In this document: one piece after another, positions 1 through 64,000 of the stretch
Position numbering within the stretch: position 1 is the stretch's first letter
How the letters are laid out: every line of letters begins with the position of its first letter
Source of the DNA: Geobacteraceae bacterium GWC2_55_20
GTDB lineage: Bacteria > Desulfobacterota > Desulfuromonadia > Geobacterales > Pseudopelobacteraceae
Reading direction: 5' to 3'
DNA length: 64,000 nucleotides
NCBI GenBank assembly: GCA_001802125.1
Contig: MGZK01000149.1
Coordinates: 1-64,000, forward strand
Position numbers and translations under genes: made by a program
Notes under the pieces: model-generated
What the model saw: only the letters and a program-made list of their open reading frames with translations
Database searches by the model: none
What the model was told of the DNA's origin: nothing

Positions 1-1
1 C

Positions 2-100
2 ACGTTTTTGAGGCGCTGGCTCATTGAACACATCCTTAAATCAGATGCAGACTATGGTAGTTTTATCTCCTCTCGGAACAATAATCCTGAACTAGCCTGA
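2..100 (+). CDS. Bacteriohemerythrin, C-terminal end (cut by window start)
   Basis: The reading frame is open from the first bases of the window to a TGA at 98-100 and encodes the last 32 residues of a protein. The stretch reads W-L-I-E-H-I-L-K-S-D-x-x-Y, which is the C-terminal helix of bacteriohemerythrins, where the His and Asp are iron ligands of the oxygen-binding di-iron site. Hemerythrins in this group bind O2 in the cytoplasm or as sensor domains. Only the tail is visible, so it could be a stand-alone hemerythrin or the end of a larger sensor protein. It is followed 46 bases later by a STAS-like gene on the same strand, probably in the same transcript. Confidence 0.7.
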   Translation, partial: TFLRRWLIEHILKSDADYGSFISSRNNNPELA

Positions 101-146
101 CGACTTCATACGAGAATACAGTGCTTACCCCCAGAAGGGATTTTCA

Positions 147-545
147 ATGCCTATAGAATATAAGGTCGACTTAGAGCGACATCTGATTATATCGACAGCA
201 GGTAACCGGCTTACAAAAGAAGAGTTCATGGATTACATACAACAGATCACATCGTATAGGCAGACTGGAGTGTTCGATCAACTGGTGGATTTGAGTGCAG
301 TTCAAGAGGTCGATTTGCCGACCACAAAGATATTACAAAGTTTTGTAAAGATTGCTACCCGCGCTGACAAGCCAAATTATGTCTCCAAGTTGGCGATTGT
401 AGCAACATCAGACCTGATTTTTGGACTTTCTCGCGCGTATGCGGCATATCGTGACCTGGAAAATTCAAGCACGACTAAGGTTGCAATATTAAAGTCTCTG
501 GATGCTGCTGTTTTGTTTTTGGAGTACCCTACGAAACTGGATTAA
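147..545 (+). CDS. Small STAS/SpoIIAA-like protein, function unknown
   Basis: This 132-residue soluble protein has no signal peptide or membrane segment. The start is supported by AGAAGGG ten bases upstream. The pattern of an N-terminal beta-strand with 'R-L-I-I-S-T-A-G', a central 'D-Q-L-V-D-L-S-A-V' strand followed by a helix, and a later 'K-L-A-I-V-A-T' strand resembles SpoIIAA-like/STAS-fold proteins common in environmental Proteobacteria. These bind partner proteins or small ligands, but no catalytic residues can be named here. It lies between the end of one hemerythrin gene and a fragment of another, so a link with oxygen or redox signalling is possible but is only inference. Confidence 0.6.
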   Translation: MPIEYKVDLERHLIISTAGNRLTKEEFMDYIQQITSYRQTGVFDQLVDLSAVQEVDLPTTKILQSFVKIATRADKPNYVSKLAIVATSDLIFGLSRAYAAYRDLENSSTTKVAILKSLDAAVLFLEYPTKLD

Positions 546-583
546 AAATATCACTGCAATCAAATTAATGGATGGTAATTGTA

Positions 584-685
584 ATGCCGATTGTAGAATG
601 GAATGACAGCTTCCTGGTTGGTGTGGAGCCATCTGACGAGCACCATAAGCACCTGCATGCTTCATGGACCGTAGATAGACCGTAG
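584..685 (+). pseudogene. Remnant of a second bacteriohemerythrin (N-terminal fragment)
   Basis: A 33-codon frame starts M-P-I-V-E-W-N-D-S-F and continues V-G-V-E-x-S-D-E-H-H-K-H-L. This matches the N-terminus of bacteriohemerythrins, including the first iron-ligand histidine in the D-E-x-H motif. After about 25 residues the similarity ends and a TAG follows at 683-685. A full hemerythrin has roughly 130 residues, so this is a truncated copy. The missing C-terminal half resembles what is found at positions 2-100, which suggests a past duplication and deletion around the gene at 147-545. Confidence 0.65.
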
Positions 686-705
686 CAGTATCAAAACAAC
701 AAAAA

Positions 706-732
706 GGGCGTTACGATCAGATCGTAACGCCC
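706..732 (-). terminator. Terminator of the tRNA-Lys gene
   Basis: A perfect 12-bp inverted repeat (arms 706-717 and 721-732, 3-base loop) is followed on the minus strand by a T-run (AAAAA at 701-705 on the plus strand). It sits ten bases after the CCA end of the tRNA, as expected for a Rho-independent terminator. It may also stop weak plus-strand transcription from the hemerythrin side. Confidence 0.85.
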
Positions 733-741
733 TGTAATGTT

Positions 742-817
742 TGGTGAGCCGCGTTGGGGTCGAACCAACGACCACCTGATTAAAAGTCAGGTGCTCTACC
801 GACTGAGCTAGCGGCTC
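742..817 (-). tRNA. tRNA-Lys (anticodon TTT)
   Basis: Read on the minus strand this is a 76-nt tRNA with encoded CCA. The 7-bp acceptor stem is GAGCCGC/GCGGCTC. The D arm contains GCTCAGTCGGTAGAGC. The anticodon stem-loop CTGACTTTTAATCAG places TTT at the anticodon, so it reads AAA/AAG lysine codons. The T arm is GTTGG-TTCGAAC-CCAAC. All stems pair without mismatch. Confidence 0.97.
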
Positions 818-830
818 AAAGAGAAACAGA

Positions 831-859
831 TTTTTACTACATCACACGCCCATAGTCAA
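831..859 (-). promoter_or_regulatory. Sigma-70-type promoter for tRNA-Lys
   Basis: On the minus strand TTGACT (854-859) and TAAAAA (831-836) are separated by 17 bases, placing transcription start a few bases before the tRNA 5' end at 817. The -35 box is close to consensus and the -10 box is weaker. Confidence 0.5.
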
Positions 860-890
860 CACTTTTTTTGTAATTTTGAATATTGATTAC

Positions 891-2165
891 TTATCCCTGT
901 TTTTCATTCAACTTGGATTTATTGCGCTTGCAATATTTATCCAGGTACATAAGCTCATCCGCACTCTTAAGCGCCGCCACCAAGCCATCACCTGAAAAGG
1001 CTGTCGCAATGCCGAGCGATAATCCGCCGCCGTGCAACCTGGAATCAGATGTCTCAAAATTACTTCTGATACGATCCACAGCATCCTGAGCAGTTTGCCG
1101 GTCTGTGTTGGGAAGCAGTATGGCAAACTCGTCACCTCCTATTCGGGCGACAACATCTGCTGCCCGAAATACCGTCAAGATGGCTGAGGCAGTTGCCTGA
1201 ATCAATTGATCGCCTGCGTCGTGCCCCTTTGTATCATTCACGGTCTTCAGGCCATCCACATCCGCGACAATGATGCTGACAGGATACTCACGGCTGGATG
1301 CCAGCCTTTTCATCTCGGCATCAAAATATACGCGATTATACAGACCCGTCAGAGAATCATGCGTACTTAGATAATGCAGGCTTTCCTCGTACTTTTTTCG
1401 ATCCGTGATATCCTGCGCCACCTTCAGATACTTGATTATGTTTCCGGCGGAATCGAATACCGGACTGATTTTCACCCATTCCCAATAGACCTGTCCGTTC
1501 TTGCGCCTGTTGGCAAGCTCACACTCCCATTCCTTGCCGGACGTGATCGTTTTCCACAAATCCTGGTAAACCTCGGGAGGGTTGATTTCCGACTTCAGAA
1601 AACGCGGATTTCTGCCGATCACCTCATCTTTTTCATAGCCGGTGACCCTGCAGAACATCGCATTTACATATTCAATACTACCGTCAAGCGAGGCAATCAC
1701 TACCGGGGCCGGCGCCTGTTCCATGGCCTGGGACAGAAGCTGGATCATCTCGCTCTGCTTCTGTACCCGCCGCCCCATCTGAATTAAATCGTTGCATTGA
1801 CCGATAGTCTGCGATAATTTCGCAAAGTCCACCGGCTTCTGTGCAAACTGGCTTATGCCTATTGCAATGCACTCAAGCAGATATTCGGTGTCGCTGTAGG
1901 CAGTCAGGACGATGATATGGCAATCCGGTTTGATCATGCGGATCTGGCTGGCCATTTCCAACCCATCCATCCCAGGCATCATTATATCCGAAAGAACGAC
2001 ATCCGGCATATGCTGCCTGTACTGGGCAAGCCCTTCAATACCGTCGGACGCCACGTACAGTGTGCGCACAATCCGCCTTAAGAGGCCGGACACCTGTTCG
2101 CGCGTACTCTGTTCATCCTCAACGTATAATAAAGATATATCGTATTTTTCAATTTGGTTTTGCAT
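891..2165 (-). CDS. Response regulator diguanylate cyclase (REC-PAS-GGDEF)
   Basis: This is a three-domain signalling protein of 424 residues from the ATG at 2165. The receiver domain (about 8-125) has the phospho-acceptor aspartate in D-I-M-M-P-G-M-D-G. A PAS/PAC domain follows (about 145-265) with V-N-A-M-F-C-R-V-T-G-Y and the K-x-L-K-V-A-Q-D-I-T-D-R-K linker. The C-terminal GGDEF domain (about 270-420) has an intact GGDEF signature and an R-A-A-D inhibitory site five residues before it, so it should make cyclic-di-GMP and be product-inhibited. It is cytoplasmic and is presumably activated by an unlinked histidine kinase. An upstream in-frame GTG at 2186 exists, but GGAG lies between it and the ATG, so the ATG is preferred. 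It is monocistronic, divergent from the DUF362 gene. Confidence 0.92.
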   Translation of the reverse strand: MQNQIEKYDISLLYVEDEQSTREQVSGLLRRIVRTLYVASDGIEGLAQYRQHMPDVVLSDIMMPGMDGLEMASQIRMIKPDCHIIVLTAYSDTEYLLECIAIGISQFAQKPVDFAKLSQTIGQCNDLIQMGRRVQKQSEMIQLLSQAMEQAPAPVVIASLDGSIEYVNAMFCRVTGYEKDEVIGRNPRFLKSEINPPEVYQDLWKTITSGKEWECELANRRKNGQVYWEWVKISPVFDSAGNIIKYLKVAQDITDRKKYEESLHYLSTHDSLTGLYNRVYFDAEMKRLASSREYPVSIIVADVDGLKTVNDTKGHDAGDQLIQATASAILTVFRAADVVARIGGDEFAILLPNTDRQTAQDAVDRIRSNFETSDSRLHGGGLSLGIATAFSGDGLVAALKSADELMYLDKYCKRNKSKLNEKQG

Positions 2166-2274
2166 GCCTGATATTATCTCCAGCACTGATTGTCACGGCG
2201 ACTTGGCCTAGTGTAGCCGGATTTTTATTAGATGCAAGCAATAATAGTTTCCAATACTTAGATCAGGGTGGCAA

Positions 2275-3420
2275 ATGGAAAATATTTCCCTGCTTCAATC
2301 TCAAGATTACGGGATCGACAGCCTCAGACGCGACGTAATCCAGCTGCTTGAGCCCTTGGGGGGAATCTCCGCCTTCGTAAATCGTGGAGAGCGTGTTTTG
2401 CTGAAACCCAATATGCTTTCGGCAAAAAAACCGGAGCAGGCTGTAACAACCCATCCGGCTCTGGTAAGGGTGGTTGCAGAGCTTGTCCGGGAGGCAGGCG
2501 GCATTGCGCTGATAGGAGACAGCCCCGGAATCGGCGGTTTCATGCGCGTTGCGGAAAAGAGCGGAATTGCCGCGGCAGCCCGTGAGAGCGGAGCGGTCCT
2601 GGTGGAATTCAACGATGTCGTCAGCCTCAACGGATCGGGAACATTCCGGCAAATACAACTTTCCAAGGCTTATTTGGAGGCTGACAAGGTCATCAATCTT
2701 CCAAAGCTGAAAACCCATGAAATGATGACAATGACCTGCGCGGTCAAGAATCTGTTCGGTGCGGTGGTCGGCGCGGAAAAAGCCGGCTGGCACCTGAAAG
2801 CCGGAACGTCTCGGGAACAATTCGCACGTCTGCTGCTCGAGATATACCTGCAGAAGAAACCGGCGTTGAATATTGTCGATGCCATCGTGGCAATGGAGGG
2901 GGACGGACCCGGCAGCGGCATTCCGGTGCAGCTCGGGATATTAATTGCCGGAGTTAATCCGGTAGCCGTTGATCTGGTCGCAGGCAAGCTGGCGGGCATA
3001 CCTTTCGACCTGCTCTATCTGGAACAGCAAGCGCTGGCCATGGGACTCCCCGGTTCGAGCTTCGATCAGATTTCCGTTTGCGGCACCCCGCTTGAAATTC
3101 TGCTAGGCGCCCGCTTCAAACTGCCCAAAGGGCTTGATGTCCAGTTCGGCCTGCCCGGTTTTCTCAAGAGATCCCTGAAAAGATACTTGACCTCATTTCC
3201 CGCCGCGGAAAGAGACAAATGCACGCTTTGCGGGATATGCCGCGATGCCTGCCCGCCAACTGCCATCACCATAAAAAACAGCGTGCTGTCCGTAGACAAT
3301 GCACGCTGTATTCGTTGTTGGTGCTGCCGGGAGCTGTGCCCGTCCGATGCCATGGCCGTGAACAGGAGCCTGCTGCTTACCCTATTGACTGCCCTGAGTA
3401 AAAGGAAATACCGGCCTTAA
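2275..3420 (+). CDS. DUF362 protein with two 4Fe-4S clusters
   Basis: The protein has 381 residues. The N-terminal 290 residues form a DUF362 domain, recognisable from V-L-L-K-P-N, the T-T-H-P segment and the I-G-D-S-P-G motif. The C-terminal 60 residues are a ferredoxin domain with two Cys runs, C-T-L-C-G-I-C-x3-C-P and C-I-R-C-W-C-C-x3-C-P, each suited to a [4Fe-4S] cluster. DUF362 iron-sulfur proteins are common in anaerobes and their reaction is unknown; an electron-transfer or maturation role is inferred. No signal peptide is seen. The Shine-Dalgarno is AGGGTGG. Its stop codon overlaps that of the convergent DksA-like gene: both end within the palindrome TTAA at 3417-3420. Confidence 0.88.
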   Translation: MENISLLQSQDYGIDSLRRDVIQLLEPLGGISAFVNRGERVLLKPNMLSAKKPEQAVTTHPALVRVVAELVREAGGIALIGDSPGIGGFMRVAEKSGIAAAARESGAVLVEFNDVVSLNGSGTFRQIQLSKAYLEADKVINLPKLKTHEMMTMTCAVKNLFGAVVGAEKAGWHLKAGTSREQFARLLLEIYLQKKPALNIVDAIVAMEGDGPGSGIPVQLGILIAGVNPVAVDLVAGKLAGIPFDLLYLEQQALAMGLPGSSFDQISVCGTPLEILLGARFKLPKGLDVQFGLPGFLKRSLKRYLTSFPAAERDKCTLCGICRDACPPTAITIKNSVLSVDNARCIRCWCCRELCPSDAMAVNRSLLLTLLTALSKRKYRP

Positions 3421-4004
3421 CCTTCATCCTCTTCGGATCCGATCGGAATTTCACGATATGCGCGTTCTTCCTCAACGCGCTTGGTCTGTGCCTGCATTTT
3501 TTCCAGATCGGACTTGCATTTGACACAGTGGCGTGTGAAGGGCATTGCCTTCAACCTTCCGAGCGGAATTTCCTCGTCGCACTCTTCACAGATACCGTAT
3601 TCACCCTCATCAATCCTTAGCAGAGCCTCGTCGATGTTGTGCACTTTTTCGCGTTCGCGATCGCCTAACAGAAGCCCCAGCTCCCGGTCCCGTTCAGAGG
3701 AGGCCTGGTCATAGATGTCGCCACCCGGTTCAATCGCTGCAACAGCCTCGGTACCGTTCCTGACAGACTTGCTGATTTCGCGCAGGGTGTCTTCCTTGAT
3801 TTTTGTCAGCAACAACCGGATTTCTTCCCATTTCTGGTCCTTAAGCTGCGGTGCTGAAACAGCTGCTGCTCCTTCCTGACCACCAACCAACGGCGCCTGC
3901 TCGGCTGTAACTACCTCGGTGTTCTCTTCTGCATGGTCAGCTGACATCGTTTGATCAGCCAACTCGGGAGCCGTCTCTTGTTTTGCTTTCGGTTTTGTTG
4001 CCAT
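3417..4004 (-). CDS. DksA/TraR-family zinc-finger transcription factor
   Basis: The protein has 195 residues. Its C-terminal half holds the DksA coiled-coil region and the zinc finger C-E-E-C ... H-C-V-K-C (three Cys visible as C-x2-C and C-x2-C with preceding H). DksA proteins bind in the RNA polymerase secondary channel and modulate promoter response with ppGpp. Residues 1-55 are an Ala/Glu-rich acidic extension not present in classical DksA of about 150 residues. The ATG at 4004 is preferred over an upstream in-frame ATG at 4088 because GGAG lies 12 bases before it and a promoter falls between the two. Whether it replaces DksA or acts as a paralogue cannot be told. Confidence 0.88.
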   Translation of the reverse strand: MATKPKAKQETAPELADQTMSADHAEENTEVVTAEQAPLVGGQEGAAAVSAPQLKDQKWEEIRLLLTKIKEDTLREISKSVRNGTEAVAAIEPGGDIYDQASSERDRELGLLLGDREREKVHNIDEALLRIDEGEYGICEECDEEIPLGRLKAMPFTRHCVKCKSDLEKMQAQTKRVEEERAYREIPIGSEEDEG

Positions 4005-4060
4005 AGTGTGTCGTCTCCGCACATTGCTTAGGGTGGTTTTACCTGAAAAAAGGCGGCAAA

Positions 4061-4088
4061 CTATTACAAAAAACTGGCGGTTTGTCAA
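4061..4088 (-). promoter_or_regulatory. Sigma-70-type promoter of the DksA-family gene
   Basis: TTGACA (4083-4088, minus strand) and TAATAG (4061-4066) are separated by 16 bases. The predicted transcript would start about 50 bases before the chosen ATG at 4004, supporting that start rather than the one at 4088. Confidence 0.55.
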
Positions 4089-4140
4089 GCTTGGCAGATC
4101 AATCGCAATAATTAAGGGACGCGCGCCGCATCACATCTGT

Positions 4141-4515
4141 TCAGCGGCTGATGGGCAGCCCATTGCGATACCATCCCACAATGCCATCGGTCATGTTGTA
4201 GACCTCCCTGATGCCACGCCGGGAAAGATAGTCAGCCACCGGCTTGGAACGGGATCCAACCGCACAGTAAACCAGGACAGGCCTGTTTTTCGGTACCTCG
4301 TTGACACGGCGTTCAAACTCTCCAATCGGTATCAGTACGGATCCGGCCAACCTGGCCTGGCTGTATTCCTGGGGAGTGCGCACATCAAGCAGGTAAATAT
4401 TCCTGTTTTTGTCGAGCAAAGCTTTTGCATCACGGGAGCTAATATCGCGCTCCGCGGACCATGCCTGTGTTATGACAGTCAACATGATCAGCAATACCAG
4501 CGTAAAATATTTCAT
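4141..4515 (-). CDS. Exported rhodanese-like protein
   Basis: The protein has 124 residues with an N-terminal signal peptide (hydrophobic residues 4-17, cleavage likely after A-W-S-A). A single rhodanese domain follows. The active-site loop is V-Y-C-A-V-G-S-R-S, with the catalytic cysteine that carries the persulfide. The L-D-V-R-T-P-x-E-Y motif of the family is present. It is likely periplasmic and transfers sulfane sulfur, substrate unknown. It is the last gene of a run with a metallo-beta-lactamase protein, DUF2892 and C_GCAxxG_C_C proteins, which together suggest sulfur or redox chemistry. Confidence 0.88.
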   Translation of the reverse strand: MKYFTLVLLIMLTVITQAWSAERDISSRDAKALLDKNRNIYLLDVRTPQEYSQARLAGSVLIPIGEFERRVNEVPKNRPVLVYCAVGSRSKPVADYLSRRGIREVYNMTDGIVGWYRNGLPISR

Positions 4516-4544
4516 TTCGAGGAAACCCTTTGATTTTTTTCTGT

Positions 4545-5378
4545 TCAGACTTCTAGAGAATATCCGACCATGGCAACCTGGAACTCCTTCGGAAGTTCAC
4601 GGGACAGGCGCGCAGAAGCGGCAAAGCCGGTGCAATGGCTGGCTGCCAGCTTTTTTATACCCAGCGCCTTGATCGCGGCAACCGTCTGTTCAACCTGGTC
4701 CTGGCCACAGAAACCAAGATGGGTACCGCCGATAATGGCATAAATATCCCGTCTGCCGGTCACGTATGCGATATGCTCCAGAGTGTTAACCAGGCCGGCA
4801 TGACAACAGCCGAGAATAATTACCAGCCCCTTTTCGGTCTCAAGTATCAGTGACTGATCATCCGGTGTGTTGTCCAACTCCTGGCCGGTGCAATCGCAGT
4901 ACAGTCCCTGATCCCCCTTCTCGAAACTAGTCACCCGCGGAACTTCACCGGTAAGATAGACTGATGGTGCAATCTCTCGAAATTCCATTGAAAGATCGAA
5001 TGATGCGCCGGCTGCCTCCAGTTCCTCACGGCTGCTCGGCATCCCAATCGGGTAGCACTCCCCGGTATCCTTGACACGATGACGCTGCCTGAAGATACAG
5101 GGATGACCGTAAACCTTAAGCGGGCCGGACACCCCAAGCAGCGGCATCAGTCCGCCGGCATGATCGTAGTGCCCGTGGGATATGACCACGTTCTCCACTT
5201 TCGACAGATCTTTTCCCATGCGACCGGCATTATGCAGCAATGTCAGTCCCTGTCCTGTATCAAAGAGAAGCGGCGCACCATCCGACGGCTCGATCAGAAC
5301 CGAGAATCCATGTTCACCCATGGTGCCAGCCAGGCTCCCTACCGTATTTTCACATAGTATTGTTATACGAAAGCTCAT
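4545..5378 (-). CDS. Metallo-beta-lactamase-fold hydrolase
   Basis: The protein has 277 residues and is cytoplasmic. The metal-binding motif H-G-H-Y-D-H-A-G-G lies at about 69-77. Further metal ligands are expected at the H in G-C-C-H-A-G and near the C-terminal S-H-C-T-G. The layout matches the MBL branch related to the dihydropterin/aminobenzene-phosphate synthase homologues of methanogens and anaerobes. The exact substrate is not known. Its ATG overlaps the stop of the DUF2892 gene by four bases (ATGA), so the two are translationally coupled. Confidence 0.88.
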   Translation of the reverse strand: MSFRITILCENTVGSLAGTMGEHGFSVLIEPSDGAPLLFDTGQGLTLLHNAGRMGKDLSKVENVVISHGHYDHAGGLMPLLGVSGPLKVYGHPCIFRQRHRVKDTGECYPIGMPSSREELEAAGASFDLSMEFREIAPSVYLTGEVPRVTSFEKGDQGLYCDCTGQELDNTPDDQSLILETEKGLVIILGCCHAGLVNTLEHIAYVTGRRDIYAIIGGTHLGFCGQDQVEQTVAAIKALGIKKLAASHCTGFAASARLSRELPKEFQVAMVGYSLEV

Positions 5379-5599
5379 TTACAGCACCTGTTTTGTGGAA
5401 ATCTGGGAACGCCCATCTTCAGCAGGATGTTGAACATCGGGCAGAACTGGGTAAAGCCTGACTGAAACAGGTTCAGGCCGACGAACCCGGTAAACCAGAG
5501 CCAATTGGGTGAATGAAAGTGAGCCAACAGTAATGAGATCATAATGAATGACCCGGCCACAATGCGTACTATACGCTCAACGTAGAATTCTTCTTTCAT
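5375..5599 (-). CDS. DUF2892 (YgaP-like) inner-membrane protein
   Basis: The protein has 74 residues from the ATG at 5599, preceded by AGAGAGGAAT. Two hydrophobic helices (about 10-27 and 33-48) separated by a short loop, then F-C-P-M-F and a Cys-rich end, match DUF2892, the membrane part of YgaP-type rhodaneses. In YgaP this domain anchors a rhodanese. Here a separate rhodanese is encoded two genes downstream, so the parts may work together. The longer in-frame start at 5656 would overlap the preceding gene and lacks a ribosome-binding site. Confidence 0.8.
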   Translation of the reverse strand: MKEEFYVERIVRIVAGSFIMISLLLAHFHSPNWLWFTGFVGLNLFQSGFTQFCPMFNILLKMGVPRFPQNRCCK

Positions 5600-5612
5600 G
5601 GTGTATTCCTCT

Positions 5613-6041
5613 CTATTTTCTTCCCAGCATATCCGCAATCTTGCCGGCCACTTCACCGGTAAGAACCGGGCAGATCCCTTTGGGGTTTTTGGCGCGAATA
5701 ATCTTGCAGCAGGTCACTCCGTATTTTTCCTTGAACCAGGCATGCAGCTCCCGCGTCAGGTGCGTGGTGGTTTTCTTGTCCTGCAGCACCATCCCTATGG
5801 CAACCGTCCCCCCCGACACCGCCCCGCAGATGCATCCGGCGCCGGAACCGCCGCCGAACCCGGAAACCGTGCCAACCACGGCTTCCGGCGTCTGCGGCGA
5901 GAAGTGTTTACGAATAACCTCCAGCACCGCTTCGGCACAGTGATACTTGCCGGAGCGATAGAGCAGCTCGGCCTCCAGCTGGCATATTTCAGCCAGTTCC
6001 ATTCCCTCTAATGACGGTTTTGCCTTTTTCGACCAGAACAT
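5613..6041 (-). CDS. C_GCAxxG_C_C family redox protein
   Basis: The protein has 142 residues. The central G-C-I-C-G-A-V-S-G-G motif with further Cys at H-C-A-E, V-T-C-C and G-I-C-P defines the C_GCAxxG_C_C family, which is found in anaerobes and is thought to bind a metal or iron-sulfur centre. No signal peptide is seen. AAAGG precedes the ATG. It is the first gene of the cassette running down to the rhodanese at 4141 and lies 90 bases after the RND pump gene, so it may share that transcript or have its own promoter. Confidence 0.85.
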   Translation of the reverse strand: MFWSKKAKPSLEGMELAEICQLEAELLYRSGKYHCAEAVLEVIRKHFSPQTPEAVVGTVSGFGGGSGAGCICGAVSGGTVAIGMVLQDKKTTTHLTRELHAWFKEKYGVTCCKIIRAKNPKGICPVLTGEVAGKIADMLGRK

Positions 6042-6130
6042 TCAAACTACCTTTCCATACGGCTATCTAACTGGTGAGCGGGTAATGACTTTTTTCGGAT
6101 ACCCCGCATTACCAGACCAGCATTTTTTCT

Positions 6131-9100
6131 CTATGCTTCTTTTACTTTTTGATGCCGTTCCTTCCAGTTCTGAACCATATAGTACAGTATCGGTATGGTT
6201 ACCCGGGAGAGCGTAGTCGATGCTATCTCCCCGAACATCATCGCCAGGGCCAATCCCTGGAAGATCGGATCGAAGACAATCACGAAACTGCCAACTACAA
6301 CCGCCGCGCCAGTCAAAAGCATCGGCCGAAAACGCACCGCGCCGGCTTCGATGATGGCCTCGTCCAGCGCCATCCCCTCGCGGCGCTTCATTTCGGCGAA
6401 GTCGATCAGGATGATCGAGTTGCGCACAATGATTCCGGCCAGCGCGATAAAACCGATCATCGAGGTGGCCGTAAAGAAGGCCCCGAAAGCGGCATGACCC
6501 GGCAAAATGCCGATCAGCGTCAGTGGAATCGGCGCCATGATGACCAAAGGTGTGGTAAAGTCCTTGAACCATGCCACCACCAGGACGTAGATCAACACCA
6601 TCACCGCCACGAAAGCGATGCCCAGGTCGCGAAAGACCTCGTAGGTAATGTGCCATTCACCATCCCACTTCATGCCCATCTTCTCTTCGCTCCAGGGCTG
6701 TCTGGAAGCCAGCACTTCGATCTTAGAGCCATCCGGTGTCGGCAGGGCCTTGATCTCTTTCTGCATCTTGAGTATGGCGTAGACCGGCGCCTCGATCTGG
6801 CCGGCCACATCGCCGATGACATAGATCACGTTCTTCAGGTTCTTACGATAGAGCGTCTTCTGCTCGGTCCCGGTTGTGACCCGCACCAACTGAGAGAGCG
6901 GCACCAAACCGCGCGAACCGGGGACGTTTATCGTGGAGAGACTGGCCACGGAACTGCGCTGCCCCACCGGCAGCCTGAGATGGATGGCAACCGGTTCCTT
7001 TTCCCTGGGCAGGTGCAGAATCCCGACGCTTTGTCCGCCAAGCGCAATAGCCAGGGTACGGGCCACGTCATCGACGGAAATACCGGACAGGGCGGCCTTC
7101 TCGCGATCCACGACGAAGGTGGCCTTACTCTGGTCATCCTCGCGGTACATGTCAACATCCACAACACCGGCGGTCCTTTTTAGGATATCCCTTACCTTGC
7201 CGGCAACGCCGGCGCGGCTGCCGTCATCCGGGCCATAAATCTCGGCCACCAGCGTAGCCAGCACCGGCGGGCCCGGCGGAATCTCAGCCACCTTTACCCG
7301 TGCGCCGTATTTATCCGCAATGGCCTTTACCAGCGGCCGGATGCGCTTGGCTGTGTCGTGGGACTGGTCCTTGCGCTCCTCCTTGGGAAGCAGGTTCACC
7401 TGGATGTCGGCCAGGTTGCTGGCCTTGCGCAAATAGTAGTGCCGCACCAACCCGTTGAAGTTGAAGGGAGCGCTGGCGCCGACATACATCTGGAAGTCGG
7501 TCACCTCCGGCACGCCGCGCAAGGCATCACCCATTTCGCGGGTGATCCGGGCGGTATGCTCCAAAGATGTACCGTCCGGAGCGTCAATGATAACCTGCAA
7601 CTCGTTCTTGTTGTCGAACGGCAGCATCTTGACCGTCACCGCTTTGAAGTAGATCAGCGAGCAGGAAAAAAGCAGCAGGATTGCAACCATTGTCAGGAAA
7701 CCGTAACGCAGAGGCTTCTGATGTATGAGCTTACCCATCCATTTGCGGTAGAACAGCGTGAGCTTGGAATCTTCCGCCTGCACATCCGACCCGTGATGCG
7801 ACTCTCCCTTCATGAAGCGGAAAGCAAAATACGGGGTTACGGTAAAAGCAATCAGCATCGAGAAAAGCATGGCCATGCTGGCGCCGACCGGGATCGGACG
7901 CATGTAGGGGCCCATCAGCCCTCCTACGAAACCCATCGGCAGAATCGATGCTATCACGGCAAAGGTGGCCAGGACAGTCGGGTTTCCGATTTCGTCCACC
8001 GCCTTTATGGCCGCCTCCAGCGGCTTCATCACGGTGGTGGTGAAGTAACGGTGGATGTTCTCGACCACCACGATGGCATCGTCCACCAGGATTCCGATCG
8101 AGAAAATCAGGGCAAACAGTGTGATGCGGTTCAAAGTGTAACCGATCAGGTAAAAGATCAGCATGGTCAGGGCCAGTGTGACCGGGATGGCGATAGCCGC
8201 CACGGCTCCGGCACGCCACCCCATGAAGATCGCAATCAGGATCGTGACCGAAATGGCTGCCAGGAACATGTGGAATAACAGTTCGTTATTCTTTTCCTTG
8301 GCGGTTTCACCGTAATTGCGGGTAATTGTAACCTGAACATCGGAGGGGATCAGCTTGCCTTTGAGAGACTCAACTTTCTTGACCAGATCCTCGGCCACCC
8401 AGGTGGCATTGGCCCCTTTCCTCTTGGCCACCGATACTGTTACCGCAGCGTAATCCTGCTTCGGGTTTCCGGTCAGATTCTTATGGGACGCACTGGGCCC
8501 CAACCCCATGAAGACGTAGTCCTGCGGTTCCTGGACACCATCCTGAACCTGGGCAACATCGGACAGATAAACCGGCTTGCCACCATGGACGCCCACGACC
8601 AGCTGCTTGACCGCGTCAGCGTTTTCAAGGAATCCGACCGACTCCACCAAAGTCTCTCTGTCTGCAACCGCAAACGAGCCCGAGGAGAGCGTGGAGTTGC
8701 CCTTTTGCAATGCGCCCGCCACCTGCAGCGGCGACAGACCGTAACCTGCCATCCTGGGGGCATCCAGTGTTACACGCACCTGGCGGGCCAAGCCGCCGGT
8801 GATTTTAGCTTCGGCGCTGTTTTCGCTTTTTTTCAGCTGGTCACAGAGCTCCATGGCAAGCGCACGCAAGGTGCCGTGGTCGTAACGCTCCGACCAGAGC
8901 GTCAGCGCCAGTATGGGAACATCATCGATGGATTTCGGCGACACCAGCGGCTCGCCAGCGCCGGGAGGAAGCACGTTGCGGTTGCTCATGACCTTGTTGT
9001 AGAGCTTGACCAGCGACTCCTCCATCGGCTGGCCAACCAAAAAGCGCACCGTAATGATGCCCATGCCGGGACGACTCATGGAGTAGAGGTACTCGACCCC

Positions 9101-9343
9101 CTTGATCTCCCACAGCTTGGCCTCGAACGGCTTGACCACCCGTTCCTGAACCTCCTGTGGCGACGAACCGGGCATGGGCAGATAAACGTCCACCATCGGT
9201 ACGCTGATCTGTGGTTCTTCCTCGCGAGGGGTCATCTTGATCGCAAAGAAGCCCAGAAGCAACGAGGCAATTACAATCAACGGAGTCAGCTTGGAGTCGA
9301 TGAAGGCCCTGGCTATTTTTCCAGCAAAACCGAGATTTTGCAT
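6131..9343 (-). CDS. RND efflux pump, inner-membrane transporter subunit
   Basis: The protein has 1070 residues, the usual size of AcrB/CusA-type pumps. One membrane helix lies at about 18-36, a large periplasmic loop follows, then a block of helices at about 345-540, a second periplasmic loop, and C-terminal helices at about 890-1040. The helix with G-I-L-V-D-D-A-I-V-V-V-E-N carries the acidic residues of the proton relay. It uses the proton gradient to drive substrates through the adaptor and outer-membrane channel encoded upstream. The substrate cannot be read from sequence; the form is closer to the HAE/CzcA mixed family than to a specific metal pump. A strong GGTGGAG site overlaps the adaptor stop, three bases away. 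Confidence 0.93.
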   Translation of the reverse strand: MQNLGFAGKIARAFIDSKLTPLIVIASLLLGFFAIKMTPREEEPQISVPMVDVYLPMPGSSPQEVQERVVKPFEAKLWEIKGVEYLYSMSRPGMGIITVRFLVGQPMEESLVKLYNKVMSNRNVLPPGAGEPLVSPKSIDDVPILALTLWSERYDHGTLRALAMELCDQLKKSENSAEAKITGGLARQVRVTLDAPRMAGYGLSPLQVAGALQKGNSTLSSGSFAVADRETLVESVGFLENADAVKQLVVGVHGGKPVYLSDVAQVQDGVQEPQDYVFMGLGPSASHKNLTGNPKQDYAAVTVSVAKRKGANATWVAEDLVKKVESLKGKLIPSDVQVTITRNYGETAKEKNNELLFHMFLAAISVTILIAIFMGWRAGAVAAIAIPVTLALTMLIFYLIGYTLNRITLFALIFSIGILVDDAIVVVENIHRYFTTTVMKPLEAAIKAVDEIGNPTVLATFAVIASILPMGFVGGLMGPYMRPIPVGASMAMLFSMLIAFTVTPYFAFRFMKGESHHGSDVQAEDSKLTLFYRKWMGKLIHQKPLRYGFLTMVAILLLFSCSLIYFKAVTVKMLPFDNKNELQVIIDAPDGTSLEHTARITREMGDALRGVPEVTDFQMYVGASAPFNFNGLVRHYYLRKASNLADIQVNLLPKEERKDQSHDTAKRIRPLVKAIADKYGARVKVAEIPPGPPVLATLVAEIYGPDDGSRAGVAGKVRDILKRTAGVVDVDMYREDDQSKATFVVDREKAALSGISVDDVARTLAIALGGQSVGILHLPREKEPVAIHLRLPVGQRSSVASLSTINVPGSRGLVPLSQLVRVTTGTEQKTLYRKNLKNVIYVIGDVAGQIEAPVYAILKMQKEIKALPTPDGSKIEVLASRQPWSEEKMGMKWDGEWHITYEVFRDLGIAFVAVMVLIYVLVVAWFKDFTTPLVIMAPIPLTLIGILPGHAAFGAFFTATSMIGFIALAGIIVRNSIILIDFAEMKRREGMALDEAIIEAGAVRFRPMLLTGAAVVVGSFVIVFDPIFQGLALAMMFGEIASTTLSRVTIPILYYMVQNWKERHQKVKEA

Positions 9344-9346
9344 AGT

Positions 9347-10462
9347 CTACTCCACCTTTGCCCCTTCGCTTACCTTTTCGGCGCCCGAAACCACGACGCG
9401 CTCACCGGCAGACAAACCGGACAGAATCTCGACCCTGTCGCCAATTGTCTTGCCGGGCTTCACCAGACGCATGCGGGCAACATTCTGACTGTCAACGACC
9501 CATACCGAGGTCAGATTGCCGCGTTCAATAACCGCGCTTTTAGCCATCACCAGACCGTCAACGGAGTTACCGAGCATAATGGAGCCTCTTCCGAACATGC
9601 CGGACTTGAGCAGCCTGCCGCCCAGATTTATCTTGGCTATGAAAGTGCGGCTGACCGGATCGGCGGAGGGAACAATCTCACTTATTTTCGTGCTAAAAGT
9701 GCTGCCGGTGGCATCCAGGCTCACCTGAGTCACCGTGCCGGGCCTGACCCTGGCGGCCATGGATTCCGGGATGGCCAGTTCCAGCTGGTAGCTCCCCTCG
9801 TCCTCGATGGTCATCAGTGGTTGGGCGGGGAATACAGTGCCCCCCAGATCTGCCTGCTTGCTGGTGATAATACCCGAGATCGGCGCGATTATCCTGGTGT
9901 AGCCGGCCATGGTTCCAGCCGCCCGTGATCCTTCCTGAGCCTGATTCAAACGGGCTTCGGCCCTGGATACACCATGGGCTGCCAATTCCCGTTCAGTCTG
10001 CTTGACGTCAAACTCCTGGCGACTGATGGCCTGTTCACTAAAGAGCTTGCTGAAACGGTCAAAAGTGGTATCGGCCAACTTTTTTCTGGACTGGGCCTCC
10101 TCGAGAGCACGGCGGGCCTCGTCAATACCGGCGGAGGCAACCGCGGCGGTAGCCTGGTTTTCCATGGCATCCAGCCGGGCCAAAACCTGCCCCTTCCGCA
10201 CCCGGTCCCCTTCACGGACCTTGAGCACACTGATAACGCCGGGAACGCGTGCCGATACAACCGCGCTGGTTCTGGCGCGTACCGTACCGACCACATCCAG
10301 CATCTCCGGTACGGCAGCAGTCCGGATTGTTTCCAGGGCAATTCCCTTGACCAAAACCGCCGGGCTTTTTTGGTTCTTGTCCGATTCATGCTTGTTTGCG
10401 CATCCGCCGCCAACAAGTGCAATTGCCAGCAGAATTGCCATAATCGGCATTTGATTGATCAT
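9347..10462 (-). CDS. RND efflux periplasmic adaptor (membrane fusion protein)
   Basis: The protein has 371 residues with a hydrophobic leader ending G-G-G-C-A-N, an atypical but likely lipoprotein signal, so it would be anchored by lipid on the periplasmic face. It has the adaptor order: beta-barrel start, lipoyl half (V-R-x-G-D-x-V-x-K-G-Q-x-L-A), alpha-helical hairpin (about 100-180), second lipoyl half (I-I-A-P-I-S-G-I-I), then the barrel and membrane-proximal domains. It bridges the pump and the outer-membrane factor. AGGAG precedes its ATG, which overlaps the stop of the upstream gene by four bases. Confidence 0.92.
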   Translation of the reverse strand: MINQMPIMAILLAIALVGGGCANKHESDKNQKSPAVLVKGIALETIRTAAVPEMLDVVGTVRARTSAVVSARVPGVISVLKVREGDRVRKGQVLARLDAMENQATAAVASAGIDEARRALEEAQSRKKLADTTFDRFSKLFSEQAISRQEFDVKQTERELAAHGVSRAEARLNQAQEGSRAAGTMAGYTRIIAPISGIITSKQADLGGTVFPAQPLMTIEDEGSYQLELAIPESMAARVRPGTVTQVSLDATGSTFSTKISEIVPSADPVSRTFIAKINLGGRLLKSGMFGRGSIMLGNSVDGLVMAKSAVIERGNLTSVWVVDSQNVARMRLVKPGKTIGDRVEILSGLSAGERVVVSGAEKVSEGAKVE

Positions 10463-11793
10463 TTGAGCATCTCCTTAAGAAATGTGCCGGAACTGTAATA
10501 GACACGTCCACCAGCCAGGGCATAGCCGGTTTCCATCTCCACCAGGTTGGCTCTGGACTGATTCAGGACGGTCTGAGCATCCAGCAATTCCAGCATGGTG
10601 GCCAAAGAGTTCTCATAACGTTTAGTTATCAGTCTCACGGTTTCCTCGGCATCCGCCAGCGCGTGCCGCGCAACTTCGAGGCGTTTGCCGGCCTCCTCGC
10701 GCCTAAGGAGACTTTCCTTCAACTGATAACGCACTTCATTGGCCTTGTTATCAAACATCTCCCGTGCGGCCGAACGGGCGGCAATCGCCCTGGACCGTTC
10801 CGCACCCCGGCGAAATCCGTCAAAAAGCCGCCACTTAAGGGTTGCGCCAGCAATCCAGGCATCATTATCAATTCCGAACGGCGCATCCCTGGAGTTCAAT
10901 TGATAGGAAGCAAATGCTGCCAAAGAAGGCAGATACTCGCTATTTGCCAGCTTCACGGCAGCCTCGGACTTTTCAATTTCCGTTTGAAACTGCTTCAAAT
11001 CCGCCCTGGTTTCGAGAGCAAGCCTGGTGGTGTCGTCACTCAATAACATCGCCAATGTATTTTCCGGCTCAGTGGACACCTCAAAACTCTGGTCCTCCGG
11101 CCAACCGATGGTTATCGCCAATCGCAACTTGGCCAGCGTCAGGTTGTTTCCGGCGGTGATGAGCTGCTGCTCAACCATTGACAGGTGCGTACGGGCTCTC
11201 AGTTCATCCGATCGCAGCCCGATGCCGGCAGCCGTCCTGATCGTGGCAAGCCTCATATTTTCAAGGGCATCTGCCACCGCCTTGTCAGCGGCTTTGAGCT
11301 GTGCCTCCGACTTCCGGGTCTCCAAATAGAGGCTGAATACCTGAAAAGCGGTGTCCTGACGGGTCGATTCGAGTCCCAGTTCGGACTTTTCAGTTTCCTT
11401 GGCTGCAATCCTGGCAAGTGGAGACAGAGATGGCACATACAGCGGTTGCTGCAGTTGCAGAGTAGTCTTGAAATCCTGCCATGTGGAGGGATGATTCAGG
11501 TTATTGATCTTGAAATCGTCCTGACTGAAGCGCGACTGATCGAGTTTCATCATGAACGTCTGGGTTGGAGCGTTGGAAGCAGCCAGTGTCTCCTCCAGGG
11601 AGATCACCGGAAAATAGCGGGAATTGGCAATAATGCTCATTTGCCGGGCGGCGCTGACATCATGACCAGCAGCCCTTACAATATGGTTTTTTTCAAGAGC
11701 CCGGGATATTGCTTCTCTTACTGTAAGGGTCTGCGCTTCTACTTTCCCGGCCAGAAGCAGCAACAGGGTCGCTAAAAAATAACCAGCTTTCAT
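10459..11793 (-). CDS. TolC-family outer-membrane efflux protein
   Basis: The protein has 444 residues from the ATG at 11793 (GGAGCTGGAT upstream). The signal peptide ends at about V-E-A-Q, after which two repeated long helical-hairpin units typical of TolC channels follow (about 25-230 and 240-440), with the family's A-x-A-R-S-A and N-Q-S-R-A-N-L segments. It would form the outer-membrane duct for the pump encoded downstream. First gene of the three-gene operon, with a promoter and palindrome directly upstream. The longer in-frame start at 11850 falls inside the promoter and is rejected. Confidence 0.92.
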   Translation of the reverse strand: MKAGYFLATLLLLLAGKVEAQTLTVREAISRALEKNHIVRAAGHDVSAARQMSIIANSRYFPVISLEETLAASNAPTQTFMMKLDQSRFSQDDFKINNLNHPSTWQDFKTTLQLQQPLYVPSLSPLARIAAKETEKSELGLESTRQDTAFQVFSLYLETRKSEAQLKAADKAVADALENMRLATIRTAAGIGLRSDELRARTHLSMVEQQLITAGNNLTLAKLRLAITIGWPEDQSFEVSTEPENTLAMLLSDDTTRLALETRADLKQFQTEIEKSEAAVKLANSEYLPSLAAFASYQLNSRDAPFGIDNDAWIAGATLKWRLFDGFRRGAERSRAIAARSAAREMFDNKANEVRYQLKESLLRREEAGKRLEVARHALADAEETVRLITKRYENSLATMLELLDAQTVLNQSRANLVEMETGYALAGGRVYYSSGTFLKEMLK

Positions 11794-11808
11794 ATCCAGC
11801 TCCGATGT

Positions 11809-11834
11809 TAATATATGAAAAACAATATATATTA
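11809..11834. promoter_or_regulatory. Palindromic operator at the efflux operon promoter
   Basis: TAATATAT (11809-11816) and ATATATTA (11827-11834) form an 8-bp inverted repeat with a 10-bp spacer. It covers the -10 box and likely start of transcription, the position used by dimeric repressors such as TetR or MarR family proteins of efflux operons. No regulator gene is adjacent. Confidence 0.4.
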
Positions 11835-11850
11835 TGTTGGACGTTGTCAA
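11822..11850 (-). promoter_or_regulatory. Sigma-70-type promoter of the RND efflux operon
   Basis: Consensus TTGACA (11845-11850, minus strand) lies 17 bases from TATTGT (11822-11827). The leader before the ATG at 11793 is short, about 20-25 bases, and contains one arm of the palindrome. Confidence 0.55.
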
Positions 11851-11859
11851 GACATAAAA

Positions 11860-11888
11860 AAACGCCAGGGCATCGAGCCGTGGCGTTT
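11860..11888 (-). terminator. Terminator after pal
   Basis: An 8-bp stem AAACGCCA/TGGCGTTT (11860-11867 and 11881-11888) is followed on the minus strand by a run of T. It lies 24 bases after the pal stop codon and separates pal from the efflux operon. Confidence 0.8.
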
Positions 11889-11912
11889 CATAATTCCTGT
11901 TGTTTCGGGAAG

Positions 11913-12503
11913 TTATTTAACTACTACAAACTCGCTACGCCGGTTTTTTGCCCATGCGGCTTCATCGCTTCCCTGAACCGCCGGTTTTTCCTTACCGTAG
12001 CTGATGATGGAAAGCCGGTCTGGTTTTATGCCGAGGGTGACAAGGTACTGAAGTGACGATTTAGCACGACGCTCGCCCAGGGCCAGGTTGTATTCAGCCG
12101 AACCACGCTCGTCACAGTGGCCTTCGATCTGGATTTTCGCCTCGGGTTTTGATTTCAGCATGATCTCGGCGTTCTTCGAAAGAACGTCACGGGCATCCTG
12201 ACGCAGATCTGATTTGTCGAAATCAAAATAGATCGTTTCGAATGCCGCTTCCGCCACGGAAGACTTGGCAGCCTGCTGCTCAACCTGTTTCGCTGGAGCA
12301 ATCTCTTCCATCGGCTTGGCCTGCTCCACCGGTTTGGGCTGTTCCATTGGCTTTACTTCCGGCTTGGCAGCCTCAACCTTGGCCGGCTCAGCCTTCGGCA
12401 CAATACCTTCTTCACCTTTTACAACTTCCTTGTTTGCACAACCGCCGATCAGCAGTGCGGCCAAGGCGATCCCGGTTAACAGAGCTAACATGTTTTTTCT
12501 CAT
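11913..12503 (-). CDS. pal: Peptidoglycan-associated lipoprotein Pal
   Basis: The protein has 196 residues. The lipoprotein signal ends in L-I-G-G-C-A-N-K with the lipidated cysteine at 22. Residues 30-85 are a Pro/Lys/Glu/Ala-rich linker, longer than in E. coli Pal. The OmpA-like domain (about 90-196) has F-D-F-D-K-S-D-L-R and the peptidoglycan-binding stretch G-H-C-D-E-R-G-S-A-E-Y-N. It anchors the outer membrane to the wall and is the partner of TolB, encoded just upstream. The Shine-Dalgarno is AGGAG. Confidence 0.95.
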   Translation of the reverse strand: MRKNMLALLTGIALAALLIGGCANKEVVKGEEGIVPKAEPAKVEAAKPEVKPMEQPKPVEQAKPMEEIAPAKQVEQQAAKSSVAEAAFETIYFDFDKSDLRQDARDVLSKNAEIMLKSKPEAKIQIEGHCDERGSAEYNLALGERRAKSSLQYLVTLGIKPDRLSIISYGKEKPAVQGSDEAAWAKNRRSEFVVVK

Positions 12504-12563
12504 ACGATTCTCCTTGTGCTGTCAAATGAGGCGCAACGCCTTGAAATCATCAAATTCTGGTGA

Positions 12564-12591
12564 ATTATACATAACATCGTTAGTTTTGCAA
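12564..12591 (-). promoter_or_regulatory. Sigma-70-type promoter of pal
   Basis: TTGCAA (12586-12591, minus strand) and a perfect TATAAT (12564-12569) are separated by 16 bases in the 123-base tolB-pal gap. It gives pal its own transcription in addition to any read-through from tolQRAB. Confidence 0.5.
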
Positions 12592-12626
12592 TCTATAATA
12601 ACAAAAAACACATTTGATCAAGCACT

Positions 12627-13904
12627 TCAGCGCGGCGACCAGACCGGTTGGGAATATCCGCCCTTCGACTGGCTGACCCTCGTCTGGCCGCTGCCGTCTG
12701 CCCTCATCACGTAGATCCCGTCACCACCGCTTCGCTTTGAGCTGAAGGCGATAAACCTTCCATCCGGTGACCAGGTCGGATTTTCATTGCTCCCTTCACT
12801 GGTCAACTGGGTATCTCCGCTACCGTCCGGGTTGATGGTATAGATCTGAAAACCTCCCTGAGATCGGGTATAGGCGATCCTGTCCCCTTTGGGGGACCAG
12901 CGCGGGTTAACATTGTAACCGCCGGACGTGGTCAGGCGCCTGACATTGCCACCCCCTGAGTCCATTACAAATATCTGGGGTTTTCCAAGGCGATCGGAAA
13001 CAAACACAATCTGCCTGCCGTCCGGCGACCACCCGGGATACACCTCCAGCGCGGAACTTACCGTGAGGCGAACGGGATTGCCGCCGTCCTTGCCGATCGT
13101 GTAGATTTCAGCATCTCCATCCTTGCTGAGCGCCAGGGCGATTTTACTTCCGTCAGGAGACCAGCTTCCGGTAATGTTCAGCCCCCTGCGGCTGGAAAGC
13201 GGCACCTCAGCGGTACTGGACAGCGCACGCCGGTAGAGGTCAGGGTTGCCGCGCTTGTATGAGGTAAAGATTATTTCCCTGCCATTCGGGGCAAAATCAG
13301 GATTGAGATTAATGGAACCGTTTCTGGTCAACGGGAGCAGGTTACGCCCATCCCAATCCATGATCGAAATTTCCTTGTTTCCTGACTGGGCCGACACAAA
13401 TGCGATCCTGGAGGTGAAGCACCCTTTTTCTCCGGTGACCGTCAGGAGCATTTCATCGGCAAAAGAGTGAGCAAAACGCCGCAATTCCTTCGCCTTTCCC
13501 AGATAACGTCTGGCAGTCATCATTTTCCGGTTGGGAACATCATACAGACGGAACTCAACCGTCAATTCATCACCCTTAAAACTGTACTCACTACGCACCA
13601 GCAGGTCGTAACCGCCATTGATCCAGGGCGTGAAATCGGTATCCGCAGCCGTTATCCCGGTGGAAAGCGGCTGCAGCCCACTACTCTCCGCAGCAACCAC
13701 ACCGGACATGTTCATGTCAAATTGTAAAACTTCGGATATTTCCCTGCCAGGTTCGACGGAGGATGATGCGGACAGCGCATGCGATGTGTCAACAGCCATT
13801 TTCATCTGGCGGTTGCCGGGGGCTGTAACCTCTATATAACCCGATTGCGCCCCAATAATTGACGGCAAGGCCAGAAAAAACACTAAACAGAGAAGATAAC
13901 GCAT
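12627..13904 (-). CDS. tolB: TolB, periplasmic beta-propeller of the Tol-Pal system
   Basis: The protein has 425 residues from the ATG at 13904, with GAGG five bases upstream. A signal peptide (M-R-Y-L-L-C-L-V-F-F-L-A-L, cleaved near I-I-G-A-Q) is followed by an N-terminal domain of about 130 residues. A six-bladed propeller follows, built of repeats with the W-S-P-D-G-x-x-I-x-F signature (seen at least six times from about 240 to 425). TolB binds Pal and links it to TolA during constriction and outer-membrane maintenance. The start lies 7 bases after the tolA stop. The longer in-frame start at 14015 would overlap tolA and lacks support. Confidence 0.94.
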   Translation of the reverse strand: MRYLLCLVFFLALPSIIGAQSGYIEVTAPGNRQMKMAVDTSHALSASSSVEPGREISEVLQFDMNMSGVVAAESSGLQPLSTGITAADTDFTPWINGGYDLLVRSEYSFKGDELTVEFRLYDVPNRKMMTARRYLGKAKELRRFAHSFADEMLLTVTGEKGCFTSRIAFVSAQSGNKEISIMDWDGRNLLPLTRNGSINLNPDFAPNGREIIFTSYKRGNPDLYRRALSSTAEVPLSSRRGLNITGSWSPDGSKIALALSKDGDAEIYTIGKDGGNPVRLTVSSALEVYPGWSPDGRQIVFVSDRLGKPQIFVMDSGGGNVRRLTTSGGYNVNPRWSPKGDRIAYTRSQGGFQIYTINPDGSGDTQLTSEGSNENPTWSPDGRFIAFSSKRSGGDGIYVMRADGSGQTRVSQSKGGYSQPVWSPR

Positions 13905-13911
13905 GAAAACC

Positions 13912-14685
13912 TCATTTTCCACGAGTGGGAGTGATCCCCTGTGGTTTGAAAACAAACACACCTTCGAACAGCTTTTTGCCGGGAGGGGGGGGGAACTTCT
14001 CGCTGGCCATATCAATGGCGCGCATCACCGCCAGCTCGAAGGCGCGGTCACCACTGCTGCGCTCGGATACACGCCGGGACAGCTTGCCGCTGGAGTCAAT
14101 AAACAGCCTCACGATCATTTCCGGGTTTTTGCTGGAATAGCTGATGGTGTTACGAAAGGCATCTTTCAGGCGGGACTGGATATAGGCGGTATAATCACTC
14201 CCCTGCTCCGTGCCGCCGGCGGCAGGCATTCCGGACCGGCCGCTACCGGAAGTCTTGAGCTTGCTGCGCAGCCGCTCCAAGACAGCCTCCTCGCGGCGGG
14301 CTTCGGCACTTCTCGCTATTTTAGCAATACGCTCATCCAGCGCGGCATCTGCATTTGCATCGGGACTCTTTGCGGTCTTGGCATCCGGCTTGGCTGGTGT
14401 TGCTCCCTGTTTGGCCTTCTCGGGCAGACTCATTTCTCTCGGCGGGATGACGGGTGGAGGTGGAGATATTTCAGCCTCGTTTCCCTTTTGCACCGGGCTG
14501 CCGGCACGCGGATCAGCCACCGGCAGGTTGACCACATCCACGTAATATGTCTCCTGGACAACCATGTTCACCGGAAACAATTTACCCCACCACAGCAGCA
14601 ATAAAAAAACCGTCAAGTGAATGACGGTGGAAACGATGCAACTGACACCCATGCCGGTGTCTGCTCTGGACTGCCGAGAGTTCAT
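13912..14685 (-). CDS. tolA: TolA/TonB-like energy-transducing protein
   Basis: The protein has 257 residues. A single N-terminal membrane anchor (about 18-36) contains the S-x3-H motif of TolA/TonB (S-T-V-I-H) used to contact TolQ-TolR. A proline-rich and then charged, Ala/Arg/Glu-rich helical stretch spans 75-150. The C-terminal TonB/TolA domain (about 170-257) has Y-x-x-x-I-Q-S-R-L-K and the V-x-R-L-F-I-D-S-S-G-x-L strand. It is shorter than E. coli TolA. It spans the periplasm to reach Pal/TolB. The ATG shares one base with the tolR stop (TAATG). Confidence 0.88.
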   Translation of the reverse strand: MNSRQSRADTGMGVSCIVSTVIHLTVFLLLLWWGKLFPVNMVVQETYYVDVVNLPVADPRAGSPVQKGNEAEISPPPPVIPPREMSLPEKAKQGATPAKPDAKTAKSPDANADAALDERIAKIARSAEARREEAVLERLRSKLKTSGSGRSGMPAAGGTEQGSDYTAYIQSRLKDAFRNTISYSSKNPEMIVRLFIDSSGKLSRRVSERSSGDRAFELAVMRAIDMASEKFPPPPGKKLFEGVFVFKPQGITPTRGK

Positions 14686-15098
14686 TATTTGGCTGCCGGT
14701 TCCGTCACCATGCCGAGACGTTCGATACCGGCACCCTTGATATCGGCCATTGCCCGGACAACTTCGCCGTACGGCACACCGGCGTCAGCCTTGAGAAAGA
14801 CCTCTTTCTTGGCTCGCGAGGCAAACATGGTTGTGAGGCTTGACCTGAGGTCACCGATCTGCACCTCATCCTTGTTGATGTAAACCTTGCCCGACTTGTC
14901 AACACTGACCACAACCGCCTCTTCCGCCGGAGTCATGGCCTTGGTATCGGCCTTGGGAAGATTGACCTGTACCCCCTGCTGCATCATCGGTGCGGTTACC
15001 ATAAAGATTACCAGAAGCACCAGCATGACATCAACCAGCGGGGTAACGTTGATTTCAGCCATCAAGCCGCGATTATCGTTCTGTCCTCCCATGGCCAT
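14685..15098 (-). CDS. tolR: TolR (ExbD-type) proton-channel subunit
   Basis: The protein has 137 residues. The N-terminal sequence A-E-I-N-V-T-P-L-V-D-V-M-L-V-L-L-V-I-F leads into the only membrane helix, and its aspartate is the essential proton-path residue of TolR/ExbD. The remainder is a periplasmic domain. It forms the motor with TolQ that energises TolA. It is 3 bases after tolQ and one base overlapped with tolA. Confidence 0.93.
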   Translation of the reverse strand: MAMGGQNDNRGLMAEINVTPLVDVMLVLLVIFMVTAPMMQQGVQVNLPKADTKAMTPAEEAVVVSVDKSGKVYINKDEVQIGDLRSSLTTMFASRAKKEVFLKADAGVPYGEVVRAMADIKGAGIERLGMVTEPAAK

Positions 15099-15101
15099 GG
15101 T

Positions 15102-15773
15102 CTACTTCCCCGCTATGTTACGCTGAACTATATTCAGGAATTCTGTGGAAAAATTGTCCATTTCCTTGATCAGCACCCGGATTTTATGCTGGAAATGGTT
15201 ATAGGCCATGACAGCGGGAATAGCGGCTACCAGGCCGATTGCGGTTGCGATCAGCGCCTCGGCAATTCCGGGGGCGACAACGGCCAGCGACGCGGAACCG
15301 GTACGTCCGATCCCTTCAAAAGCGGTCATGATGCCCCATACCGTTCCGAACAGCCCGATAAAAGGGGAGGTTGAACCGGTGGTGGCGAGAAAGGTCAGGT
15401 ATTTTTCAAGACGAGTGATCTCGGAATTGGTGGCGCGGCGTAACGCGCGGGACACGTTTTCAACCCCGCCGAGATCGGTGCTTAGTGCGCTGCCTTCGCT
15501 GACACCACCGCCTTCGACAACCTTCTTGAGCTCGCCGTACCCCTCGTTGAACAGTACCGTCAATGGAGAGCTGGCAAAACGGTCCACCTGCGATGCGATG
15601 GCATCAAAACGCTTGGACTTCCAGAAAAAATCCATGAACCGGACTGACTCGCTGTTGGCCCGGTGGACCTGAAACAGTTTGAACATGATGATAGCCCACG
15701 AGACCACCGAAAAACCGATCAAGATCAGCAAAACAATTTTTACAATCAGGCCTGTGCCGGTCAATAAGGCCAC
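15102..15773 (-). CDS. tolQ: TolQ (ExbB-type) proton-channel subunit
   Basis: The protein has about 223 residues with three membrane helices: one near the N-terminus (about 5-25) and two in the second half (about 130-155 and 165-190). The sequence P-F-I-G-L-F-G-T-V-W-G-I in the second helix is the family signature. TolQ surrounds TolR and couples proton flow to TolA movement. A GTG at 15773 preceded by GGAGG with 8-base spacing is preferred; the in-frame ATG at 15788 overlaps that ribosome-binding site and has none of its own. It is the first gene of the tolQRAB operon. Confidence 0.93.
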   Translation of the reverse strand: MALLTGTGLIVKIVLLILIGFSVVSWAIIMFKLFQVHRANSESVRFMDFFWKSKRFDAIASQVDRFASSPLTVLFNEGYGELKKVVEGGGVSEGSALSTDLGGVENVSRALRRATNSEITRLEKYLTFLATTGSTSPFIGLFGTVWGIMTAFEGIGRTGSASLAVVAPGIAEALIATAIGLVAAIPAVMAYNHFQHKIRVLIKEMDNFSTEFLNIVQRNIAGK

Positions 15774-15806
15774 GGATGGTACCTCCATAAGCGTGATAAA
15801 GTCAAA

Positions 15807-15835
15807 AACCTAGTACTTCCAACGTGTCAAGTCAA
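15807..15835 (-). promoter_or_regulatory. Candidate promoter of the tolQRAB operon
   Basis: TTGACT (15830-15835, minus strand) and TAGGTT (15807-15812) are 17 bases apart. The -10 box is weak. The position, about 30-60 bases before tolQ, is appropriate. Confidence 0.35.
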
Positions 15836-15853
15836 GTGAAAACGAGCTTCAAC

Positions 15854-17065
15854 TCAACCACGATCACCGTTCAACCCGGTTGCAATACTGTCAAGAATCC
15901 TTTCAGCCAGCGCATCCTTGGACATCAAGGGACACTCCGCACTGCGGCCGTCCCTGAAAAGCAGCAGGGCACGGTTGTTCTCCGCATTGAATCCCGCGTC
16001 GGCCTGACTGACATCGTTTGCCACGATCATGTCAAGATTCTTTTCCTTCATTTTTTTTGCAGCATATTCAGCCAGGTTATCTGTCTCCGCGGCAAATCCG
16101 ACCAAGAACGGCCGCTGGTAGTCCATGGAGCCCAACCCCGCCAGTATATCCGGGTTTTTAACCAACTCAATGGTCATGGCATCATGTTGTTTCTTGAACT
16201 TGGTCGCCTTACGCTCGACAGGACGATAATCAGCCACGGCCGCCGCCTTGATAACCACATCACAGCTGCTTGCGTGCGACATGACCGCGGCCTGCATTTC
16301 ACAAGCGCTAACCACGAGGACAGACTCGACTCCGGTTGGCGCAGGCAGGCAGGTCGGACCGCTGACCAGTATCACACTCGCTCCGCGACGGACTGCTGCA
16401 CGCGCCAGGGCATACCCCATTTTCCCGGAAGAGTGATTGCTGATGTAGCGGACCGGATCGATTTCTTCACGGGTCGGACCTGCCGTAACCATGATCGTAC
16501 GCCCGGCCAGGTCCTTGACCGACAACGCCGCCAGAGCGGCCTCGAAGATTACCTCCGGCGCCGCCAGCTTACCTTGCCCTTCCCAGCCACAGGCCAGGGC
16601 TCCGCAGACCGGGGCGACAAACAGGTAACCCAGCCTGCCAAGCTTCGCTTCGTTTTCACGGTAAATCGGATTGGTATACATGTTGACATTCATGGCGGGA
16701 GCGATGAGAACCGGAGCCTTGGTGGCCATGACGGTGGTAGTGAGCATGTCATCGGCAATTCCACAGGCGATCTTTCCGATCACGTTGGCAGTAGCCGGGG
16801 CTACGATGAACAAATCGGCCCGGTCAGCCAGCGAAATGTGACCGATTTCCCTTTCGGAAATCAAGTTGAACAGTTCGGTATGGACAGGATTCGAAGAGAG
16901 TGTCTGGAATGTCAGGGGAGTAACGAATTCCTGGGCGGAACGTGTCATTACCACGTGTACATCCGCGCCGGCCTTGGTCAACAGCCTCAACAGCTCTATC
17001 GCCTTGTAGGCCGCAATACCACCGCTCACAGCCAGTATTACACATTTATCCTTAAGGTTATGCAC
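15854..17065 (-). CDS. coaBC: Bifunctional CoaBC (phosphopantothenoylcysteine synthetase/decarboxylase)
   Basis: The protein has 403 residues. The N-terminal flavoprotein decarboxylase (about 1-185) has S-G-G-I-A-A-Y-K, P-A-M-N-V-N-M and the substrate-clamp loop containing C-G-A-L-A-C-G-W-E-G-Q-G. The C-terminal ligase (about 190-403) has V-T-A-G-P-T-R-E-E-I-D-P-V-R, N-H-S-S-G-K-M-G and K-A-A-A-V-A-D. It converts 4'-phosphopantothenate, cysteine and CTP to 4'-phosphopantetheine, an essential step of coenzyme A synthesis. It starts with GTG, GAGG six bases upstream, and lies 8 bases after the hydrolase gene, so they are probably co-transcribed. Confidence 0.96.
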   Translation of the reverse strand: MHNLKDKCVILAVSGGIAAYKAIELLRLLTKAGADVHVVMTRSAQEFVTPLTFQTLSSNPVHTELFNLISEREIGHISLADRADLFIVAPATANVIGKIACGIADDMLTTTVMATKAPVLIAPAMNVNMYTNPIYRENEAKLGRLGYLFVAPVCGALACGWEGQGKLAAPEVIFEAALAALSVKDLAGRTIMVTAGPTREEIDPVRYISNHSSGKMGYALARAAVRRGASVILVSGPTCLPAPTGVESVLVVSACEMQAAVMSHASSCDVVIKAAAVADYRPVERKATKFKKQHDAMTIELVKNPDILAGLGSMDYQRPFLVGFAAETDNLAEYAAKKMKEKNLDMIVANDVSQADAGFNAENNRALLLFRDGRSAECPLMSKDALAERILDSIATGLNGDRG

Positions 17066-17073
17066 AAGAAACC

Positions 17074-17697
17074 TCAGAAATACGGGTTGCAGCGTTTCTC
17101 ATGGCCAATGGTTGTATCCGGTCCATGGCCGGGGAACGCGGCCACATCGTCCGGCAGTGTAAACAACCTGGTGCGGATCGACTCCAATAGCTGTTCATGC
17201 GATCCACCCGGCAGGTCAGTTCGGCCTATCGAATCGGCAAAGAGTGTGTCACCGGTAATAACCCTGTTTTCTTTCTCGAAGTAGAGGCAGCAGCCACCCT
17301 GAGTGTGGCCAGGTGTATGCAGAACCTTCAACCGGCAATCACCGAAGCTGATTTCCATGCCGTCGGTCAGAAACTCGTCCGACTCCGGCGAGTTTTCTCC
17401 ATGCATACCATACATGCGAGCCACTTCGGACACTCTTCCCAGCATCGGCGCATCATTCTGATGGATAAAAAGACGGGCGCCAAAAGCGGCCACTGCCTCG
17501 CGATTGCCTCCCACGTGATCAAAATGGCCGTGAGTGTTAATTATGGCATGCACTTTCAAGCCATGCTTCCGAACGGCCTGTTCGATAAGCTCAACATCTC
17601 CCCCAGGGTCAACCACGATGCCTTCACGCGTTTTTTCACACCCCAGGACAAAACAGTTTACGGATAGCGGACCAACCACTATCTCTTCAAAAATCAT
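17074..17697 (-). CDS. Glyoxalase-II-like metallo-beta-lactamase hydrolase
   Basis: The protein has 207 residues. The T-H-G-H-F-D-H-V-G motif at about 55-63 binds two metals, with later ligands H in T-P-G-H-T-Q-G, D in T-G-D-T-L-F and H in F-P-G-H-G. This is the compact YcbL/GloB-type hydrolase that cleaves thioesters such as S-D-lactoylglutathione. Without a glutathione context the true substrate may be another thiol ester. The ATG at 17697 has GGGGAG six bases upstream and is chosen over the TTG two codons before it. First gene before coaBC. Confidence 0.9.
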   Translation of the reverse strand: MIFEEIVVGPLSVNCFVLGCEKTREGIVVDPGGDVELIEQAVRKHGLKVHAIINTHGHFDHVGGNREAVAAFGARLFIHQNDAPMLGRVSEVARMYGMHGENSPESDEFLTDGMEISFGDCRLKVLHTPGHTQGGCCLYFEKENRVITGDTLFADSIGRTDLPGGSHEQLLESIRTRLFTLPDDVAAFPGHGPDTTIGHEKRCNPYF

Positions 17698-17777
17698 ATC
17701 CAACTCCCCCTACAGATTGACAACTTGAATTAACCTGATAAAATGCCTCCCTGATGAACTCAGGAGGATTATTTGCC

Positions 17778-17966
17778 ATGAACAGAAGACCATTTGTAGA
17801 CCAGGACAGCTGCATCAGTTGCGGGTTGTGCCTATCCACATGTCCCGGAGTATTCAGGTTCAACAACTCCGGGAAATCGGAAGTATACTGTCCGGACGGC
17901 GCCTCGGAGCAGCAGATCCAGCAGGCGATCGACGGCTGCCCGGTTCAGTGCATCAGCTGGAAATAA
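17778..17966 (+). CDS. Single-cluster [4Fe-4S] ferredoxin
   Basis: The protein has 62 residues. C-I-S-C-G-L-C-x3-C-P followed by a distal G-C-P-V-Q-C gives the ligands for one [4Fe-4S] cluster and a possible disulfide, the pattern of small monocluster ferredoxins. It is a soluble electron carrier. AGGAGG ten bases upstream of the ATG at 17778 decides the start over an in-frame ATG at 17754. It is followed 27 bases later by rubredoxin on the same strand, giving a two-gene electron-carrier operon. Confidence 0.93.
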   Translation: MNRRPFVDQDSCISCGLCLSTCPGVFRFNNSGKSEVYCPDGASEQQIQQAIDGCPVQCISWK

Positions 17967-17993
17967 CACACCACACAGAAAAGGAGTATTCTC

Positions 17994-18152
17994 ATGGAAC
18001 GTTGGATCTGCACCATCTGCCAGTACGTCTACGACCCGGAAGCGGGAGATCCTGACCGCGGCATTGCCCCCGGAACACCTTTCGATTCGTTGCCTGACGA
18101 CTGGACCTGCCCGCTCTGCGGGGCCGGCAAAGACGTTTTTGAAAAGGAGTAA
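17994..18152 (+). CDS. Rubredoxin
   Basis: The protein has 52 residues, the standard rubredoxin length. Two cysteine knuckles, C-T-I-C-Q-Y at 6-11 and C-P-L-C-G-A at 39-44, coordinate one iron. The Y-V-Y-D-P-E-A-G-D motif and D-D-W-x-C-P are typical. It is a one-electron carrier, often used for superoxide or oxygen reduction in anaerobes, which fits the nearby hemerythrins and ferredoxin. AGGAG lies 7 bases upstream of the ATG. A bidirectional terminator follows. Confidence 0.97.
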
Positions 18153-18170
18153 CCGGGAGAACGAGTAAAA

Positions 18171-18199
18171 ATAGGGGCGCTTGGCGCCTCTATTTTTTT
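18171..18199. terminator. Bidirectional terminator between rubredoxin and zinc-ribbon genes
   Basis: A 10-bp stem (18171-18180 with 18184-18193, one G-U pair, 3-base loop) has a T-run on the plus side to 18199 and A's on the other side. It can end both the ferredoxin-rubredoxin transcript and the minus-strand zinc-ribbon transcript, whose stop codon at 18190-18192 lies inside the stem. Confidence 0.8.
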
Positions 18200-18369
18200 A
18201 TGTTAGCCGGCTTGATGATATCAACTATATGCTCACCAGCGACCACCTTGACCCTCCAGACCAATCCGCATGTACCACATTCCTTGACAGGCGATTCTTC
18301 GGCTGAGAATCCGCTGGAGTGAGTATCCAGATCAACCGCAGTTCTGTCTCCGCAATTCGGGCATTTCAT
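18190..18369 (-). CDS. Small zinc-ribbon protein
   Basis: A 59-residue protein with M-K-C-P-N-C-G at the start and E-C-G-T-C-G at 30-35, giving four cysteines in two C-x2-C knuckles, a zinc ribbon. GGAGG seven bases before the ATG at 18369 supports expression. No membrane segment is seen. Its partner is unknown; small zinc ribbons often bind nucleic acid or serve as protein-interaction modules. It lies 34 bases downstream of the aminotransferase stop and is probably in the same transcript. Confidence 0.75.
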   Translation of the reverse strand: MKCPNCGDRTAVDLDTHSSGFSAEESPVKECGTCGLVWRVKVVAGEHIVDIIKPANIKK

Positions 18370-18403
18370 CTGCGCTACCTCCGTGTTGTTTCTCTCTGTA
18401 TTG

Positions 18404-19477
18404 TTATGCCAACTCTGGCATGATAGTTACTATCTCGTTAAACAGTTCGCCGAGATCGGCCTTGGTCATATCGCCCATGTGGGCAATCCGGAAGGTCTTG
18501 CCCTTGATTTTGCCATATCCGTCGTCAAATGCAAAGCCGGCATCGCCCAATTTTTTCTTAAGCGCGGCCAGGTCAATGCCGCGACTGTTACTGCTGCATG
18601 TCAGGGTTTGCGAACAGTAGCGCAATTCCGGAAAAAGTTCGAAGCCACGACTGGTGACCCATCCCCGCACATAATCGGCCAGAGCGGCGTGACGAGCCCA
18701 GCGCGCCTCAAGGCCTTCCGCAAAGATTCGCTCCAGTTGACGGGCCATGGCATAAATCAGCGAGATGCATGGAGTTGACGGGGTGTTGTCCTTGTCGTCA
18801 TTTGCGGCAAATTCCATAAAATCGAAATAATACCCGCGCCCCTCCATGCGAGCGGCCCGCTGCAGAGCCTTTTCGCTGGCCGTGAAAACCGCCAGACCAG
18901 GCGGCAATGCGAAGGCTTTTTGCACCCCGAAAATGCAGCTGTCGATTCCCAACTCATCAACCGGCAACCTGACCGCGCTCATTGAAGAAACCGTATCAAC
19001 AATAAACATGACATCGGGGAATTTTTTCATAACTTCGGCAATCTCCGCCAGAGGCGACATGACTCCTGTTGAAGTTTCGTTATGGATCATGGTCATACTA
19101 TCGTACTTGCCGGTTGACAGCGCCTGCTCTACCGCCTCCGGAGTAACCGGCTTGCCCCAGTCGAAGCGGATGGCGTCGGCCTGTTTACCACAACGCAATG
19201 TTACGTCATGCCATTTATCCGAGAATGCTCCATTGCAAAAGTTGGCACAACGAGTACCGACCAGGTTACGGATAGCCCCTTCCATTACACCAAAGGCGCT
19301 GGAGGTGGCCAGAAAAACCCGGCCCTCGGTGAAAAGCAGTTTCTTGAGCCCGGAAGTAACACGAGCGTGAAGTTCCGCATATTCCTTCATTCGGTGACCG
19401 ATCATTGGTGATGACATGGCTGCCAGGATATCGGGATGAATCTCAACTGGACCGGGGATAAATAATTTTTTGTGCAT
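18404..19477 (-). CDS. Class V aminotransferase (alanine-glyoxylate/serine-pyruvate type)
   Basis: The protein has 357 residues. I-P-G-P-V-E-I-H-P at 7-15, the H-N-E-T-S-T-G motif and the PLP lysine K187 in G-V-Q-K-A-F-A identify the small class V aminotransferases that act on alanine/glyoxylate, serine/pyruvate or, in some lineages, phosphoserine. In anaerobes without SerC this type can supply serine, but that is inference. The ATG at 19477 has GGAG eleven bases upstream; the longer start at 19522 is not supported. It is read away from the long intergenic region before cbcL. Confidence 0.9.
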   Translation of the reverse strand: MHKKLFIPGPVEIHPDILAAMSSPMIGHRMKEYAELHARVTSGLKKLLFTEGRVFLATSSAFGVMEGAIRNLVGTRCANFCNGAFSDKWHDVTLRCGKQADAIRFDWGKPVTPEAVEQALSTGKYDSMTMIHNETSTGVMSPLAEIAEVMKKFPDVMFIVDTVSSMSAVRLPVDELGIDSCIFGVQKAFALPPGLAVFTASEKALQRAARMEGRGYYFDFMEFAANDDKDNTPSTPCISLIYAMARQLERIFAEGLEARWARHAALADYVRGWVTSRGFELFPELRYCSQTLTCSSNSRGIDLAALKKKLGDAGFAFDDGYGKIKGKTFRIAHMGDMTKADLGELFNEIVTIMPELA

Positions 19478-20031
19478 GATTTGCCGTGCTCCAATGTAGT
19501 TGTCAATCATATCTGTTTGCATATTTTACGGTTAATCAAGCTAGCAAATGACTTTGCTAAAGTCAAGATTACTGCCATTAACCTATTACTATTGCCGGCC
19601 ATGCTCCCAAACCGCATGATATGATTTGCCACATGCAAATCAAACATTTTTTTATGATGTCGCACAATCAGACAACCAGTTATCTCGCAATCTATAAAAG
19701 CAGCAACAATTACATATAAACAGTCAAATCGATCTTGCCATACAATTCCAGAACGGTATATTACTTTACACTCACACAGTTTGACACACAACAGATTTCA
19801 CGTACAAATTATGCGTATACATCCCACTTAATTAATAACAAGACTAATCATATGAAAGTAAAGCATTATTTGGAGTGTGACATCGCCTACATTATTCATT
19901 TTATTCGTTGATTTTGTCATAACCGTAGTGTATAGACAAATGTCCACTGTATACTTTTCATATACACTTCGATCAACGCCCATTAGTTTCATAAATCGGT
20001 AATCGAATATCTTAGTATGGAGGAATCATTG
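19478..20031. other. Long AT-rich intergenic region before cbcL
   Basis: About 550 bases with no convincing gene. An open frame at 19507-19791 on the minus strand lacks a ribosome-binding site and family resemblance. The region must hold the promoters of the aminotransferase (leftward) and cbcL (rightward), and the only structure noted is the nested inverted repeat at 19928-19967. Confidence 0.6.
19928..19967. promoter_or_regulatory. Nested GTATA inverted repeats upstream of cbcL
   Basis: GTGTATA (19928-19934) and TATACAC (19961-19967) form an inverted repeat enclosing the palindrome GTATAC (19949-19954). The site lies 65-105 bases before the cbcL start, a reasonable position for activator or repressor binding. 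No matching sigma factor boxes could be assigned. Confidence 0.25.
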
Positions 20032-21888
20032 ATGTTGCACAGACACTTTCGCCTCATCCCCTTACTGTTCCTGTTGATTGCATCTGTCTTACCGGCAGCG
20101 GCAGAACAGGGCATGGCCATTGACCCAGCCACTTGCCTCGGCTGTCACAGCGACAAGATATCCATGAGGGCTTTTGCAGCATCGGTACATGGTAAAAATG
20201 CCTGCACCAGCTGTCACATTGACATCACCGATCTCGCCAAGCACATGAAAAAAGAGATCAAAGTCCAAAAGGTTCAGTGCGAACGCTGCCACAAGAAGCA
20301 GAATGCCGAGCATTATGCCAGCGTGCATGCCGCCAAGGGAGTTATGTGCGCCGACTGTCATACGGACATTCACACCCATAACTACTGGAAAAATGACAAA
20401 CGGATTGCAGTGGCAAAGTGCGTACAGTGTCACGACAAGGAATCAGTCTACCAGAAGTCGGTCCACGGCAAGGCTGTCGCCGCCGGCAACATGGACTCCG
20501 CGGCCTGCAATGATTGTCACAATCTGCATGACATTAAACCGCTTGGCGTGAAAGGGTCGCACAAGGAGCGTGAGTTCCACACCAAAGTATGCATGAAGTG
20601 TCACAGTGACCAGAAAATGATGGACAGAAACAAGGTCTTTAACGTTGCTGTCAAATCCTATATGGAAAGCTATCACGGCAAGAACTACCGACTCGGTTTC
20701 CCGGAAAAGGTTGCAGGCTGCTCGGATTGCCACACCGCCCACTCGGTGTTGCCGATGTCCGACCCGGCTTCCAGCGTTAACAAGGCCAACCTGGTAAAGA
20801 CCTGCGCCCAGTGTCACTCCAAGGCGACTGTCCTGTTCACCAAGTTTTACTCCCATGGTGAAATGACCGATCGCCACAAGTATCCGATCCTGTTCTACAC
20901 CTTTGTTGCAATGACAGGCCTTTTGGTCACCACATTTGCAGCATTCTGGATTCACACCCTGCTGTGGATGTTCCGCGGCTTTGTTGAAAACAGGGAAAAA
21001 GCCGCCAAGCTGGCCGCCGGCACGCATCACCATGTGATACCTGATGCCCACAAACAGTACCGTCGTTTCAACAGGCTGCACATCTTCCTGCATATTCTGG
21101 TTATCACCAGCTTCCTGCTGCTGTCATTGACAGGCCTGCCGCTCAAATTCAGCACCCAGCCATGGGCAGTTGAAATGATGAGATTCTATGGTGGTTCTGC
21201 TAACGCCGCTCTTCTGCACCGCTTAGGTGCAGCGATCACTTTTGTCTACTTCGGTTCGGCACTGGTTATGAGCTTCAACTTCCTGTTTATCAGGAAGGAT
21301 ATTCCCGGCAACCCGATCCAGCGCCTGTTCGGGCCGGATTCACTCTGTTTCAACCTGCGTGATATTTTTGATGTTACCGCGATGGTAAAGTGGTTCTTCT
21401 TCATGGGACCAAAACCGACATTTGAGCGCTGGACATACTGGGAAAAATTCGACTTCATCGCAGTATTCTGGGGTATGTTCGCCATCGGCGGCTCAGGCCT
21501 GATGCTCTGGTTCCCAGAGTTTTTCGGACTGTTTTTGCCCGGCTGGGCTTTTAACGTGGCCACGATTGTCCACTCGGACGAGGCTTTGCTGGCAACCGGC
21601 TTCATCTTCTCGGTTCACTTCTTCAACACCCACGGGCGCCCGGAGAAGTTCCCGATGGACTTTGTAATTTTCAATGGACAGATTGCAAAAGAAGAGTTGC
21701 TTGAGGAGCGCGGTGACCAGTGGAAACGCTACGAACAACTGGGCATTACAGAGCAGTTTGCCTGCAAACGAACCAGCGGAGTAATCTATGACTTCCTGGT
21801 AAAAGGCTTCGGATTCAGCGCGCTCTTCACGGGAATCAGCCTGCTGCTGCTGATGATTCTCGCCTTTTTAAGCGGTGGCGGACACTGA
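20032..21888 (+). CDS. cbcL: CbcL-like inner-membrane multiheme cytochrome c/b fusion
   Basis: The protein has 618 residues from the ATG at 20032; GGAGG eight bases upstream lies inside a longer in-frame start at 20017, which is rejected. A signal peptide ends near A-A-A-E. The periplasmic part (about 30-270) has nine CxxCH heme c motifs. The second half has several membrane helices (from about 285, then 340-600) with conserved histidines, resembling the diheme cytochrome b of HydC/FdnI type. Nine hemes plus this domain is the architecture of Geobacter sulfurreducens CbcL, which oxidises menaquinol for reduction of low-potential acceptors. The function here is inferred from that match. Confidence 0.9.
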   Translation: MLHRHFRLIPLLFLLIASVLPAAAEQGMAIDPATCLGCHSDKISMRAFAASVHGKNACTSCHIDITDLAKHMKKEIKVQKVQCERCHKKQNAEHYASVHAAKGVMCADCHTDIHTHNYWKNDKRIAVAKCVQCHDKESVYQKSVHGKAVAAGNMDSAACNDCHNLHDIKPLGVKGSHKEREFHTKVCMKCHSDQKMMDRNKVFNVAVKSYMESYHGKNYRLGFPEKVAGCSDCHTAHSVLPMSDPASSVNKANLVKTCAQCHSKATVLFTKFYSHGEMTDRHKYPILFYTFVAMTGLLVTTFAAFWIHTLLWMFRGFVENREKAAKLAAGTHHHVIPDAHKQYRRFNRLHIFLHILVITSFLLLSLTGLPLKFSTQPWAVEMMRFYGGSANAALLHRLGAAITFVYFGSALVMSFNFLFIRKDIPGNPIQRLFGPDSLCFNLRDIFDVTAMVKWFFFMGPKPTFERWTYWEKFDFIAVFWGMFAIGGSGLMLWFPEFFGLFLPGWAFNVATIVHSDEALLATGFIFSVHFFNTHGRPEKFPMDFVIFNGQIAKEELLEERGDQWKRYEQLGITEQFACKRTSGVIYDFLVKGFGFSALFTGISLLLLMILAFLSGGGH

Positions 21889-21914
21889 CAAGTAACATCA
21901 AATATTGATTGAAC

Positions 21915-21949
21915 AACAAAGGGGATGCCGATCTGGCATCCCCTTTGTT
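21915..21949. terminator. Bidirectional terminator after cbcL
   Basis: A perfect 15-bp stem (21915-21929 and 21935-21949) with 5-base loop, with A's on one side and T's on the other. It sits between the converging cbcL gene and the NrfD-family gene and can stop both. Confidence 0.85.
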
Positions 21950-22019
21950 TATCGTGTCAACTTCCCGTGTAAACCGCTTCCAGCTTTCAACGACGGCACA
22001 CTTAAAGAAAAAAATCGTC

Positions 22020-23273
22020 TCAATGTGTATCTTCCACACCAAACACCGGCAAGACCCTGGTTACCAGGAAGAACAATACAAAAGGCGTAATGATTACCGC
22101 AAGCGCGCCAAACAATCCCTCCTTAAGTGTTTCAAGACTGTTCGGCCAGATCGGCAGACGATACTCCATGAATCCGGAGAATGACGCGGAAAAAGCCTGT
22201 CCGCCGATAACGACATTCCAGCGCATCATGAAAACCCCCATCAGAACGAGCAGAGCCCCCACCAGCGCCCTGCGTATAGTCAAGCCCGGCAACAGAAAGA
22301 TTATGAACGGCAACACGTTCCCAAATCCATACTGCAAAACGAAGATTTTGAAAAAATCCTTTTCGTAAATGACACTGCGCAGGATGTCCCAGGATTTGAC
22401 AGCCGTATAGTTACGGAAGATCAGGTCCAGTAATTCAAGAGTAATCGCCAGCACCATAAACATCAGTAAATATTTGGATGTCAACGTGACCGTTTGAATT
22501 TCAGCGCTTCTCAGTTCATCGCTGGAAAGCAGCCGCGGATTGTTTTTTCGTTTCCATGCGGAAACCAGCTTGCGGATCTCCATGGTGACAATGTAGGTAA
22601 CGATACAGAGCGCAACCCCTGATACAACCGCCGAGCAGATGAATATGACCGGCATCAGCGGCGTCATCCAGAGCGCATTGGCCTTGACTGATCCGAAGAT
22701 GAAGCCGGCATAACCGTGCAGAAAGCAGGCTACAGGTATACCGATGCCGGCCAGAATACCCACTGCGCGCTCGTCTTTGTGAAGGGCCTCCGGGCTGAGA
22801 TCCATCGCCCCCATGGCAAGCAGCGAATACAGAACCAGCCGGACTGACTCAACATTACAGCGGTTCTGTTTCGCTCTTAGCTCCAGTACCGTTTCCACAA
22901 TAAACCGGCGGTAAACAAACCATATCTCCGAAATTACAATCAGCCCATAGGTCGTAAATACAATACCGAACGCGGCAATGGCCGAAGTAAAATGGGGAGT
23001 CATCATCACATAGATGCCACGCTGCGGTTGCTGCAGGTGCAACAGCAGAGGCATCATGGCAACCGGGAGCAGCGCCAGCGAGAACACCAGTGAAAATCTC
23101 GCTATCTCCTTTAATTGTTTGACTCCGAACACATGGTAAAGGGAAGACAGTACGAATGCACCAGCCACCAGGCCGGTCATGAATGGATACATGACGATCT
23201 GGATTGACCAGTAGATATATTCGTTGGGATAGACAAACAACTCCTTTATGGTCCAAGCCTCACCGTGTACCAT
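22020..23273 (-). CDS. NrfD/PsrC-family quinol-interacting membrane subunit
   Basis: The protein has 417 residues with about ten hydrophobic helices spread over its full length and no cofactor-binding cysteines, the form of NrfD/PsrC polytopic subunits that bind quinol and pass electrons to an iron-sulfur partner. Here the partner is the four-cluster protein encoded three bases upstream. The N-terminal Y-I-Y-W-S-I-Q-I-V segment and an acidic residue in helix H-L-Q-Q-P region are typical. The three-gene order cytochrome-FeS-NrfD resembles Geobacter Cbc menaquinol oxidoreductase complexes (the CbcSTU type is closest by gene content). Confidence 0.88.
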   Translation of the reverse strand: MVHGEAWTIKELFVYPNEYIYWSIQIVMYPFMTGLVAGAFVLSSLYHVFGVKQLKEIARFSLVFSLALLPVAMMPLLLHLQQPQRGIYVMMTPHFTSAIAAFGIVFTTYGLIVISEIWFVYRRFIVETVLELRAKQNRCNVESVRLVLYSLLAMGAMDLSPEALHKDERAVGILAGIGIPVACFLHGYAGFIFGSVKANALWMTPLMPVIFICSAVVSGVALCIVTYIVTMEIRKLVSAWKRKNNPRLLSSDELRSAEIQTVTLTSKYLLMFMVLAITLELLDLIFRNYTAVKSWDILRSVIYEKDFFKIFVLQYGFGNVLPFIIFLLPGLTIRRALVGALLVLMGVFMMRWNVVIGGQAFSASFSGFMEYRLPIWPNSLETLKEGLFGALAVIITPFVLFFLVTRVLPVFGVEDTH

Positions 23274-23275
23274 GA

Positions 23276-24067
23276 CTATTTTACCTCCCTTGAAAGTCCA
23301 AGATAAAACACCTGCGGCTTGGTACCGAATTCTTCCTTCAACACATTGACCTGCTCGGATGTGATTATCCTGGTTACCGGGTCTTCAGGATCCCTGATGT
23401 TGCCGATCTTGCGGGCTCCAAACGGGCAGGCATCCACACAGGCCGGCTTCATGCCTTTGGTTATTCTGTGGTAGCAGAAGTTGCATTTCTCAGCCACATG
23501 ATATACCGGATGGAAAAATCGCACACCATACGGACACCCCATGACACAATAGCCACAACCGATACACCATGAACGATCAACCAGAACGATTCCGTCCCCG
23601 GTCTGATAAGTTGCTCCAACCGGACAAACCTGGACACAGGCCGGGTTGTCGCATTGGTTGCATAGCTTGGGGACAAAAAAAGCCTTGGCTATTGAGGCAG
23701 GGTCAATTTCCTTGTCTCCCAGATGACCCTGATCAATCTTCTGTGTTGTAAATCCATCTCTGGCCCCCTTAGGTGAATCAATCGACGTCTGGCCATCCTT
23801 CGTAACAACATAGCGTTCCACCCAGGTTCGGGTCACATTGGCATCGTACGGAACTTCGTTTTCAACTTTGCAGGCATTTACACAGAAACCACAGCCGACA
23901 CACTTATGAATATCAACCAGAAATACCCAGCGGACATTACCTTTATCATCACCACTTTTTTCCGCCAGCAGACGTTTCGGATTAAAAACTTCCAGTGCCG
24001 CAAGCGGGATAACCAAGCCGCCGGCGACAATCATTGTCGTTTTGCAGAATTCTCGACGATTCATCAT
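23276..24067 (-). CDS. Tat-exported four-cluster ferredoxin-like subunit
   Basis: The protein has 263 residues. The N-terminus N-R-R-E-F-C-K followed by a hydrophobic stretch is a twin-arginine signal, so the folded protein is exported. Sixteen cysteines fall in four [4Fe-4S] patterns: C-V-G-C-G-F-C-x3-C, C-N-Q-C-x3-C-x3-C-P, C-I-G-C-G-Y-C-x3-C-P and C-N-F-C...C-x3-C-P. This is the NrfC/PsrB/DmsB-type electron-transfer subunit, placed between the NrfD protein and a tetraheme cytochrome. Its ATG overlaps the cytochrome stop by four bases. Confidence 0.93.
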   Translation of the reverse strand: MMNRREFCKTTMIVAGGLVIPLAALEVFNPKRLLAEKSGDDKGNVRWVFLVDIHKCVGCGFCVNACKVENEVPYDANVTRTWVERYVVTKDGQTSIDSPKGARDGFTTQKIDQGHLGDKEIDPASIAKAFFVPKLCNQCDNPACVQVCPVGATYQTGDGIVLVDRSWCIGCGYCVMGCPYGVRFFHPVYHVAEKCNFCYHRITKGMKPACVDACPFGARKIGNIRDPEDPVTRIITSEQVNVLKEEFGTKPQVFYLGLSREVK

Positions 24068-24552
24068 GACTTTGCCTCCCGCTTCTGGTTCATCGCTTTC
24101 GGATTATGCGGGATGTGACACAGCACGCATTCAGCCGAAGGATAATGTTTTTCCGGGTCAATTCCCGGGATGCCCCCACGTAGCGTTCCTTTATAGGGAA
24201 GATACGCATGACAGCGTATGCACAGTTTCCTGCTACGATCAATATTCATACCGAGCGGATCCTCGGGATGGTCATAATTGGGGCCATGGCAATTCTCGCA
24301 ACTGATCGAGGCATGCACCGATTTTATGATTTCATCATGTTTTTCCTTGTGGCACCCGGCACAGATTCTTGCGGTTTTGTACTTAACCCGGACGCTCTTC
24401 CACTCCGCCTCATTTGACTTGCGATGCCAGCCATACATGTACCCCCGCTCGTAAACGCCAAAGTCATCCGGCACAACCAGCACTCTGGTCATCAGAATGC
24501 CACATACCACTACCAGAACAATAAGCAATGGACGCCAAACATGGTTTTTCAT
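24064..24552 (-). CDS. Membrane-anchored tetraheme cytochrome c
   Basis: The protein has 162 residues with an N-terminal hydrophobic segment (about 8-25) that is probably an uncleaved anchor. Four CxxCH motifs follow (C-A-G-C-H, C-E-N-C-H, C-I-R-C-H, C-V-L-C-H) and further histidines that can act as distal ligands. First gene of the cytochrome-FeS-NrfD operon; it would deliver electrons from the complex to periplasmic carriers, or the reverse. The ATG at 24552 has GGAG seven bases upstream; the GTG two codons earlier sits on the ribosome-binding site. Confidence 0.92.
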   Translation of the reverse strand: MKNHVWRPLLIVLVVVCGILMTRVLVVPDDFGVYERGYMYGWHRKSNEAEWKSVRVKYKTARICAGCHKEKHDEIIKSVHASISCENCHGPNYDHPEDPLGMNIDRSRKLCIRCHAYLPYKGTLRGGIPGIDPEKHYPSAECVLCHIPHNPKAMNQKREAKS

Positions 24553-24687
24553 TTTCACACTCCCGTCAACTCACTTGCTTAATGAGATTAACTGTCGCCT
24601 ATTGTAAACTACTTATAACATGCTATTTTTTAGAACAGCGTTAATGTTATCATCCAGCCATTTTTTGTCAACTGCCCTCACATAATC

Positions 24688-24716
24688 TTGACTTGTTTTC
24701 TAGGCTAGTGTTAAAT
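24688..24716 (+). promoter_or_regulatory. Candidate sigma-70 promoter of imcH
   Basis: TTGACT (24688-24693) and TTAAAT (24711-24716) are spaced by 17 bases, about 115 bases before the imcH ATG. The remaining 280-base divergent region shows nothing else that could be assigned. Confidence 0.35.
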
Positions 24717-24832
24717 CATTTGAAAAGTATTTGACAGACCATACGGGCATAATGTAGCATGCCCAGCCTTCCGATCACTTATATTATCGATTTAGCTGGT
24801 TATTAACATTTATCAAGAGGAGTTTTAAGCGC

Positions 24833-26389
24833 ATGGCCATTCGTAAATCTGCCGGGTACGCCTGGAACATGATCAGTCTTATCGGTATTATCCTGGCTCT
24901 AACCGCCACTGCGCTAATCATCGCCTTTACGGCAATGGAGCTGATAACCGGCATAGAACATCCTTACCTGGGAATCATGACCTACTTCATTTTCCCGGGC
25001 ATGCTCATCTTCGGCCTTTTGCTTGTTCCAATCGGAGCCTGGAGGGTTCGCAACCAACGGCGCAAAGCGGTTTTGGATGGAATGTTGTCGCTTGAAGAGG
25101 AGATACCCCCATTTCCCCGCCTTGATCTGAACGATCCTGCCCGCCGCCGTATGGTTATTTTCTTTGTCCTGGCAACAGTGGTTTTTTTCGTGGTTGTCTC
25201 GGTTGCCTCAATCAAGGGATTTGAATTCACCGAATCGCCAACTTTCTGCGGCGAACTCTGCCATACGGTTATGGAACCCGAGCATACCGCCTGGCAGAAC
25301 TCTCCCCATGCCAAGGTCAAATGCGTGGAATGCCACGTCGGCCCGGGCGCCGACTGGTATGTCAAAGCCAAGATTTCCGGTCTGCGTCAGGTGTGGGTAG
25401 TTTTGAACAAAGCCTGGCCGACACCTATCCACACGCCGATCGAGCATCTGCGCCCGGCCCGGGGCACCTGTGAGCATTGCCACTGGCCGGAGAAATTTTA
25501 CGCCGGGCGCCAGAAGGTATTCTATCACTATGCTCCAAATGAAGAGAACTCTCCGAGGGAGACCAACATGCTGATCAAGATCGGCGGCTCTCCCAAAACA
25601 CCGAATGCCATGGGTATTCACTGGCATATCGGTCGCGAAGTAACCTTTATTGCAGGTGATGTTAAACGGCTTACCATCCCGTATGTCGCGGTAAAAGGCG
25701 ACGACGGTAAAATCACCGAGTACATGGACACGGAAAAACAGCTTACCAAAGACGAGATCGCAAAGGCTAAAAAGCGTCTGATGGACTGCACCGATTGCCA
25801 TAACCGTCCAACCCACATCTACCACTCTCCGGATGTGGAGATGGACCTGCACTTTGTTTCCAACAAGATCGACAGAAAGCTGCCATATGTAAAAAAGGTC
25901 GCTGTTGAACTGCTAAGCCGTCCATACAAGTCCAAGGAAGAGGCTTTCACCTCAATTACATCCGAACTGCCAGCCTATTATGCCAAGAACTACCCGAAGA
26001 TTGCCCAGGAAAAGGGAGCAGCCATCACCCAGGCGGTTGAACAGGTCAAGGACATCTATTCACGCAACTTCTTCCCGGAAATGAAGGTACAGTGGAACAC
26101 CTATCCGAACCATATCGGGCACTTCTACACTCCGGGCTGTTTCCGCTGTCATGATGGAAAACATAAGACCGCCTCAGGTAAAGTAATCTCCAAGGACTGC
26201 AAATTGTGTCATGAGGTGTTGAGCCAGACACAGGAAAACATCCCGGCCGGTGCAAAGGTAACTGATTTTGTCCATCCCGTTGATATCGGCGATGAACTGA
26301 ACAAAACCAATTGCAGCGAATGTCACTCCGCACCTGATCATGGTCAAGCGGCTGCCGGCCTTAGCGCCGGTGGCGGTAAAAATCATTAG
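24833..26389 (+). CDS. imcH: ImcH-like inner-membrane NapC/NirT-family heptaheme cytochrome
   Basis: The protein has 518 residues. Three membrane helices lie at about 15-38, 48-70 and 107-127; the third leads into the NapC/NirT domain with C-G-E-L-C-H (a CxxxCH variant) and C-V-E-C-H. Five more motifs follow: C-E-H-C-H, C-T-D-C-H, C-F-R-C-H, C-K-L-C-H and C-S-E-C-H, seven hemes in all. This matches G. sulfurreducens ImcH, a menaquinol oxidase needed for reduction of high-potential acceptors. AGGAG lies ten bases before the ATG. It is single-gene, bounded by a strong terminator. Confidence 0.9.
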   Translation: MAIRKSAGYAWNMISLIGIILALTATALIIAFTAMELITGIEHPYLGIMTYFIFPGMLIFGLLLVPIGAWRVRNQRRKAVLDGMLSLEEEIPPFPRLDLNDPARRRMVIFFVLATVVFFVVVSVASIKGFEFTESPTFCGELCHTVMEPEHTAWQNSPHAKVKCVECHVGPGADWYVKAKISGLRQVWVVLNKAWPTPIHTPIEHLRPARGTCEHCHWPEKFYAGRQKVFYHYAPNEENSPRETNMLIKIGGSPKTPNAMGIHWHIGREVTFIAGDVKRLTIPYVAVKGDDGKITEYMDTEKQLTKDEIAKAKKRLMDCTDCHNRPTHIYHSPDVEMDLHFVSNKIDRKLPYVKKVAVELLSRPYKSKEEAFTSITSELPAYYAKNYPKIAQEKGAAITQAVEQVKDIYSRNFFPEMKVQWNTYPNHIGHFYTPGCFRCHDGKHKTASGKVISKDCKLCHEVLSQTQENIPAGAKVTDFVHPVDIGDELNKTNCSECHSAPDHGQAAAGLSAGGGKNH

Positions 26390-26400
26390 CGACTACGTTA

Positions 26401-26431
26401 AAGGCCCCGAAGAATACTTCGGGGCCTTTTT
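26401..26431 (+). terminator. Terminator after imcH
   Basis: A 12-bp perfect stem (26401-26412 and 26417-26428, loop AATA) followed by a T-run, 11 bases after the imcH stop. Confidence 0.9.
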
Positions 26432-26459
26432 CTAACTTAACTGTATTTAAATTCTCAGG

Positions 26460-26624
26460 CTATAACTCCTCAAATGTCTCTGTATCTTTATCCGCATCCT
26501 CGACGACTTCGCACTCTCCATCAGCCGCATCATCCATAAAGTCTTTCAGGAACAGACGATTATCATCGATTGTTTTTTTGACATCACCCAGCAGCTTGTC
26601 AAGATCATCAGGAATCATTGACAT
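26460..26624 (-). CDS. Small acidic protein downstream of trxB
   Basis: A 54-residue protein, strongly acidic in its second half (runs of Asp and Glu, one Cys), with a helical N-terminal half M-I-P-D-D-L-D-K-L-L. AGGAG five bases before the ATG at 26624 and a gap of only 8 bases to the trxB stop argue for real translation in the trxB transcript. It matches no family I recognise. It has no signal or membrane segment. Confidence 0.6.
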   Translation of the reverse strand: MSMIPDDLDKLLGDVKKTIDDNRLFLKDFMDDAADGECEVVEDADKDTETFEEL

Positions 26625-26632
26625 GACAACTC

Positions 26633-27697
<1,065 letters not shown>

Positions 27698-27705
27698 TTA
27701 AATAT

Positions 27706-28911
27706 ATGCCCCTGACTGACCTGATTTACGATGCATATGACCGGCTCAAAAAGCGGGTTCGCCGCAGCGAGTTGATCTATTCGCATTACTATACCGAACA
27801 ACTGGGAATTCCACTGTATTTCAAGTGCGAAAACCTGCAGAGAACTGGCTCCTTCAAAATCAGGGGGGCGCTCAACTTCATGACCTCCCAGTCCCGCGAA
27901 AAGCTTGTCAATGGAGTAATTACAGCTTCTGCCGGCAACCATGCTCAAGGAGTTGCCTTCTCGGCAGATCTGTTGGGGGTTGCCGCGACGGTTTATATGC
28001 CGGAGATCACTCCACCTCAGAAAGTTCAGGCGACACGCGATTACGGCGCCGAGGTGGTTTTGACCGGCCGCAACTTCGACGAAGCCTGCGCGGCTGCACT
28101 GACAGCCCAGAAGAACAATGGAGCCCTGTTCGTACACCCGTTTGATGACGAGCTGGTCATGGCGGGGCAAGGGACAATTGCATTGGAGATACTCGAGGAG
28201 TTGCCGGATGTTCGCAACCTGATAATCCCGGTCGGGGGTGGCGGCCTGATTGCCGGCATGGCCGCCGCGATCCGAGATAAAGCGCCACATGTCAGAATCA
28301 TCGGCGTGGAATCCGTAGCGGCGCCTTCAATGTCTGCGTCTTTTGCATCAGGCAAACCAACAGAGAAGCCGGTCAGCGTCACTCTGGCGGATGGCATTGC
28401 AGTAAAGCTGCCTGGTTCCCGAACGGTGCCGATTATCTGCGATCTCGTTGACGAGATAGTCATGGTTGAAGAGGAAGAAATCGCCCTGGCGATTGTTTCA
28501 CTGTTGGAAAAGACCAAGATGCTGGTTGAGGGAGCGGGGGCGGTCACGCTGGCTGCGATACAAAACCGCAGAATACCTGAGATCGAGGGCAAGACCGTGT
28601 GCCTGCTTTCTGGCGGCAACATTGATGTGAAAACCATTTCGCAGGTCGTCGAACGCGGGCTTATCGCCGGTGGGCGCTACCTCAAGCTGACAATTGAGCT
28701 GGATGATCATCCCGGTGCGCTGGCTACACTGGCTGAAAACATAGCTGCCACCCGTGCGAATATTTTTCACATCACCCACGACCGGCGTTCAAAAACTCTG
28801 GCAATCGGCAGGACCGATGTTTCGCTGGAACTGGAAACGCGCGGCTATGAGCACATCAAGGAAATCGTCAGCTATCTGGAAGGGAAAGGCTACAACCTTG
28901 CAGTCATGTAA
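27706..28911 (+). CDS. ilvA: Threonine ammonia-lyase
   Basis: The protein has 401 residues. The PLP lysine is in G-S-F-K-I-R-G-A-L at about 50; S-A-G-N-H-A-Q-G and the glycine loop P-V-G-G-G-G-L bind the cofactor phosphate and substrate. The C-terminal 75 residues form a single ACT domain (L-K-L-T-I-E-L-D-D-H-P-G-A-L). This is the short, biodegradative-type form that deaminates threonine to 2-oxobutyrate; with one ACT domain it may be allosterically controlled. It can serve isoleucine synthesis. GGAG lies six bases upstream of the ATG. Confidence 0.94.
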   Translation: MPLTDLIYDAYDRLKKRVRRSELIYSHYYTEQLGIPLYFKCENLQRTGSFKIRGALNFMTSQSREKLVNGVITASAGNHAQGVAFSADLLGVAATVYMPEITPPQKVQATRDYGAEVVLTGRNFDEACAAALTAQKNNGALFVHPFDDELVMAGQGTIALEILEELPDVRNLIIPVGGGGLIAGMAAAIRDKAPHVRIIGVESVAAPSMSASFASGKPTEKPVSVTLADGIAVKLPGSRTVPIICDLVDEIVMVEEEEIALAIVSLLEKTKMLVEGAGAVTLAAIQNRRIPEIEGKTVCLLSGGNIDVKTISQVVERGLIAGGRYLKLTIELDDHPGALATLAENIAATRANIFHITHDRRSKTLAIGRTDVSLELETRGYEHIKEIVSYLEGKGYNLAVM

Positions 28912-30277
28912 CGCAAATACACCTGCAGTGCAGGCGCGGGAGCTGTTTTCGAAGGGCTGCGCATTACTAAAAACAGGAGACCCGTCCGCAGCCCTGAATT
29001 ACTTTCTGCGGATTCAAGATCTTGCAGCACCGAACCCGGCAGTCTTTCTGTATGCAGGTTCCGCTCTGCACGACCTTAGACGATACGATGAAGCCGTTTC
29101 CGCTTACCGAAGCGCGCTGCAACTGGATTCAAACATGGGCGAAGCCCACAACAACCTGGGCAACTCGCTCATGGCACTCGGTCGCTTTGCGGAGGCAACC
29201 GAGAGCTTCGAAACCGCCGCCCGCCTGCTGCCGTCATCTCCAGTCCCATTGACAACACTGGCAACGGCACAACAGGCAACCGGTAAAATCATCGAAGCGG
29301 AAATGAGTTGCCGGGAAGCACTGGCTCTCAATCCTGATTTTGCCGAGGCGCACTGGAACCTCGCACTGAACCTGCTTCTGCAGGGCCGCTATTCCGAAGG
29401 ATGGCAGGAGTACGAATGGCGTTGGCTCAAAACCGGCTTCACATCGCCAAGGCTCCATACGGATATTCCGCAATGGGATGGCACCCCGCTTCATGGTCGT
29501 ACTATCCTGCTGCACGCCGAGCAAGGATTTGGAGATGCGATCCAGTTCGTTCGCTACGCACCGCTTGTATCGCAACAGGGTGGGACGGTCATACTGGAAT
29601 GCCATCCGCAGCTGGTTTCGCTTTTTCAGGTAATCGATGGAGTGGAGCTGGTTATCCCCTTCGGTGCCGCACCGTCAGGCGCAGACTATCAGGCGCCACT
29701 ACTGTCGTTACCTCGCATTTATAACACCACGCTTGATAACATCCCGGCCAGGATTCCGTATTTGTATGTACCCCCGGAATACCGCAGAAAATGGTCATCA
29801 CTCATGTCAGGTTATCGTGACACACGTCGGATCGGGCTGGTATGGGCCGGCAAGAGCTACCCGGACCCGTTAAGATCCTGCCGATTATCGGATTTTGCCC
29901 CGATTGGAGACGTAGACAATGTCATTTTTTTCTCGCTTCAGATCGGAGAAGAATCGGAACAAGGCGCCTTCCCGCCAGACAAGATGAGATTAATCGATCT
30001 GACCGTCAATATTAATGACTTTTCCGACACAGCCGCCTTGATTGATCAACTGGACCTGATAATTTCGATCGACACCGCCACAGCCCACCTGGCTGCCGCT
30101 CTTGGCAAGCCGACCTGGCTGCTACTCCCGTTTGCGCCGGACTGGCGCTGGCTGTTACGACGCAATGACTCGCCATGGTATCCGACCATGCGGATTTTTC
30201 GACAGAAGCAGCAAGGCAGCGGGTGGGCCAAAGTAATCGAAACCGTTTCAGCAGCCCTAGAAGATCGCAGTCTGTAA
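28898..30277 (+). CDS. TPR protein with glycosyltransferase (GT9-like) domain, single module
   Basis: The protein has about 459 residues. TPR units span about 5-155 (A-H-N-N-L-G-N-S-L, A-H-W-N-L-A-L-N-L). A GT-B-type domain follows (about 175-455) with the same signatures as the giant protein at 32711-39397: H-A-E-Q-G-F-G-D in the N-lobe and S-I-D-T-A-T-A-H-L-A-A-A-L-G-K-P in the C-lobe, related to heptosyltransferases. The N-terminal lobe and TPRs suggest sugar transfer to a protein or lipid acceptor. A TTG start at 28898 with AAAGG upstream, overlapping the ilvA stop by 14 bases, is preferred. Longer in-frame starts inside ilvA lack ribosome-binding sites. Confidence 0.8.
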   Translation: MQSCNANTPAVQARELFSKGCALLKTGDPSAALNYFLRIQDLAAPNPAVFLYAGSALHDLRRYDEAVSAYRSALQLDSNMGEAHNNLGNSLMALGRFAEATESFETAARLLPSSPVPLTTLATAQQATGKIIEAEMSCREALALNPDFAEAHWNLALNLLLQGRYSEGWQEYEWRWLKTGFTSPRLHTDIPQWDGTPLHGRTILLHAEQGFGDAIQFVRYAPLVSQQGGTVILECHPQLVSLFQVIDGVELVIPFGAAPSGADYQAPLLSLPRIYNTTLDNIPARIPYLYVPPEYRRKWSSLMSGYRDTRRIGLVWAGKSYPDPLRSCRLSDFAPIGDVDNVIFFSLQIGEESEQGAFPPDKMRLIDLTVNINDFSDTAALIDQLDLIISIDTATAHLAAALGKPTWLLLPFAPDWRWLLRRNDSPWYPTMRIFRQKQQGSGWAKVIETVSAALEDRSL

Positions 30278-30281
30278 AAGC

Positions 30282-30315
30282 AGAAAATCCCTTGAGACGA
30301 CTCAAAGGATTTTCT
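30282..30315. terminator. Terminator between the TPR-glycosyltransferase and flaF
   Basis: A 15-bp inverted repeat with one mismatch (30282-30296 and 30301-30315, 4-base loop) lies 4 bases after the plus-strand stop and 32 bases beyond the flaF stop, so it can act on both converging transcripts. Confidence 0.65.
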
Positions 30316-30347
30316 GAAGCTGACGACTATGCAATTGTCAGTGGAAG

Positions 30348-30728
30348 TTATTGTTCCGGAGTCGTTCTCAGACCAGCGGCAATGTTGAAATCGATATCAA
30401 TCACAATTGAAAGCTTTTCTTTTTCCGGGAAGGCCAAGACTTCAAACAGGCGCTTATCAACAAAGATGCTGAGGTTCAGAATATCTTCCCTAAGATTTTT
30501 AGGAAGCGGATTTTCCGGATCAGAAAGCTCCGCCTGAAAAAAACTCCACACTTTCTGGTTAAACTTTACCGCGTCCAATAACTTTTCGTTACGATCAGCC
30601 GCATCCCAGTTTTCCTGTACCTGCTTCAGCATGATTCCAGCACGGGACAAAACCGAGGCTTCCAGTTCCCTGCCGCTAAGAACTTCTTTCTGCATGGATG
30701 TGTAAGCGTTAACGGAGTTTTGATTCAT
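30348..30728 (-). CDS. flaF: FlaF-family flagellar biosynthesis protein
   Basis: The protein has 126 residues, helical, with the family pattern N-A-Y-T-S-M near the N-terminus, the D-A-V-K-F-N-Q-K-V-W-S-F-F core and L-R-E-D-I-L-N-L-S-I-F-V-D. In Caulobacter FlaF is needed for flagellin production and works against FlbT. The ATG at 30728 is preceded by GAGGAG and lies inside the end of flbT (20-base overlap), which fits coupled translation. The pair sits directly downstream of flagellin. Confidence 0.82.
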   Translation of the reverse strand: MNQNSVNAYTSMQKEVLSGRELEASVLSRAGIMLKQVQENWDAADRNEKLLDAVKFNQKVWSFFQAELSDPENPLPKNLREDILNLSIFVDKRLFEVLAFPEKEKLSIVIDIDFNIAAGLRTTPEQ

Positions 30729-31107
30729 TGTATAAGAGCTCCTCTTCATAGGCCACGAGTTTTTTAGTCAACTTCAACGCTTGGTAATACTTGTCGCTCA
30801 GGATAGCCTGACTTATCTGTGAAATCAAGTCTTTCATGCTCGGAGCAGCGCCAAGCAACTCCCGGACCAGTTCCCAGTAAATCGGATGAATCTCGGCGCT
30901 ACGCTTTTCATCAATGTACATTAGCTGGATAGCCAGATATATACGACGGCATGGGGTTGTAGCTTCATGCTCGGATAATATATCCGATTGCCTGAGAATC
31001 GGAACATTATTTTCGATCAGAAGATGACTGCTGGAGGCTCCGTTCTTGATGACGGCGCCGCCAATTATCACTTTTTCATATGGCTTGAGAGTTATTTTGA
31101 GTGACAT
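30709..31107 (-). CDS. flbT: FlbT-family flagellin mRNA regulator
   Basis: The protein has 132 residues with the FlbT signatures L-K-P-Y-E-K-V-I-I-G-G-A-V-I, N-N-V-P-I-L-R-Q-S-D-I-L and C-R-R-I-Y-L-A-I-Q-L-M. In Alphaproteobacteria FlbT binds the 5' leader of flagellin mRNA and limits its translation and lifetime when the hook is not complete. The same role is inferred here because the flagellin gene is two genes upstream in the same direction. The spacing to the unknown gene upstream is only 4 bases. Confidence 0.85.
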   Translation of the reverse strand: MSLKITLKPYEKVIIGGAVIKNGASSSHLLIENNVPILRQSDILSEHEATTPCRRIYLAIQLMYIDEKRSAEIHPIYWELVRELLGAAPSMKDLISQISQAILSDKYYQALKLTKKLVAYEEELLYNESKLR

Positions 31108-31111
31108 GATA

Positions 31112-31735
31112 TCATGGCTGAACCAGCGCCTGGGTAACCTTGCTGCTGAAATCAGCCAGCTGCGAGGATGTTTTGTCCAGAGTTTGAGATACTTCTTTCA
31201 ACTGGGTGTCACTGCTGGAAGTCTCAATCAGCGGAACAGAATTCTGCGAAAGGTTGCCATTCTGGTCCTCGAAAAGCGACTCCCACATATGTTTGATCTT
31301 CTCATATACCGGTGGTGGCGGAGGAGGGACCATGAGGCTGATAAGTTCCTTTCGCAAGGAGTTATACTCCATCAGTCTATCATTTCTCTCCTTGCTGTCA
31401 ACCGGGAAAGGAGGAAAGTTTTTGATGACTGTCTGAATACTGCTCTTCATCGAGTCGAGCAGATCCACGGCCTTGTTCAGAGACTCGTTGGTTTCCCGCA
31501 CCCCTTTTGCCAGTTGGTTGAGGCTGGCATGCATCTGCTCGATGACCCGCACGGTATCAAGATTTTTCAGGGCAACTGTCGAACTGACCCGAACCGAGTC
31601 CGCTTTGGTGTGATTGTTGTTAGAAACCTGACCTGAAGTATCCTTATCCTGACTTCTGGCAGGCATTTGGGTCGGCAGTGGTTGTTTGTATGCATTGCTG
31701 GCCATTACGACACTGCTGACTTTAGTTGCGTCCAT
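31112..31735 (-). CDS. Flagellin-linked protein of unknown function
   Basis: The protein has 207 residues. No signal or membrane segment. A Ser/Thr/Asn-rich N-terminus (1-45) is followed by a long helical region with heptad-like spacing (about 60-105), a run of seven prolines near 138-145, and a C-terminal helix with N-x-L-S-Q-N and T-S-S-Q-L. The overall shape (disordered start, coiled coil, proline break) recalls flagellar chaperones or hook-length/FlaG-like proteins, but I do not recognise a family. AGGAGG precedes the ATG at 31735. It lies between flagellin and flbT in one transcript. Confidence 0.65.
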   Translation of the reverse strand: MDATKVSSVVMASNAYKQPLPTQMPARSQDKDTSGQVSNNNHTKADSVRVSSTVALKNLDTVRVIEQMHASLNQLAKGVRETNESLNKAVDLLDSMKSSIQTVIKNFPPFPVDSKERNDRLMEYNSLRKELISLMVPPPPPPVYEKIKHMWESLFEDQNGNLSQNSVPLIETSSSDTQLKEVSQTLDKTSSQLADFSSKVTQALVQP

Positions 31736-31762
31736 ATCCACCTCCTGGTTCCCTGAAACAAA

Positions 31763-31788
31763 GCGAGGGAGGCATAGGCCCCCCTCGC
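31763..31788 (-). terminator. Hairpin after flagellin (terminator or attenuator)
   Basis: A GC-rich hairpin (arms 31763-31773 and 31777-31788, 3-base loop) followed on the minus strand by TTTGTTT. It lies about 40 bases after the flagellin stop and could reduce transcription of the downstream flbT-flaF group relative to flagellin. Confidence 0.6.
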
Positions 31789-31828
31789 GAGTTCAGCAAA
31801 ACTTGTGCTAATCAGAACTCCCAGGTTT

Positions 31829-32647
31829 CTAGAACAGACGGAGAACGGACTGGGCTGCCTGCGAAGAGAGGCTCAGGGCTGTGGTGCCCAGTGACTGACG
31901 GGTCTGCAGCATCAGCATGTTGGCGCCTTCATTGTTCATGTCAGCCAGGGTCAGGCCATCGGCACCTTGCTGCAGCGTGTTGATGACGTTATCCGTGAAA
32001 TCCTGACGGGTGGTTATGACCGACAGGTTACTGGCCAGAACCGAAGACTTGGAGCGGAGGGTTGTCAGTGCTGTATCCATGTATGACAGGGAGCTTGCTG
32101 CGTTTCCAGCAACGGCCCAGTTAACAACAGCGGAGGTGATACCAAGAGAAGTGGCATCTGCCTTGAATCCAGCAACGGTAAGCTTGGCATCACCAGCCTT
32201 GGGAGCAAACTCGATAGCAAGAGTTCCGTCGGTCAGCAGGTTGGTACCGCGATAACCGGAGTCACTGGCCAGGGTCGTGATCTGGCTCTTGATTTGCAGG
32301 AACTGGCTCTCGTAAGTCGCCTGCGACAGGGTATCGTTGGTTGCCATTGCAGAACTTGCAAGGCCTTTGGCTGCCTGAATCAGGGAGGTGATGGCCTTGA
32401 TGCCGTTATCGGCGTTCTTGATAGTCTGAACCGCTTCACTCATACCGTCTTTACGGTCATTGAGGTCGCTGGCGCGTTCCATGTGGGCCTGTGCCGCAAA
32501 GAAGTTGGTCGGGTTGTCCAGTGCGCTGTTGACGCGCTTGCCGCTGCTCAAACGGTCCTGTGTCTGGCTCAACTGCTGAGATGTTTTCTGGAGAGCAAGA
32601 AGGTTGTTCCTCATGCCTGCGGTAAGGGAGATGTCTGAGATTGCCAT
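31829..32647 (-). CDS. fliC: Flagellin
   Basis: The protein has 272 residues, a short flagellin. Conserved N-terminal D0/D1 sequence (N-N-L-L-A-L-Q-K-T-S, L-S-S-G-K-R-V-N-S-A-L-D-N-P) and C-terminal D1/D0 sequence (A-N-M-L-M-L-Q-T-R-Q-S-L-G, ending S-V-L-R-L-F) are intact. The middle (about 135-190) is short, so there is little or no D2/D3 domain; it contains Ser and Thr that could be glycosylation sites and lysines that could be methylated. AGGAG is eight bases before the ATG at 32647. It is exported by the flagellar type III route and forms the filament. The neighbouring glycosyltransferases and methyltransferase suggest heavy modification. Confidence 0.95.
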   Translation of the reverse strand: MAISDISLTAGMRNNLLALQKTSQQLSQTQDRLSSGKRVNSALDNPTNFFAAQAHMERASDLNDRKDGMSEAVQTIKNADNGIKAITSLIQAAKGLASSAMATNDTLSQATYESQFLQIKSQITTLASDSGYRGTNLLTDGTLAIEFAPKAGDAKLTVAGFKADATSLGITSAVVNWAVAGNAASSLSYMDTALTTLRSKSSVLASNLSVITTRQDFTDNVINTLQQGADGLTLADMNNEGANMLMLQTRQSLGTTALSLSSQAAQSVLRLF

Positions 32648-32679
32648 GGTGATGCTCCTTTCTGGGGTGTACCGGCATT

Positions 32680-32702
32680 GCAACCGGTTGCGCTTTCTGC
32701 GC
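32680..32702 (-). promoter_or_regulatory. Hairpins in the flagellin leader
   Basis: A 12-bp palindrome GCAACCGGTTGC (32680-32691) is adjacent to a GCGC-loop-GCGC hairpin (32690-32702), 33-55 bases before the flagellin ATG. They could be a weak terminator of the upstream gene or a structure in the flagellin leader for FlbT control. No sigma-28 or sigma-54 promoter was found in the 63-base gap. Confidence 0.35.
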
Positions 32703-32710
32703 TTACTGTC

Positions 32711-35700
32711 TCATATCGACGGTTGCCGGAAACTCTTTAGAAAAAAAACATCCTGTCGCATTTTTTTCTCCAGCACTCTTTCCCAATACTCGACTGCATC
32801 TTTTTCTGGCCCAATATAAGGTATTTCGATCGAAATCTGCTGACGATCCAAGCCAAACAACCAGGGGAGACTCAGTAAAAGGACCTGGCAGTCACAGACC
32901 GGCAGCGGCTCTCCGTGTGGAACAACCCGGCCGACGCCGGAAACAGAGGCCACCAGCGTTGCCAGGGGAGGCTGACAGCTGACAACGACCCGGTAACCGG
33001 CACTGGCCAACAACGGCAGGAAGCGGGAAAACATGATCGTGTCGCCATACCCCTGTTCACAGTGCACCAGGACGCTTGAACCGGCAGCGCGTACGCCGAT
33101 ATCGCTCCGACGCAGCATCGGCCAGGGTGGCAGCGAGTCCGGCGGAAGCCTTTTCAGTCGCCACTCGAAATGCTCCCAGCCCTCAGAATACACCCCGATT
33201 GCCAGAAGTGAATATGCCAGATTCAAGTGACCGGCCACATGCCCCGGATCGAGTTCAAGCACCTTCCGGAAAGCATTGATGGCTTCCAGGTCCCTTCCGA
33301 GCAAAGCGAAAGCTGCTCCTGCGTCCAGATGTGCATCGGGGCAGTCTCCATTGCGCCCGACCTCAAGCTGCTTGTCTTTCAGAAGCTGCTCCAACCTGAT
33401 GCGCTCTGCAGAAGCCTTTAACTCAGAACCGGGCTGATCCGGTTGCGACATTGGAGAACAAATGCCGAACAATCCGGAAAGCCGGTCCACAACTTCCAGG
33501 ACAACACCATCCCAATCGCCCATATCAGTCTGGCGAAACAGCTCAACCTGCGGATACCAGCAACATGAATTTCTGTTTTCCGACCAGCGCCAATCCGCGA
33601 CATGGGACAGCAGCACCCAGGTCGGACGACCGCTGGCGGCAGCCAGATGCGCGACCGAAGTATCGATCGATATGATCAGATCCAGATTGGCCATCAGTGC
33701 GGCGGTATCTGCAAAATCCCGGATCTGGCCGGTCAGGTCGAGCATCCTGGTATCTGGCGCCTCGGCAGAATCCATCTGCAACTTGACAAATGTTATGCCA
33801 TCCAGGTCCAAAAGCGGCGCCAGGGCCGAAAATGGGCAACTGCGCTTGCAATTCAACGGGTTGTCCTGACGTCCGGACCAGGCCAGTCCGACCCTCGGTA
33901 TTGAGTTGACAGGTTCCAAGCTTCTATAACCCGTGGTCCCATGTACATAGGCCTGCAAGGCGCCGGCAACATCCTTCATCAGCGAAGGCCAGTCGCCCTG
34001 TAAAGGCTGCCTGAAAAGACGCATTGTTGGGTACCATGGGCTGTCGTGCCGCCCACACAACCAGCGCCAGTCCGAACTATAGGGGAGGAGGATCCATGTG
34101 TGAACACCGAGTGCACCGGCCAAATGTGCCACTGCCGTATCAATTGAAACCACCAGATCAAGATTGGAGATGAATGCGGCTGTATCGGCAAAATCATGGA
34201 CATGCTCAGTCAAATCTAACAGAGGAAACCCAGGATCACATTTACGGATCTGTTCCACACCTTCCCCGATCTGAAGACTATAAAATTCAATATTTGGTAC
34301 AGAGGCAAGTTGCGCAAAGGTACCAAGCGGACATGATCGTTTACGATTCAGCACCTGACTCTGCCGGCCAAACCAGACCAAACCGACTCGGATAGTTCCT
34401 CTGGATTCCAACCATTCTCTCCATTTATCAATATCCGCAGGCTGGGCAAACAGATACGGAACATGAGCAGGTATTGTTTCCAGAGTTGTACCGAAGACCA
34501 AAGGAAGCGACATCAGTGGCAGGTGGCAATCAAAATGTGGCAAGGGGTCTCCTGCAACGATAACACCGGCAACACCTTCAAGAGAAAGCAAAAGTCTCTT
34601 CAGGGCATGCACTTGGCATTCAATTATTACATTTCCACCCCGTTGCGACACCAATACAGCATAGCGCACAAACTGTATGGTATCTCCGAAACCTTGCTCG
34701 GCATGCAACAGAATCGTTCTGCCAGCCAGATCAGAACCATCCCAGAGCGGCTGGGAAAATATGCGGGAAGAAACCGGGTTCGCTTTTTTAAAACGCCACT
34801 CGAACTCTCTCCAACCTTCTGAATATTCCCCCAAGGCAAGGAGTGCAACAGAGAGGTTCCAATGTCCATCAGCGTAACCCGAATCAATTTTCAGAAGCTG
34901 GCGATACACATCGACAGCCTCTTCCAGGCGTCCCTGAGAGTTAAGCACCACTGCGAGGTTATTGAGCACCGTCAGTTTATCTGGAGTCAGAGTCAATGCC
35001 AGACGGTAGCACTCTTCTGCTTTGTCTAATTGTTCGATGGACTGATAAGCCGTTCCCAACATGTTGATAGCTGCGGCATTTCTCGGCTTAAGCGCTAAAA
35101 CCTTGCCATAGGCAACTATCGCATCTTCAAATCGCTCCGCTGCCTGGCAGACTTCAGCAATACCTTGAAATGCCTCTGCACATCCAGGATCGATGGCTAT
35201 CGCACTCTCAAAAGATGCCAGCGCCAAGGGAAAATTCCGCAGTCTCTTTTCAACTTCGCCAAGACATAGATATGCCGCAGTAAAATTCTGATTAAACTCA
35301 ACCACACGCCCGAAACAGGCTCGAGCTTCTTCAGGTTTGTTTATGGAAACATAAGCGTTTCCCAAATTAAACATCGCGTTAAAGAAATCAGGTTTGCAAA
35401 ACAATGCTTCCTGATAGCAGTAAATCGCTTCTTCGTAACGACTCAGGGAATCCAGTGCAACACCACGATTGCAATGGAATTCTGCATTATCAGGCTCGTA
35501 TGCTATCGCTCTTGAAAATGCGAGTTCAGCCCTAACGGCAGATCCGGATTTCAATAGACAGATTCCCAGCTGGTTGAGTTTTTCCGGACTGCAGAGCAAC
35601 ATTTCAAGCTCATCTCTCAATTGGCAAAAAACGCTTTTCCAATCACCCGGAGCCGCCTGCCGGAAAAGCCGCATGGTAGGATACCAGGGGCTGTCATCCC

Positions 35701-38700
35701 GGTCGAGCAGCCAGCGCCATTCAGGCACGTATGGCAACAGGGTCCAGACCGGTTTCCCCAGCGCCCCGGCCAGATGCGCAACAGCAGTATCCACGCTGAT
35801 CATCAGATCGAGATTTGCAATCATAGCCGCTGTATCAGAGAAGTCCTGAATCCGGCCGGTCAGATCCACAACCGTCATGCATTCCGGAAGACTATAAATC
35901 TGCTCTGACCCGGATCCGATCTGCAGGCTGTAGAAATCAACTCCCGCGAGTCCGCTGAGCGGAACAAACTCGTTGAGCGGACAGGAGCGGTTATGATCAT
36001 CCCTGTGAGTGGGAGTACCCTGCCAGACCAGTCCGATTCGGAAGCGTCTCCCGTCCGGAAACATCCGTTGCCACTCCGCAACCTTGACCGGATCCGGCCT
36101 GAGATAGGGAACATCCCCAGGGATCGTTTCCAGCGTGGTCCCGAAAACATACGGCAGACTCTGTACAGGTATGTGCACATCAAAGACCGGGAGTGTGCCG
36201 TTACGATCCACCACCAGGCTGGTTCCAGCGACCGTCGCCAGCAGAGACACCAGTTCCGGCAGCGCGCAGACGACGATCTGCCCGCCCATGCCGGCGGCCA
36301 GTGAAGCATAGCGGATGAACTGGATCATGTCGCCGCGCCCCTGTTCCATGTGGATCAGCAGCGTTCTGCCCCCGAGCGGTGAGCCGTCCCATTGCCGGCA
36401 TCCGAGGTCCGGTATCCGGGAAGTGAATCCCGAGGCCTTCCAGCGCCACTCATACTCTCTCCATCCGCTTGAAAAATCGCCGCCCTGCAAGAGGAGCATT
36501 CCCAGCAACCAGTGCGCATCGGCATGCATCGGATCATACTTGATGGCTGTTTGTGCCGATTCAATCGCATCCCGGTACAGCGCGCTATGCAGCAAGGCGT
36601 TGGCGAGGTTGTAATGCGCCTTTACAAAACCCGGATCAAGAGCCGTTGCGGCGCGATAGTGACTGATCGCCTCCGGAAGCCGCCCCTGGAGCTGCAACAC
36701 GACCCCAAGGCTGTACTGCGGATCGGGGAGATCCGGCTGCCGTTCGACAATCCGCCTGAAACAGGATTCCGCCCCGACAAGGTCCCCGGCCTCCTTGAGA
36801 GCCCCACCCAGCCGGTAAACGGCCTCGATATCGGTCTGCCCGGAGCCGGAACTTTCAGCCAGCAGCCTTTCCAGCGCATCACGGATCTGGCCGATCACCT
36901 CTTCCCAGCCATGCTCCTGTTCACGCTCAAAAACCCGCATGGTGGGATACCAAGGTGTATCACAACGCCCATCCAGCCAGCGCCACTCCGTCCCCTTCGT
37001 CAGAAGCAACCAGACCGGCCTCCACATCGCCCCCGCTAGATGGGCAACGGCAGTGTCGACACTGATTACCAGGTCGAGATTTGCCACCAGCGCCGCAGTT
37101 TCGCTGAAATCTGTCTGCAGCGATGAAGTATCAATCAGGTCCATTCCCGTCGGCGCTGATGCGGCTTCCAAGGCAGCTTCTCCGACCTGCAGGCTGAAAA
37201 ATTTCACATTCGGGATCCCACCAAGCGGCGCAAGCGCATCCAACCCGCAGGAGCGCTCTTTATCACGAGGATTTTTGGGGTTGCCACGCCAGGCCAGGCC
37301 GATCCTGAAAACAGGGCGGTTTCCGAGTATCTGCCGCCATTTGATTACCTTGGCCGTATCCGGATATATGTATGGAACCCGATCCGGGACGGTCTCAATG
37401 GTGGTGCCTAAAATGTACGGCAGACTCATCAACTGGATATACACTTCGGTAAGCGGGGGTGTTTTAGACTTCGGAACGATCTTGTCCACTCCCGGAAAGG
37501 ATTCAAGCAACGGGATCAGCGGTGGATCCAACTCAAAAACCACCTTACCACCCCGCTCCGCCACCAGCGGGATATAACGCACAAACTGGATCACATCGCC
37601 GACACCCTGCTCTCCGTAGATCAGAATGCTCCTGCCGTTCAATGGCGAGCCGTCCCATCTTGGCTGCGGATAATGGCGTGGATCGATATCGAATTTTTCA
37701 ATGGCCAGCCGGGCTTCGAAATTTACAAAACCAGCTAGATAGTCACCACTGCGCAGCTGCAAAGTTGCCAGATTGTAGACGACTTCAAGGCATTCGGGCC
37801 TGAGGGTCAGAATCTTTTTACAGATACCAATAGCTTCAATTATTTTGTTCTGAGACGATAAAACGTTGCCAAGACTCAGAAGTATTTCAAACGATTCCGG
37901 TTTCAGGTTGTGTGCCTTGTGCAGATACAGTTCTGCTTCCGGATAAGACTTCTGTTTCAGTAGAATATCACCAAGGGCGAACAAGTTGGCCGGACTGTCG
38001 GGACTAGCTGAAAGGGCTCTTCGACAGGCTTGTTCAGCTTCGAAAAGCTGCCCTGCAAGATCATACGCCCGTGCCAGGTTGAACCACACAGCCGGATCAT
38101 CCGGCATCTTCACAAGGAGGTCGCGCAACTCGTATATTGCAGTACCTGAATCATTATTTTTGATGGCGGTTAATGCTTGTTGAAATTTGGTTTCCAACAT
38201 TTCGGCAGAGAGCCCCGACTCATCTTCCTGTTGTAATAACTGTTGCCGGAGTGCTTGAGTAACTTCGCGGACAACAGCCCCCCAATTGCCCGGTTCAGGT
38301 TGGCGGAAAAGCATCATCGTGGGATACCAGGGTGAATCGGTACAATTGTTCATCCAACGCCAATCCGATATAAAAGGAAGCATCACCCAGACCGGTTTGC
38401 CTATCGCTCCGGCCAAATGGGCTATAACCGTGTCAATCGTAATTACCAGATCAAGATTTGCAATCAGCGCAGCTGTTTTGGCAAAATCTCCGAGTTCGCA
38501 TGACAGATCAATTACATGAGCAGCCATTTCCTTTGACAGCGATAGATGACCACACTGCCCGAATTGCAGAGAATAAAATCTGGCGCCACGGATGCTAAAC
38601 AATGGAGCCAGAAAGTCAGGCGGACATGAACGGTTAGGGTCCGGCGCCGGTTTGCCAGCCCAGACCAGGCCGATACGTAAAGAATCGTGTTTATCACCAA

Positions 38701-39397
38701 GCAACTCTCGCCAGAACTCCACCTTATCCGGAGGAGGAAAGAGATAAGGTATTTCAGCTGGTATTGATGTCAGCGTTGTACCAAACAGGTGGGGAAGACT
38801 CATTAGCGGGATGTGGAAATCTGTTTGCGGCGGTGTATCGGATTTCAGCACCACTTTCTCCACACCTGCAAGCGTTGTCATCAAGGAGATAAGTGACTGC
38901 TGGACCTCAAGCAGTACCCTGCAACCTTTTTCAGCCAACAGGGGTATGTATCGCGCAAACTGGATTGCATCGCCAAGTCCCTGTTCGCAGTAAACCAAGA
39001 TGCTCCGCCCTTTCAGTGAAGAACCATCCCAGCGTGGCTGGGAATAATTTCTTGAATCTGCCGATTTCATGGCAGAAAAACGAGCCTCGTAATCAGCAAA
39101 TCCGGAGGCAAGATCACCAACCCTGAGCAGGTGTGCAGCACGGTTATAGCGGGCCTTGGCGTTTAGAGGAGAACTCTTAAGGACAGATTCGTAACAATCC
39201 AGAGCCTCATCGTTACGGCCTTGCATATCCAGGGCGTAGCCAAGGTTCAGAATTGTTTCAAGTGACTCCGGTGCGAGGGCGCGTGTTCGCATAAAACAGG
39301 CCTCTGCCCTGGCAAACTCTCCGCTCTCCATGAATCTGACACCACGATTAAAACAGGTTTCTGCATTATCCGATTCAAGGAGGCCAATTTCTATCAT
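32711..39397 (-). CDS. Giant multi-module TPR-glycosyltransferase (2228 residues)
   Basis: A single frame of 2228 residues built from repeats of one unit: TPR helices followed by a GT-B-type domain related to heptosyltransferases (GT9-like). Four complete modules have N-lobe E-Q-G-x-G-D motifs (E138, E596, E1018, E1567) and C-lobe D-T-x-x-A-H-L-A-G-A motifs (D322, D781, D1203, D1753). They are followed by a C-lobe-only half module (D1912) and a TPR plus N-lobe-only half module (E2114), after which the protein ends. No signal or membrane segment is seen, so it acts in the cytoplasm, probably on a protein acceptor. It lies 63 bases upstream of flagellin, the most likely substrate, but this is inference. 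No strong ribosome-binding site precedes the ATG. Confidence 0.85.
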   Translation of the reverse strand: MIEIGLLESDNAETCFNRGVRFMESGEFARAEACFMRTRALAPESLETILNLGYALDMQGRNDEALDCYESVLKSSPLNAKARYNRAAHLLRVGDLASGFADYEARFSAMKSADSRNYSQPRWDGSSLKGRSILVYCEQGLGDAIQFARYIPLLAEKGCRVLLEVQQSLISLMTTLAGVEKVVLKSDTPPQTDFHIPLMSLPHLFGTTLTSIPAEIPYLFPPPDKVEFWRELLGDKHDSLRIGLVWAGKPAPDPNRSCPPDFLAPLFSIRGARFYSLQFGQCGHLSLSKEMAAHVIDLSCELGDFAKTAALIANLDLVITIDTVIAHLAGAIGKPVWVMLPFISDWRWMNNCTDSPWYPTMMLFRQPEPGNWGAVVREVTQALRQQLLQQEDESGLSAEMLETKFQQALTAIKNNDSGTAIYELRDLLVKMPDDPAVWFNLARAYDLAGQLFEAEQACRRALSASPDSPANLFALGDILLKQKSYPEAELYLHKAHNLKPESFEILLSLGNVLSSQNKIIEAIGICKKILTLRPECLEVVYNLATLQLRSGDYLAGFVNFEARLAIEKFDIDPRHYPQPRWDGSPLNGRSILIYGEQGVGDVIQFVRYIPLVAERGGKVVFELDPPLIPLLESFPGVDKIVPKSKTPPLTEVYIQLMSLPYILGTTIETVPDRVPYIYPDTAKVIKWRQILGNRPVFRIGLAWRGNPKNPRDKERSCGLDALAPLGGIPNVKFFSLQVGEAALEAASAPTGMDLIDTSSLQTDFSETAALVANLDLVISVDTAVAHLAGAMWRPVWLLLTKGTEWRWLDGRCDTPWYPTMRVFEREQEHGWEEVIGQIRDALERLLAESSGSGQTDIEAVYRLGGALKEAGDLVGAESCFRRIVERQPDLPDPQYSLGVVLQLQGRLPEAISHYRAATALDPGFVKAHYNLANALLHSALYRDAIESAQTAIKYDPMHADAHWLLGMLLLQGGDFSSGWREYEWRWKASGFTSRIPDLGCRQWDGSPLGGRTLLIHMEQGRGDMIQFIRYASLAAGMGGQIVVCALPELVSLLATVAGTSLVVDRNGTLPVFDVHIPVQSLPYVFGTTLETIPGDVPYLRPDPVKVAEWQRMFPDGRRFRIGLVWQGTPTHRDDHNRSCPLNEFVPLSGLAGVDFYSLQIGSGSEQIYSLPECMTVVDLTGRIQDFSDTAAMIANLDLMISVDTAVAHLAGALGKPVWTLLPYVPEWRWLLDRDDSPWYPTMRLFRQAAPGDWKSVFCQLRDELEMLLCSPEKLNQLGICLLKSGSAVRAELAFSRAIAYEPDNAEFHCNRGVALDSLSRYEEAIYCYQEALFCKPDFFNAMFNLGNAYVSINKPEEARACFGRVVEFNQNFTAAYLCLGEVEKRLRNFPLALASFESAIAIDPGCAEAFQGIAEVCQAAERFEDAIVAYGKVLALKPRNAAAINMLGTAYQSIEQLDKAEECYRLALTLTPDKLTVLNNLAVVLNSQGRLEEAVDVYRQLLKIDSGYADGHWNLSVALLALGEYSEGWREFEWRFKKANPVSSRIFSQPLWDGSDLAGRTILLHAEQGFGDTIQFVRYAVLVSQRGGNVIIECQVHALKRLLLSLEGVAGVIVAGDPLPHFDCHLPLMSLPLVFGTTLETIPAHVPYLFAQPADIDKWREWLESRGTIRVGLVWFGRQSQVLNRKRSCPLGTFAQLASVPNIEFYSLQIGEGVEQIRKCDPGFPLLDLTEHVHDFADTAAFISNLDLVVSIDTAVAHLAGALGVHTWILLPYSSDWRWLCGRHDSPWYPTMRLFRQPLQGDWPSLMKDVAGALQAYVHGTTGYRSLEPVNSIPRVGLAWSGRQDNPLNCKRSCPFSALAPLLDLDGITFVKLQMDSAEAPDTRMLDLTGQIRDFADTAALMANLDLIISIDTSVAHLAAASGRPTWVLLSHVADWRWSENRNSCCWYPQVELFRQTDMGDWDGVVLEVVDRLSGLFGICSPMSQPDQPGSELKASAERIRLEQLLKDKQLEVGRNGDCPDAHLDAGAAFALLGRDLEAINAFRKVLELDPGHVAGHLNLAYSLLAIGVYSEGWEHFEWRLKRLPPDSLPPWPMLRRSDIGVRAAGSSVLVHCEQGYGDTIMFSRFLPLLASAGYRVVVSCQPPLATLVASVSGVGRVVPHGEPLPVCDCQVLLLSLPWLFGLDRQQISIEIPYIGPEKDAVEYWERVLEKKMRQDVFFLKSFRQPSI
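32756..33355 (-). repeat. Half module F: TPR and N-lobe only
   Basis: Residues 2015-2214. TPR helices, then an N-lobe with C-E-Q-G-Y-G-D and L-S-L-P-W-L-F-G. The protein stops 14 residues later, just where the C-lobe would begin. No C-lobe-like sequence exists in the 63 bases to the flagellin gene in any frame. Confidence 0.8.
33467..33895 (-). repeat. Half module E: C-lobe only
   Basis: Residues 1835-1977. It begins at R-V-G-L-A-W-S-G-R, the start of the C-lobe in other modules, and runs through D-T-S-V-A-H-L-A-A-A to the end. No TPR and no N-lobe precede it. Confidence 0.8.
33953..35584 (-). repeat. Module D of the giant glycosyltransferase
   Basis: Residues 1272-1815: the longest TPR block (about seven units), then a full GT-B domain with A-E-Q-G-F-G-D and D-T-A-V-A-H-L-A-G-A. 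Its N-lobe is the closest to the stand-alone protein at 28898-30277 by eye. Confidence 0.8.
35600..36829 (-). repeat. Module C of the giant glycosyltransferase
   Basis: Residues 857-1266: three TPR units, then a full GT-B domain with M-E-Q-G-R-G-D and D-T-A-V-A-H-L-A-G-A-L-G-K-P. Complete. Confidence 0.8.
36860..38191 (-). repeat. Module B of the giant glycosyltransferase
   Basis: Residues 403-846: about four TPR units, then a full GT-B domain with Y-G-E-Q-G-V-G-D and D-T-A-V-A-H-L-A-G-A, followed by W-R-P in place of the usual L-G-K-P. Confidence 0.8.
38240..39364 (-). repeat. Module A of the giant glycosyltransferase
   Basis: Residues 12-386: two to three TPR units, then a full GT-B domain. 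The C-lobe motif is I-D-T-V-I-A-H-L-A-G-A, which differs from the other modules (V-I in place of A-V). Complete. Confidence 0.8.
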
Positions 39398-39411
39398 GGA
39401 TACTGGCTTGA

Positions 39412-40929
39412 TCAGATCACCCCCAACCGTTTCATTAATGGTAGTTGGAAAGCCTGAAATGCCCTGATTTGCAGATCAAGCTCTTCAATATTTTTATCCC
39501 ACGACTTGAGCACCTCACCATCTTTTATCAAGGCGAAATTATATACTCGCATGATACCGGAAATAAACGACAACGGGTCATCAACATCCGTCAGCTCACC
39601 CAGCAACAGCAACCTCGGAACCCAGTCCAGCCTGATGCCGCTCCGAACGACTGGAGAGGCAAGGTACTTTGGCTCCATATCAAAAGCGGTCCGCTCCAGC
39701 ACGGCATAATTGAAAAGCTTGACGCTGTTAATTAACTGGAGTGAAGGCGCAATCGCCGGAAGCAAGTATCCGGCGGCAAGCAAATGCATAAGGCTCTGCC
39801 GCACATCTTCATGCCTGAACAGGGCTATATCCGGTTGCCGCAACAACTCCTCCAGAGAGTAGTCCCGCTTGCCAAAGGAGCTCAAAACAAGCTTGTACAA
39901 CACCGGGTCAAGATTCATATCACCGCGAGGATTATCAAGCCTGACCGAGTTCGATTCCATCGGAACAACCAGGGCAAAACGGATTCCTGGAAAGAGTTCC
40001 TGCTGAGCAGCCTGCTCCAGTTTATTACGGCCTTTGATGAAGACATCTCTTCTGAATTGTTGGTTCACGGAAAAATCCTTGACCGTCTCCTTCACAACAG
40101 GGTTATCTATTTCAGCCAACAACTGCTGTTCCATCCGGGAAAAATTAAGGAAATCAAGGTTATCGCCCAATGTTGCCGAACCGATAAAAGTCACCCCTGC
40201 TGGAGCTAGATCTTTTACTATATCGGCATGATAAAACTGTACCCAATGTTCATTGAAATATTCGTGAGCAAGATAATTTTGGGGGCGCTTGCAGAGTTCA
40301 TCAAAGAAAGTGCATGCGGAGGAATTGTTGTTAAAATAGGACAAGTTCATTGATCTCAGCCGACCCACAAGATCAATTGCGCCATTTATCTGCTCTTCTC
40401 CCAGATCCGCTGACATATCAGTCAAGGAAACAAGCAATTGCCGGACCGGCGCCAGAGCAGCCCATCCCGGCAGACTGTTATAGCTGAGGTATACGACTCC
40501 TCCCACCTTAAGGTTACGACTGATAAAATCAACGACAAGTTTGCGGTTATCAGCACTGACCCAGGAATATACTCCGTGCAGGGTAATGAAATCAAATCGG
40601 GGCAGTTGAAGCCCCGCCAGAGCGTCAAAAGACGCCTCCCAGAACGTAACATTCTCCAGCTTCGCCTGCCTGGCCATCTCGCGGGCACCCAAAATATGCG
40701 CCGGGTTGAAGTCGATTCCATGGAACTCTCCCTCCGGATGGCATGAAGCAAAAATGTTCGAGGACAGCCCCTGTCCACAGCCTAAATCGCAGCAGGAAAA
40801 ACCCTGATCCAGCCGAACAGGCTCCATTCCCTGCATGACCAGCACAAAATTCAACGCGGACGGGCTCATCTCGCGACAATGATTATGAACATATTCCATG
40901 TTGGCTACGTATCCATCTAACCTGGCCAT
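39412..40929 (-). CDS. SAM methyltransferase with methyltransferase-regulatory domain (protein lysine methyltransferase-like)
   Basis: The protein has 505 residues. The N-terminal class I methyltransferase (about 20-180) has the SAM motif D-L-G-C-G-Q-G-L-S-S and an acidic G-I-D-F-N-P end of strand 2. It is followed by a region resembling the methyltransferase regulatory domain found in rickettsial protein lysine methyltransferases PKMT1/PKMT2 (about 225-310), and a C-terminal helical part with 'D-Y-S-L-E-E-L-L'. Position between the giant glycosyltransferase (14 bases away) and flagellin suggests it methylates flagellin lysines; this is inference. No signal peptide. Confidence 0.8.
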   Translation of the reverse strand: MARLDGYVANMEYVHNHCREMSPSALNFVLVMQGMEPVRLDQGFSCCDLGCGQGLSSNIFASCHPEGEFHGIDFNPAHILGAREMARQAKLENVTFWEASFDALAGLQLPRFDFITLHGVYSWVSADNRKLVVDFISRNLKVGGVVYLSYNSLPGWAALAPVRQLLVSLTDMSADLGEEQINGAIDLVGRLRSMNLSYFNNNSSACTFFDELCKRPQNYLAHEYFNEHWVQFYHADIVKDLAPAGVTFIGSATLGDNLDFLNFSRMEQQLLAEIDNPVVKETVKDFSVNQQFRRDVFIKGRNKLEQAAQQELFPGIRFALVVPMESNSVRLDNPRGDMNLDPVLYKLVLSSFGKRDYSLEELLRQPDIALFRHEDVRQSLMHLLAAGYLLPAIAPSLQLINSVKLFNYAVLERTAFDMEPKYLASPVVRSGIRLDWVPRLLLLGELTDVDDPLSFISGIMRVYNFALIKDGEVLKSWDKNIEELDLQIRAFQAFQLPLMKRLGVI

Positions 40930-40967
40930 TTAAATTCCCGGAAAACAGTCAAATATAAGTGCATTTG

Positions 40968-43900
40968 TCATCTTGCAACATGGCTTCCTGACGGAAACCA
41001 ATCAGGATTCCTGCCGGACACAGCCATTAGAAACTTTTCAAGGCCCGCGATACACTGCCGGTCTTGATAAACCCTGTGTTTGCGAACGGACATTTTAGCA
41101 GAAATTTCGTCCCTCCATATCCTCTCGTTAGCCAGCCGCACCGCAATGGCAATATACTCTTCCGTGCTTGCTGCAATCGTTTCCTCAACCCCCATCATCC
41201 TTAGAATCGCATAACCATGCCGGCCTCGCATGAACGCACCTGGCATGGTAACAATCGGTTTGCTAAACGGAAGTGATTCAAATATTGTATTGCAACCCGA
41301 CCATTCGATGCTGTCAAGAAAGATGTCTGCCCGGGCATTGAGCGCCGAGAAACCGGCGCCATCAAGTTGCGGCACCAACAAGACATAATCAGCGAAGTTC
41401 ATTCCCTGGCTTTTAAAAGCCAGTTCAAGCCTCCGGACAAATTTCTCTGTCAGCTCGGAAATATGGTTGGAAATGAATACGAAACGGGCATTTTCAACAC
41501 TTCCGGCTATTGCTGGAAAAACAAAATCATATTTTGGCAAATACTTGAGAAGGTTCTGACAGCAGAGAAACATGACATCATGCGTTTCCAGGCCAGGTAT
41601 TTCAAGTTCCGGAACACCACAAGCACACAGCTCGCCAGGGTCATACCAGATGGATAAATTCGGAAGCGGAACCAGTTTTTCACTGTAGTGCCGCTCTCCA
41701 TCCGCCGGCTCCATCAGGTCACTGCTGATGAAATAGTCCACCGTCGGCATGCCGGTCGTTACCGGATGCCCCCATGATGTGCACTGTACAGGCGCCAGCC
41801 TCAATGCGGCCAATTTGAGCGTGGCGGCATCCATGCCGAGCCCCGGATAGATCAGCACATCAAGGTCCTGTTCATGGATTGCCACCGCGAGCGCTTCCGT
41901 ATCGCTACTCTCAAGGAAGGAATCAGCCAGCGAACGAGCCGATTCAGTCGTCATGTCACTGATTTCACCCGTATGGAAACAGTGAATTGAGAATAACCGC
42001 CGGTCAAGTTGCTCCAACCACCCACGGATTGGAATCTTCCAGTTGGAGTGGTTATGGAAATAATTCGATACGATGCCGATCTTTATTCTGTCGCCTGACG
42101 AGCGTTGTGACAGATGGCGAGATAATTGTGGGTACTTTGCAGCCATGACAGTGCAGATCCAGGAACCGTATTTTACCTGTAAGTCTTTTACGTTGCAGCC
42201 CAAATAGGGAAGGAAGAAAGGAGTCAGAGCTCCGATACCCTCAACGGCATTATTGATACGATCAGCAGAATCAAGTGCGGTATTATTGATAAGCCCATCA
42301 AGCTCTTCAGCGTAGGCGCATATCATGGCATCTGTTTCCGCTTGATTCATACATACCGTGAAGGATGACATACAGCACAACACCCGTGCATATACATGGG
42401 CAGGGTCCAACGCTACAGCACGCAGAAGATACGAGCGGGACTCCTGCCAACGCCCGATCTCCCTGGCGGCATGACCTGCCAGATAGTATCCGAAGGAGAC
42501 ATCAGCGACAATACCAAGAAAATGGCGCGCATGGTGGTAGGATTCTTCATAACGTTTCATTCGCAACAGGACATGCGACAATCTGAGCAGGGATTCCGGG
42601 TTATCGGGATTTTTGGACAAGGCCAGACGCAAGGTGTCGGCAGCAGCATCGAGCATGTTCAGCTTGACCTGCATTGCCCCTTTTTCAACCAGACTTTCAA
42701 CGCAGTCCAGTTTGGCAGGAAAAGTTGCACCCGCCCCGGCAGAACTGCATTTATCCTGCAATGAACCATCCTGTGTGGTTGTTACCGAAGATTGCAGCAG
42801 TTTGGTGAATTCGTTGAGAAGTCCCAGATATATCGCGGGATGGACACAATCTATAAACGGAGCTTTTTGACTACATGCAACGCCCTGATTCACGAGGACA
42901 TGATAGAGATTATGACCTGGTTTTACATAAAGGAATGTATTTTGTCGATAGCAGGGTTCAACCCTGTCATCGTTCCAGAAAGTGGGCCGAAAGAGGTCGA
43001 ACAGTGCATAACCGCGATCAAAAAACAGGTCGGCCCAGAAACTGTGAGGCTTGGTATTAATATGGTTGACTCCCGGTTGCCCTGTAAATGCAGCGCCAAA
43101 CAACACCACATCAGACAGGTTGGACAGCGATTCCACGAACGCATCAGAAGATTCGGGCTGCAGGTGTTCAGCAACCTCCAGGGAAATCGCCAAATCAAAA
43201 CGGCCGGTCAGCGGAAGTTTTTTCTCAAGATTTGCCGGGTAAAACTTGATACTTGAGTCAATCATGGCTTCTTGTGAATTCCAGTCACCATCGACACCAA
43301 CTACCCGTTTAACCCCGAAGTCGCGACAGGTGGCCAACCACGCGCCCCTTCCGCAACCAATATCTACTACGCTTTCCGGAACACCCCAGATTGAGAAGAG
43401 GTGATAAAGATATACCTGGGCCGATTTGAGGCTTCCAAAGACCTGGCTGTTGTAAAATTCTTGCCCATACATGCTGTCGTTCATGTCCGTTTTTCCGGCA
43501 TTGCAGCTAAGATTGAATTTATTATTGTTACAGGTCTGGTCAATAAGGCAGCCTTTATGCCGGAAATCAGGATCGGCAAAATATACCTCTTCGGTACATC
43601 CTCCCAGAAACCAGGCGACCTCGGAGTAAGTTGACATTGCTGTCAGCACAAGATGAGACGCCTTTGAAAGGACCAGTAACTCAACAATATCATCCAACAT
43701 TTCTTCAGGACTGTTTTCATGCCACGGCTTGGAAGGTCTCTGAAGTATTTTCTCCGAAGTAACAAGTTTTTTGTTCAGTGTCCTCAACAGGCTCTCTATG
43801 AACTGAGGATCATCACTGGTTACAAATAGTTCTTTATCCTGAAAACGGGAACAAACCTGGATAAAATCATCAAAATCGAACCACTTCTGTTTCCTCTCTG

Positions 43901-44375
43901 GTTCGTCAAACCAGGTACGTGCATGTACTCCAACATATGAATCCGGCATTTCTTGAATACGCGCATTGACACGATCCATGATTGTCTTACTGAAGCGAAT
44001 CTGCGCGAACTGTTTTCTGAGTATCGCAAGAATCGGTGGGGGAATCTTCAAGAATTCAAAATCAATGGTTTTGGCCTGGCTGTCTCCGGGAAAATCTATC
44101 CCCTTGTAGCCGGTAGAGCAATCGGAAAATCCTGAAGGGAGATAACCCAGAAGATCAATGGGTAACTCAAAACGCCACGTGTTGAGGACAGCAGAATCAC
44201 CCGGAATTTGGTCTGTTTCCCTGAACCTGTCTTGAAATATATCAGAATAACTCAAGCCGCAAAAGTTTTCAGGTGGCCAATAAACCTGATACTCGCTGTC
44301 AAGTAGAGACGCGCTGATCAGACATTTTAATCTGTTAGAAAAACCACTATTGGGATACACGATTAGTTGGCTCAT
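40968..44375 (-). CDS. Triple fusion: fucosyltransferase-like, methyltransferase, TPR/O-GlcNAc-transferase-like
   Basis: The protein has 1135 residues. Residues 1-290 start S-G-F-S-N-R-L-K and contain G-V-H-A-R-T-W-F-D, resembling the NodZ/alpha-1,6-fucosyltransferase fold that uses GDP-sugars. Residues 305-485 are a class I methyltransferase with V-D-I-G-C-G-R-G-A-W and S-L-E-V-A-E-H-L. TPR helices occupy about 560-660. Residues 762-1120 resemble the C-terminal catalytic part of O-GlcNAc transferase/SPINDLY (I-G-I-V-S-N-Y-F-H-N-H, S-W-G-H-P, D-S-I-E-W-S-G-C-N-T). One polypeptide could glycosylate a protein, extend and methylate the sugar. The donor and acceptor are unknown. The frame is continuous with no sign of frameshift. 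Confidence 0.78.
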   Translation of the reverse strand: MSQLIVYPNSGFSNRLKCLISASLLDSEYQVYWPPENFCGLSYSDIFQDRFRETDQIPGDSAVLNTWRFELPIDLLGYLPSGFSDCSTGYKGIDFPGDSQAKTIDFEFLKIPPPILAILRKQFAQIRFSKTIMDRVNARIQEMPDSYVGVHARTWFDEPERKQKWFDFDDFIQVCSRFQDKELFVTSDDPQFIESLLRTLNKKLVTSEKILQRPSKPWHENSPEEMLDDIVELLVLSKASHLVLTAMSTYSEVAWFLGGCTEEVYFADPDFRHKGCLIDQTCNNNKFNLSCNAGKTDMNDSMYGQEFYNSQVFGSLKSAQVYLYHLFSIWGVPESVVDIGCGRGAWLATCRDFGVKRVVGVDGDWNSQEAMIDSSIKFYPANLEKKLPLTGRFDLAISLEVAEHLQPESSDAFVESLSNLSDVVLFGAAFTGQPGVNHINTKPHSFWADLFFDRGYALFDLFRPTFWNDDRVEPCYRQNTFLYVKPGHNLYHVLVNQGVACSQKAPFIDCVHPAIYLGLLNEFTKLLQSSVTTTQDGSLQDKCSSAGAGATFPAKLDCVESLVEKGAMQVKLNMLDAAADTLRLALSKNPDNPESLLRLSHVLLRMKRYEESYHHARHFLGIVADVSFGYYLAGHAAREIGRWQESRSYLLRAVALDPAHVYARVLCCMSSFTVCMNQAETDAMICAYAEELDGLINNTALDSADRINNAVEGIGALTPFFLPYLGCNVKDLQVKYGSWICTVMAAKYPQLSRHLSQRSSGDRIKIGIVSNYFHNHSNWKIPIRGWLEQLDRRLFSIHCFHTGEISDMTTESARSLADSFLESSDTEALAVAIHEQDLDVLIYPGLGMDAATLKLAALRLAPVQCTSWGHPVTTGMPTVDYFISSDLMEPADGERHYSEKLVPLPNLSIWYDPGELCACGVPELEIPGLETHDVMFLCCQNLLKYLPKYDFVFPAIAGSVENARFVFISNHISELTEKFVRRLELAFKSQGMNFADYVLLVPQLDGAGFSALNARADIFLDSIEWSGCNTIFESLPFSKPIVTMPGAFMRGRHGYAILRMMGVEETIAASTEEYIAIAVRLANERIWRDEISAKMSVRKHRVYQDRQCIAGLEKFLMAVSGRNPDWFPSGSHVAR

Positions 44376-44416
44376 TTAATTAATGTAAAACCTCCCAAAT
44401 CAGGCTTGATATTCCA

Positions 44417-45778
44417 CTATAAAAATGTCTGGAAATGTTCCACCAGTTTTTTGCATGAGTAGCGATCTAAATAGAATCGGTGCCCCAGCGAACAGACCTT
44501 TTGTGCCGTTTTTGGATGCGATCCAAGAAATTCAATGATTGTATCAAGCTCGTCAGTGTCAGAAAACTCCAGAAAATGCTCTCCCTCGACAAAATATCGA
44601 TTAAACGCGGGGCAATTTTCCTGAATAAGCAACCTGTTCAAGCTGATTACTTCCAGAGACCGCCCGGTAACTATGCGTGACCCATCTGTTCGAGTTGTCA
44701 GGTTGATTGCCGCATGAGTAGCAGCAACCACTTGGGCATACATCTGCTGAGAAGAGGCCGGGTCAAGTCCGTCATCTATCTCCGGATTAGTTATCTTAAT
44801 TTTTAAAGGCAAATTGCGGTGAATGATTTCGAGGAGCCAGTAAATTCTGTTAAGATTGTAACTCTGAACCGCGCCGGTAAAATTAAATGTGCAGCTGTTC
44901 CAGTCTAGGGGAGCCGTAATTATCTTCTCCAGGTGGTCGAACCCCCCGAAATTGGGAAAAAGAATGCTTCGTCCCTTGAAAACCGGCTCATCAATCAGGC
45001 GCCAGTCAGCTGTAAACCCCCAGATATAATCTATATGGCTTGATATAGCCCGCAACATGTCGTCAAATCGACCTGCCCACACGTCAGCATCAAATAGAAT
45101 TATTTTACGGAAAGAACGCCTTAAGAGCGAAAGAATATTGCAGATATCTTCCACCTCCAACAGTTGGAAGGCAAAAACATCAATTAAAGCAAAGTCCTTT
45201 ATATTGACGGATGAATACCCTCTTACATCCGTAACAGGAAAAATCGAAACCGCCCATCCTTGAGAAATAAGGGCCTTTTTAATGCGATACCCGATCTCAG
45301 ACTTTCTGGAATTCGGCCCTAAAGTAAATTCACCGGTGAAAATTGCGCCACTCACAGATGAACTGATATCATGTGAATAATCCAGCTTGATCAGGGTGGG
45401 AGGCGAAAAAGGTTCTTTGAATTGTTTATGTGCCAGCAGTGCCCCGGGGCAAATTGCAGTCAGGAGATGCTTGAGTGAGTTGGCATTGTAATGACCTACC
45501 AAGCCATGTTCATAGAATTTACTGAAAAGAATGAGTACGAGTAATAAAGAATCTTCATCCGTAATTTCGCTGAAATCCAATTTGTCAGCCAACTGAATGC
45601 ATTCGTCAAACTTTCCTGTAGTAAACAGCGCGCCAAGGCTCATCAGCTTGGTGGCAGTGTCGGCTTTTTTAATATTTTCGATATTGACGGAAGAAGACAG
45701 TATTTCGGCTATACGTGGGCGGGATACGGTGAATAGAAGGTTATTGATATAGTGATTTATTATGTCTATGTTTGGCAT
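44417..45778 (-). CDS. Probable glycosyltransferase (CgeB/GT1-like C-terminus)
   Basis: The protein has 453 residues. The first 110 residues are helical with TPR-like character. The rest has the layout of a GT-B glycosyltransferase: G-Y-R-I-K-K-A-L near 165, D-A-D-V-W-A-G mid-chain, and a C-lobe with S-R-I-V-T-G-R-S-L-E-V, L-L-I-Q-E and F-S-D-T-D-E-L as in CgeB-like enzymes. The sugar and acceptor are not predictable. The start has no clear ribosome-binding site, so the true start could be internal. The 118 bases before the next gene hold nothing recognised. Confidence 0.65.
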   Translation of the reverse strand: MPNIDIINHYINNLLFTVSRPRIAEILSSSVNIENIKKADTATKLMSLGALFTTGKFDECIQLADKLDFSEITDEDSLLLVLILFSKFYEHGLVGHYNANSLKHLLTAICPGALLAHKQFKEPFSPPTLIKLDYSHDISSSVSGAIFTGEFTLGPNSRKSEIGYRIKKALISQGWAVSIFPVTDVRGYSSVNIKDFALIDVFAFQLLEVEDICNILSLLRRSFRKIILFDADVWAGRFDDMLRAISSHIDYIWGFTADWRLIDEPVFKGRSILFPNFGGFDHLEKIITAPLDWNSCTFNFTGAVQSYNLNRIYWLLEIIHRNLPLKIKITNPEIDDGLDPASSQQMYAQVVAATHAAINLTTRTDGSRIVTGRSLEVISLNRLLIQENCPAFNRYFVEGEHFLEFSDTDELDTIIEFLGSHPKTAQKVCSLGHRFYLDRYSCKKLVEHFQTFL

Positions 45779-45896
45779 GCAGGCTCAGTCTTCCGATATG
45801 GAGTTTCGAATTTGTATTGCGCCTACATTTTGTTCGGCGTCTTTGTCATATCTATCCCGCAACGAACCTCGCACTGCCATCCTTGTTCAGGCCAGG

Positions 45897-46547
45897 CTAC
45901 CGGGCATAGATGTCTCCCCAAAGGTTCGTATCAGTCGCCTGCATCAAAGCCCTTAAAAGCTCATAATAAGGAACCCATTCCGCCCAATGGAACACAGAAT
46001 CATCCCCGACTGAAACATTGAATTGCCGATACCCCAAACGTATCAGCATCTCAATTACTTCCATGGAATGCTCAATGAATTCGAAGGTGAACTCGAAAGA
46101 TACCAAACCAATTTTGGAAGAGAGCCCTTTAATTACTTCACGCTCAAAACCTTCCACATCTATCTTGCAATAACGCGGTACTCCAAATTCGGAGATAAGA
46201 TCATCAAGCGTCGTAATGGGTACTTCAACCTGCTGGTCCCATAGCGTATTTTTGAATCGCCCGACTTTCCAGTGCTCTGCAAACGTACTCAGGATGTCAT
46301 ATTCCGAGGAGATGTTCATAATGGAGCGACCACGGATTGCCCCGACACCTTTTTCAACTACAGTGACCTGTTTATTGTCAATAAAATGCTGACGTAAAGC
46401 TGCGGCCAGTTGTGGTTGCGGTTCAATACACACGACACGTGCTCCGACACGTAGAAAATCCTGGGCTATAGCACCCCTATTGGCCCCGACGTCAAAAACC
46501 ATATCTCCCGGAGCAATTGAATTTAGTATGGAGTGCTGTGTCGCCAT
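45897..46547 (-). CDS. FkbM-family methyltransferase
   Basis: The protein has 216 residues. The SAM motif V-F-D-V-G-A-N-R-G lies at 17-25, I-E-P-Q-P follows, and the FkbM hallmark K-I-D-V-E-G-F-E is near 133-140. These enzymes O-methylate sugars or small molecules; with glycosyltransferases on both sides a sugar hydroxyl is the likely target. AAAGGA lies before the ATG. The gap upstream (46548-46687) is AT-rich with no assigned feature. Confidence 0.88.
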   Translation of the reverse strand: MATQHSILNSIAPGDMVFDVGANRGAIAQDFLRVGARVVCIEPQPQLAAALRQHFIDNKQVTVVEKGVGAIRGRSIMNISSEYDILSTFAEHWKVGRFKNTLWDQQVEVPITTLDDLISEFGVPRYCKIDVEGFEREVIKGLSSKIGLVSFEFTFEFIEHSMEVIEMLIRLGYRQFNVSVGDDSVFHWAEWVPYYELLRALMQATDTNLWGDIYAR

Positions 46548-46687
46548 AATGATTCCTTTCAGCCTGATTGTAGAAATTTTGGCCTCTGTACCGACAATCT
46601 CTCGTTCCGACGATTCGGCATGTTGAGTTTGCTCCGACCCTTAACACGATACAATCAAGGATTTAGCACCGTATAATTAAATATTTA

Positions 46688-48550
46688 TTAATTTATCATT
46701 ATACGTTGCGGTACATAATGATGAATAAAGTCACGTAATACTGCCGCTTGCTCGGGCATTCCATCAGTTTCTGCAATCTCAATTTGTAACAAGAGTTTTC
46801 CCCACCCAGCGTCGGAATCAGCAAGAGCCTCAAATGCGCGTAACGCTCGTTGCCTGTTTGGATCTGTAACAAATATATTGTAAAGCTCGTCTGCCAATTT
46901 CAAATCATCAATACTTACAGGTTTTCCGATGCGTTCCGAAATCCATTCTGCATAATCGCTCTTACTAAAACCTATCACGTAATAATGAAAAGGCATAAAT
47001 ACCGTTGTATTGAAAGCTTCAGACGAAAGCACACCGCTACGAATGCAGGTACTTAATGGAGTATTACCACAAGAAAAAAGAGATTTCACCAAGTAGTCGA
47101 AACTTGTGGTGTGACAACCAACGAATATGAAATTGCGCGGCAAGTGTCTTTTTTCAATCAACTGTTTTTCGTCTCTGGCAAGTTTAATAATTTCGGCTGA
47201 TATAGCTCTTGCGAATACCTCATTCTCCTTACATTTTGCTGGAATGTTCAACCCATCTAACTGGCGGAATGATAAGTTTTTCATCGAGAAGTCAACCACA
47301 AATGCATCCGATTGTGAAAAATTATTATTGGAGTTATCCGCCTGACAGATCGAAGGCTGTTCATTTGTTGCGCAATTTTTCATCCACTGAAGGATTGGTA
47401 CATGATAATTGATACAGCCGGTATGGTTAAGCATGGATCTATAAGAAACAAGCATCTTTAACAAGTTAGCATTGTTTCCTAAATACCCTACACTGGAAGA
47501 GGGGGGAAGATTTGCTACAATATCAGCCAAATAGGGAAAAACGTGGAAGTCATCATAGTAGAGATTCGTGTCGATATAGTTGCACCCAACAACACTATTT
47601 GCAATAGGCGCGTCCATGCCGGGTAATATTTTTTCCAACGCTTGCGAAATTCGTAATTCATGGTTTTTATCAAGACGAATCTCTTCAATGATTTCTGAGA
47701 CCATTCCCCATGAATCTGCCTGATCTGTGCAGTAGGGGGTGGTAACGTTTTCGACGAACTCCTTGTTGTCATTCGTCACTGAAGCTCCTGCGCTGTGGTT
47801 GCGAGTATGATCGCAGTGGAACGCATAGATTTTATCGAGTATTGTGTTTGGTTGTCCGCTCAAAAGCCACATTCTTTTGCATAAATTAGTGTCAACATGA
47901 GCCCACATCGCCATTTTTTCATCCATACCATGTATCTGAAATAGCTGACTCCGTAAGGAAAGCTGGAAATCTCCCTGTTGATCAAATAAAGCTTCCTTTG
48001 AAGAAGTGACAATTTCATTAAGGTGCAATCGAAGACCCCAGTGACTGAACGACCTGATGATTTCCAAGGGATCCGTGCGGTTTACTGATTCCCATAATGA
48101 CTCCGGCACTTCGAACCGCGGCAACTCATAAAAACCGTCCTGAAGTTCACTGGCAATTCGTGAGAGAGTGTTACCCTCCTCAAGTGGCGCAAACACCATG
48201 TCGGTGTTGGTGTTGAGAATCCAGCGATTATTGGGGTTTGACCTGCGGATAGCGACATTCCTGCACAGAGATTCCTGCACTTTGAATTTGGAGTCATTGC
48301 CACAATGCCTGCTGTATTGTTCCGGTCTCAGGCGCAGCACTCGCAGTATTTGTTTTGCAGCAGGTGTTAATGTGTCTGAAATGGATTCAGGAAACGTGGG
48401 AATGTCGTTGGGAGTGTTACAGTCTACGAAAATTATCTCGTCATCTTTGTCATCAAGTACTTCAGCAATACAGTTGATACTTATGGCTGCTCGTTTTGGT
48501 AAATTGTATCCATGAGAATCGTTACGGCCATATACAACTACTGAAATCAT
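46688..48550 (-). CDS. GT2-like putative glycosyltransferase, large and atypical
   Basis: The protein has 620 residues. The N-terminal 250 residues look like a GT-A fold (M-I-S-V-V-V-Y-G-R-N-D, a D-C-N-T strand, and N-T-N-T-D-M-V-F where the metal-binding acidic motif is expected). Between residues 240 and 265 there is a H-C-D-H-T-R segment that may be a second metal or catalytic site. The C-terminal 350 residues, including a switch to N-F-I-F-V-G-C-H, are not recognised. GGAA precedes the ATG. Sugar donor and acceptor unknown. Confidence 0.6.
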   Translation of the reverse strand: MISVVVYGRNDSHGYNLPKRAAISINCIAEVLDDKDDEIIFVDCNTPNDIPTFPESISDTLTPAAKQILRVLRLRPEQYSRHCGNDSKFKVQESLCRNVAIRRSNPNNRWILNTNTDMVFAPLEEGNTLSRIASELQDGFYELPRFEVPESLWESVNRTDPLEIIRSFSHWGLRLHLNEIVTSSKEALFDQQGDFQLSLRSQLFQIHGMDEKMAMWAHVDTNLCKRMWLLSGQPNTILDKIYAFHCDHTRNHSAGASVTNDNKEFVENVTTPYCTDQADSWGMVSEIIEEIRLDKNHELRISQALEKILPGMDAPIANSVVGCNYIDTNLYYDDFHVFPYLADIVANLPPSSSVGYLGNNANLLKMLVSYRSMLNHTGCINYHVPILQWMKNCATNEQPSICQADNSNNNFSQSDAFVVDFSMKNLSFRQLDGLNIPAKCKENEVFARAISAEIIKLARDEKQLIEKRHLPRNFIFVGCHTTSFDYLVKSLFSCGNTPLSTCIRSGVLSSEAFNTTVFMPFHYYVIGFSKSDYAEWISERIGKPVSIDDLKLADELYNIFVTDPNRQRALRAFEALADSDAGWGKLLLQIEIAETDGMPEQAAVLRDFIHHYVPQRIMIN

Positions 48551-48562
48551 ATAATTCCATTT

Positions 48563-49783
48563 CTAACGGATGTTATTATTTATTAACGCAATGTCCATTA
48601 TTTGCTCTGCAATTTGAAGATCCTGTGACTTGAGTAAGCTGTCAATAGCAACCAACAGGGGCTGCATAGTTAGATCCAGGTTAAGATTACGCCTAAAAAA
48701 ATCCTGACAGTTATTTCCTAATCTATGGAGACCGGTTTTATCCAGAGAGCCAAGTATAGCTCCAATATGTCCAAAATCATCGAAGACTTTGCCCAGTTCA
48801 AAACGCTTGACATACTCACTCATCTCACCTATTTCGTTAATAAGTATTGGCAGGCCATGTTGTAAATACGATGCAATTTTACCAGAGGCCATGCCAATAT
48901 TCACGAGATTGCGGCAATCCAAAAAGCAAGGACTGTGCATTTGTGGAATGTAGCAGGCAATACCCAAATCGGCTGAGTCCAGCAAAAGGTGAAGATCATT
49001 AAGGTCCAGCGATGGGTACGGAGAAAGATAGACATTCTTTCTGGTTTTTATTCTCTCTGCGATGCTGCTCAAAACATAACCATAACGCTGATGCAGAATC
49101 ATAACCCACGAATCATCCCACGCATCCGTGCTTTCAAACAGTTCTTCAAAACCGGCCCACTTGGCATTCACCTCTCCCATATAAACTGCAATCTTTTTTT
49201 CTCTGTCCAACTTAAGAGCTTCATGCAAAATATTGGATCGTTTTCTCGGAATCAAAGAGCGCCCTGCAACAGGAATATCAAATATTTTTTCACTATCAAT
49301 GTGATTCTCGGCAGCAAGGTGTCCGGATCGCAACCTGTCTTGGCATATGGCAAATGAAACGTCACGGCATGCCAATATCTCAGGGATCTTAAACTCCTGT
49401 CCGGTCTCAATTGCAAAATAGATCTCATATGAAATAAGTCCGTACGGCACATTAATCAGGCAGGCAATTTCACTGGCCTCGATTATCCCCCGGTCAACTC
49501 CTATAACAAGGTCATACTGTTCGAAATTGCTTTTCAAACCTTCCAACGCTTCCTTTGACAGCTCAATTTCAGGAATAAAAATCACCGCAGTATCATTCGG
49601 ATCGTGTATTGAAGTTGTGATGAGTTGTGATTCTGGACAGGGCGCCACCTGTTTGATATTCGTACGTTTACGAGAGTAAATATCAACAACATATCCATTC
49701 TCGCAAAGGATCTCGACGATACCAGTCAAGTTGGGGTTATTGTTCAAATTCCCTTCAGGATGGATGATCAATATCTTCGGCAT
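48563..49783 (-). CDS. Glycosyltransferase, GT-B type (GT4-like)
   Basis: The protein has 406 residues. It opens with K-I-L-I-I-H-P-E-G-N and a glycine-rich loop after it, has a central Rossmann repeat (K-K-I-A-V-Y-M-G-E), and a C-lobe with G-M-A-S-G-K-I-A-S-Y-L-Q-H-G-L-P as in GT4-family donors' binding region. It is soluble, with an acceptor not predictable. Its ATG shares a base with the stop of the methyltransferase gene upstream (TGATG), so they are coupled. Confidence 0.75.
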   Translation of the reverse strand: MPKILIIHPEGNLNNNPNLTGIVEILCENGYVVDIYSRKRTNIKQVAPCPESQLITTSIHDPNDTAVIFIPEIELSKEALEGLKSNFEQYDLVIGVDRGIIEASEIACLINVPYGLISYEIYFAIETGQEFKIPEILACRDVSFAICQDRLRSGHLAAENHIDSEKIFDIPVAGRSLIPRKRSNILHEALKLDREKKIAVYMGEVNAKWAGFEELFESTDAWDDSWVMILHQRYGYVLSSIAERIKTRKNVYLSPYPSLDLNDLHLLLDSADLGIACYIPQMHSPCFLDCRNLVNIGMASGKIASYLQHGLPILINEIGEMSEYVKRFELGKVFDDFGHIGAILGSLDKTGLHRLGNNCQDFFRRNLNLDLTMQPLLVAIDSLLKSQDLQIAEQIMDIALINNNIR

Positions 49784-50556
49784 CAGATGAAGTCTCCGGC
49801 TTCAAGCTTGCGGCAGACAAAGACGGCACTCCAGGATGCAAAACCAAGGGGTTTGCCGGTCAGCCATTCTTCATTCGACAGGAGTTCAAAACCTGAATTG
49901 AGCAACATCTGACGGACCTCCGGCAGAAACAGGTAGCGCATACGGTGTGTTTCCCGGACTTCATGAAGATCCTCGGTACGCTTATCCCTGATGAAGACCA
50001 GATAGTTTACATCCACCAAATTCTCGTTGGGATGCATGACGGGCCGGGCGATGCGGGTCACACTGATATTTTCGTCCTCCAACTCTTTCAAGCGCATGGC
50101 CGGCCGGTCCGTCAAGACACCCGGACCATACCAGCAGTCGAAAATGAACGTCCCGCCAGGCTTCAGATGGTAACAGGCAGACGTAAAAGCCGCCTCCAAA
50201 TCTTCGTTGGTCTGCTGATAGCTCATAACGTGAAATAGTGAGATAACGACATCGAACATTTTCCCTAGCCTGATTGAACGCACATCTCCGTTATGGTAAT
50301 CAAGGGCAGTGTTTGCTCCCGCCGAATCTCGTGCAGCTCTTAGCATCTCCTCCGAAAGATCAACCCCGGTAACAACAAACCCCTGCTCCGCCAAGCAGCG
50401 GTCATGTCGGCCTGATCCGCACCCCAGGTTCAAGACCGTTCGTGCGGCCGGACAGTGCGACTGAATCAACCGGTTGATATAGTTAGACTCTCCGGCATAG
50501 TCCTTGTCGCTATAGAGCAGGTCATAATAGCGGGCATACTCGTTAAACACACTCAT
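49783..50556 (-). CDS. Class I SAM-dependent methyltransferase
   Basis: The protein has 257 residues with V-L-N-L-G-C-G-S-G-R-H-D as motif I, G-V-D-L-S-E-E-M-L at the end of strand 2, and Y-H-N-G-D-V-R. It is a small-molecule or sugar methyltransferase. The ATG at 50556 has AAGGAG eight bases upstream and overlaps the aminotransferase stop by four bases; an in-frame GTG three codons earlier lies on the ribosome-binding site. Confidence 0.88.
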   Translation of the reverse strand: MSVFNEYARYYDLLYSDKDYAGESNYINRLIQSHCPAARTVLNLGCGSGRHDRCLAEQGFVVTGVDLSEEMLRAARDSAGANTALDYHNGDVRSIRLGKMFDVVISLFHVMSYQQTNEDLEAAFTSACYHLKPGGTFIFDCWYGPGVLTDRPAMRLKELEDENISVTRIARPVMHPNENLVDVNYLVFIRDKRTEDLHEVRETHRMRYLFLPEVRQMLLNSGFELLSNEEWLTGKPLGFASWSAVFVCRKLEAGDFI

Positions 50557-51659
50557 GCCAGGCACTCCTTCAGAGCAGTTGCCGTTTCAGCAATCTGTTG
50601 GTCAGTCATTGTCAGCCCGCTGGGAATATAGAGTCCCTGACGGGCCAGATGCTCAGCCACAGGATAGCGTTCTCCACCAAAGAGCCCCATGCGTTGAAAG
50701 ACCGGTTGTTCGTGCATGCCCAAAAAGAACTGCCGTGTTTCTATGCCCAGTTTCCTCAGCCTTTCAGATAATTGCAGCGCTGTAAGGCCGGCTTCGTAAC
50801 TCAATACGATTCCGTAGACCCAGTAGACATTTTGTGCCCATAATGCCTCTGCCGGCAGTTGAATACCGGGAACATCCTTTAAACACTCGCTGTAGACGTT
50901 GGCAATTGCCCGTTTGCGAGCCACAATCTGCTCCATCCGCTCGATCTGGCCAACCCCCAGGGCCGCCTGGAGATTGGTCAGACGGAAATTGTAACCCAGC
51001 TCATCGTGAAGAAAGCGCTGTTTTTTCTGGAAGCAGAGATTGCGCAGGCTACGGGCTCGTTCGGCCATCTCAGTAGTCCGCACTAGAACCATGCCCCCCT
51101 CGCCGGTCGTAACCAGTTTGTTGGCGTAGAAGCTGAACGTACTGATATCACCCAAGCCGCCGCAACGTCTCCCCTTGTATTCTGCGCCATGCACTTCTGC
51201 GGCATCCTCAATGACGGTCAGGTTGTGGCGCCGGGCGATGTCGAGAATCGCGTCCATGTCGGCCGGATGCCCATAGATATGCACAACCAGTATCGCCCGC
51301 GTCCTGGAAGAGATCTTGGCTTCGATCTGATTTACGTCCATCTGCCAGGTGCGTGGCTCCGAGTCAACCAGCACGGGAATACCACCGGCACGCACCACCG
51401 ACTGAGCCGGCGAAATAATGGTAAAGGTCGGCATGATAACTTCATCGCCAGGCTGAAGATCCAACAAACCGACCGCCACATCCAGGGCAGTGGAACCGTT
51501 GCTGACGGCGATACCATGCGGCATCCCGCAGTAGGCGGCCCAGCGCTCCTCGAAAAGATCGAGAAACTTCCCGGCCGAAGATATCCAGCCGGATTTCAAG
51601 GCCTCGTTGACCAGCTCTATGTCACGTTCTGTCACAAGAGGTTCGGCGACCGGTATCAT
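50553..51659 (-). CDS. DegT/DnrJ/EryC1-family sugar aminotransferase
   Basis: The protein has 368 residues. The PLP lysine is K181 in Y-A-N-K-L-V-T-T-G-E-G-G, with E-D-A-A-E-V-H-G at 151-158. The N-terminus I-P-V-A-E-P-L and S-G-W-I-S-S-A-G-K is very close to GDP-perosamine synthases. It transfers an amino group to a 4- or 3-keto sugar nucleotide. The product, probably an amino-deoxy sugar, would be used by the neighbouring glycosyltransferases. No GDP-mannose dehydratase is present in the window, so the pathway is incomplete here. Confidence 0.9.
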   Translation of the reverse strand: MIPVAEPLVTERDIELVNEALKSGWISSAGKFLDLFEERWAAYCGMPHGIAVSNGSTALDVAVGLLDLQPGDEVIMPTFTIISPAQSVVRAGGIPVLVDSEPRTWQMDVNQIEAKISSRTRAILVVHIYGHPADMDAILDIARRHNLTVIEDAAEVHGAEYKGRRCGGLGDISTFSFYANKLVTTGEGGMVLVRTTEMAERARSLRNLCFQKKQRFLHDELGYNFRLTNLQAALGVGQIERMEQIVARKRAIANVYSECLKDVPGIQLPAEALWAQNVYWVYGIVLSYEAGLTALQLSERLRKLGIETRQFFLGMHEQPVFQRMGLFGGERYPVAEHLARQGLYIPSGLTMTDQQIAETATALKECLA

Positions 51660-52075
51660 CAGAAGCGTTCCTTTTCCACCAGACCGGTATACGGCCCCTG
51701 CTTGATCTCAAGAAAAATTGTGTCATCGAGACATTTAAAACAATGACCACCGGCTACCAACTGGATCATATCACCCTCCTCCAGCACCCAGGTTCCGAGC
51801 GGGCTCTTGTCCATGGCATAAAGCTCAACCTCCGCCCTGCCCTTCCTGATCAGTAGGGTCTCCGGGGTGCCGACCAGATGCCTCTGCAACGGCAAGTGGG
51901 AATGGCGGCACACCTCACCCCCCTCGGGATAGACGACAAAACCCAGTTGCTGATAATAGCTGTCGGGAGAAATAAAGGTAGTTTCAGACGGCATGAAGTC
52001 GCGTCGGATGATAGTGGCGATATGCTGATCGTTCCAAGTTATGTGATCGACTGCCGGTTGTTTATTTTGAGTCAT
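51659..52075 (-). CDS. Cupin-fold protein, sugar-metabolism associated
   Basis: The protein has 138 residues. A single cupin domain with G-G-E-V-C-R-H-S-H (metal-ligand type histidines) and G-D-M-I-Q-L-V-A-G-G-H. It resembles small cupins encoded next to sugar aminotransferases in glycan clusters, where they isomerise keto-sugars or bind sugars. The ATG at 52075 has GGGG upstream; the stop shares one base with the aminotransferase ATG (TGATG). Confidence 0.75.
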   Translation of the reverse strand: MTQNKQPAVDHITWNDQHIATIIRRDFMPSETTFISPDSYYQQLGFVVYPEGGEVCRHSHLPLQRHLVGTPETLLIRKGRAEVELYAMDKSPLGTWVLEEGDMIQLVAGGHCFKCLDDTIFLEIKQGPYTGLVEKERF

Positions 52076-52091
52076 GCGTTGCACCCCATCT

Positions 52092-55000
52092 TCAATTTCT
52101 AGATTGATTGCGCCTGGCGGAGATCAGGGCATCTATATCACTACGATAGCGGTCAATAAAATATTCGTTGCCCATGACATGATCACACGAAAAACAGTGG
52201 CTATTAGGAGCTTCCTTTTTTGTATTGCAGATATTTTTAGCCTGACACCTGAATTCAATCGATTGTGGTTCAGACCATATGTCTAAAATGCTTCGATCGT
52301 TAATATTTCCATACACATAAGCAGAGCGGCAACATGGAACAACACGTCCATCTGCTAAAACCACCATGAAATTATCGACAGTACTGCACGGATTCTTCAT
52401 GTAATAATCACGGGTGGGCTCATCAGTTTCGTTGGATACACTGAGACCATAAAGAACATAAGGTAATATATTCAAGTTGTGGCTTATGTTTGCTTCAGAC
52501 AATATGGCTATAATATCAGATAGTTCCCCCAACAACTGACCGATTTGACCGGTTGACACTCTGTTTTCAGGATTACCTTTGTGAGTCCATTCCGGATAAA
52601 AACTTATTGAACTATCAGGTGGCAAAATTTCTGCGGATAATTCAGCCATCTTATTTATGCTACTAATATTGTGTGCACCAACGACAAAACTCAGGCTAAT
52701 AAAACCGCTGAACTCTGACTTGCTAAAGTGACGTAACATTTCAATAATCGGAGTAAAGTAGTCTTTATGGATGTTGCAAAAAGATTGATGACTAGCTTGA
52801 TTATAGGCATTCAAAGAAATGTTTAGAGTAACCTTCATCTCCCTCAACGCTTTAAGCATATCAATCGTAAGGCCACTACCATTTGTTGTTATATTTGAGA
52901 ACAAACCATTTTTATAAGCAAATTTGACCATGCCCATAAATTGTGGATGGAGTGTAGGCTCACCTTTCCCACAAAAAGAGATAGCCACTGGCACTGGATT
53001 GTTTTTAATATCAGCAATTAGATGTTCATAAACGTTGATATCCATTATTTGTGGCTTGGAGTTTCTATACAAAGAAGCTTCAAGGTTGTTATCATCAGCC
53101 GCTACATTTGGACCATGGATCCAACAAGAAGTGCATTTGAAATTGCACGCATCCGAGATGCTGATTTGGATTGATTTTGGTAGTATTTGATTCGCGTCAG
53201 CATAGTCACGTCGAATCTTCATTACATAGCTTTTTAGCCCCCAAAAATTAATCTTAGTTCCGAACTTCGTAAATATCGGCATTTCAAGTATTTTCAGTAT
53301 ATCTATAGCATCAGGGGCCGTTAGCTTAAGTGACTCCGGCATATGCCCCTCGTCTGGTGGGTGAAAGGATACATAATCAACAGAAAAACGATTAAATCCG
53401 AAATCTATAAAATCTGCAATTTCATGATAATTCATTCTATTTACAACCATAGAAATTCCAAATCTGAAATCCGGTCTAGTTTCTCTCAATGTTTTAAAAA
53501 AAACTAGATTTTCACAGACATTTTCCCAATCGCCTCCCTGTACAAGTTGGTCATAGATGTTTTTTGATGCTGCATTGATAGAAGCATTTAGATTGATAAT
53601 GTGTACTCTAGATAGCAATTTTTTTGTTGAATCCATCAGATACGTCAGATTACTAGTAACACCGAGATTTATTTCTTTATCTATTAATTCTAATATTAGC
53701 TCATCAATCAGCGGATTGTAAAAAGGCTCACCTCCAGCCAAATGAATTTCATTGATATTAGATTTGTTGTTGATTAACATTCGATAGGTTTTGTTATTAA
53801 AATTTTGTTGCGTATGTCTCTTGAACGGCCAACAGAACTTACATTGCACATTGCATAGTCCATGCGAAGAATCGACTATTCTACTTGGGCCTTTTTCAAT
53901 TACTGTATTACGATTTGCTATACATATATTGATATCATTCCTGAATTGAAGATCATCATCAGGAATATTTGTGAAATATTTCATATCATCAGATGCGAAA
54001 ATATTGCAACGGCTCTTATCGCACTCCGAATAATCATTCTGATAAAATTTTCTTCTGCTATCTTGAACTGCTACCGAATTAAAAAGAGTTTCAAGGTTGG
54101 TATCATTTATATTGCCAATTATTTTGCTACTATAACAACAGAATGTACAGTTACCATCGGAATTGATTTCGATTGTAGTAAATGGTTTAAAACATAGTAA
54201 GCGTGGCAAAGATTTCTGAAGATCTAAAGCATTAAGTTTAAGTGTATACAGTTGCAACAAAGCAGGCAGTCCATACTCAAGAGATTGCTTAATTATCGTT
54301 TCATAGTGTTTAGCCAATGCTTCAATACCGGCATTCTGAAACATATCAATAGCATGTTTTTCTACAATATAGACGTAGCCACGTACGTGCCGTTTCATAT
54401 CTTTTGAGATAGTTTCCCCATCATGACAATGGTACACATATAGTGGCTCTGAAACGTATCCAAACTCATGATCTTTGGCAAGCCTGATTATAGTATCCCA
54501 CTCTTGAAATGAAGGGACCAATTCGTCCAACAATTCAATTGACTCAAGTGCACTTTTTTTAACGAGTAAAGAAGGGAATGTTATACTGGGGGAACGGAGT
54601 ATATCTTGATAAATGTTGCCAGATAAAGGTGGTGTCCCAAATAGCACTGGATTTTGATCACCCCTGACAATGTAACATTCACAATGTACAACAGGTACTT
54701 TTTTGCTTAAACCTAATTCGAGCTGTTTTTCTATTTTAAATTCTAAGAATTCATCATCGGAATCAAGAAATGCGATCCATTCACCGGTTGCCTGCCTAAT
54801 ACCCTCATTGCGAGCTGCTTGAGCGCCACTATTTAAAATTCTTTTATATTTAATGTTAGGATATTTTTTTTGAAATTGCAGGACAACCGTCTCAGTATCA
54901 TCAAAGGATCCATCGTCGACAACAATAATTTCATGAATTGGATAGGTCTGGTTAAGGACACTCATAACAGCACGAGGGAGGAGGTTTGCCCGGTTATAGG

Positions 55001-56171
55001 TTGGTATGACAACAGAGACAGACTCCATTTGCGTGGCAAATTGAACAGGCGTATCTATTTTTATTGGCCTGCTGCTCTTGGCATCAACAGTGCTACAGAC
55101 ATTACCTGCAGCCAAAGTATCCAGTTCAGCAATTTCAGGGTAAAAAAACCTGCAGATGCGTGCAACTCTAGCAATCTCGCTCTTTCTAAAATCAAACGTA
55201 TTTGGAAATAATTGCTCATTTGAGAGAATTATTGGGCATTCGGTAATCAGTTGCATAACTTCATTACGCATAAGATCCCCAAAACGGGCTCGGAAACATT
55301 TTCTTACCTCCTCGTAAAGGAGCTCTTTCTCTTTTTCTACAAGCTCTGATTCAGTTATTACCTTAAGGTGTTCATACGCCATCCTAGTCCAAGGTATTAT
55401 GGACTCATAGTTTGGATTTACAAATGAAGCAATCTGACGTTTAGTACATTCTTGAGTGTCCTCATCAGGTCGATTACGTCGGCGAAAGAAAAGTGGTTCA
55501 TCTATTAGTGCAATAGAGCCAAGGAAACAGAGTTTAGCAATCATTACGTGATCAGGTCCAATTGTTGGTTGAGTATGCCAAATAGTCCTAAGGGCAGCAC
55601 TACGGTAAAGGCCATAAACCATGTTCATCCAGCCAAACTCCCAAATATTTTTACAAAATCTCTGGCAGGCATCCAAGCCACGAGTATCAATCACATCCGG
55701 CAGCAACTCTATAGTCTGGTCATTTTCATCTATGTAAATTGAGCGCGGGTAGGCAAGCACAACAGACTCATCCTGTTGGAGTAGTTCGAAAAGTCGGGAG
55801 ATGAAACTTGTGTGATACATATCATGATCAGCCGCTGGCATGATAAAATCACCAGTGCAAAGATCAATAGCTTTATAGCTGTTCCTAACCGGCCCCATAT
55901 TGGTGATATTTCGATAGTATTTTATTCGGCTGTCACGCTCGGCAAACATCCGGCAGATCTCACTTGAGCCGTCTTCTGAGGCATTGTCAGAGATCACCAA
56001 TTCAAAATCTTCATAATCCTGCGCAAGCAGTGATTCAAGAGTTTTTGAAAGAAACCGGGCAGCGTTAAATACTGTCATTGCAATAGATATGAGAGGCCTT
56101 CTAACCGTATTCACAATACGCTCCTGATTATATTTTGTTATATCTGCCTGTATATCTTCAAATTTCTTCAA
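52092..56171 (-). CDS. Four-domain protein: GT2, GT2, radical SAM, radical SAM
   Basis: The protein has 1359 residues. Two GT2 glycosyltransferase domains lie at about 27-250 (S-I-A-M-T-V-F-N, V-I-S-D-N-A-S) and 385-600 (S-V-V-I-P-T-Y-N-R, V-V-D-D-G-S, L-D-S-D-D). A cysteine-rich SPASM-like patch follows at about 665-725. The first radical SAM domain has C-N-V-Q-C-K-F-C at 773-780. The second has C-N-F-K-C-T-S-C at 1009-1016 and ends in a SPASM-like region with C-C-R-S and C-F-S-C. Substrate unknown; glycan or protein-bound sugar modification is inferred. Start is TTG, overlapping the upstream stop (TTGA); no in-frame ATG lies before the first GT2 domain. The DNA is AT-rich. Confidence 0.8.
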   Translation of the reverse strand: MKKFEDIQADITKYNQERIVNTVRRPLISIAMTVFNAARFLSKTLESLLAQDYEDFELVISDNASEDGSSEICRMFAERDSRIKYYRNITNMGPVRNSYKAIDLCTGDFIMPAADHDMYHTSFISRLFELLQQDESVVLAYPRSIYIDENDQTIELLPDVIDTRGLDACQRFCKNIWEFGWMNMVYGLYRSAALRTIWHTQPTIGPDHVMIAKLCFLGSIALIDEPLFFRRRNRPDEDTQECTKRQIASFVNPNYESIIPWTRMAYEHLKVITESELVEKEKELLYEEVRKCFRARFGDLMRNEVMQLITECPIILSNEQLFPNTFDFRKSEIARVARICRFFYPEIAELDTLAAGNVCSTVDAKSSRPIKIDTPVQFATQMESVSVVIPTYNRANLLPRAVMSVLNQTYPIHEIIVVDDGSFDDTETVVLQFQKKYPNIKYKRILNSGAQAARNEGIRQATGEWIAFLDSDDEFLEFKIEKQLELGLSKKVPVVHCECYIVRGDQNPVLFGTPPLSGNIYQDILRSPSITFPSLLVKKSALESIELLDELVPSFQEWDTIIRLAKDHEFGYVSEPLYVYHCHDGETISKDMKRHVRGYVYIVEKHAIDMFQNAGIEALAKHYETIIKQSLEYGLPALLQLYTLKLNALDLQKSLPRLLCFKPFTTIEINSDGNCTFCCYSSKIIGNINDTNLETLFNSVAVQDSRRKFYQNDYSECDKSRCNIFASDDMKYFTNIPDDDLQFRNDINICIANRNTVIEKGPSRIVDSSHGLCNVQCKFCWPFKRHTQQNFNNKTYRMLINNKSNINEIHLAGGEPFYNPLIDELILELIDKEINLGVTSNLTYLMDSTKKLLSRVHIINLNASINAASKNIYDQLVQGGDWENVCENLVFFKTLRETRPDFRFGISMVVNRMNYHEIADFIDFGFNRFSVDYVSFHPPDEGHMPESLKLTAPDAIDILKILEMPIFTKFGTKINFWGLKSYVMKIRRDYADANQILPKSIQISISDACNFKCTSCWIHGPNVAADDNNLEASLYRNSKPQIMDINVYEHLIADIKNNPVPVAISFCGKGEPTLHPQFMGMVKFAYKNGLFSNITTNGSGLTIDMLKALREMKVTLNISLNAYNQASHQSFCNIHKDYFTPIIEMLRHFSKSEFSGFISLSFVVGAHNISSINKMAELSAEILPPDSSISFYPEWTHKGNPENRVSTGQIGQLLGELSDIIAILSEANISHNLNILPYVLYGLSVSNETDEPTRDYYMKNPCSTVDNFMVVLADGRVVPCCRSAYVYGNINDRSILDIWSEPQSIEFRCQAKNICNTKKEAPNSHCFSCDHVMGNEYFIDRYRSDIDALISARRNQSRN

Positions 56172-57451
56172 AAACGCCCAAAGGCTCGCCTTAAAATTGC
56201 TGTACCAAAGTAATCCATCCCGATTTCAGCACATTTTGTACAATATTGTGCATTCAATTTCTTATCTCTAATTTGCTCTAAAGTCATTTCACTAATTTTA
56301 CCCAAGGAGTATAATGGCATTCCACGCTCAACACCACAGCACGGCAGTAATTCACAATGTTCATTAATGACTAGATAATCAAATTGATCACAACGGTAAT
56401 TTGCTGGCCGTTTAACATTCTTGTAGAAATACGTTATCAATTCACTGCTGCACTTTTTTAGAGCATCTCGACTCATCGTATCATCAAAATAACTTCTCAA
56501 CAGGTTATATCCATTCAACGAAGCATGAACAAAAGATATGCCTATCCCTAGTTCACTGGCAAATTTGGCAGCTGCTTCACATTCAAGTATGTTAAATTGA
56601 TACACATGATACGCAATTATAAAACTTCCTCTGTAACCAGATTTTCTCCAAAGCTCAACCATATTAGTAATATTTTGTTTTATTTGTTCAAAATCAAAAC
56701 CGTGAATTCTATTGTATGAATCACAGCTAAATCCTGGCATTGAAAAAGTCACTTGATTCAAATTAGTAAGTACACTTGGTGCCAACTCTTTTAGCACAGA
56801 ACAATTTGTACTGAAACCATAACGAATCCCATTTTCAGTCAATATTGACAAGAGCTTTTCAAAGTGAGGGTGCAAACAAGGTTCTCCCCAATTATAAAGT
56901 TGAACAACCGATTCTCGCCTACTGATTATAGAATTAGTTATTAAATGATTAATTGTAAATTTGAACTCATCTACATCAACAAATTTACGGGCACTTATAT
57001 CCTCTATGTTTCTTCCAATAATGCAATTTATTCCTGTAACACAGTAAGGGCACTTTGCATTACAAACACCTGATACTTCAAAATATACATTTTTGTATGC
57101 ATTAGCATCCTGCTCTCTGCAAAATGAAAGCGCCAGAATCTGATTAAGCTCCTGATCAGTTCTGAAATGGGAATCCAGTATTTGCCAAATACGTGCAAGT
57201 TCCGCTAATGCATCTGAGGTTTCGTGGAGCCATATGGAGTGATCAATCGCTAACAGCGCTTCTTTCGGTCGATTTGTCAGTCGTAAGGCAATGGCACGCA
57301 CATACCAAGCAATATATTGATCGCTGAACCGTTCTAACAGCAGGCAAGATGCCCGTTCAGCATTGTTGAAATCATTTTCATCAAGCATCTCATTAAACAA
57401 ATTAACTAAATCAAGTAGCGTGGTAGTTGAGGAATTTCCTCGATCCTCCAT
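56168..57451 (-). CDS. Radical SAM protein with N-terminal TPR-like region
   Basis: The protein has 427 residues. The first 110 residues are TPR-like helices. The radical SAM motif C-N-A-K-C-P-Y-C lies at 130-137, followed by a second cysteine patch near the C-terminus (C-E-L-L-P-C-C-G and C-T-K-C) suited to an auxiliary SPASM-type cluster. GGGAG lies five bases before the ATG. It overlaps the four-domain gene by four bases and was probably co-evolved with it. Substrate unknown. Confidence 0.82.
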   Translation of the reverse strand: MEDRGNSSTTTLLDLVNLFNEMLDENDFNNAERASCLLLERFSDQYIAWYVRAIALRLTNRPKEALLAIDHSIWLHETSDALAELARIWQILDSHFRTDQELNQILALSFCREQDANAYKNVYFEVSGVCNAKCPYCVTGINCIIGRNIEDISARKFVDVDEFKFTINHLITNSIISRRESVVQLYNWGEPCLHPHFEKLLSILTENGIRYGFSTNCSVLKELAPSVLTNLNQVTFSMPGFSCDSYNRIHGFDFEQIKQNITNMVELWRKSGYRGSFIIAYHVYQFNILECEAAAKFASELGIGISFVHASLNGYNLLRSYFDDTMSRDALKKCSSELITYFYKNVKRPANYRCDQFDYLVINEHCELLPCCGVERGMPLYSLGKISEMTLEQIRDKKLNAQYCTKCAEIGMDYFGTAILRRAFGRF

Positions 57452-57615
57452 ATGCTCTCCCTAACCCTATTTGTTAAACAACGGGCATCCTTTCAGCATA
57501 ATCTCTTCACGAAGCAAAAGTATTGTAAATCATCACAAGCCTGACTTTTGCACGTGCCTTACCACGCAGAAAATTCACAAAAACCAAAATTGACATCTGG
57601 ACCCTGCCTCTTCCG

Positions 57616-58521
57616 TCAATGGCCAGTCGCATCTACATACACTTTATCAAAACTAGACAATATGACTTGACAGTTCTTACACTCATCAATTTCGGTTAAC
57701 CTGCCTTGTCTCATCATCTCTCTGTACTCCTGAAACCCCTTCCCGTTATAAATATCTCTCGGGTCGCTATCAAACACATTCCCCATTACTTTCATGTTAC
57801 CACAGCACAAAATCACATCTCCGTTCAGGAACAGCAGCATTCGTTTAAGAAGATCTGGACAGACCTCTTTCTTTTCACGCGACCATTTGTCCAATCTATT
57901 AAATCTGTTAACCCTGTCCTCCTCCACCATTTGCCCCCAGACATCATACGCGGCGACCTGGTCTCCAAATTCAGGCCGCAACTGTTTTTGCCAGAATTCC
58001 CGGTATTCATCCCACTCAGCAAGATTAGATTCCTGCCTGATCATCCTCACTATTATCTTGGTCTTGCCGGTATTGTTTCTCTTTTCTATAAAATCCAACA
58101 CATTTCTCATCACTTGGTTGTAATCAACCATCCTGATTTGCTCGTGTGTATCCTTCTTAATTCCGTCAAGAGAAAAGATGATTGTATCTAAATCTGCAGC
58201 AAGCAATCCTTCCGTCAAGCCAGCATTTAAATGCGTGGCATTTGTCGCAAACCCCACACCTTTGAAACCCTTTTCCTTAGCTACTCTCACTTTATCAACT
58301 ATACCAGGATCTAATAACGTCTCACCCAACCCCTGTAGGCTCAGGTATTTTTGGCTATCTAAATAAGGCACAAACTTATCCAGTATCATCGAGAAATCAT
58401 CCAACGTCAATATACCTTTTCTAGGTGATTCTTTGTAATTACACATAATACAATTGGCCGAACACGCCCCGGCTATAACCTCAATCTGCAAGTATTCGGG
58501 CATTATTTCCGTACTCAACAT
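57616..58521 (-). CDS. Radical SAM/SPASM protein
   Basis: The protein has 301 residues. C-S-A-N-C-I-M-C at 20-27 binds the catalytic 4Fe-4S cluster. G-L-G-E-T and the S-L-D-G-I-K strand are typical of SPASM-family enzymes. The C-terminal C-P-D-L-L, C-C-G-N and C-K-N-C give an auxiliary cluster. No TPR is seen. AGAGGA precedes the ATG. 165 bases of intergenic DNA without features lie before the next gene at 57451. Confidence 0.85.
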   Translation of the reverse strand: MLSTEIMPEYLQIEVIAGACSANCIMCNYKESPRKGILTLDDFSMILDKFVPYLDSQKYLSLQGLGETLLDPGIVDKVRVAKEKGFKGVGFATNATHLNAGLTEGLLAADLDTIIFSLDGIKKDTHEQIRMVDYNQVMRNVLDFIEKRNNTGKTKIIVRMIRQESNLAEWDEYREFWQKQLRPEFGDQVAAYDVWGQMVEEDRVNRFNRLDKWSREKKEVCPDLLKRMLLFLNGDVILCCGNMKVMGNVFDSDPRDIYNGKGFQEYREMMRQGRLTEIDECKNCQVILSSFDKVYVDATGH

Positions 58522-58542
58522 GGCACGATTCCTCTCTTCCAG

Positions 58543-59541
58543 CTACTTGGTTAAAAAACGGTTAAAAATTTCATCCGCATTTCCATCTAAACTGTCTTGT
58601 GGCAACACAACTACATCAGGCAATTTACACTTATTACAGACTGGATATTTTTGTTGAGTATTACGTTCTTTTCTTAACATCATTTTCAGGAACTCAAACG
58701 TTTCGTTACTATGCCAAATATCTTTTAAAGTCGTATTATTTATATTTCCAAATTGCGTAGGATCGTAATAAGAGCAGCACGGAAGGACATCTCCTTCAGC
58801 TGTAATATTCAACATAAAAAAAGGCTGAGGGCAGACAAGAACCGGTGGATGCACTTGACCATACTTAGAAATAGAATAATTGGTATCAGATCTCACATTT
58901 TCATCATCAAATATTGGCCTGATATTTTCAACAAACATCCTATCCGATATGTCCAAGAATGTAGAATAAAACAGCGATTCTTCTTCTTTGCTCAAAGAGA
59001 TATCCGCCACTTTCACGTACACTGCACAATGGCCCTTATTCTGGTTGAGATATCTGATTTTATCAACTAAATCACTAAAGTCCTGTTGAACACCGCAAAC
59101 TTCTTTGTATCTCATTGGAGTTACGCCTTGCAGGGATATCCTTATGGAATCAACACCTGACTCAATCAACGACAAGGTAAAGTCCCGATTGAGCAGTGAG
59201 CCATTGGTTATGACTGAAACCTTTCCCGTAAGATTCAACTGTTTAATGTGCGTTATCATTTTAGGTAAGTCCTTGTTTATCGTCGGCTCACCCCATCCGG
59301 CAAAATTTATCTGCTTTACTTTATCTTCAAATTGCCCAATCTGCTCACATAGTTTTTCAAAAGTGCTCCACTTCATTAGACTATTATTGTTCATATCTGG
59401 AGAAGAATGAATACAGTAATTGCATTTAAAATTACATATTGATGACGGTGTAATTTGGATTGAATAGGGGGTTCGCAAAGGGACAACATTTGCCAATATC
59501 TGTCTATCCTGATCGTAATTTGGTTTGATTTCCGAGGTCAT
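58543..59541 (-). CDS. Radical SAM/SPASM protein
   Basis: The protein has 332 residues. C-N-F-K-C-N-Y-C near 36-43 is the catalytic cluster motif; G-W-G-E-P-T and S-L-Q-G-V-T follow. The C-terminal C-P-Q-P, C-C-S-Y-Y-D-P and C-N-K-C form a SPASM auxiliary site with F-G-N-I-N-N-T-T-L-K-D-I-W as in sugar-cluster homologues. The ATG at 59541 has AAAGGTGG upstream and is chosen over the start at 59571. 21 bases from the neighbouring radical SAM gene. Confidence 0.86.
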   Translation of the reverse strand: MTSEIKPNYDQDRQILANVVPLRTPYSIQITPSSICNFKCNYCIHSSPDMNNNSLMKWSTFEKLCEQIGQFEDKVKQINFAGWGEPTINKDLPKMITHIKQLNLTGKVSVITNGSLLNRDFTLSLIESGVDSIRISLQGVTPMRYKEVCGVQQDFSDLVDKIRYLNQNKGHCAVYVKVADISLSKEEESLFYSTFLDISDRMFVENIRPIFDDENVRSDTNYSISKYGQVHPPVLVCPQPFFMLNITAEGDVLPCCSYYDPTQFGNINNTTLKDIWHSNETFEFLKMMLRKERNTQQKYPVCNKCKLPDVVVLPQDSLDGNADEIFNRFLTK

Positions 59542-59587
59542 GTCGCCACCTTTCATTCTAAAACTCAACAAACTGTAAATCTAACGG

Positions 59588-60400
59588 CTAACGTCTCCTC
59601 AAAAATCCATCTGGAGCACCGGTTATTACAATCTTGTTTTCGATTTGATGGTCAATTTCAAAATTGAGAGTAGTCCCATCTGCGCCGGTCCTGATTCCAG
59701 ACGCCAAACTGCGTAGATACTCCCATACTGCCGTTTTCGGGTTATTCCCCTTACCCCACGGCCTGTCTTTGCTAAAATCAGCCGGCATATCCTCAATACC
59801 AGTATCCCAAACAATGCAGTAACTCCCCCTCGAAGTCAGCGGCGCATACGCCTCTAGTTCTGCCAAGACATGATCATGGGTGTGATTTGAATCTAGGCAG
59901 ACAAGAATCCTGCTATATTCTTTTGCAATCAAGTTAACTCTATCAACGATATCCGAAGCAATAGATGAGCCTTGAATCATTTTGATAAGATGGCGCATGG
60001 GATGAGCTTCAATTGCTGAACGGTTATGGTTCCTGATATCTATGTCTACAGCTAAAACGAGACGTTTTGTTTGAAGCGGATCTATATGTTGACAACTTTC
60101 AACTGCATCACAATAATCAAGCAAGGCCAACATAGAAGCGCTCATCATTAACGAGCCACCATGAGCTATCCCCGTCTCAATAATGAGGTCTGGCTTAACC
60201 TGCCAAATAATTTCCTGAAGAGCGTAAATGTCTTGGGGTATTTGAATATACGGCCGCCCTAGCCAGGAAAAGTTTAATGGGTATTCGTAGCGAACGCCTT
60301 CTCTCAACCAAATATTGGATAATCCTTGAAAATCCTTATCATTTGCCATTTGAGCAATATTATTGCTGATCCGTTTAGCATGTTCATCACACACCGTCAT
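59588..60400 (-). CDS. CmcI-like methyltransferase
   Basis: The protein has 270 residues. I-E-T-G-I-A-H-G-G-S near 75-84 and the following D-I-D-I-R pattern match the CmcI/rhamnosyl O-methyltransferase family, which methylate sugar or small-molecule hydroxyls with SAM and bind magnesium through conserved acidic residues (D-S-N-H-T-H). It may methylate sugar residues made by its neighbours. AGGAG lies before the ATG. Confidence 0.85.
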   Translation of the reverse strand: MTVCDEHAKRISNNIAQMANDKDFQGLSNIWLREGVRYEYPLNFSWLGRPYIQIPQDIYALQEIIWQVKPDLIIETGIAHGGSLMMSASMLALLDYCDAVESCQHIDPLQTKRLVLAVDIDIRNHNRSAIEAHPMRHLIKMIQGSSIASDIVDRVNLIAKEYSRILVCLDSNHTHDHVLAELEAYAPLTSRGSYCIVWDTGIEDMPADFSKDRPWGKGNNPKTAVWEYLRSLASGIRTGADGTTLNFEIDHQIENKIVITGAPDGFLRRR

Positions 60401-60443
60401 AAAATCTCCTAGCCCGCTAGCATAAAAACATTTTTCAAGCAGA

Positions 60444-62054
60444 TTATATCAAACCAAAATGTTGAGCGTATTTTCTCCAACTTTTTTTGCTATCCACTAA
60501 ATTGTTAAACTGTATTTTGTTATATTTAATTGCTTCTTCGTTTACTCCAGAGCATTCAAATGCTTTGGCCAGATAATAGTGAGCAAAGGCGTGGTCTGGA
60601 TATTTTTCGGTTATATTTTGAAAATACCTTGAAGCCTTTTGAAAATTACCGGCTGCCATATTGTAATTTTTTACAAAATTTGCTTCAAGATTCATCAAAT
60701 ATGCTTTTTCTTCCATGTATTCCGGATCAATATCGGGCGTTCTAATATTACATTTCATGGTGACGTATTCACCAAAATCACTATTGACTAAATATTCGTT
60801 CTCTTTGCAAATGTCATAAAGTCTGCTGCCTGCCACCGGAACAGCTAAGTTAAAATAGCACCAGTCAAAGCCATAATCTAATATCAGCGACATTGTTTTG
60901 TCTCTATGTTCTTCTAATTCACCGGGTAGACCAATAACAAAACCAGCATGCACGCTTATATCGTTTGCTCTTAATAGCTTAACAGCGCTTTTTACCATCT
61001 CCAATTTGAGTGGTTTATTAATAATCTGCTTCAGTACAAATTCAGCCCCTGACTCAACCGCAAGAGATATTGTAGTAACCCCTGCTTTTTTCAACAACCA
61101 GCCAATTTCATCATCGAGTGCATACACTGCAATACCATTCGGGAATTCAGTCCTGATGTTAAAATCGACGAGTCGCTGCAATATTTTTTTTGCACGTTCT
61201 CTGTCGGATAAAAAATGATCATCGTCTATTGCCAGCACTTCCAGATTTAGAGCGTTAACCATCTGCTCAACCTCAGCGACTACCTTTTCAACGCTCATAA
61301 ACCGGACTTTTTTCCCGTGCACCGAGCCGCTTGCACAAAAAACACACTTAAACGGGCATCCGCGCGAGGTATGGATACTCAAATTCCGGGCAGTGCTTTT
61401 TCGGGTAGTGTTGTCCGTCTCTCTACCACCATAGTCATTCAAATTAATGAGCGTGTAATCAAAGAATGGTATCTGATCGAGATCTTGCACAAATAAACCT
61501 TCTATCACGTTACCCTCATTTAGGCTGTCTCGCGTCACCCACGCCGGACTAGACTTCAAATATTTGATTCTATTCTCTGAGTCCAATAATTGACAAAGTG
61601 GAATTTCCCCCTCTCCGTAACAAGCAGCATCAATATACGGGATACTGCTCAGAATTTCAGAGTACAAATTAGTGGCCAAGCCGCCTCCAACCACTAAGAT
61701 TGCATCTCGTCTCACCTTTTTAATTGTTTCAGAAATGTGATGTAAATAGGGATAGCTGGTATTAAATAGTGCCGATATACCGACCACATCCGGTTGGAAT
61801 TGGATTGTTTCATCGGCAATATACTTGTTTATTTCTAACTCCAAATCATCCGTATTTTTGCAGAGTTGATACGCTTTTACATTGAGATCAATGATTTTAA
61901 CCTGAACCTCATGCTTTGCATGCGCCTTTACGAATGCTGCCAACGAAAGAACTCCGTAGGGAACCGTAAAAATCGGCGTTCTCGATTTGAGTTCTCCAGT
62001 GAGATGACTCTTAATGTCAAAGAATGGCGTTATAATAAACAACACTTTAATCAT
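60444..62054 (-). CDS. B12-binding-type radical SAM protein with C-terminal TPR
   Basis: The protein has 536 residues. The N-terminal Rossmann region (about 1-150) with G-I-S-A-L-F-N-T-S-Y-P-Y and G-G-G-L-A-T corresponds to the cobalamin-binding domain of this family, although the classical base-off histidine motif is not evident. The radical SAM motif C-P-F-K-C-V-F-C is at about 233-240 with G-L-P-G-E-L-E-E-H. The final 60 residues are a TPR unit (F-A-H-Y-Y-L-A-K-A-F). Members methylate unactivated carbons or perform rearrangements. GAGG precedes the ATG. Confidence 0.83.
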   Translation of the reverse strand: MIKVLFIITPFFDIKSHLTGELKSRTPIFTVPYGVLSLAAFVKAHAKHEVQVKIIDLNVKAYQLCKNTDDLELEINKYIADETIQFQPDVVGISALFNTSYPYLHHISETIKKVRRDAILVVGGGLATNLYSEILSSIPYIDAACYGEGEIPLCQLLDSENRIKYLKSSPAWVTRDSLNEGNVIEGLFVQDLDQIPFFDYTLINLNDYGGRETDNTTRKSTARNLSIHTSRGCPFKCVFCASGSVHGKKVRFMSVEKVVAEVEQMVNALNLEVLAIDDDHFLSDRERAKKILQRLVDFNIRTEFPNGIAVYALDDEIGWLLKKAGVTTISLAVESGAEFVLKQIINKPLKLEMVKSAVKLLRANDISVHAGFVIGLPGELEEHRDKTMSLILDYGFDWCYFNLAVPVAGSRLYDICKENEYLVNSDFGEYVTMKCNIRTPDIDPEYMEEKAYLMNLEANFVKNYNMAAGNFQKASRYFQNITEKYPDHAFAHYYLAKAFECSGVNEEAIKYNKIQFNNLVDSKKSWRKYAQHFGLI

Positions 62055-62135
62055 ATCGTTAACCCTCTGATCTCATAGGCCGTAGTGCTTAAGCGTTGGT
62101 TCCTCATTATCAACACAGGGATTTGACGGCTATCA

Positions 62136-63344
62136 CTATGTAGCGCCAATGTATCTTTCCTTAGGAATTGCATACATCACAGAACCAGTGTCGCTCCAGC
62201 TATGCTGCCTCATATAAAACACGTAATCTGTCAGAGTGTTCATTAGTAGATCTGGTATTTGCCAGATACCAAGGCGATTATGATATAACGTTGCCACGAT
62301 TATTGGTCTGCTATTCCTAATGGTATTTATGCCTCCTTTAAGAGCATTATATTCTTCACCCTCTAAATGCATTTTAATAAAGGTGGGTTCAATAACCATT
62401 AACTCATCGATCGTAATAACTCCGGCGTTCGTCTGGCCTAAAGCAGAGAGCTGTGATGCGTAACCAAGCCCGTGGAAAAAGGTCTTATTACAAGGCAAAT
62501 CGCCTACTGCGCACGAAAGAATATGGATTTTTCGGCTTTCAATACCAACCAATCTTGATTTCAACTTCTCCTGTAAACAATGCATATTATACAAATCAGG
62601 CTCAACAAGCCAGATAGCAGCAAACTGCGTATCAACCAGTTCCAGGAATCTGCCAGTCGTGTCGCCGTGATGAGCGCCCAAATCGACAAAAACCTCATTG
62701 TGATGCAAGACTGAAACTACCTGAGGAATAAAGTACCTGTCGGTTGTTGTTACCGGTGCGCCCTCAAAAAACCACTCTTCGCGGAGATACTGCCATGCGA
62801 TAAACTGCAGATGATGTGCACGAGAAGTATCATCACTCCATTTAGCAAGCACTGCGTCGACACCATCGATCTCTTCGGCACCAAATGGACCGGAAAACCA
62901 TCCATTGCCGAGAGGGTGGAGATCGCGATACGCCTCCGTTATGTCATAGAATGGCACAAAATCTAACCATCCATCGGAGTGCAGAAAAGATTGTAACGTC
63001 GTAAAGGGAACGGTGGCGACACAAACGGCAAGTAATATATTCTGTTTATGCTCAAGCGAAACATGCTGCGGATTGATAATAGCTGTATCGTTCCAAAATA
63101 AGTCATCTTTATACTGTTCTGCACTTGCATCGACTACAAAGACAACAGGTATACCGATTGCTTGAAAATACTCCTTTGCCATTCTGCCAAGCTTTCCGGC
63201 ACCATACAGAGCAAGAGGTTTATTAGCGATCCGGGGCGAATAGACCGGTTTTTTCGTGCAGAGAGCATGTAGCAATGCTATGGCGGTATTTACATCAGGA
63301 GCTTGTTTAAATTTTACCGCCATGATTTCAGCATGTTTGCCCAT
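62136..63344 (-). CDS. FkbM-family methyltransferase with N-terminal nucleotide-binding-like domain
   Basis: The protein has 402 residues. Residues 40-150 look like a Rossmann-type domain (A-L-Y-G-A-G-K-L-G-R). The C-terminal half has V-F-V-D-L-G-A-H-H-G-D and, in place of the usual K-I-D-V-E-G-x-E, K-M-H-L-E-G-E-E. It could methylate a sugar. The annotated ATG overlaps the preceding gene by 31 bases; an internal ATG at 63323 would reduce this. No clear ribosome-binding site decides it. Confidence 0.75.
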   Translation of the reverse strand: MGKHAEIMAVKFKQAPDVNTAIALLHALCTKKPVYSPRIANKPLALYGAGKLGRMAKEYFQAIGIPVVFVVDASAEQYKDDLFWNDTAIINPQHVSLEHKQNILLAVCVATVPFTTLQSFLHSDGWLDFVPFYDITEAYRDLHPLGNGWFSGPFGAEEIDGVDAVLAKWSDDTSRAHHLQFIAWQYLREEWFFEGAPVTTTDRYFIPQVVSVLHHNEVFVDLGAHHGDTTGRFLELVDTQFAAIWLVEPDLYNMHCLQEKLKSRLVGIESRKIHILSCAVGDLPCNKTFFHGLGYASQLSALGQTNAGVITIDELMVIEPTFIKMHLEGEEYNALKGGINTIRNSRPIIVATLYHNRLGIWQIPDLLMNTLTDYVFYMRQHSWSDTGSVMYAIPKERYIGAT

Positions 63345-64000
63345 TGATTAAGTCTCTTGTCGTTAGGAAAATATTTAAGAAAATGAAAGATAGTGCCTTT
63401 TGACTCTTCAAACAAAGCATGGATTGAAAAGCTTTCCGGATCTGGCTTTAACACGTTGGTGGATGAAAAATATGTCTGATTACCTTGACAGGATAAAAAC
63501 CAATCAGCCGGTTCAGTTCCGAAAATGTCTGCAAATGCAATATACTGTTTGTTCATCAAAAGTAGTTGTTGGTAATGGTCGTTAATAGATGAGACCATCC
63601 TGTTGACGGAAAATTTACTGCGGACCGATTTCGCTGCCTGTTTGCCAATTTTATTTCTTTCAAGCGGATTTTTGGCAAGCCAGTAAACCGCCTTGGAAAA
63701 TTCACTGGGTGTGCTCACAATAAGTCCAGTCCGGTTGTCTTCAATTATATGTCGCTCCGCCGGATTATCCAAAACAATAGGAACAATGCCAACCGCCATT
63801 GCCTCCAGAAGGGCATTTTCGGTAGTCCCATAGTGTTCAGGATTAAGCAGATAGGCGAGCACATTTATCGCTTTCAGTTCTGCAGCAATGTCAGTACTGT
63901 AACCTCTGAATTCAAACATACCCTCTCTGCCAATAAGAGCAGACTGCCTTTCAAGAATATCTCTGTTAGTCAAGTCGCCAATAAGCCGGACTGTCAAACC
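63314..64000 (-). CDS. Glycosyltransferase C-terminal part (cut by window end)
   Basis: The open frame continues past the window edge. The visible 229 codons hold the C-lobe of a GT-B (GT4-like) enzyme: G-T-T-E-N-A-L-L-E-A-M-A-V-G-I-V-P-I-V, then H-I-I-E-D-N-R-T-G, which match the donor-binding region. About 100 further residues after it form an unrecognised tail. The acceptor is unknown. The 3' end overlaps the FkbM gene. Confidence 0.75.
   Translation of the reverse strand, partial: GLTVRLIGDLTNRDILERQSALIGREGMFEFRGYSTDIAAELKAINVLAYLLNPEHYGTTENALLEAMAVGIVPIVLDNPAERHIIEDNRTGLIVSTPSEFSKAVYWLAKNPLERNKIGKQAAKSVRSKFSVNRMVSSINDHYQQLLLMNKQYIAFADIFGTEPADWFLSCQGNQTYFSSTNVLKPDPESFSIHALFEESKGTIFHFLKYFPNDKRLNQWANMLKSWR

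Follow-up and report, generated by a model that had tools for sequence, protein, structure and literature searches.

The window (the whole 64,000-nucleotide stretch of DNA that was analysed) carries one megaprotein gene, an uninterrupted frame of 2228 codons with no internal stop, that lies directly ahead of a flagellin gene (Table 1). Profiles of the two half-domains of the glycosyltransferase (GT) part, trained on modules 1-4 and on the neighbouring single-module protein, give the sequence of halves as N C N C N C N C followed by C and finally N, each N-half being preceded by a TPR block. The EQGxGD motif occurs five times (residues 138, 596, 1018, 1567 and 2114), as does the D(T/S)xxAHLA motif (residues 322, 781, 1203, 1753 and 1912). 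The four complete N+C GT-B units share 45-52% identity with one another over their GT parts, and pairwise E-values of 1e-20 to 1e-94 mean that the match between modules is not due to chance. A simple consensus count gives 2, 3, 3, 7 and 1 TPR-like units ahead of the successive GT parts, and the mean TPR block lengths at positions 1 to 5 are 127, 193, 160, 287 and 130 aa. The sequence-only reading had described a single continuous frame, four complete TPR plus GT-B modules with both motifs and TPR blocks of two to seven units, and these points hold, the last closely matching our own count; its census was right about the four complete copies but overlooked a split and reordered fifth module at the C-terminus. 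An assembly or frameshift artefact is ruled out by the same domain order in many independent genomes.

Table 1. Features of the megaprotein gene and its surroundings (window coordinates; residues refer to the megaprotein).
Feature	Position	Strand	Details
Single-module TPR-GT paralog	28754..30277	+	convergent with flagellin; same place in many related loci
Protein without Pfam match	31112..31741	-	209 aa; conserved as the next gene after flagellin in most related loci
Flagellin, probable acceptor	31829..32647	-	272 aa from ATG 32647; Pfam Flagellin_N + Flagellin_C
Megaprotein gene	32711..39397	-	2228 aa; order (TPR-N-C)x4 then C-TPR-N
Lone N-half, putative permuted module 5 part 2	32714..33091	-	residues 2103-2213/2228; EQGYGD
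Linker + short TPR, module 5	33092..33481	-	residues 1973-2102
Lone C-half, putative permuted module 5 part 1	33482..33895	-	residues 1835-1972; RSC + DTSVAHLA
GT module 4, modelled GT9 fold	33953..34744	-	residues 1552-1815
TPR block 4, ~7 units	34745..35605	-	residues 1265-1551
GT module 3	35606..36394	-	residues 1002-1264
TPR block 3	36395..36868	-	residues 844-1001
GT module 2	36869..37660	-	residues 580-843
TPR block 2 + linker	37661..38245	-	residues 385-579
GT module 1, N + C halves	38246..39034	-	residues 122-384
TPR block 1	39035..39397	-	residues 1-121
Same-strand glycan/modification gene run	39412..63997	-	listed in the text by gene content

The stop codon of the megaprotein is separated from the flagellin start by 63 bases, the distance reported earlier, and the single-module protein noted on the far side of the flagellin is likewise present. 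This paralog shares 47-53% identity with the complete modules, and its longest ORF overlaps, at the 5' end, a preceding threonine dehydratase-like ORF. The 209-aa protein is possibly a flagellar chaperone or FlaG-like. On the other side of the megaprotein, a long same-strand run encodes methyltransferases, a GT41-like protein, a GT2 fused to radical SAM, a DegT aminotransferase, a SPASM radical SAM protein, FkbM and a CmcI-like protein, a gene content that probably marks a flagellar glycosylation island for sugar supply and modification. Two of its products are large composites: a 1359-aa fusion of GT2 domains, radical SAM and SPASM (52092-56171, minus strand), which is an odd combination, and a 1135-aa protein (40968-44375, minus strand) that combines a methyltransferase, TPRs and a GT41-like part and has relatives in the same place in several loci. 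In the window's genome, which is 99.9% complete, a search for NeuB (PF03102) returned only two DAHP synthases as weak matches, and Maf (PF01973) had no match anywhere. With neither NeuB nor Maf, the donor is probably another activated sugar and not a nonulosonic acid. Elsewhere in the same genome there is a TPR-rich open frame of 3769 aa (G000:C23, ~3200-13000).

The GT parts resemble the GT9 glycosyltransferases. Pfam Glyco_transf_9 (PF01075) is matched with 104.8 bits against a cut-off of 22, and among the best 25 of 26 Pfam families listed, GT9 matches at 6e-30 and Glyco_transf_41 is absent. A sequence search of solved structures found no GT relative, its matches covering the TPR part only. 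The structural check proposed by the sequence-only reading was run on module 4, modelled together with the C-TPR-N end, and over module 4 the model supports a GT9 fold: it matches 3tov (Z 19.4, rmsd 2.9, 252 residues), WaaF (Z 18.9, rmsd 3.1, 249 residues), WaaC (Z 17.5, rmsd 3.2, 235 residues) and the protein heptosyltransferase TibC (Z 16.6, rmsd 3.1, 247 residues). When the model is aligned with WaaC, its residue 28 pairs with WaaC residue 1, so that the EQGFGD aspartate, residue 40 of the model, falls near WaaC residue 13, the catalytic base of that enzyme. The GT-B fold, the PF01075 match and the approximate place of this aspartate are common to the megaprotein and these GT9 enzymes, whereas the heptosyltransferases are only 10-14% identical to the module, which here is TPR-linked, tandem and, in one copy, apparently permuted. 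OGT and SPINDLY (GT41) similarly join a TPR superhelix to a GT-B domain and modify proteins, but their GT family differs; the GT41-like protein of this locus is a separate neighbour.

Across 12 orthologs and five positions, lone halves included, the E, G, G and D of EQGxGD and an F and an R of the N-half are invariant (60/60). The same holds in the C-half for the R of RSC, LDL, the T of DTxxAH, WRW and WY, and the H of DTxxAH is kept in 59 of 60. This conservation, with the fold match of module 4, supports the earlier claim that the modules are GT-B enzymes with intact motifs, and all of them appear to be GT9-like. In module 3, the aspartate of DTxxAHLA is replaced by cysteine in 4 of the 12 orthologs, and the site may be altered there.

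The C-TPR-N end is found at high score in about 20 of 141 genomes of the order Geobacterales, spread over several genera of the family, with one genome from a different family; carriers include Pelotalea chapellei, Oryzomonas japonica, an Oryzomonas MAG, and Geobacteraceae and Desulfuromonadaceae MAGs. The C-C-N order is present in 18 complete genes of Geobacterales, counting the window and whether encoded in one gene or split in two. Twelve orthologs, again including the window, have the full N C N C N C N C C N order in a single gene, two loci have a three-module plus CN form that lacks module 1, and four have a split form, NCNC and NCNCCN in adjacent genes, which is also seen in one further genome from outside the family. 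A flagellin gene follows in all 20 loci with contig beyond the megaprotein, on the same strand and at a distance of 54-140 bases, so the tie to flagellin that was proposed from the window extends to its orthologs.

Taken together, these features suggest a cytoplasmic flagellin O-glycosyltransferase resembling FlmG, with five GT9-like sites of which the last is circularly permuted, a reading to which we assign a probability of roughly 0.6. The architecture and its conservation, the five intact motif sets and the flagellin linkage are evident at the sequence level; that flagellin is the acceptor, that each site is active and that the modules have fixed, different jobs (sugars, steps or sites) is what we infer from them. 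The TPR blocks would hold flagellin in the cytoplasm ahead of export, the last N-half would close back onto the preceding lone C-half to form the fifth site, and each of the five sites would transfer one sugar. In line with this reading, Geomonas has the same number of sites ahead of flagellin, as five regular modules divided three plus two between two genes. In Caulobacter crescentus, FlmG is a flagellin O-glycosyltransferase composed of TPR and GT-B parts, the TPR part binding flagellin (PMC7591256). Modules 1-4 share with FlmG an N-terminal TPR followed by GT-B in one protein, a likeness of domain layout. Acceptor specificity conferred by the TPR has been demonstrated for FlmG and is presumed here. 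The two also differ: FlmG is a single module of 596 aa, compared with 2228 aa and five putative sites, and FlmG needs pseudaminic acid, whereas the megaprotein's genome lacks NeuB. If the reading is correct, cytoplasmic flagellin O-glycosylation would extend to a bacterium that lacks both Maf and nonulosonic acid synthesis.

The history of the modules bears on how such sites would share the work. In a concatenated tree of up to 18 genomes, modules 1, 2, 3 and 4 and the permuted module are each monophyletic (support 0.80, 0.96, 0.999, 0.95 and 0.99, respectively). The N-half tree concurs, and the C-half tree recovers the permuted module only (0.79). Such branching by position shows that the modules diverged ahead of the genera and were not homogenised afterwards, and it rules out recent module copying. 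The positions therefore probably have old, separate roles, and a fixed role for each module is likely; the earlier suggestion of differing roles fits a clade per position. One form that this could take is a stepwise assembly line, in which the modules act in order and each extends a single growing glycan by a different sugar. The separate old clades would suit such a scheme, and the neighbouring genes, rich in sugar-modifying enzymes, suggest a complex glycan; yet one to five modules occur beside flagellins of near-equal length, and we regard the assembly line as plausible at somewhat below even odds. Alternatively, every module, together with its TPR block, could attach an identical or similar sugar to a separate serine or threonine of flagellin. 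This multi-site decoration is in keeping with the TPR lengths, which differ by position, with Ser/Thr-rich flagellins, and with Caulobacter FljK, which is modified at four threonines (PMC7591256), but to judge from FlmG a single module can serve more than one site, and five would be unneeded for that alone, leaving this account, too, plausible at below even odds.

A five-site enzyme depends on the C-terminal end, where module 4 is followed by a lone C-half with RSC, DTSVAHLA, WRW and WYP, a short TPR and a lone N-half with EQGYGD. GT-B enzymes consist of two Rossmann domains in a fixed order. Here the halves are swapped, both are cut where the two domains meet in every ortholog, the arrangement recurs in many species and both sides of the active site are retained, as in a circular permutant. 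Several factors suggest that the two halves form a working site. Firstly, by sequence comparison the lone halves appear to change no faster than the regular modules: mean pairwise identity across 12 orthologs is 69% for the lone C-half (C5) and 62% for the lone N-half (N6), within the 59-70% of regular halves. The dN/dS of the lone C-half, 0.52, is the highest but still below 1 and rests on few changes in the single close pair that was usable, the remaining pairs being near saturation. Secondly, AlphaFold models the C-TPR-N stretch with high confidence (pLDDT 92.5, pTM 0.91), which supports a compact fold; for bodies of ~143 and ~223 residues, we read a pTM of 0.91 as confident relative placement. 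The larger model, which joins module 4 to the C-TPR-N end and was made with 12 sequences, is moderate (pLDDT 79, pTM 0.62), and the match lists of Foldseek and VIA-align searches with the C-TPR-N model are filled by TPR hits. Finally, and more weakly, a mean-field coupling model for which 269 regular modules from other lineages served as training set gives N6-C5 a better pairing score than most cross-pairs. Its value is reached by 2 of 100 shuffles (z 1.99; z 3.75 in a 20-shuffle run) versus 1 of 100 for module 4, the one control that is clear; for modules 1, 2 and 3, 32, 14 and 55 of 100 shuffles reach the respective values in this set of 16 mutually related genomes.

These halves could instead be inactive leftovers of two broken modules, serving as caps or as a flagellin-binding surface and leaving four sites. 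Recombination within tandem arrays normally leaves some partial modules behind, the WDG motif with which other N-halves start is missing from the lone N-half, and two flagellin-linked relatives (L040 and L047) do without the end altogether. Many relatives lack the C-TPR-N end or have fewer modules, which we count against a five-site reading. Leftovers are nonetheless unlikely, given that every active-site motif is kept at a rate of change like that of regular halves, that the boundary cut is found in all orthologs and that a joint fold is modelled confidently. Motif conservation, joint fold and pairing score thus favour a permuted fifth site over a pair of dead leftovers. That the end is a working circularly permuted GT-B born inside a tandem array, within a five-site flagellin machine whose sites have each kept their own role across a bacterial order, we hold to be slightly more probable than its opposite. 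As to whether the end arose from one particular module, the half-domain trees have weak deep nodes, and the Oryzomonas lone C-half groups near C4. The literature searched yielded no permuted GT-B enzymes and no multi-module TPR-GT flagellin enzymes; GH70 was considered as a permuted precedent and ruled out, as it is a permuted glycoside hydrolase fold, not GT-B. A conserved natural permutation, if real, would imply that GT-B domain order is dispensable and could aid the design of split or rewired glycosyltransferases. The array might also serve as a tool for studying the order of glycosylation, with one chain, five sites, one small flagellin and named isolates (Pelotalea chapellei and Oryzomonas japonica).

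The sequence-only reading regarded the assembly-line arrangement as unusual, a view that the arrays found in other lineages do not support. Arrays of 3 to 9+ modules occur in cyanobacteria, Telmatospirillum, Verrucomicrobia, Burkholderiales (a MAG with a regular four-module array) and other Geobacterales, many of them not beside flagellin. The arrays of cyanobacteria, Telmatospirillum and Geomonas consist of the same module in 2 to 9+ copies per protein, but in all of them the N-C order is regular, most lie apart from flagellin and none listed ends in C-C-N. Among the matches listed, the permuted end is confined to the present lineage, and by its domain order it is this end, not the multi-module array, that is the special feature of the protein. 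Cyanobacteria, to our knowledge, lack flagella. The occurrence of arrays in cyanobacteria, Telmatospirillum, Burkholderiales and others indicates that flagellin is not their general target. Finding the megaprotein routinely away from flagellin had been named beforehand as evidence against the link; among the 20 loci whose contig reaches far enough, no C-C-N ortholog was so placed, but regular arrays often were. That flagellin is a mere gene neighbour here too, the target being another surface protein or a polysaccharide, is suggested by similar arrays away from flagellin, also in flagella-less cyanobacteria, but is very unlikely given that orthologs with the permuted architecture lie directly ahead of flagellin in all 20 loci.

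Within Geobacterales, regular four-module arrays of ~2170 aa (L048, L049 and L050), not beside flagellin and with a TPR-GT41-like gene nearby, are a second, separate array type. Microcoleus and other Oscillatoriales (L103, L106, L116 and others) encode regular five-module arrays of ~3280 aa, and the array of L103 adjoins a long multi-methyltransferase protein. In a Telmatospirillum MAG (L118 and L129), an open frame of more than 4826 aa holds at least nine TPR-GT modules.

Follow-up and report, generated by a model that had tools for sequence, protein, structure and literature searches.

A single open reading frame of Geobacteraceae bacterium GWC2_55_20 joins two GT2 glycosyltransferase (GT) domains with two radical SAM modules and, judged from its sequence and surroundings, appears on balance to encode a multifunctional enzyme of a flagellin glycosylation island whose radical SAM modules would tailor the glycan. 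The stretch analysed, positions 1–64,000 of contig MGZK01000149.1, is referred to as the window. Because one frame combines glycosyl transfer with radical chemistry, the initial annotation had suggested that a glycan is modified by radical steps (epimerisation, dehydration, dehydrogenation or C–C bond formation) on the same protein; this view is supported in part, as the combination recurs in other genomes, in other domain orders and near flagellin in all eight loci, which argues for glycan tailoring. Flagellin as the target of tailoring had not been named in that annotation and is suggested here.

Gene structure and domain architecture

The frame at 52092–56171 on the minus strand counts 1359 codons from TTG 56171, contains no internal stop over approximately 4 kb and displays no obvious break in positional GC at the module seams. 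GTG 56114, the sole in-frame start preceded by AGGAG (six bases upstream, 56125–56121), is probably the start of the gene, with a predicted protein of 1340 aa. An overlap with the radical SAM gene upstream (stop 56168), as proposed initially, depends on the TTG start; since no in-frame start other than GTG 56114 is preceded by a strong ribosome-binding site, this overlap is doubtful and probably nonexistent, with a gap of 53 bases instead.

Pfam confirmed the presence of two GT and two radical SAM domains in one frame by two matches each to PF00535 (1.7e-60), Radical_SAM (7e-28) and SPASM (2.4e-19). The domain order of the initial annotation has to be corrected to GT2 – GT2 – N-terminal twitch plus radical SAM – radical SAM plus C-terminal twitch/SPASM, with an auxiliary-cluster twitch before the first and a twitch/SPASM after the second radical SAM core. 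Assignment to GT2 follows from a PF00535 score of 204 bits versus a gathering score of 23.3 and from acidic DxD-type motifs, with ADHD at aa 114 and GPDH at aa 205 in the first and DSDD at aa 470 and EWD at aa 557 in the second domain, motifs which we take to be catalytic. As stated initially, CxxxCxxC is intact in both radical SAM cores (aa 773–780 and 1009–1016); the conservation of its cluster cysteines, on which the earlier reading had been made to depend, extends to 17/17 aligned relatives of module 1 and 10/10 of module 2. Together with GGEP at aa 813 and GKGEP at aa 1068, these motifs indicate that both modules are putative members of the radical SAM superfamily, while four twitch cysteines per module, the set for one auxiliary cluster, and two PF13186 stretches equally point to SPASM/twitch proteins, the cysteines of the C-terminal twitch/SPASM being kept in 9–10 of 10 rows (alignment A4).

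The best PDB match of the module 1 profile, with a bare lead over MoaA and viperin, is the twitch radical SAM aminocyclitol dehydrogenase BtrN (4m7t, 9.5e-17). Core and twitch both align, but in swapped order: in BtrN, a stand-alone protein, the twitch is C-terminal and follows the core, whereas in module 1 of the fusion it is N-terminal and precedes the core. The AlphaFold model of module 1 (pLDDT 76) matches generic radical SAM barrels such as NifB, PFL-activating enzyme, viperin and SuiB, which give no hint on the substrate, and the absence of BtrN among the 50 structural matches listed speaks neither for nor against a relationship; the model of module 2 has a pLDDT of 60. NF033640 (N_Twi_rSAM) shares the order of N-twitch and radical SAM over aa 659–936, but describes proteins without fused GTs and is matched with 118.5 bits versus a curated cut-off of 170. 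For module 2, the best match, TIGR04317 (tungsten-maturase), was rejected at 108.7 of 380 bits. As neither radical SAM module comes close to any of the curated NCBIfam cut-offs listed, their assignment by NCBIfam was rejected altogether and no substrate can be assigned. Equally, a phage origin was rejected, with PHROGs matches limited to GtrB-like GTs and generic radical SAM proteins.

Genomic neighbourhood

The glycan genes run in the same direction as the flagellin–FlbT–FlaF operon, which ends the block (Table 1). GT and sugar genes adjoin flagellin in the window, an arrangement that is consistent with a putative flagellin glycosylation island. A WbuC-like cupin is also encoded near the fusion gene. 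The FkbM, B12-radical SAM and radical SAM/SPASM genes and GT module 1 are common to the window and the locus of a second fusion, G041, which differs by possessing a B12-radical SAM module instead.

Table 1. Features of the fusion gene and its neighbourhood in the window
Feature	Position	Strand	Basis
GT2-GT2-radical SAM-radical SAM fusion gene	52092..56114	-	open frame; AGGAG before GTG 56114; initially annotated to TTG 56171
GT2 domain 1 (aa 25-328), DHD + GPDH motifs	55188..56099	-	PF00535; 36% identical to N-terminal GT of G041 fusion
GT2 domain 2 (aa 382-614), DSDD + EWD motifs	54330..55028	-	PF00535 best stretch 386-501; WcaA model 382-614
N-terminal twitch (aa 660-722): C660, C678/679, C717, C722	54006..54194	-	second SPASM stretch; NF033640 from aa 659; alignment A1
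Radical SAM core 1 (aa 765-936), CNVQCKFC 773-780, GGEP 813-816	53364..53879	-	Pfam/NCBIfam; barrel matches of AlphaFold model (pLDDT 76) to radical SAM proteins
Radical SAM core 2 (aa 1003-1177), CNFKCTSC 1009-1016, GKGEP	52641..53165	-	PF04055 best stretch
C-terminal twitch/SPASM (aa 1262-1330): C1262, C1280, C1326, C1329	52182..52388	-	PF13186 1262-1330
Upstream radical SAM gene	56168..57451	-	PF04055
Radical SAM/SPASM gene	57616..58521	-	Pfam
Radical SAM/SPASM gene	58543..59571	-	Pfam; 33% identical to gene at G041 locus
Rhamnosyl O-methyltransferase/CmcI-like gene	59588..60400	-	PF04989 7.3e-86
B12-binding radical SAM gene	60444..62054	-	47% identical to G041 counterpart
FkbM-type methyltransferase	62136..63344	-	46% identical to G041 counterpart
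DegT/LegC-like sugar aminotransferase	50553..51659	-	Pfam/NCBIfam
Methyltransferase-TPR-GT41 protein (O-GlcNAc/N-glucosyl-transferase-like)	40968..44375	-	
2228-aa TPR/GT9-like protein, between glycan genes and flagellin	32711..39397	-	
Flagellin	31829..32683	-	PF00669 above threshold; 209.7 bits with NCBIfam flagellin model, short of its 614-bit cut-off
FlbT	30709..31107	-	PF07378 1.5e-43
FlaF	30348..30749	-	PF07309 1.1e-33

Recurrence of fusions and distance to flagellin

A search of 147 relatives with the whole protein retrieved the window itself and GT-only similarities, with no full-length relative. All six GT frames of at least 1000 aa among these matches were examined, two of which (G041 and G102) carry radical SAM, and the 500–700-aa frames were examined in part. 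No relative was found in the genome and viral contigs searched; seven plasmid and two phage records matched, none with a coverage of 80%. Pattern scans reached close relatives only. A fusion confined to this assembly and split by frameshift elsewhere had been named as a reason for doubt: the exact domain order was indeed found in this assembly alone in the searches made, but copies split by a frameshift were not observed, and G041, G102, G354, G265, G427, G407 and G614 possess equivalent fusions of 1377 to 3699 aa with other domain orders. Fusion partners were also recovered as separate neighbouring genes, in G052 and two Nitrospirae MAGs. L086, L088 and L091, which agree in contig and frame lengths with G407, G265 and G427, are the named records of these genomes and were counted once, while L087 (a 4.5-kb contig with FkbM-GT4-TPR followed by the beginning of a radical SAM module of twitch type) and L090 (a 3.5-kb contig with radical SAM, methyltransferases and TPR, and no GT match) were left out because of the lack of flanking DNA. 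As the fusions have no common domain order, each may do something different.

Flagellin (PF00669) is encoded less than 20 kb from the fusion in 8/8 loci with usable contig context, at a distance of 19 kb in the window, 7 kb in G041 and G265, 7–8 kb in G407, 2 kb in G354, 0.5 kb in G427, 7.5–8.5 kb in G614 and 11 kb in G102. Multiplied over the eight loci, the probability of such proximity upon random placement is approximately 4e-14 under an optimistic null, with the loci not all independent as G407 and G614 belong to one genus. PF00669 also matches FlgL-like proteins; a profile from the flagellins of the window and G427 equally matches a nearby protein in G041, G265, G407, G354, G614 and G052, while flagellin in G102 was called by PF00669 alone. 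Lone radical SAM relatives in seven flagellin-bearing genomes (G146, G221 (twice), G227, G337, G419, G215 and G181) were on the same stretch as flagellin in 0/8 places. In an even sample of the phylum, 10 of 48 flagellin neighbourhoods contained any radical SAM ORF and none a GT-radical SAM fusion, which suggests that the type is rare; this zero is approximate, as the home-made HMMs cover only GT2 among the GT families and many stretches end at contig ends.

Proposed function and alternative explanations

Each GT would extend the flagellin glycan by a sugar, either on flagellin or on a donor, whereupon the radical SAM modules would abstract hydrogen from carbons of the added sugar and change it. 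The glycan may be modified while bound to the same protein. For module 1, a two-electron oxidation in the manner of BtrN, at an alcohol or amine carbon, would be the most likely reaction, with epimerisation as the alternative.

The same chemistry might instead serve a cell-surface polysaccharide such as LPS, capsule or exopolysaccharide, flagellin proximity merely reflecting shared genomic real estate. The GT2 domains match the LPS/EPS-type models WcaA, EpsD and TuaG, all below cut-off, and the cupin and the sugar aminotransferase are close by; we consider this unlikely, however, as flagellin is near all eight fusions, with G041 and G102 on chromosome-size contigs, the glycan genes run co-directionally into flagellin–FlbT–FlaF and a polymerase or flippase was not noticed among the families scanned. 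There is equally a minor chance that the substrates of the radical SAM modules are nucleotide sugars or free precursors, with fusion providing co-expression only and no substrate shared with the fused GTs. DesII is a sugar-acting radical SAM enzyme with a free or nucleotide-bound sugar as substrate. BtrN, too, acts on free or nucleotide-bound sugars (PMC9012708), and unfused versions occur in G052 and the two Nitrospirae MAGs; on the other hand, mutants have led to the proposal that a GT-tailoring fusion of a flagellin island acts on the sugar it has added itself (PMC5207246). Modification of the flagellin polypeptide by epimerisation, cross-linking or a C-glycosidic bond seems improbable: although many SPASM enzymes are reported to have peptide substrates (PMC9012708) and the TPR and GT41-like proteins of the island hint at recognition of a protein, the profile finds its best PDB match in an enzyme of carbohydrate type and no peptide-maturase model reached its cut-off. 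Artificial joining of neighbouring genes during assembly or annotation, to which the exact order in this one 186-contig draft genome might hint, is hardly credible with an uninterrupted 4-kb frame that begins with its one strong start site and with seven other such fusions in other assemblies.

If tailoring of a flagellin glycan is correct, radical chemistry would permit sugar changes at unactivated carbons, beyond the scope of ordinary methyl- or acetyltransferases, and selectable motility combined with measurable flagellin mass would provide a readout for those radical SAM enzymes whose substrate is unknown. The recurring fusions allow a prediction of the GT and the radical step that share a sugar and so make the substrate question directly testable. 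The findings suggest that some bacteria rebuild flagellar sugars by free-radical chemistry. More tentatively, and rather as a speculation, some bacteria of the phylum might build flagellin glycans on modular megaproteins, with GT, TPR, methyltransferase and radical SAM (twitch and B12-type) modules shuffled between lineages into a combinatorial assembly line for the radical-based rewriting of sugar carbon skeletons.

Comparison with known systems

Links of flagellin glycosylation with flagellar biosynthesis, motility and immune evasion have been described (PMC4875605). Among titles and abstract beginnings, in which few subscription journals were covered, no GT-radical SAM fusion of this kind was described. 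TPR/multi-GT megaproteins near flagellin (G096, G107, G128 and G085) equally combine several GT modules in one frame, but are devoid of a radical SAM module. In enterobacterial flagellin islands, GTs are fused to a tailoring domain, with methyltransferase domains in many GT41 proteins and also in GT2 proteins, whereas the word 'radical' does not occur in the text of that report (PMC4875605). A close resemblance in organization is offered by the GT2 CDR20291_0242 of Clostridioides difficile R20291, which differs in performing ordinary SAM-dependent methyl transfer without iron-sulphur clusters. Nevertheless, this PF00535 protein with a methyltransferase domain, encoded downstream of fliC, which we count as a likeness to the window fusion, is reported to add and to methylate flagellin rhamnose (PMC5207246); the fusion described here would, in a similar way, keep sugar transfer and tailoring together.

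Integrity and domain architecture of the fusion protein

The fusion frame is real and intact; it is read from the minus strand of the window, a part of contig C149 of a draft genome of 4.55 Mb in 186 contigs. The two CxxxCxxC motifs, which the initial annotation had placed at residues 773-780 and 1009-1016, are located there, and their cluster cysteines are invariant in all 17 rows of an alignment of relatives of module 1, the first radical SAM module, and in all 10 rows of a corresponding alignment for module 2. The same alignments retain the auxiliary cysteines C660 (17/17), C678 (15/17), C717 (16/17) and C722 (17/17) of module 1 as well as C1262 and C1280 (both 10/10) and C1326 and C1329 (both 9/10) of module 2, with C722 as a ligand being alignment-dependent, since its column was matched in just 1 of 11 rows in an alignment of other relatives. 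When tested against the curated radical SAM families closest to them, the modules did not qualify as members.

The overlap with the upstream radical SAM gene, as initially described, is probably not real. The TTG at 56171, which overlaps the stop codon of that gene, lacks a convincing ribosome-binding site, while the GTG at 56114 (aa 20), with AGGAG six bases before it, is the sole in-frame start in the ORF with a strong site upon scanning for AGGAG, GGAGG, GAGGT and AAGGAG. As the first GT domain starts around aa 25, this start costs no domain sequence. The same scan detected no other strong internal start in the ORF, which argues that the four modules are synthesised as one chain.

Features of the window locus and of GT-radical SAM fusions in other genomes
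Feature	Position or length	Domains or remarks	Distance to flagellin (kb)
Window fusion	52092-56171 (-)	GT2-GT2-radical SAM-radical SAM	19.4
GT2 domain 1	aa 25-~330	Pfam + NCBIfam	
GT2 domain 2	aa 382-~614	Pfam + NCBIfam	
Twitch-type cysteine domain	aa 660-722	Pfam + NCBIfam; runs into radical SAM 1	
Radical SAM 1	aa 765-936	Pfam + NCBIfam	
Radical SAM 2	aa 1003-1177	Pfam + NCBIfam	
Twitch/SPASM domain	aa 1262-1330	Pfam + NCBIfam; after radical SAM 2	
Methyltransferase-TPR-GT41 protein	40968-44375 (-)	resembles O-GlcNAc or N-glucosyl transferases	
TPR/GT9 protein, 2228 aa	32711-39397 (-)	repeated GT9-like segments; adjoins flagellin	
FlbT and FlaF	30348-31107 (-)	accompany flagellin	
Second TPR/GT9 protein, 507 aa	28754-30277 (+)		
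Decaheme cytochromes	20017-21888		
Split transketolase-like subunits	L045:13545-15313 and 15310-16383	beside GHMP kinase; same contig, upstream	
G041 island protein	L042:11036-13216	726 aa, no Pfam match	
G041 fusion	1377 aa	GT2-B12/radical SAM-GT2-GT2	6.6
G102 fusion	3264 aa	methyltransferase-GT2-radical SAM/SPASM-GT2-GT2 with TPR	11.2
G354 fusion	2270 aa	GT-methyltransferase-radical SAM-GT2s-TPR	2.4
G265 fusion	3616 aa	GT56-like, B12-binding x2, radical SAM x3, GT4, WbsX, TPR, GT2	6.6
G427 fusion	3699 aa	GT2, GT4, WbsX, TPR, radical SAM x2, methyltransferase	0.5
G407 fusion	3268 aa	phosphodiesterase, GT2, TPR, radical SAM x2 with SPASM, methyltransferase	7-8
G614 fusion	1544 aa	FkbM, GT4, TPR, radical SAM/SPASM	7.5-8.5

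Recurrence of fusions and unfused partners

The exact GT2-GT2-radical SAM-radical SAM order was found neither in 146 other genomes of relatives nor, searching via the radical SAM pair, in 394 other genomes of the phylum, and scans of GTDB and viral contigs with the whole protein gave no match. Among radical SAM matches, inspection of frames of at least 700 aa gave four from the phylum search (genomes G265, G407, G354 and G427) and one from a further search (G614), all five with GT modules according to Pfam. Among GT matches in relatives, six frames of at least 1000 aa were inspected; radical SAM domains are present in G041 and G102, and the other four (G096, G107, G128, G085) are GT-only. The fusion is thus one of several GT-radical SAM megaproteins that are loosely related to each other and encoded at flagellin-linked loci; searches of an open-licence library found no published description of such fusions. 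A contig binned as Omnitrophota (L087) carries a module with 98% identity to that of G407, pointing to mis-binning or recent transfer.

The closest counterpart of the locus is that of G041, a member of the same family, with 46% identity for FkbM, 47% for the B12-radical SAM protein, 33% for one radical SAM/SPASM gene and 34-36% between the first GT modules of the two fusions. After this first GT the G041 fusion has a B12-type radical SAM module, whereas in the window fusion another GT and then a pair of twitch enzymes follow, so that the same position holds a GT-radical SAM fusion of different chemistry. The syntenic G041 island also encodes a protein without any Pfam match. The fusion partners do occur as separate neighbouring genes elsewhere: in G052, of the same family, the gene for the B12-radical SAM relative (36%) lies 12.5 kb away from flagellin and is surrounded by individual radical SAM, SPASM and GT2 genes. 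Two Nitrospirae MAGs (L089, L092) have a pair of GT genes next to a module-1-like radical SAM gene, all unfused but overlapping.

Linkage to flagellin

Flagellin was searched as PF00669 match in the genomes concerned and distances were worked out from the loci. All eight fusion loci lie less than 20 kb from a match, as do, within ~12 kb, all four GT-only megaproteins. Random placement gives a product of ~4e-14 with at most two flagellin clusters per genome, a null too generous because glycan genes cluster and G407 and G614 represent one genus; assuming four glycan loci per genome and seven independent cases, the value would still be ~6e-5. Stand-alone radical SAM relatives were near flagellin in none of eight places in seven flagellin-bearing genomes (G146, G221 with two, G227, G337, G419, G215, G181), although location on another contig of a draft assembly is not proof of distance; G175 and G411 are without flagellin. 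In reverse, 48 flagellin neighbourhoods from an even phylum sample, ~20 kb each side where the contig allowed, contained a radical SAM ORF in 10 cases and a GT2 ORF in 15; none had a GT2-radical SAM fusion. The GT-radical SAM fusion is rare, yet flagellin-associated where present.

The surrounding gene island

The main genes from 63 kb to 31.8 kb of the window all run in one direction, in the order FkbM-type methyltransferase, B12-binding radical SAM, rhamnosyl O-methyltransferase/CmcI-like, two radical SAM/SPASM genes, another radical SAM gene, the fusion, WbuC-like cupin, DegT aminotransferase, methyltransferases, GTs, the methyltransferase-TPR-GT41 protein, the 2228-aa TPR/GT9 protein, flagellin, FlbT and FlaF. 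The FlbT/FlaF pair is known mainly from alphaproteobacteria; the genome that carries it here also encodes decaheme cytochromes. The GT41 protein is possibly the starter enzyme of the flagellin glycan. GC content is 37-43% at 52-64 kb versus mostly 49-57% to the left (42-44% at 44-50 kb); the AT-rich 52000-64000 block coincides with the radical SAM cluster, and its low GC fits import, horizontal acquisition being probable. More radical SAM genes lie upstream on this contig, as do the halves of a split transketolase beside a GHMP kinase, the latter combination suggesting an unusual sugar precursor.

Probable function and comparison with known systems

A profile of 17 N-twitch relatives retrieved BtrN, which oxidises an aminocyclitol (PMC9012708), as best of 177,635 PDB sequences (9.5e-17). 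Profile twitch (7-85) aligns with BtrN 180-260 and profile core (113-234) with BtrN 17-141, thus twitch and core are swapped in order. BtrN is the one lead to the reaction, and a weak one, since the E-values of MoaA and viperin are close behind. For module 1, AlphaFold predicts a radical SAM barrel (pLDDT 76) with no telling structural neighbour; its model of module 2 is poor. B12-type modules of the sister fusions would suggest C-methylation. For the window fusion, the domains and motifs, the recurrence of such fusions and the linkage to flagellin are shown; a glycan would be the substrate and flagellin the carrier, with tailoring presumably coupled to transfer, and the type of radical reaction is likewise inferred.

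A tailoring domain of their own on flagellin GTs is established for methylation: GT2 of Clostridioides difficile attaches rhamnoses and also methylates them (PMC5207246), and enterobacterial GT41s possess methyltransferase domains (PMC4875605). In the window fusion, radical SAM modules occupy the place of this methyltransferase domain.
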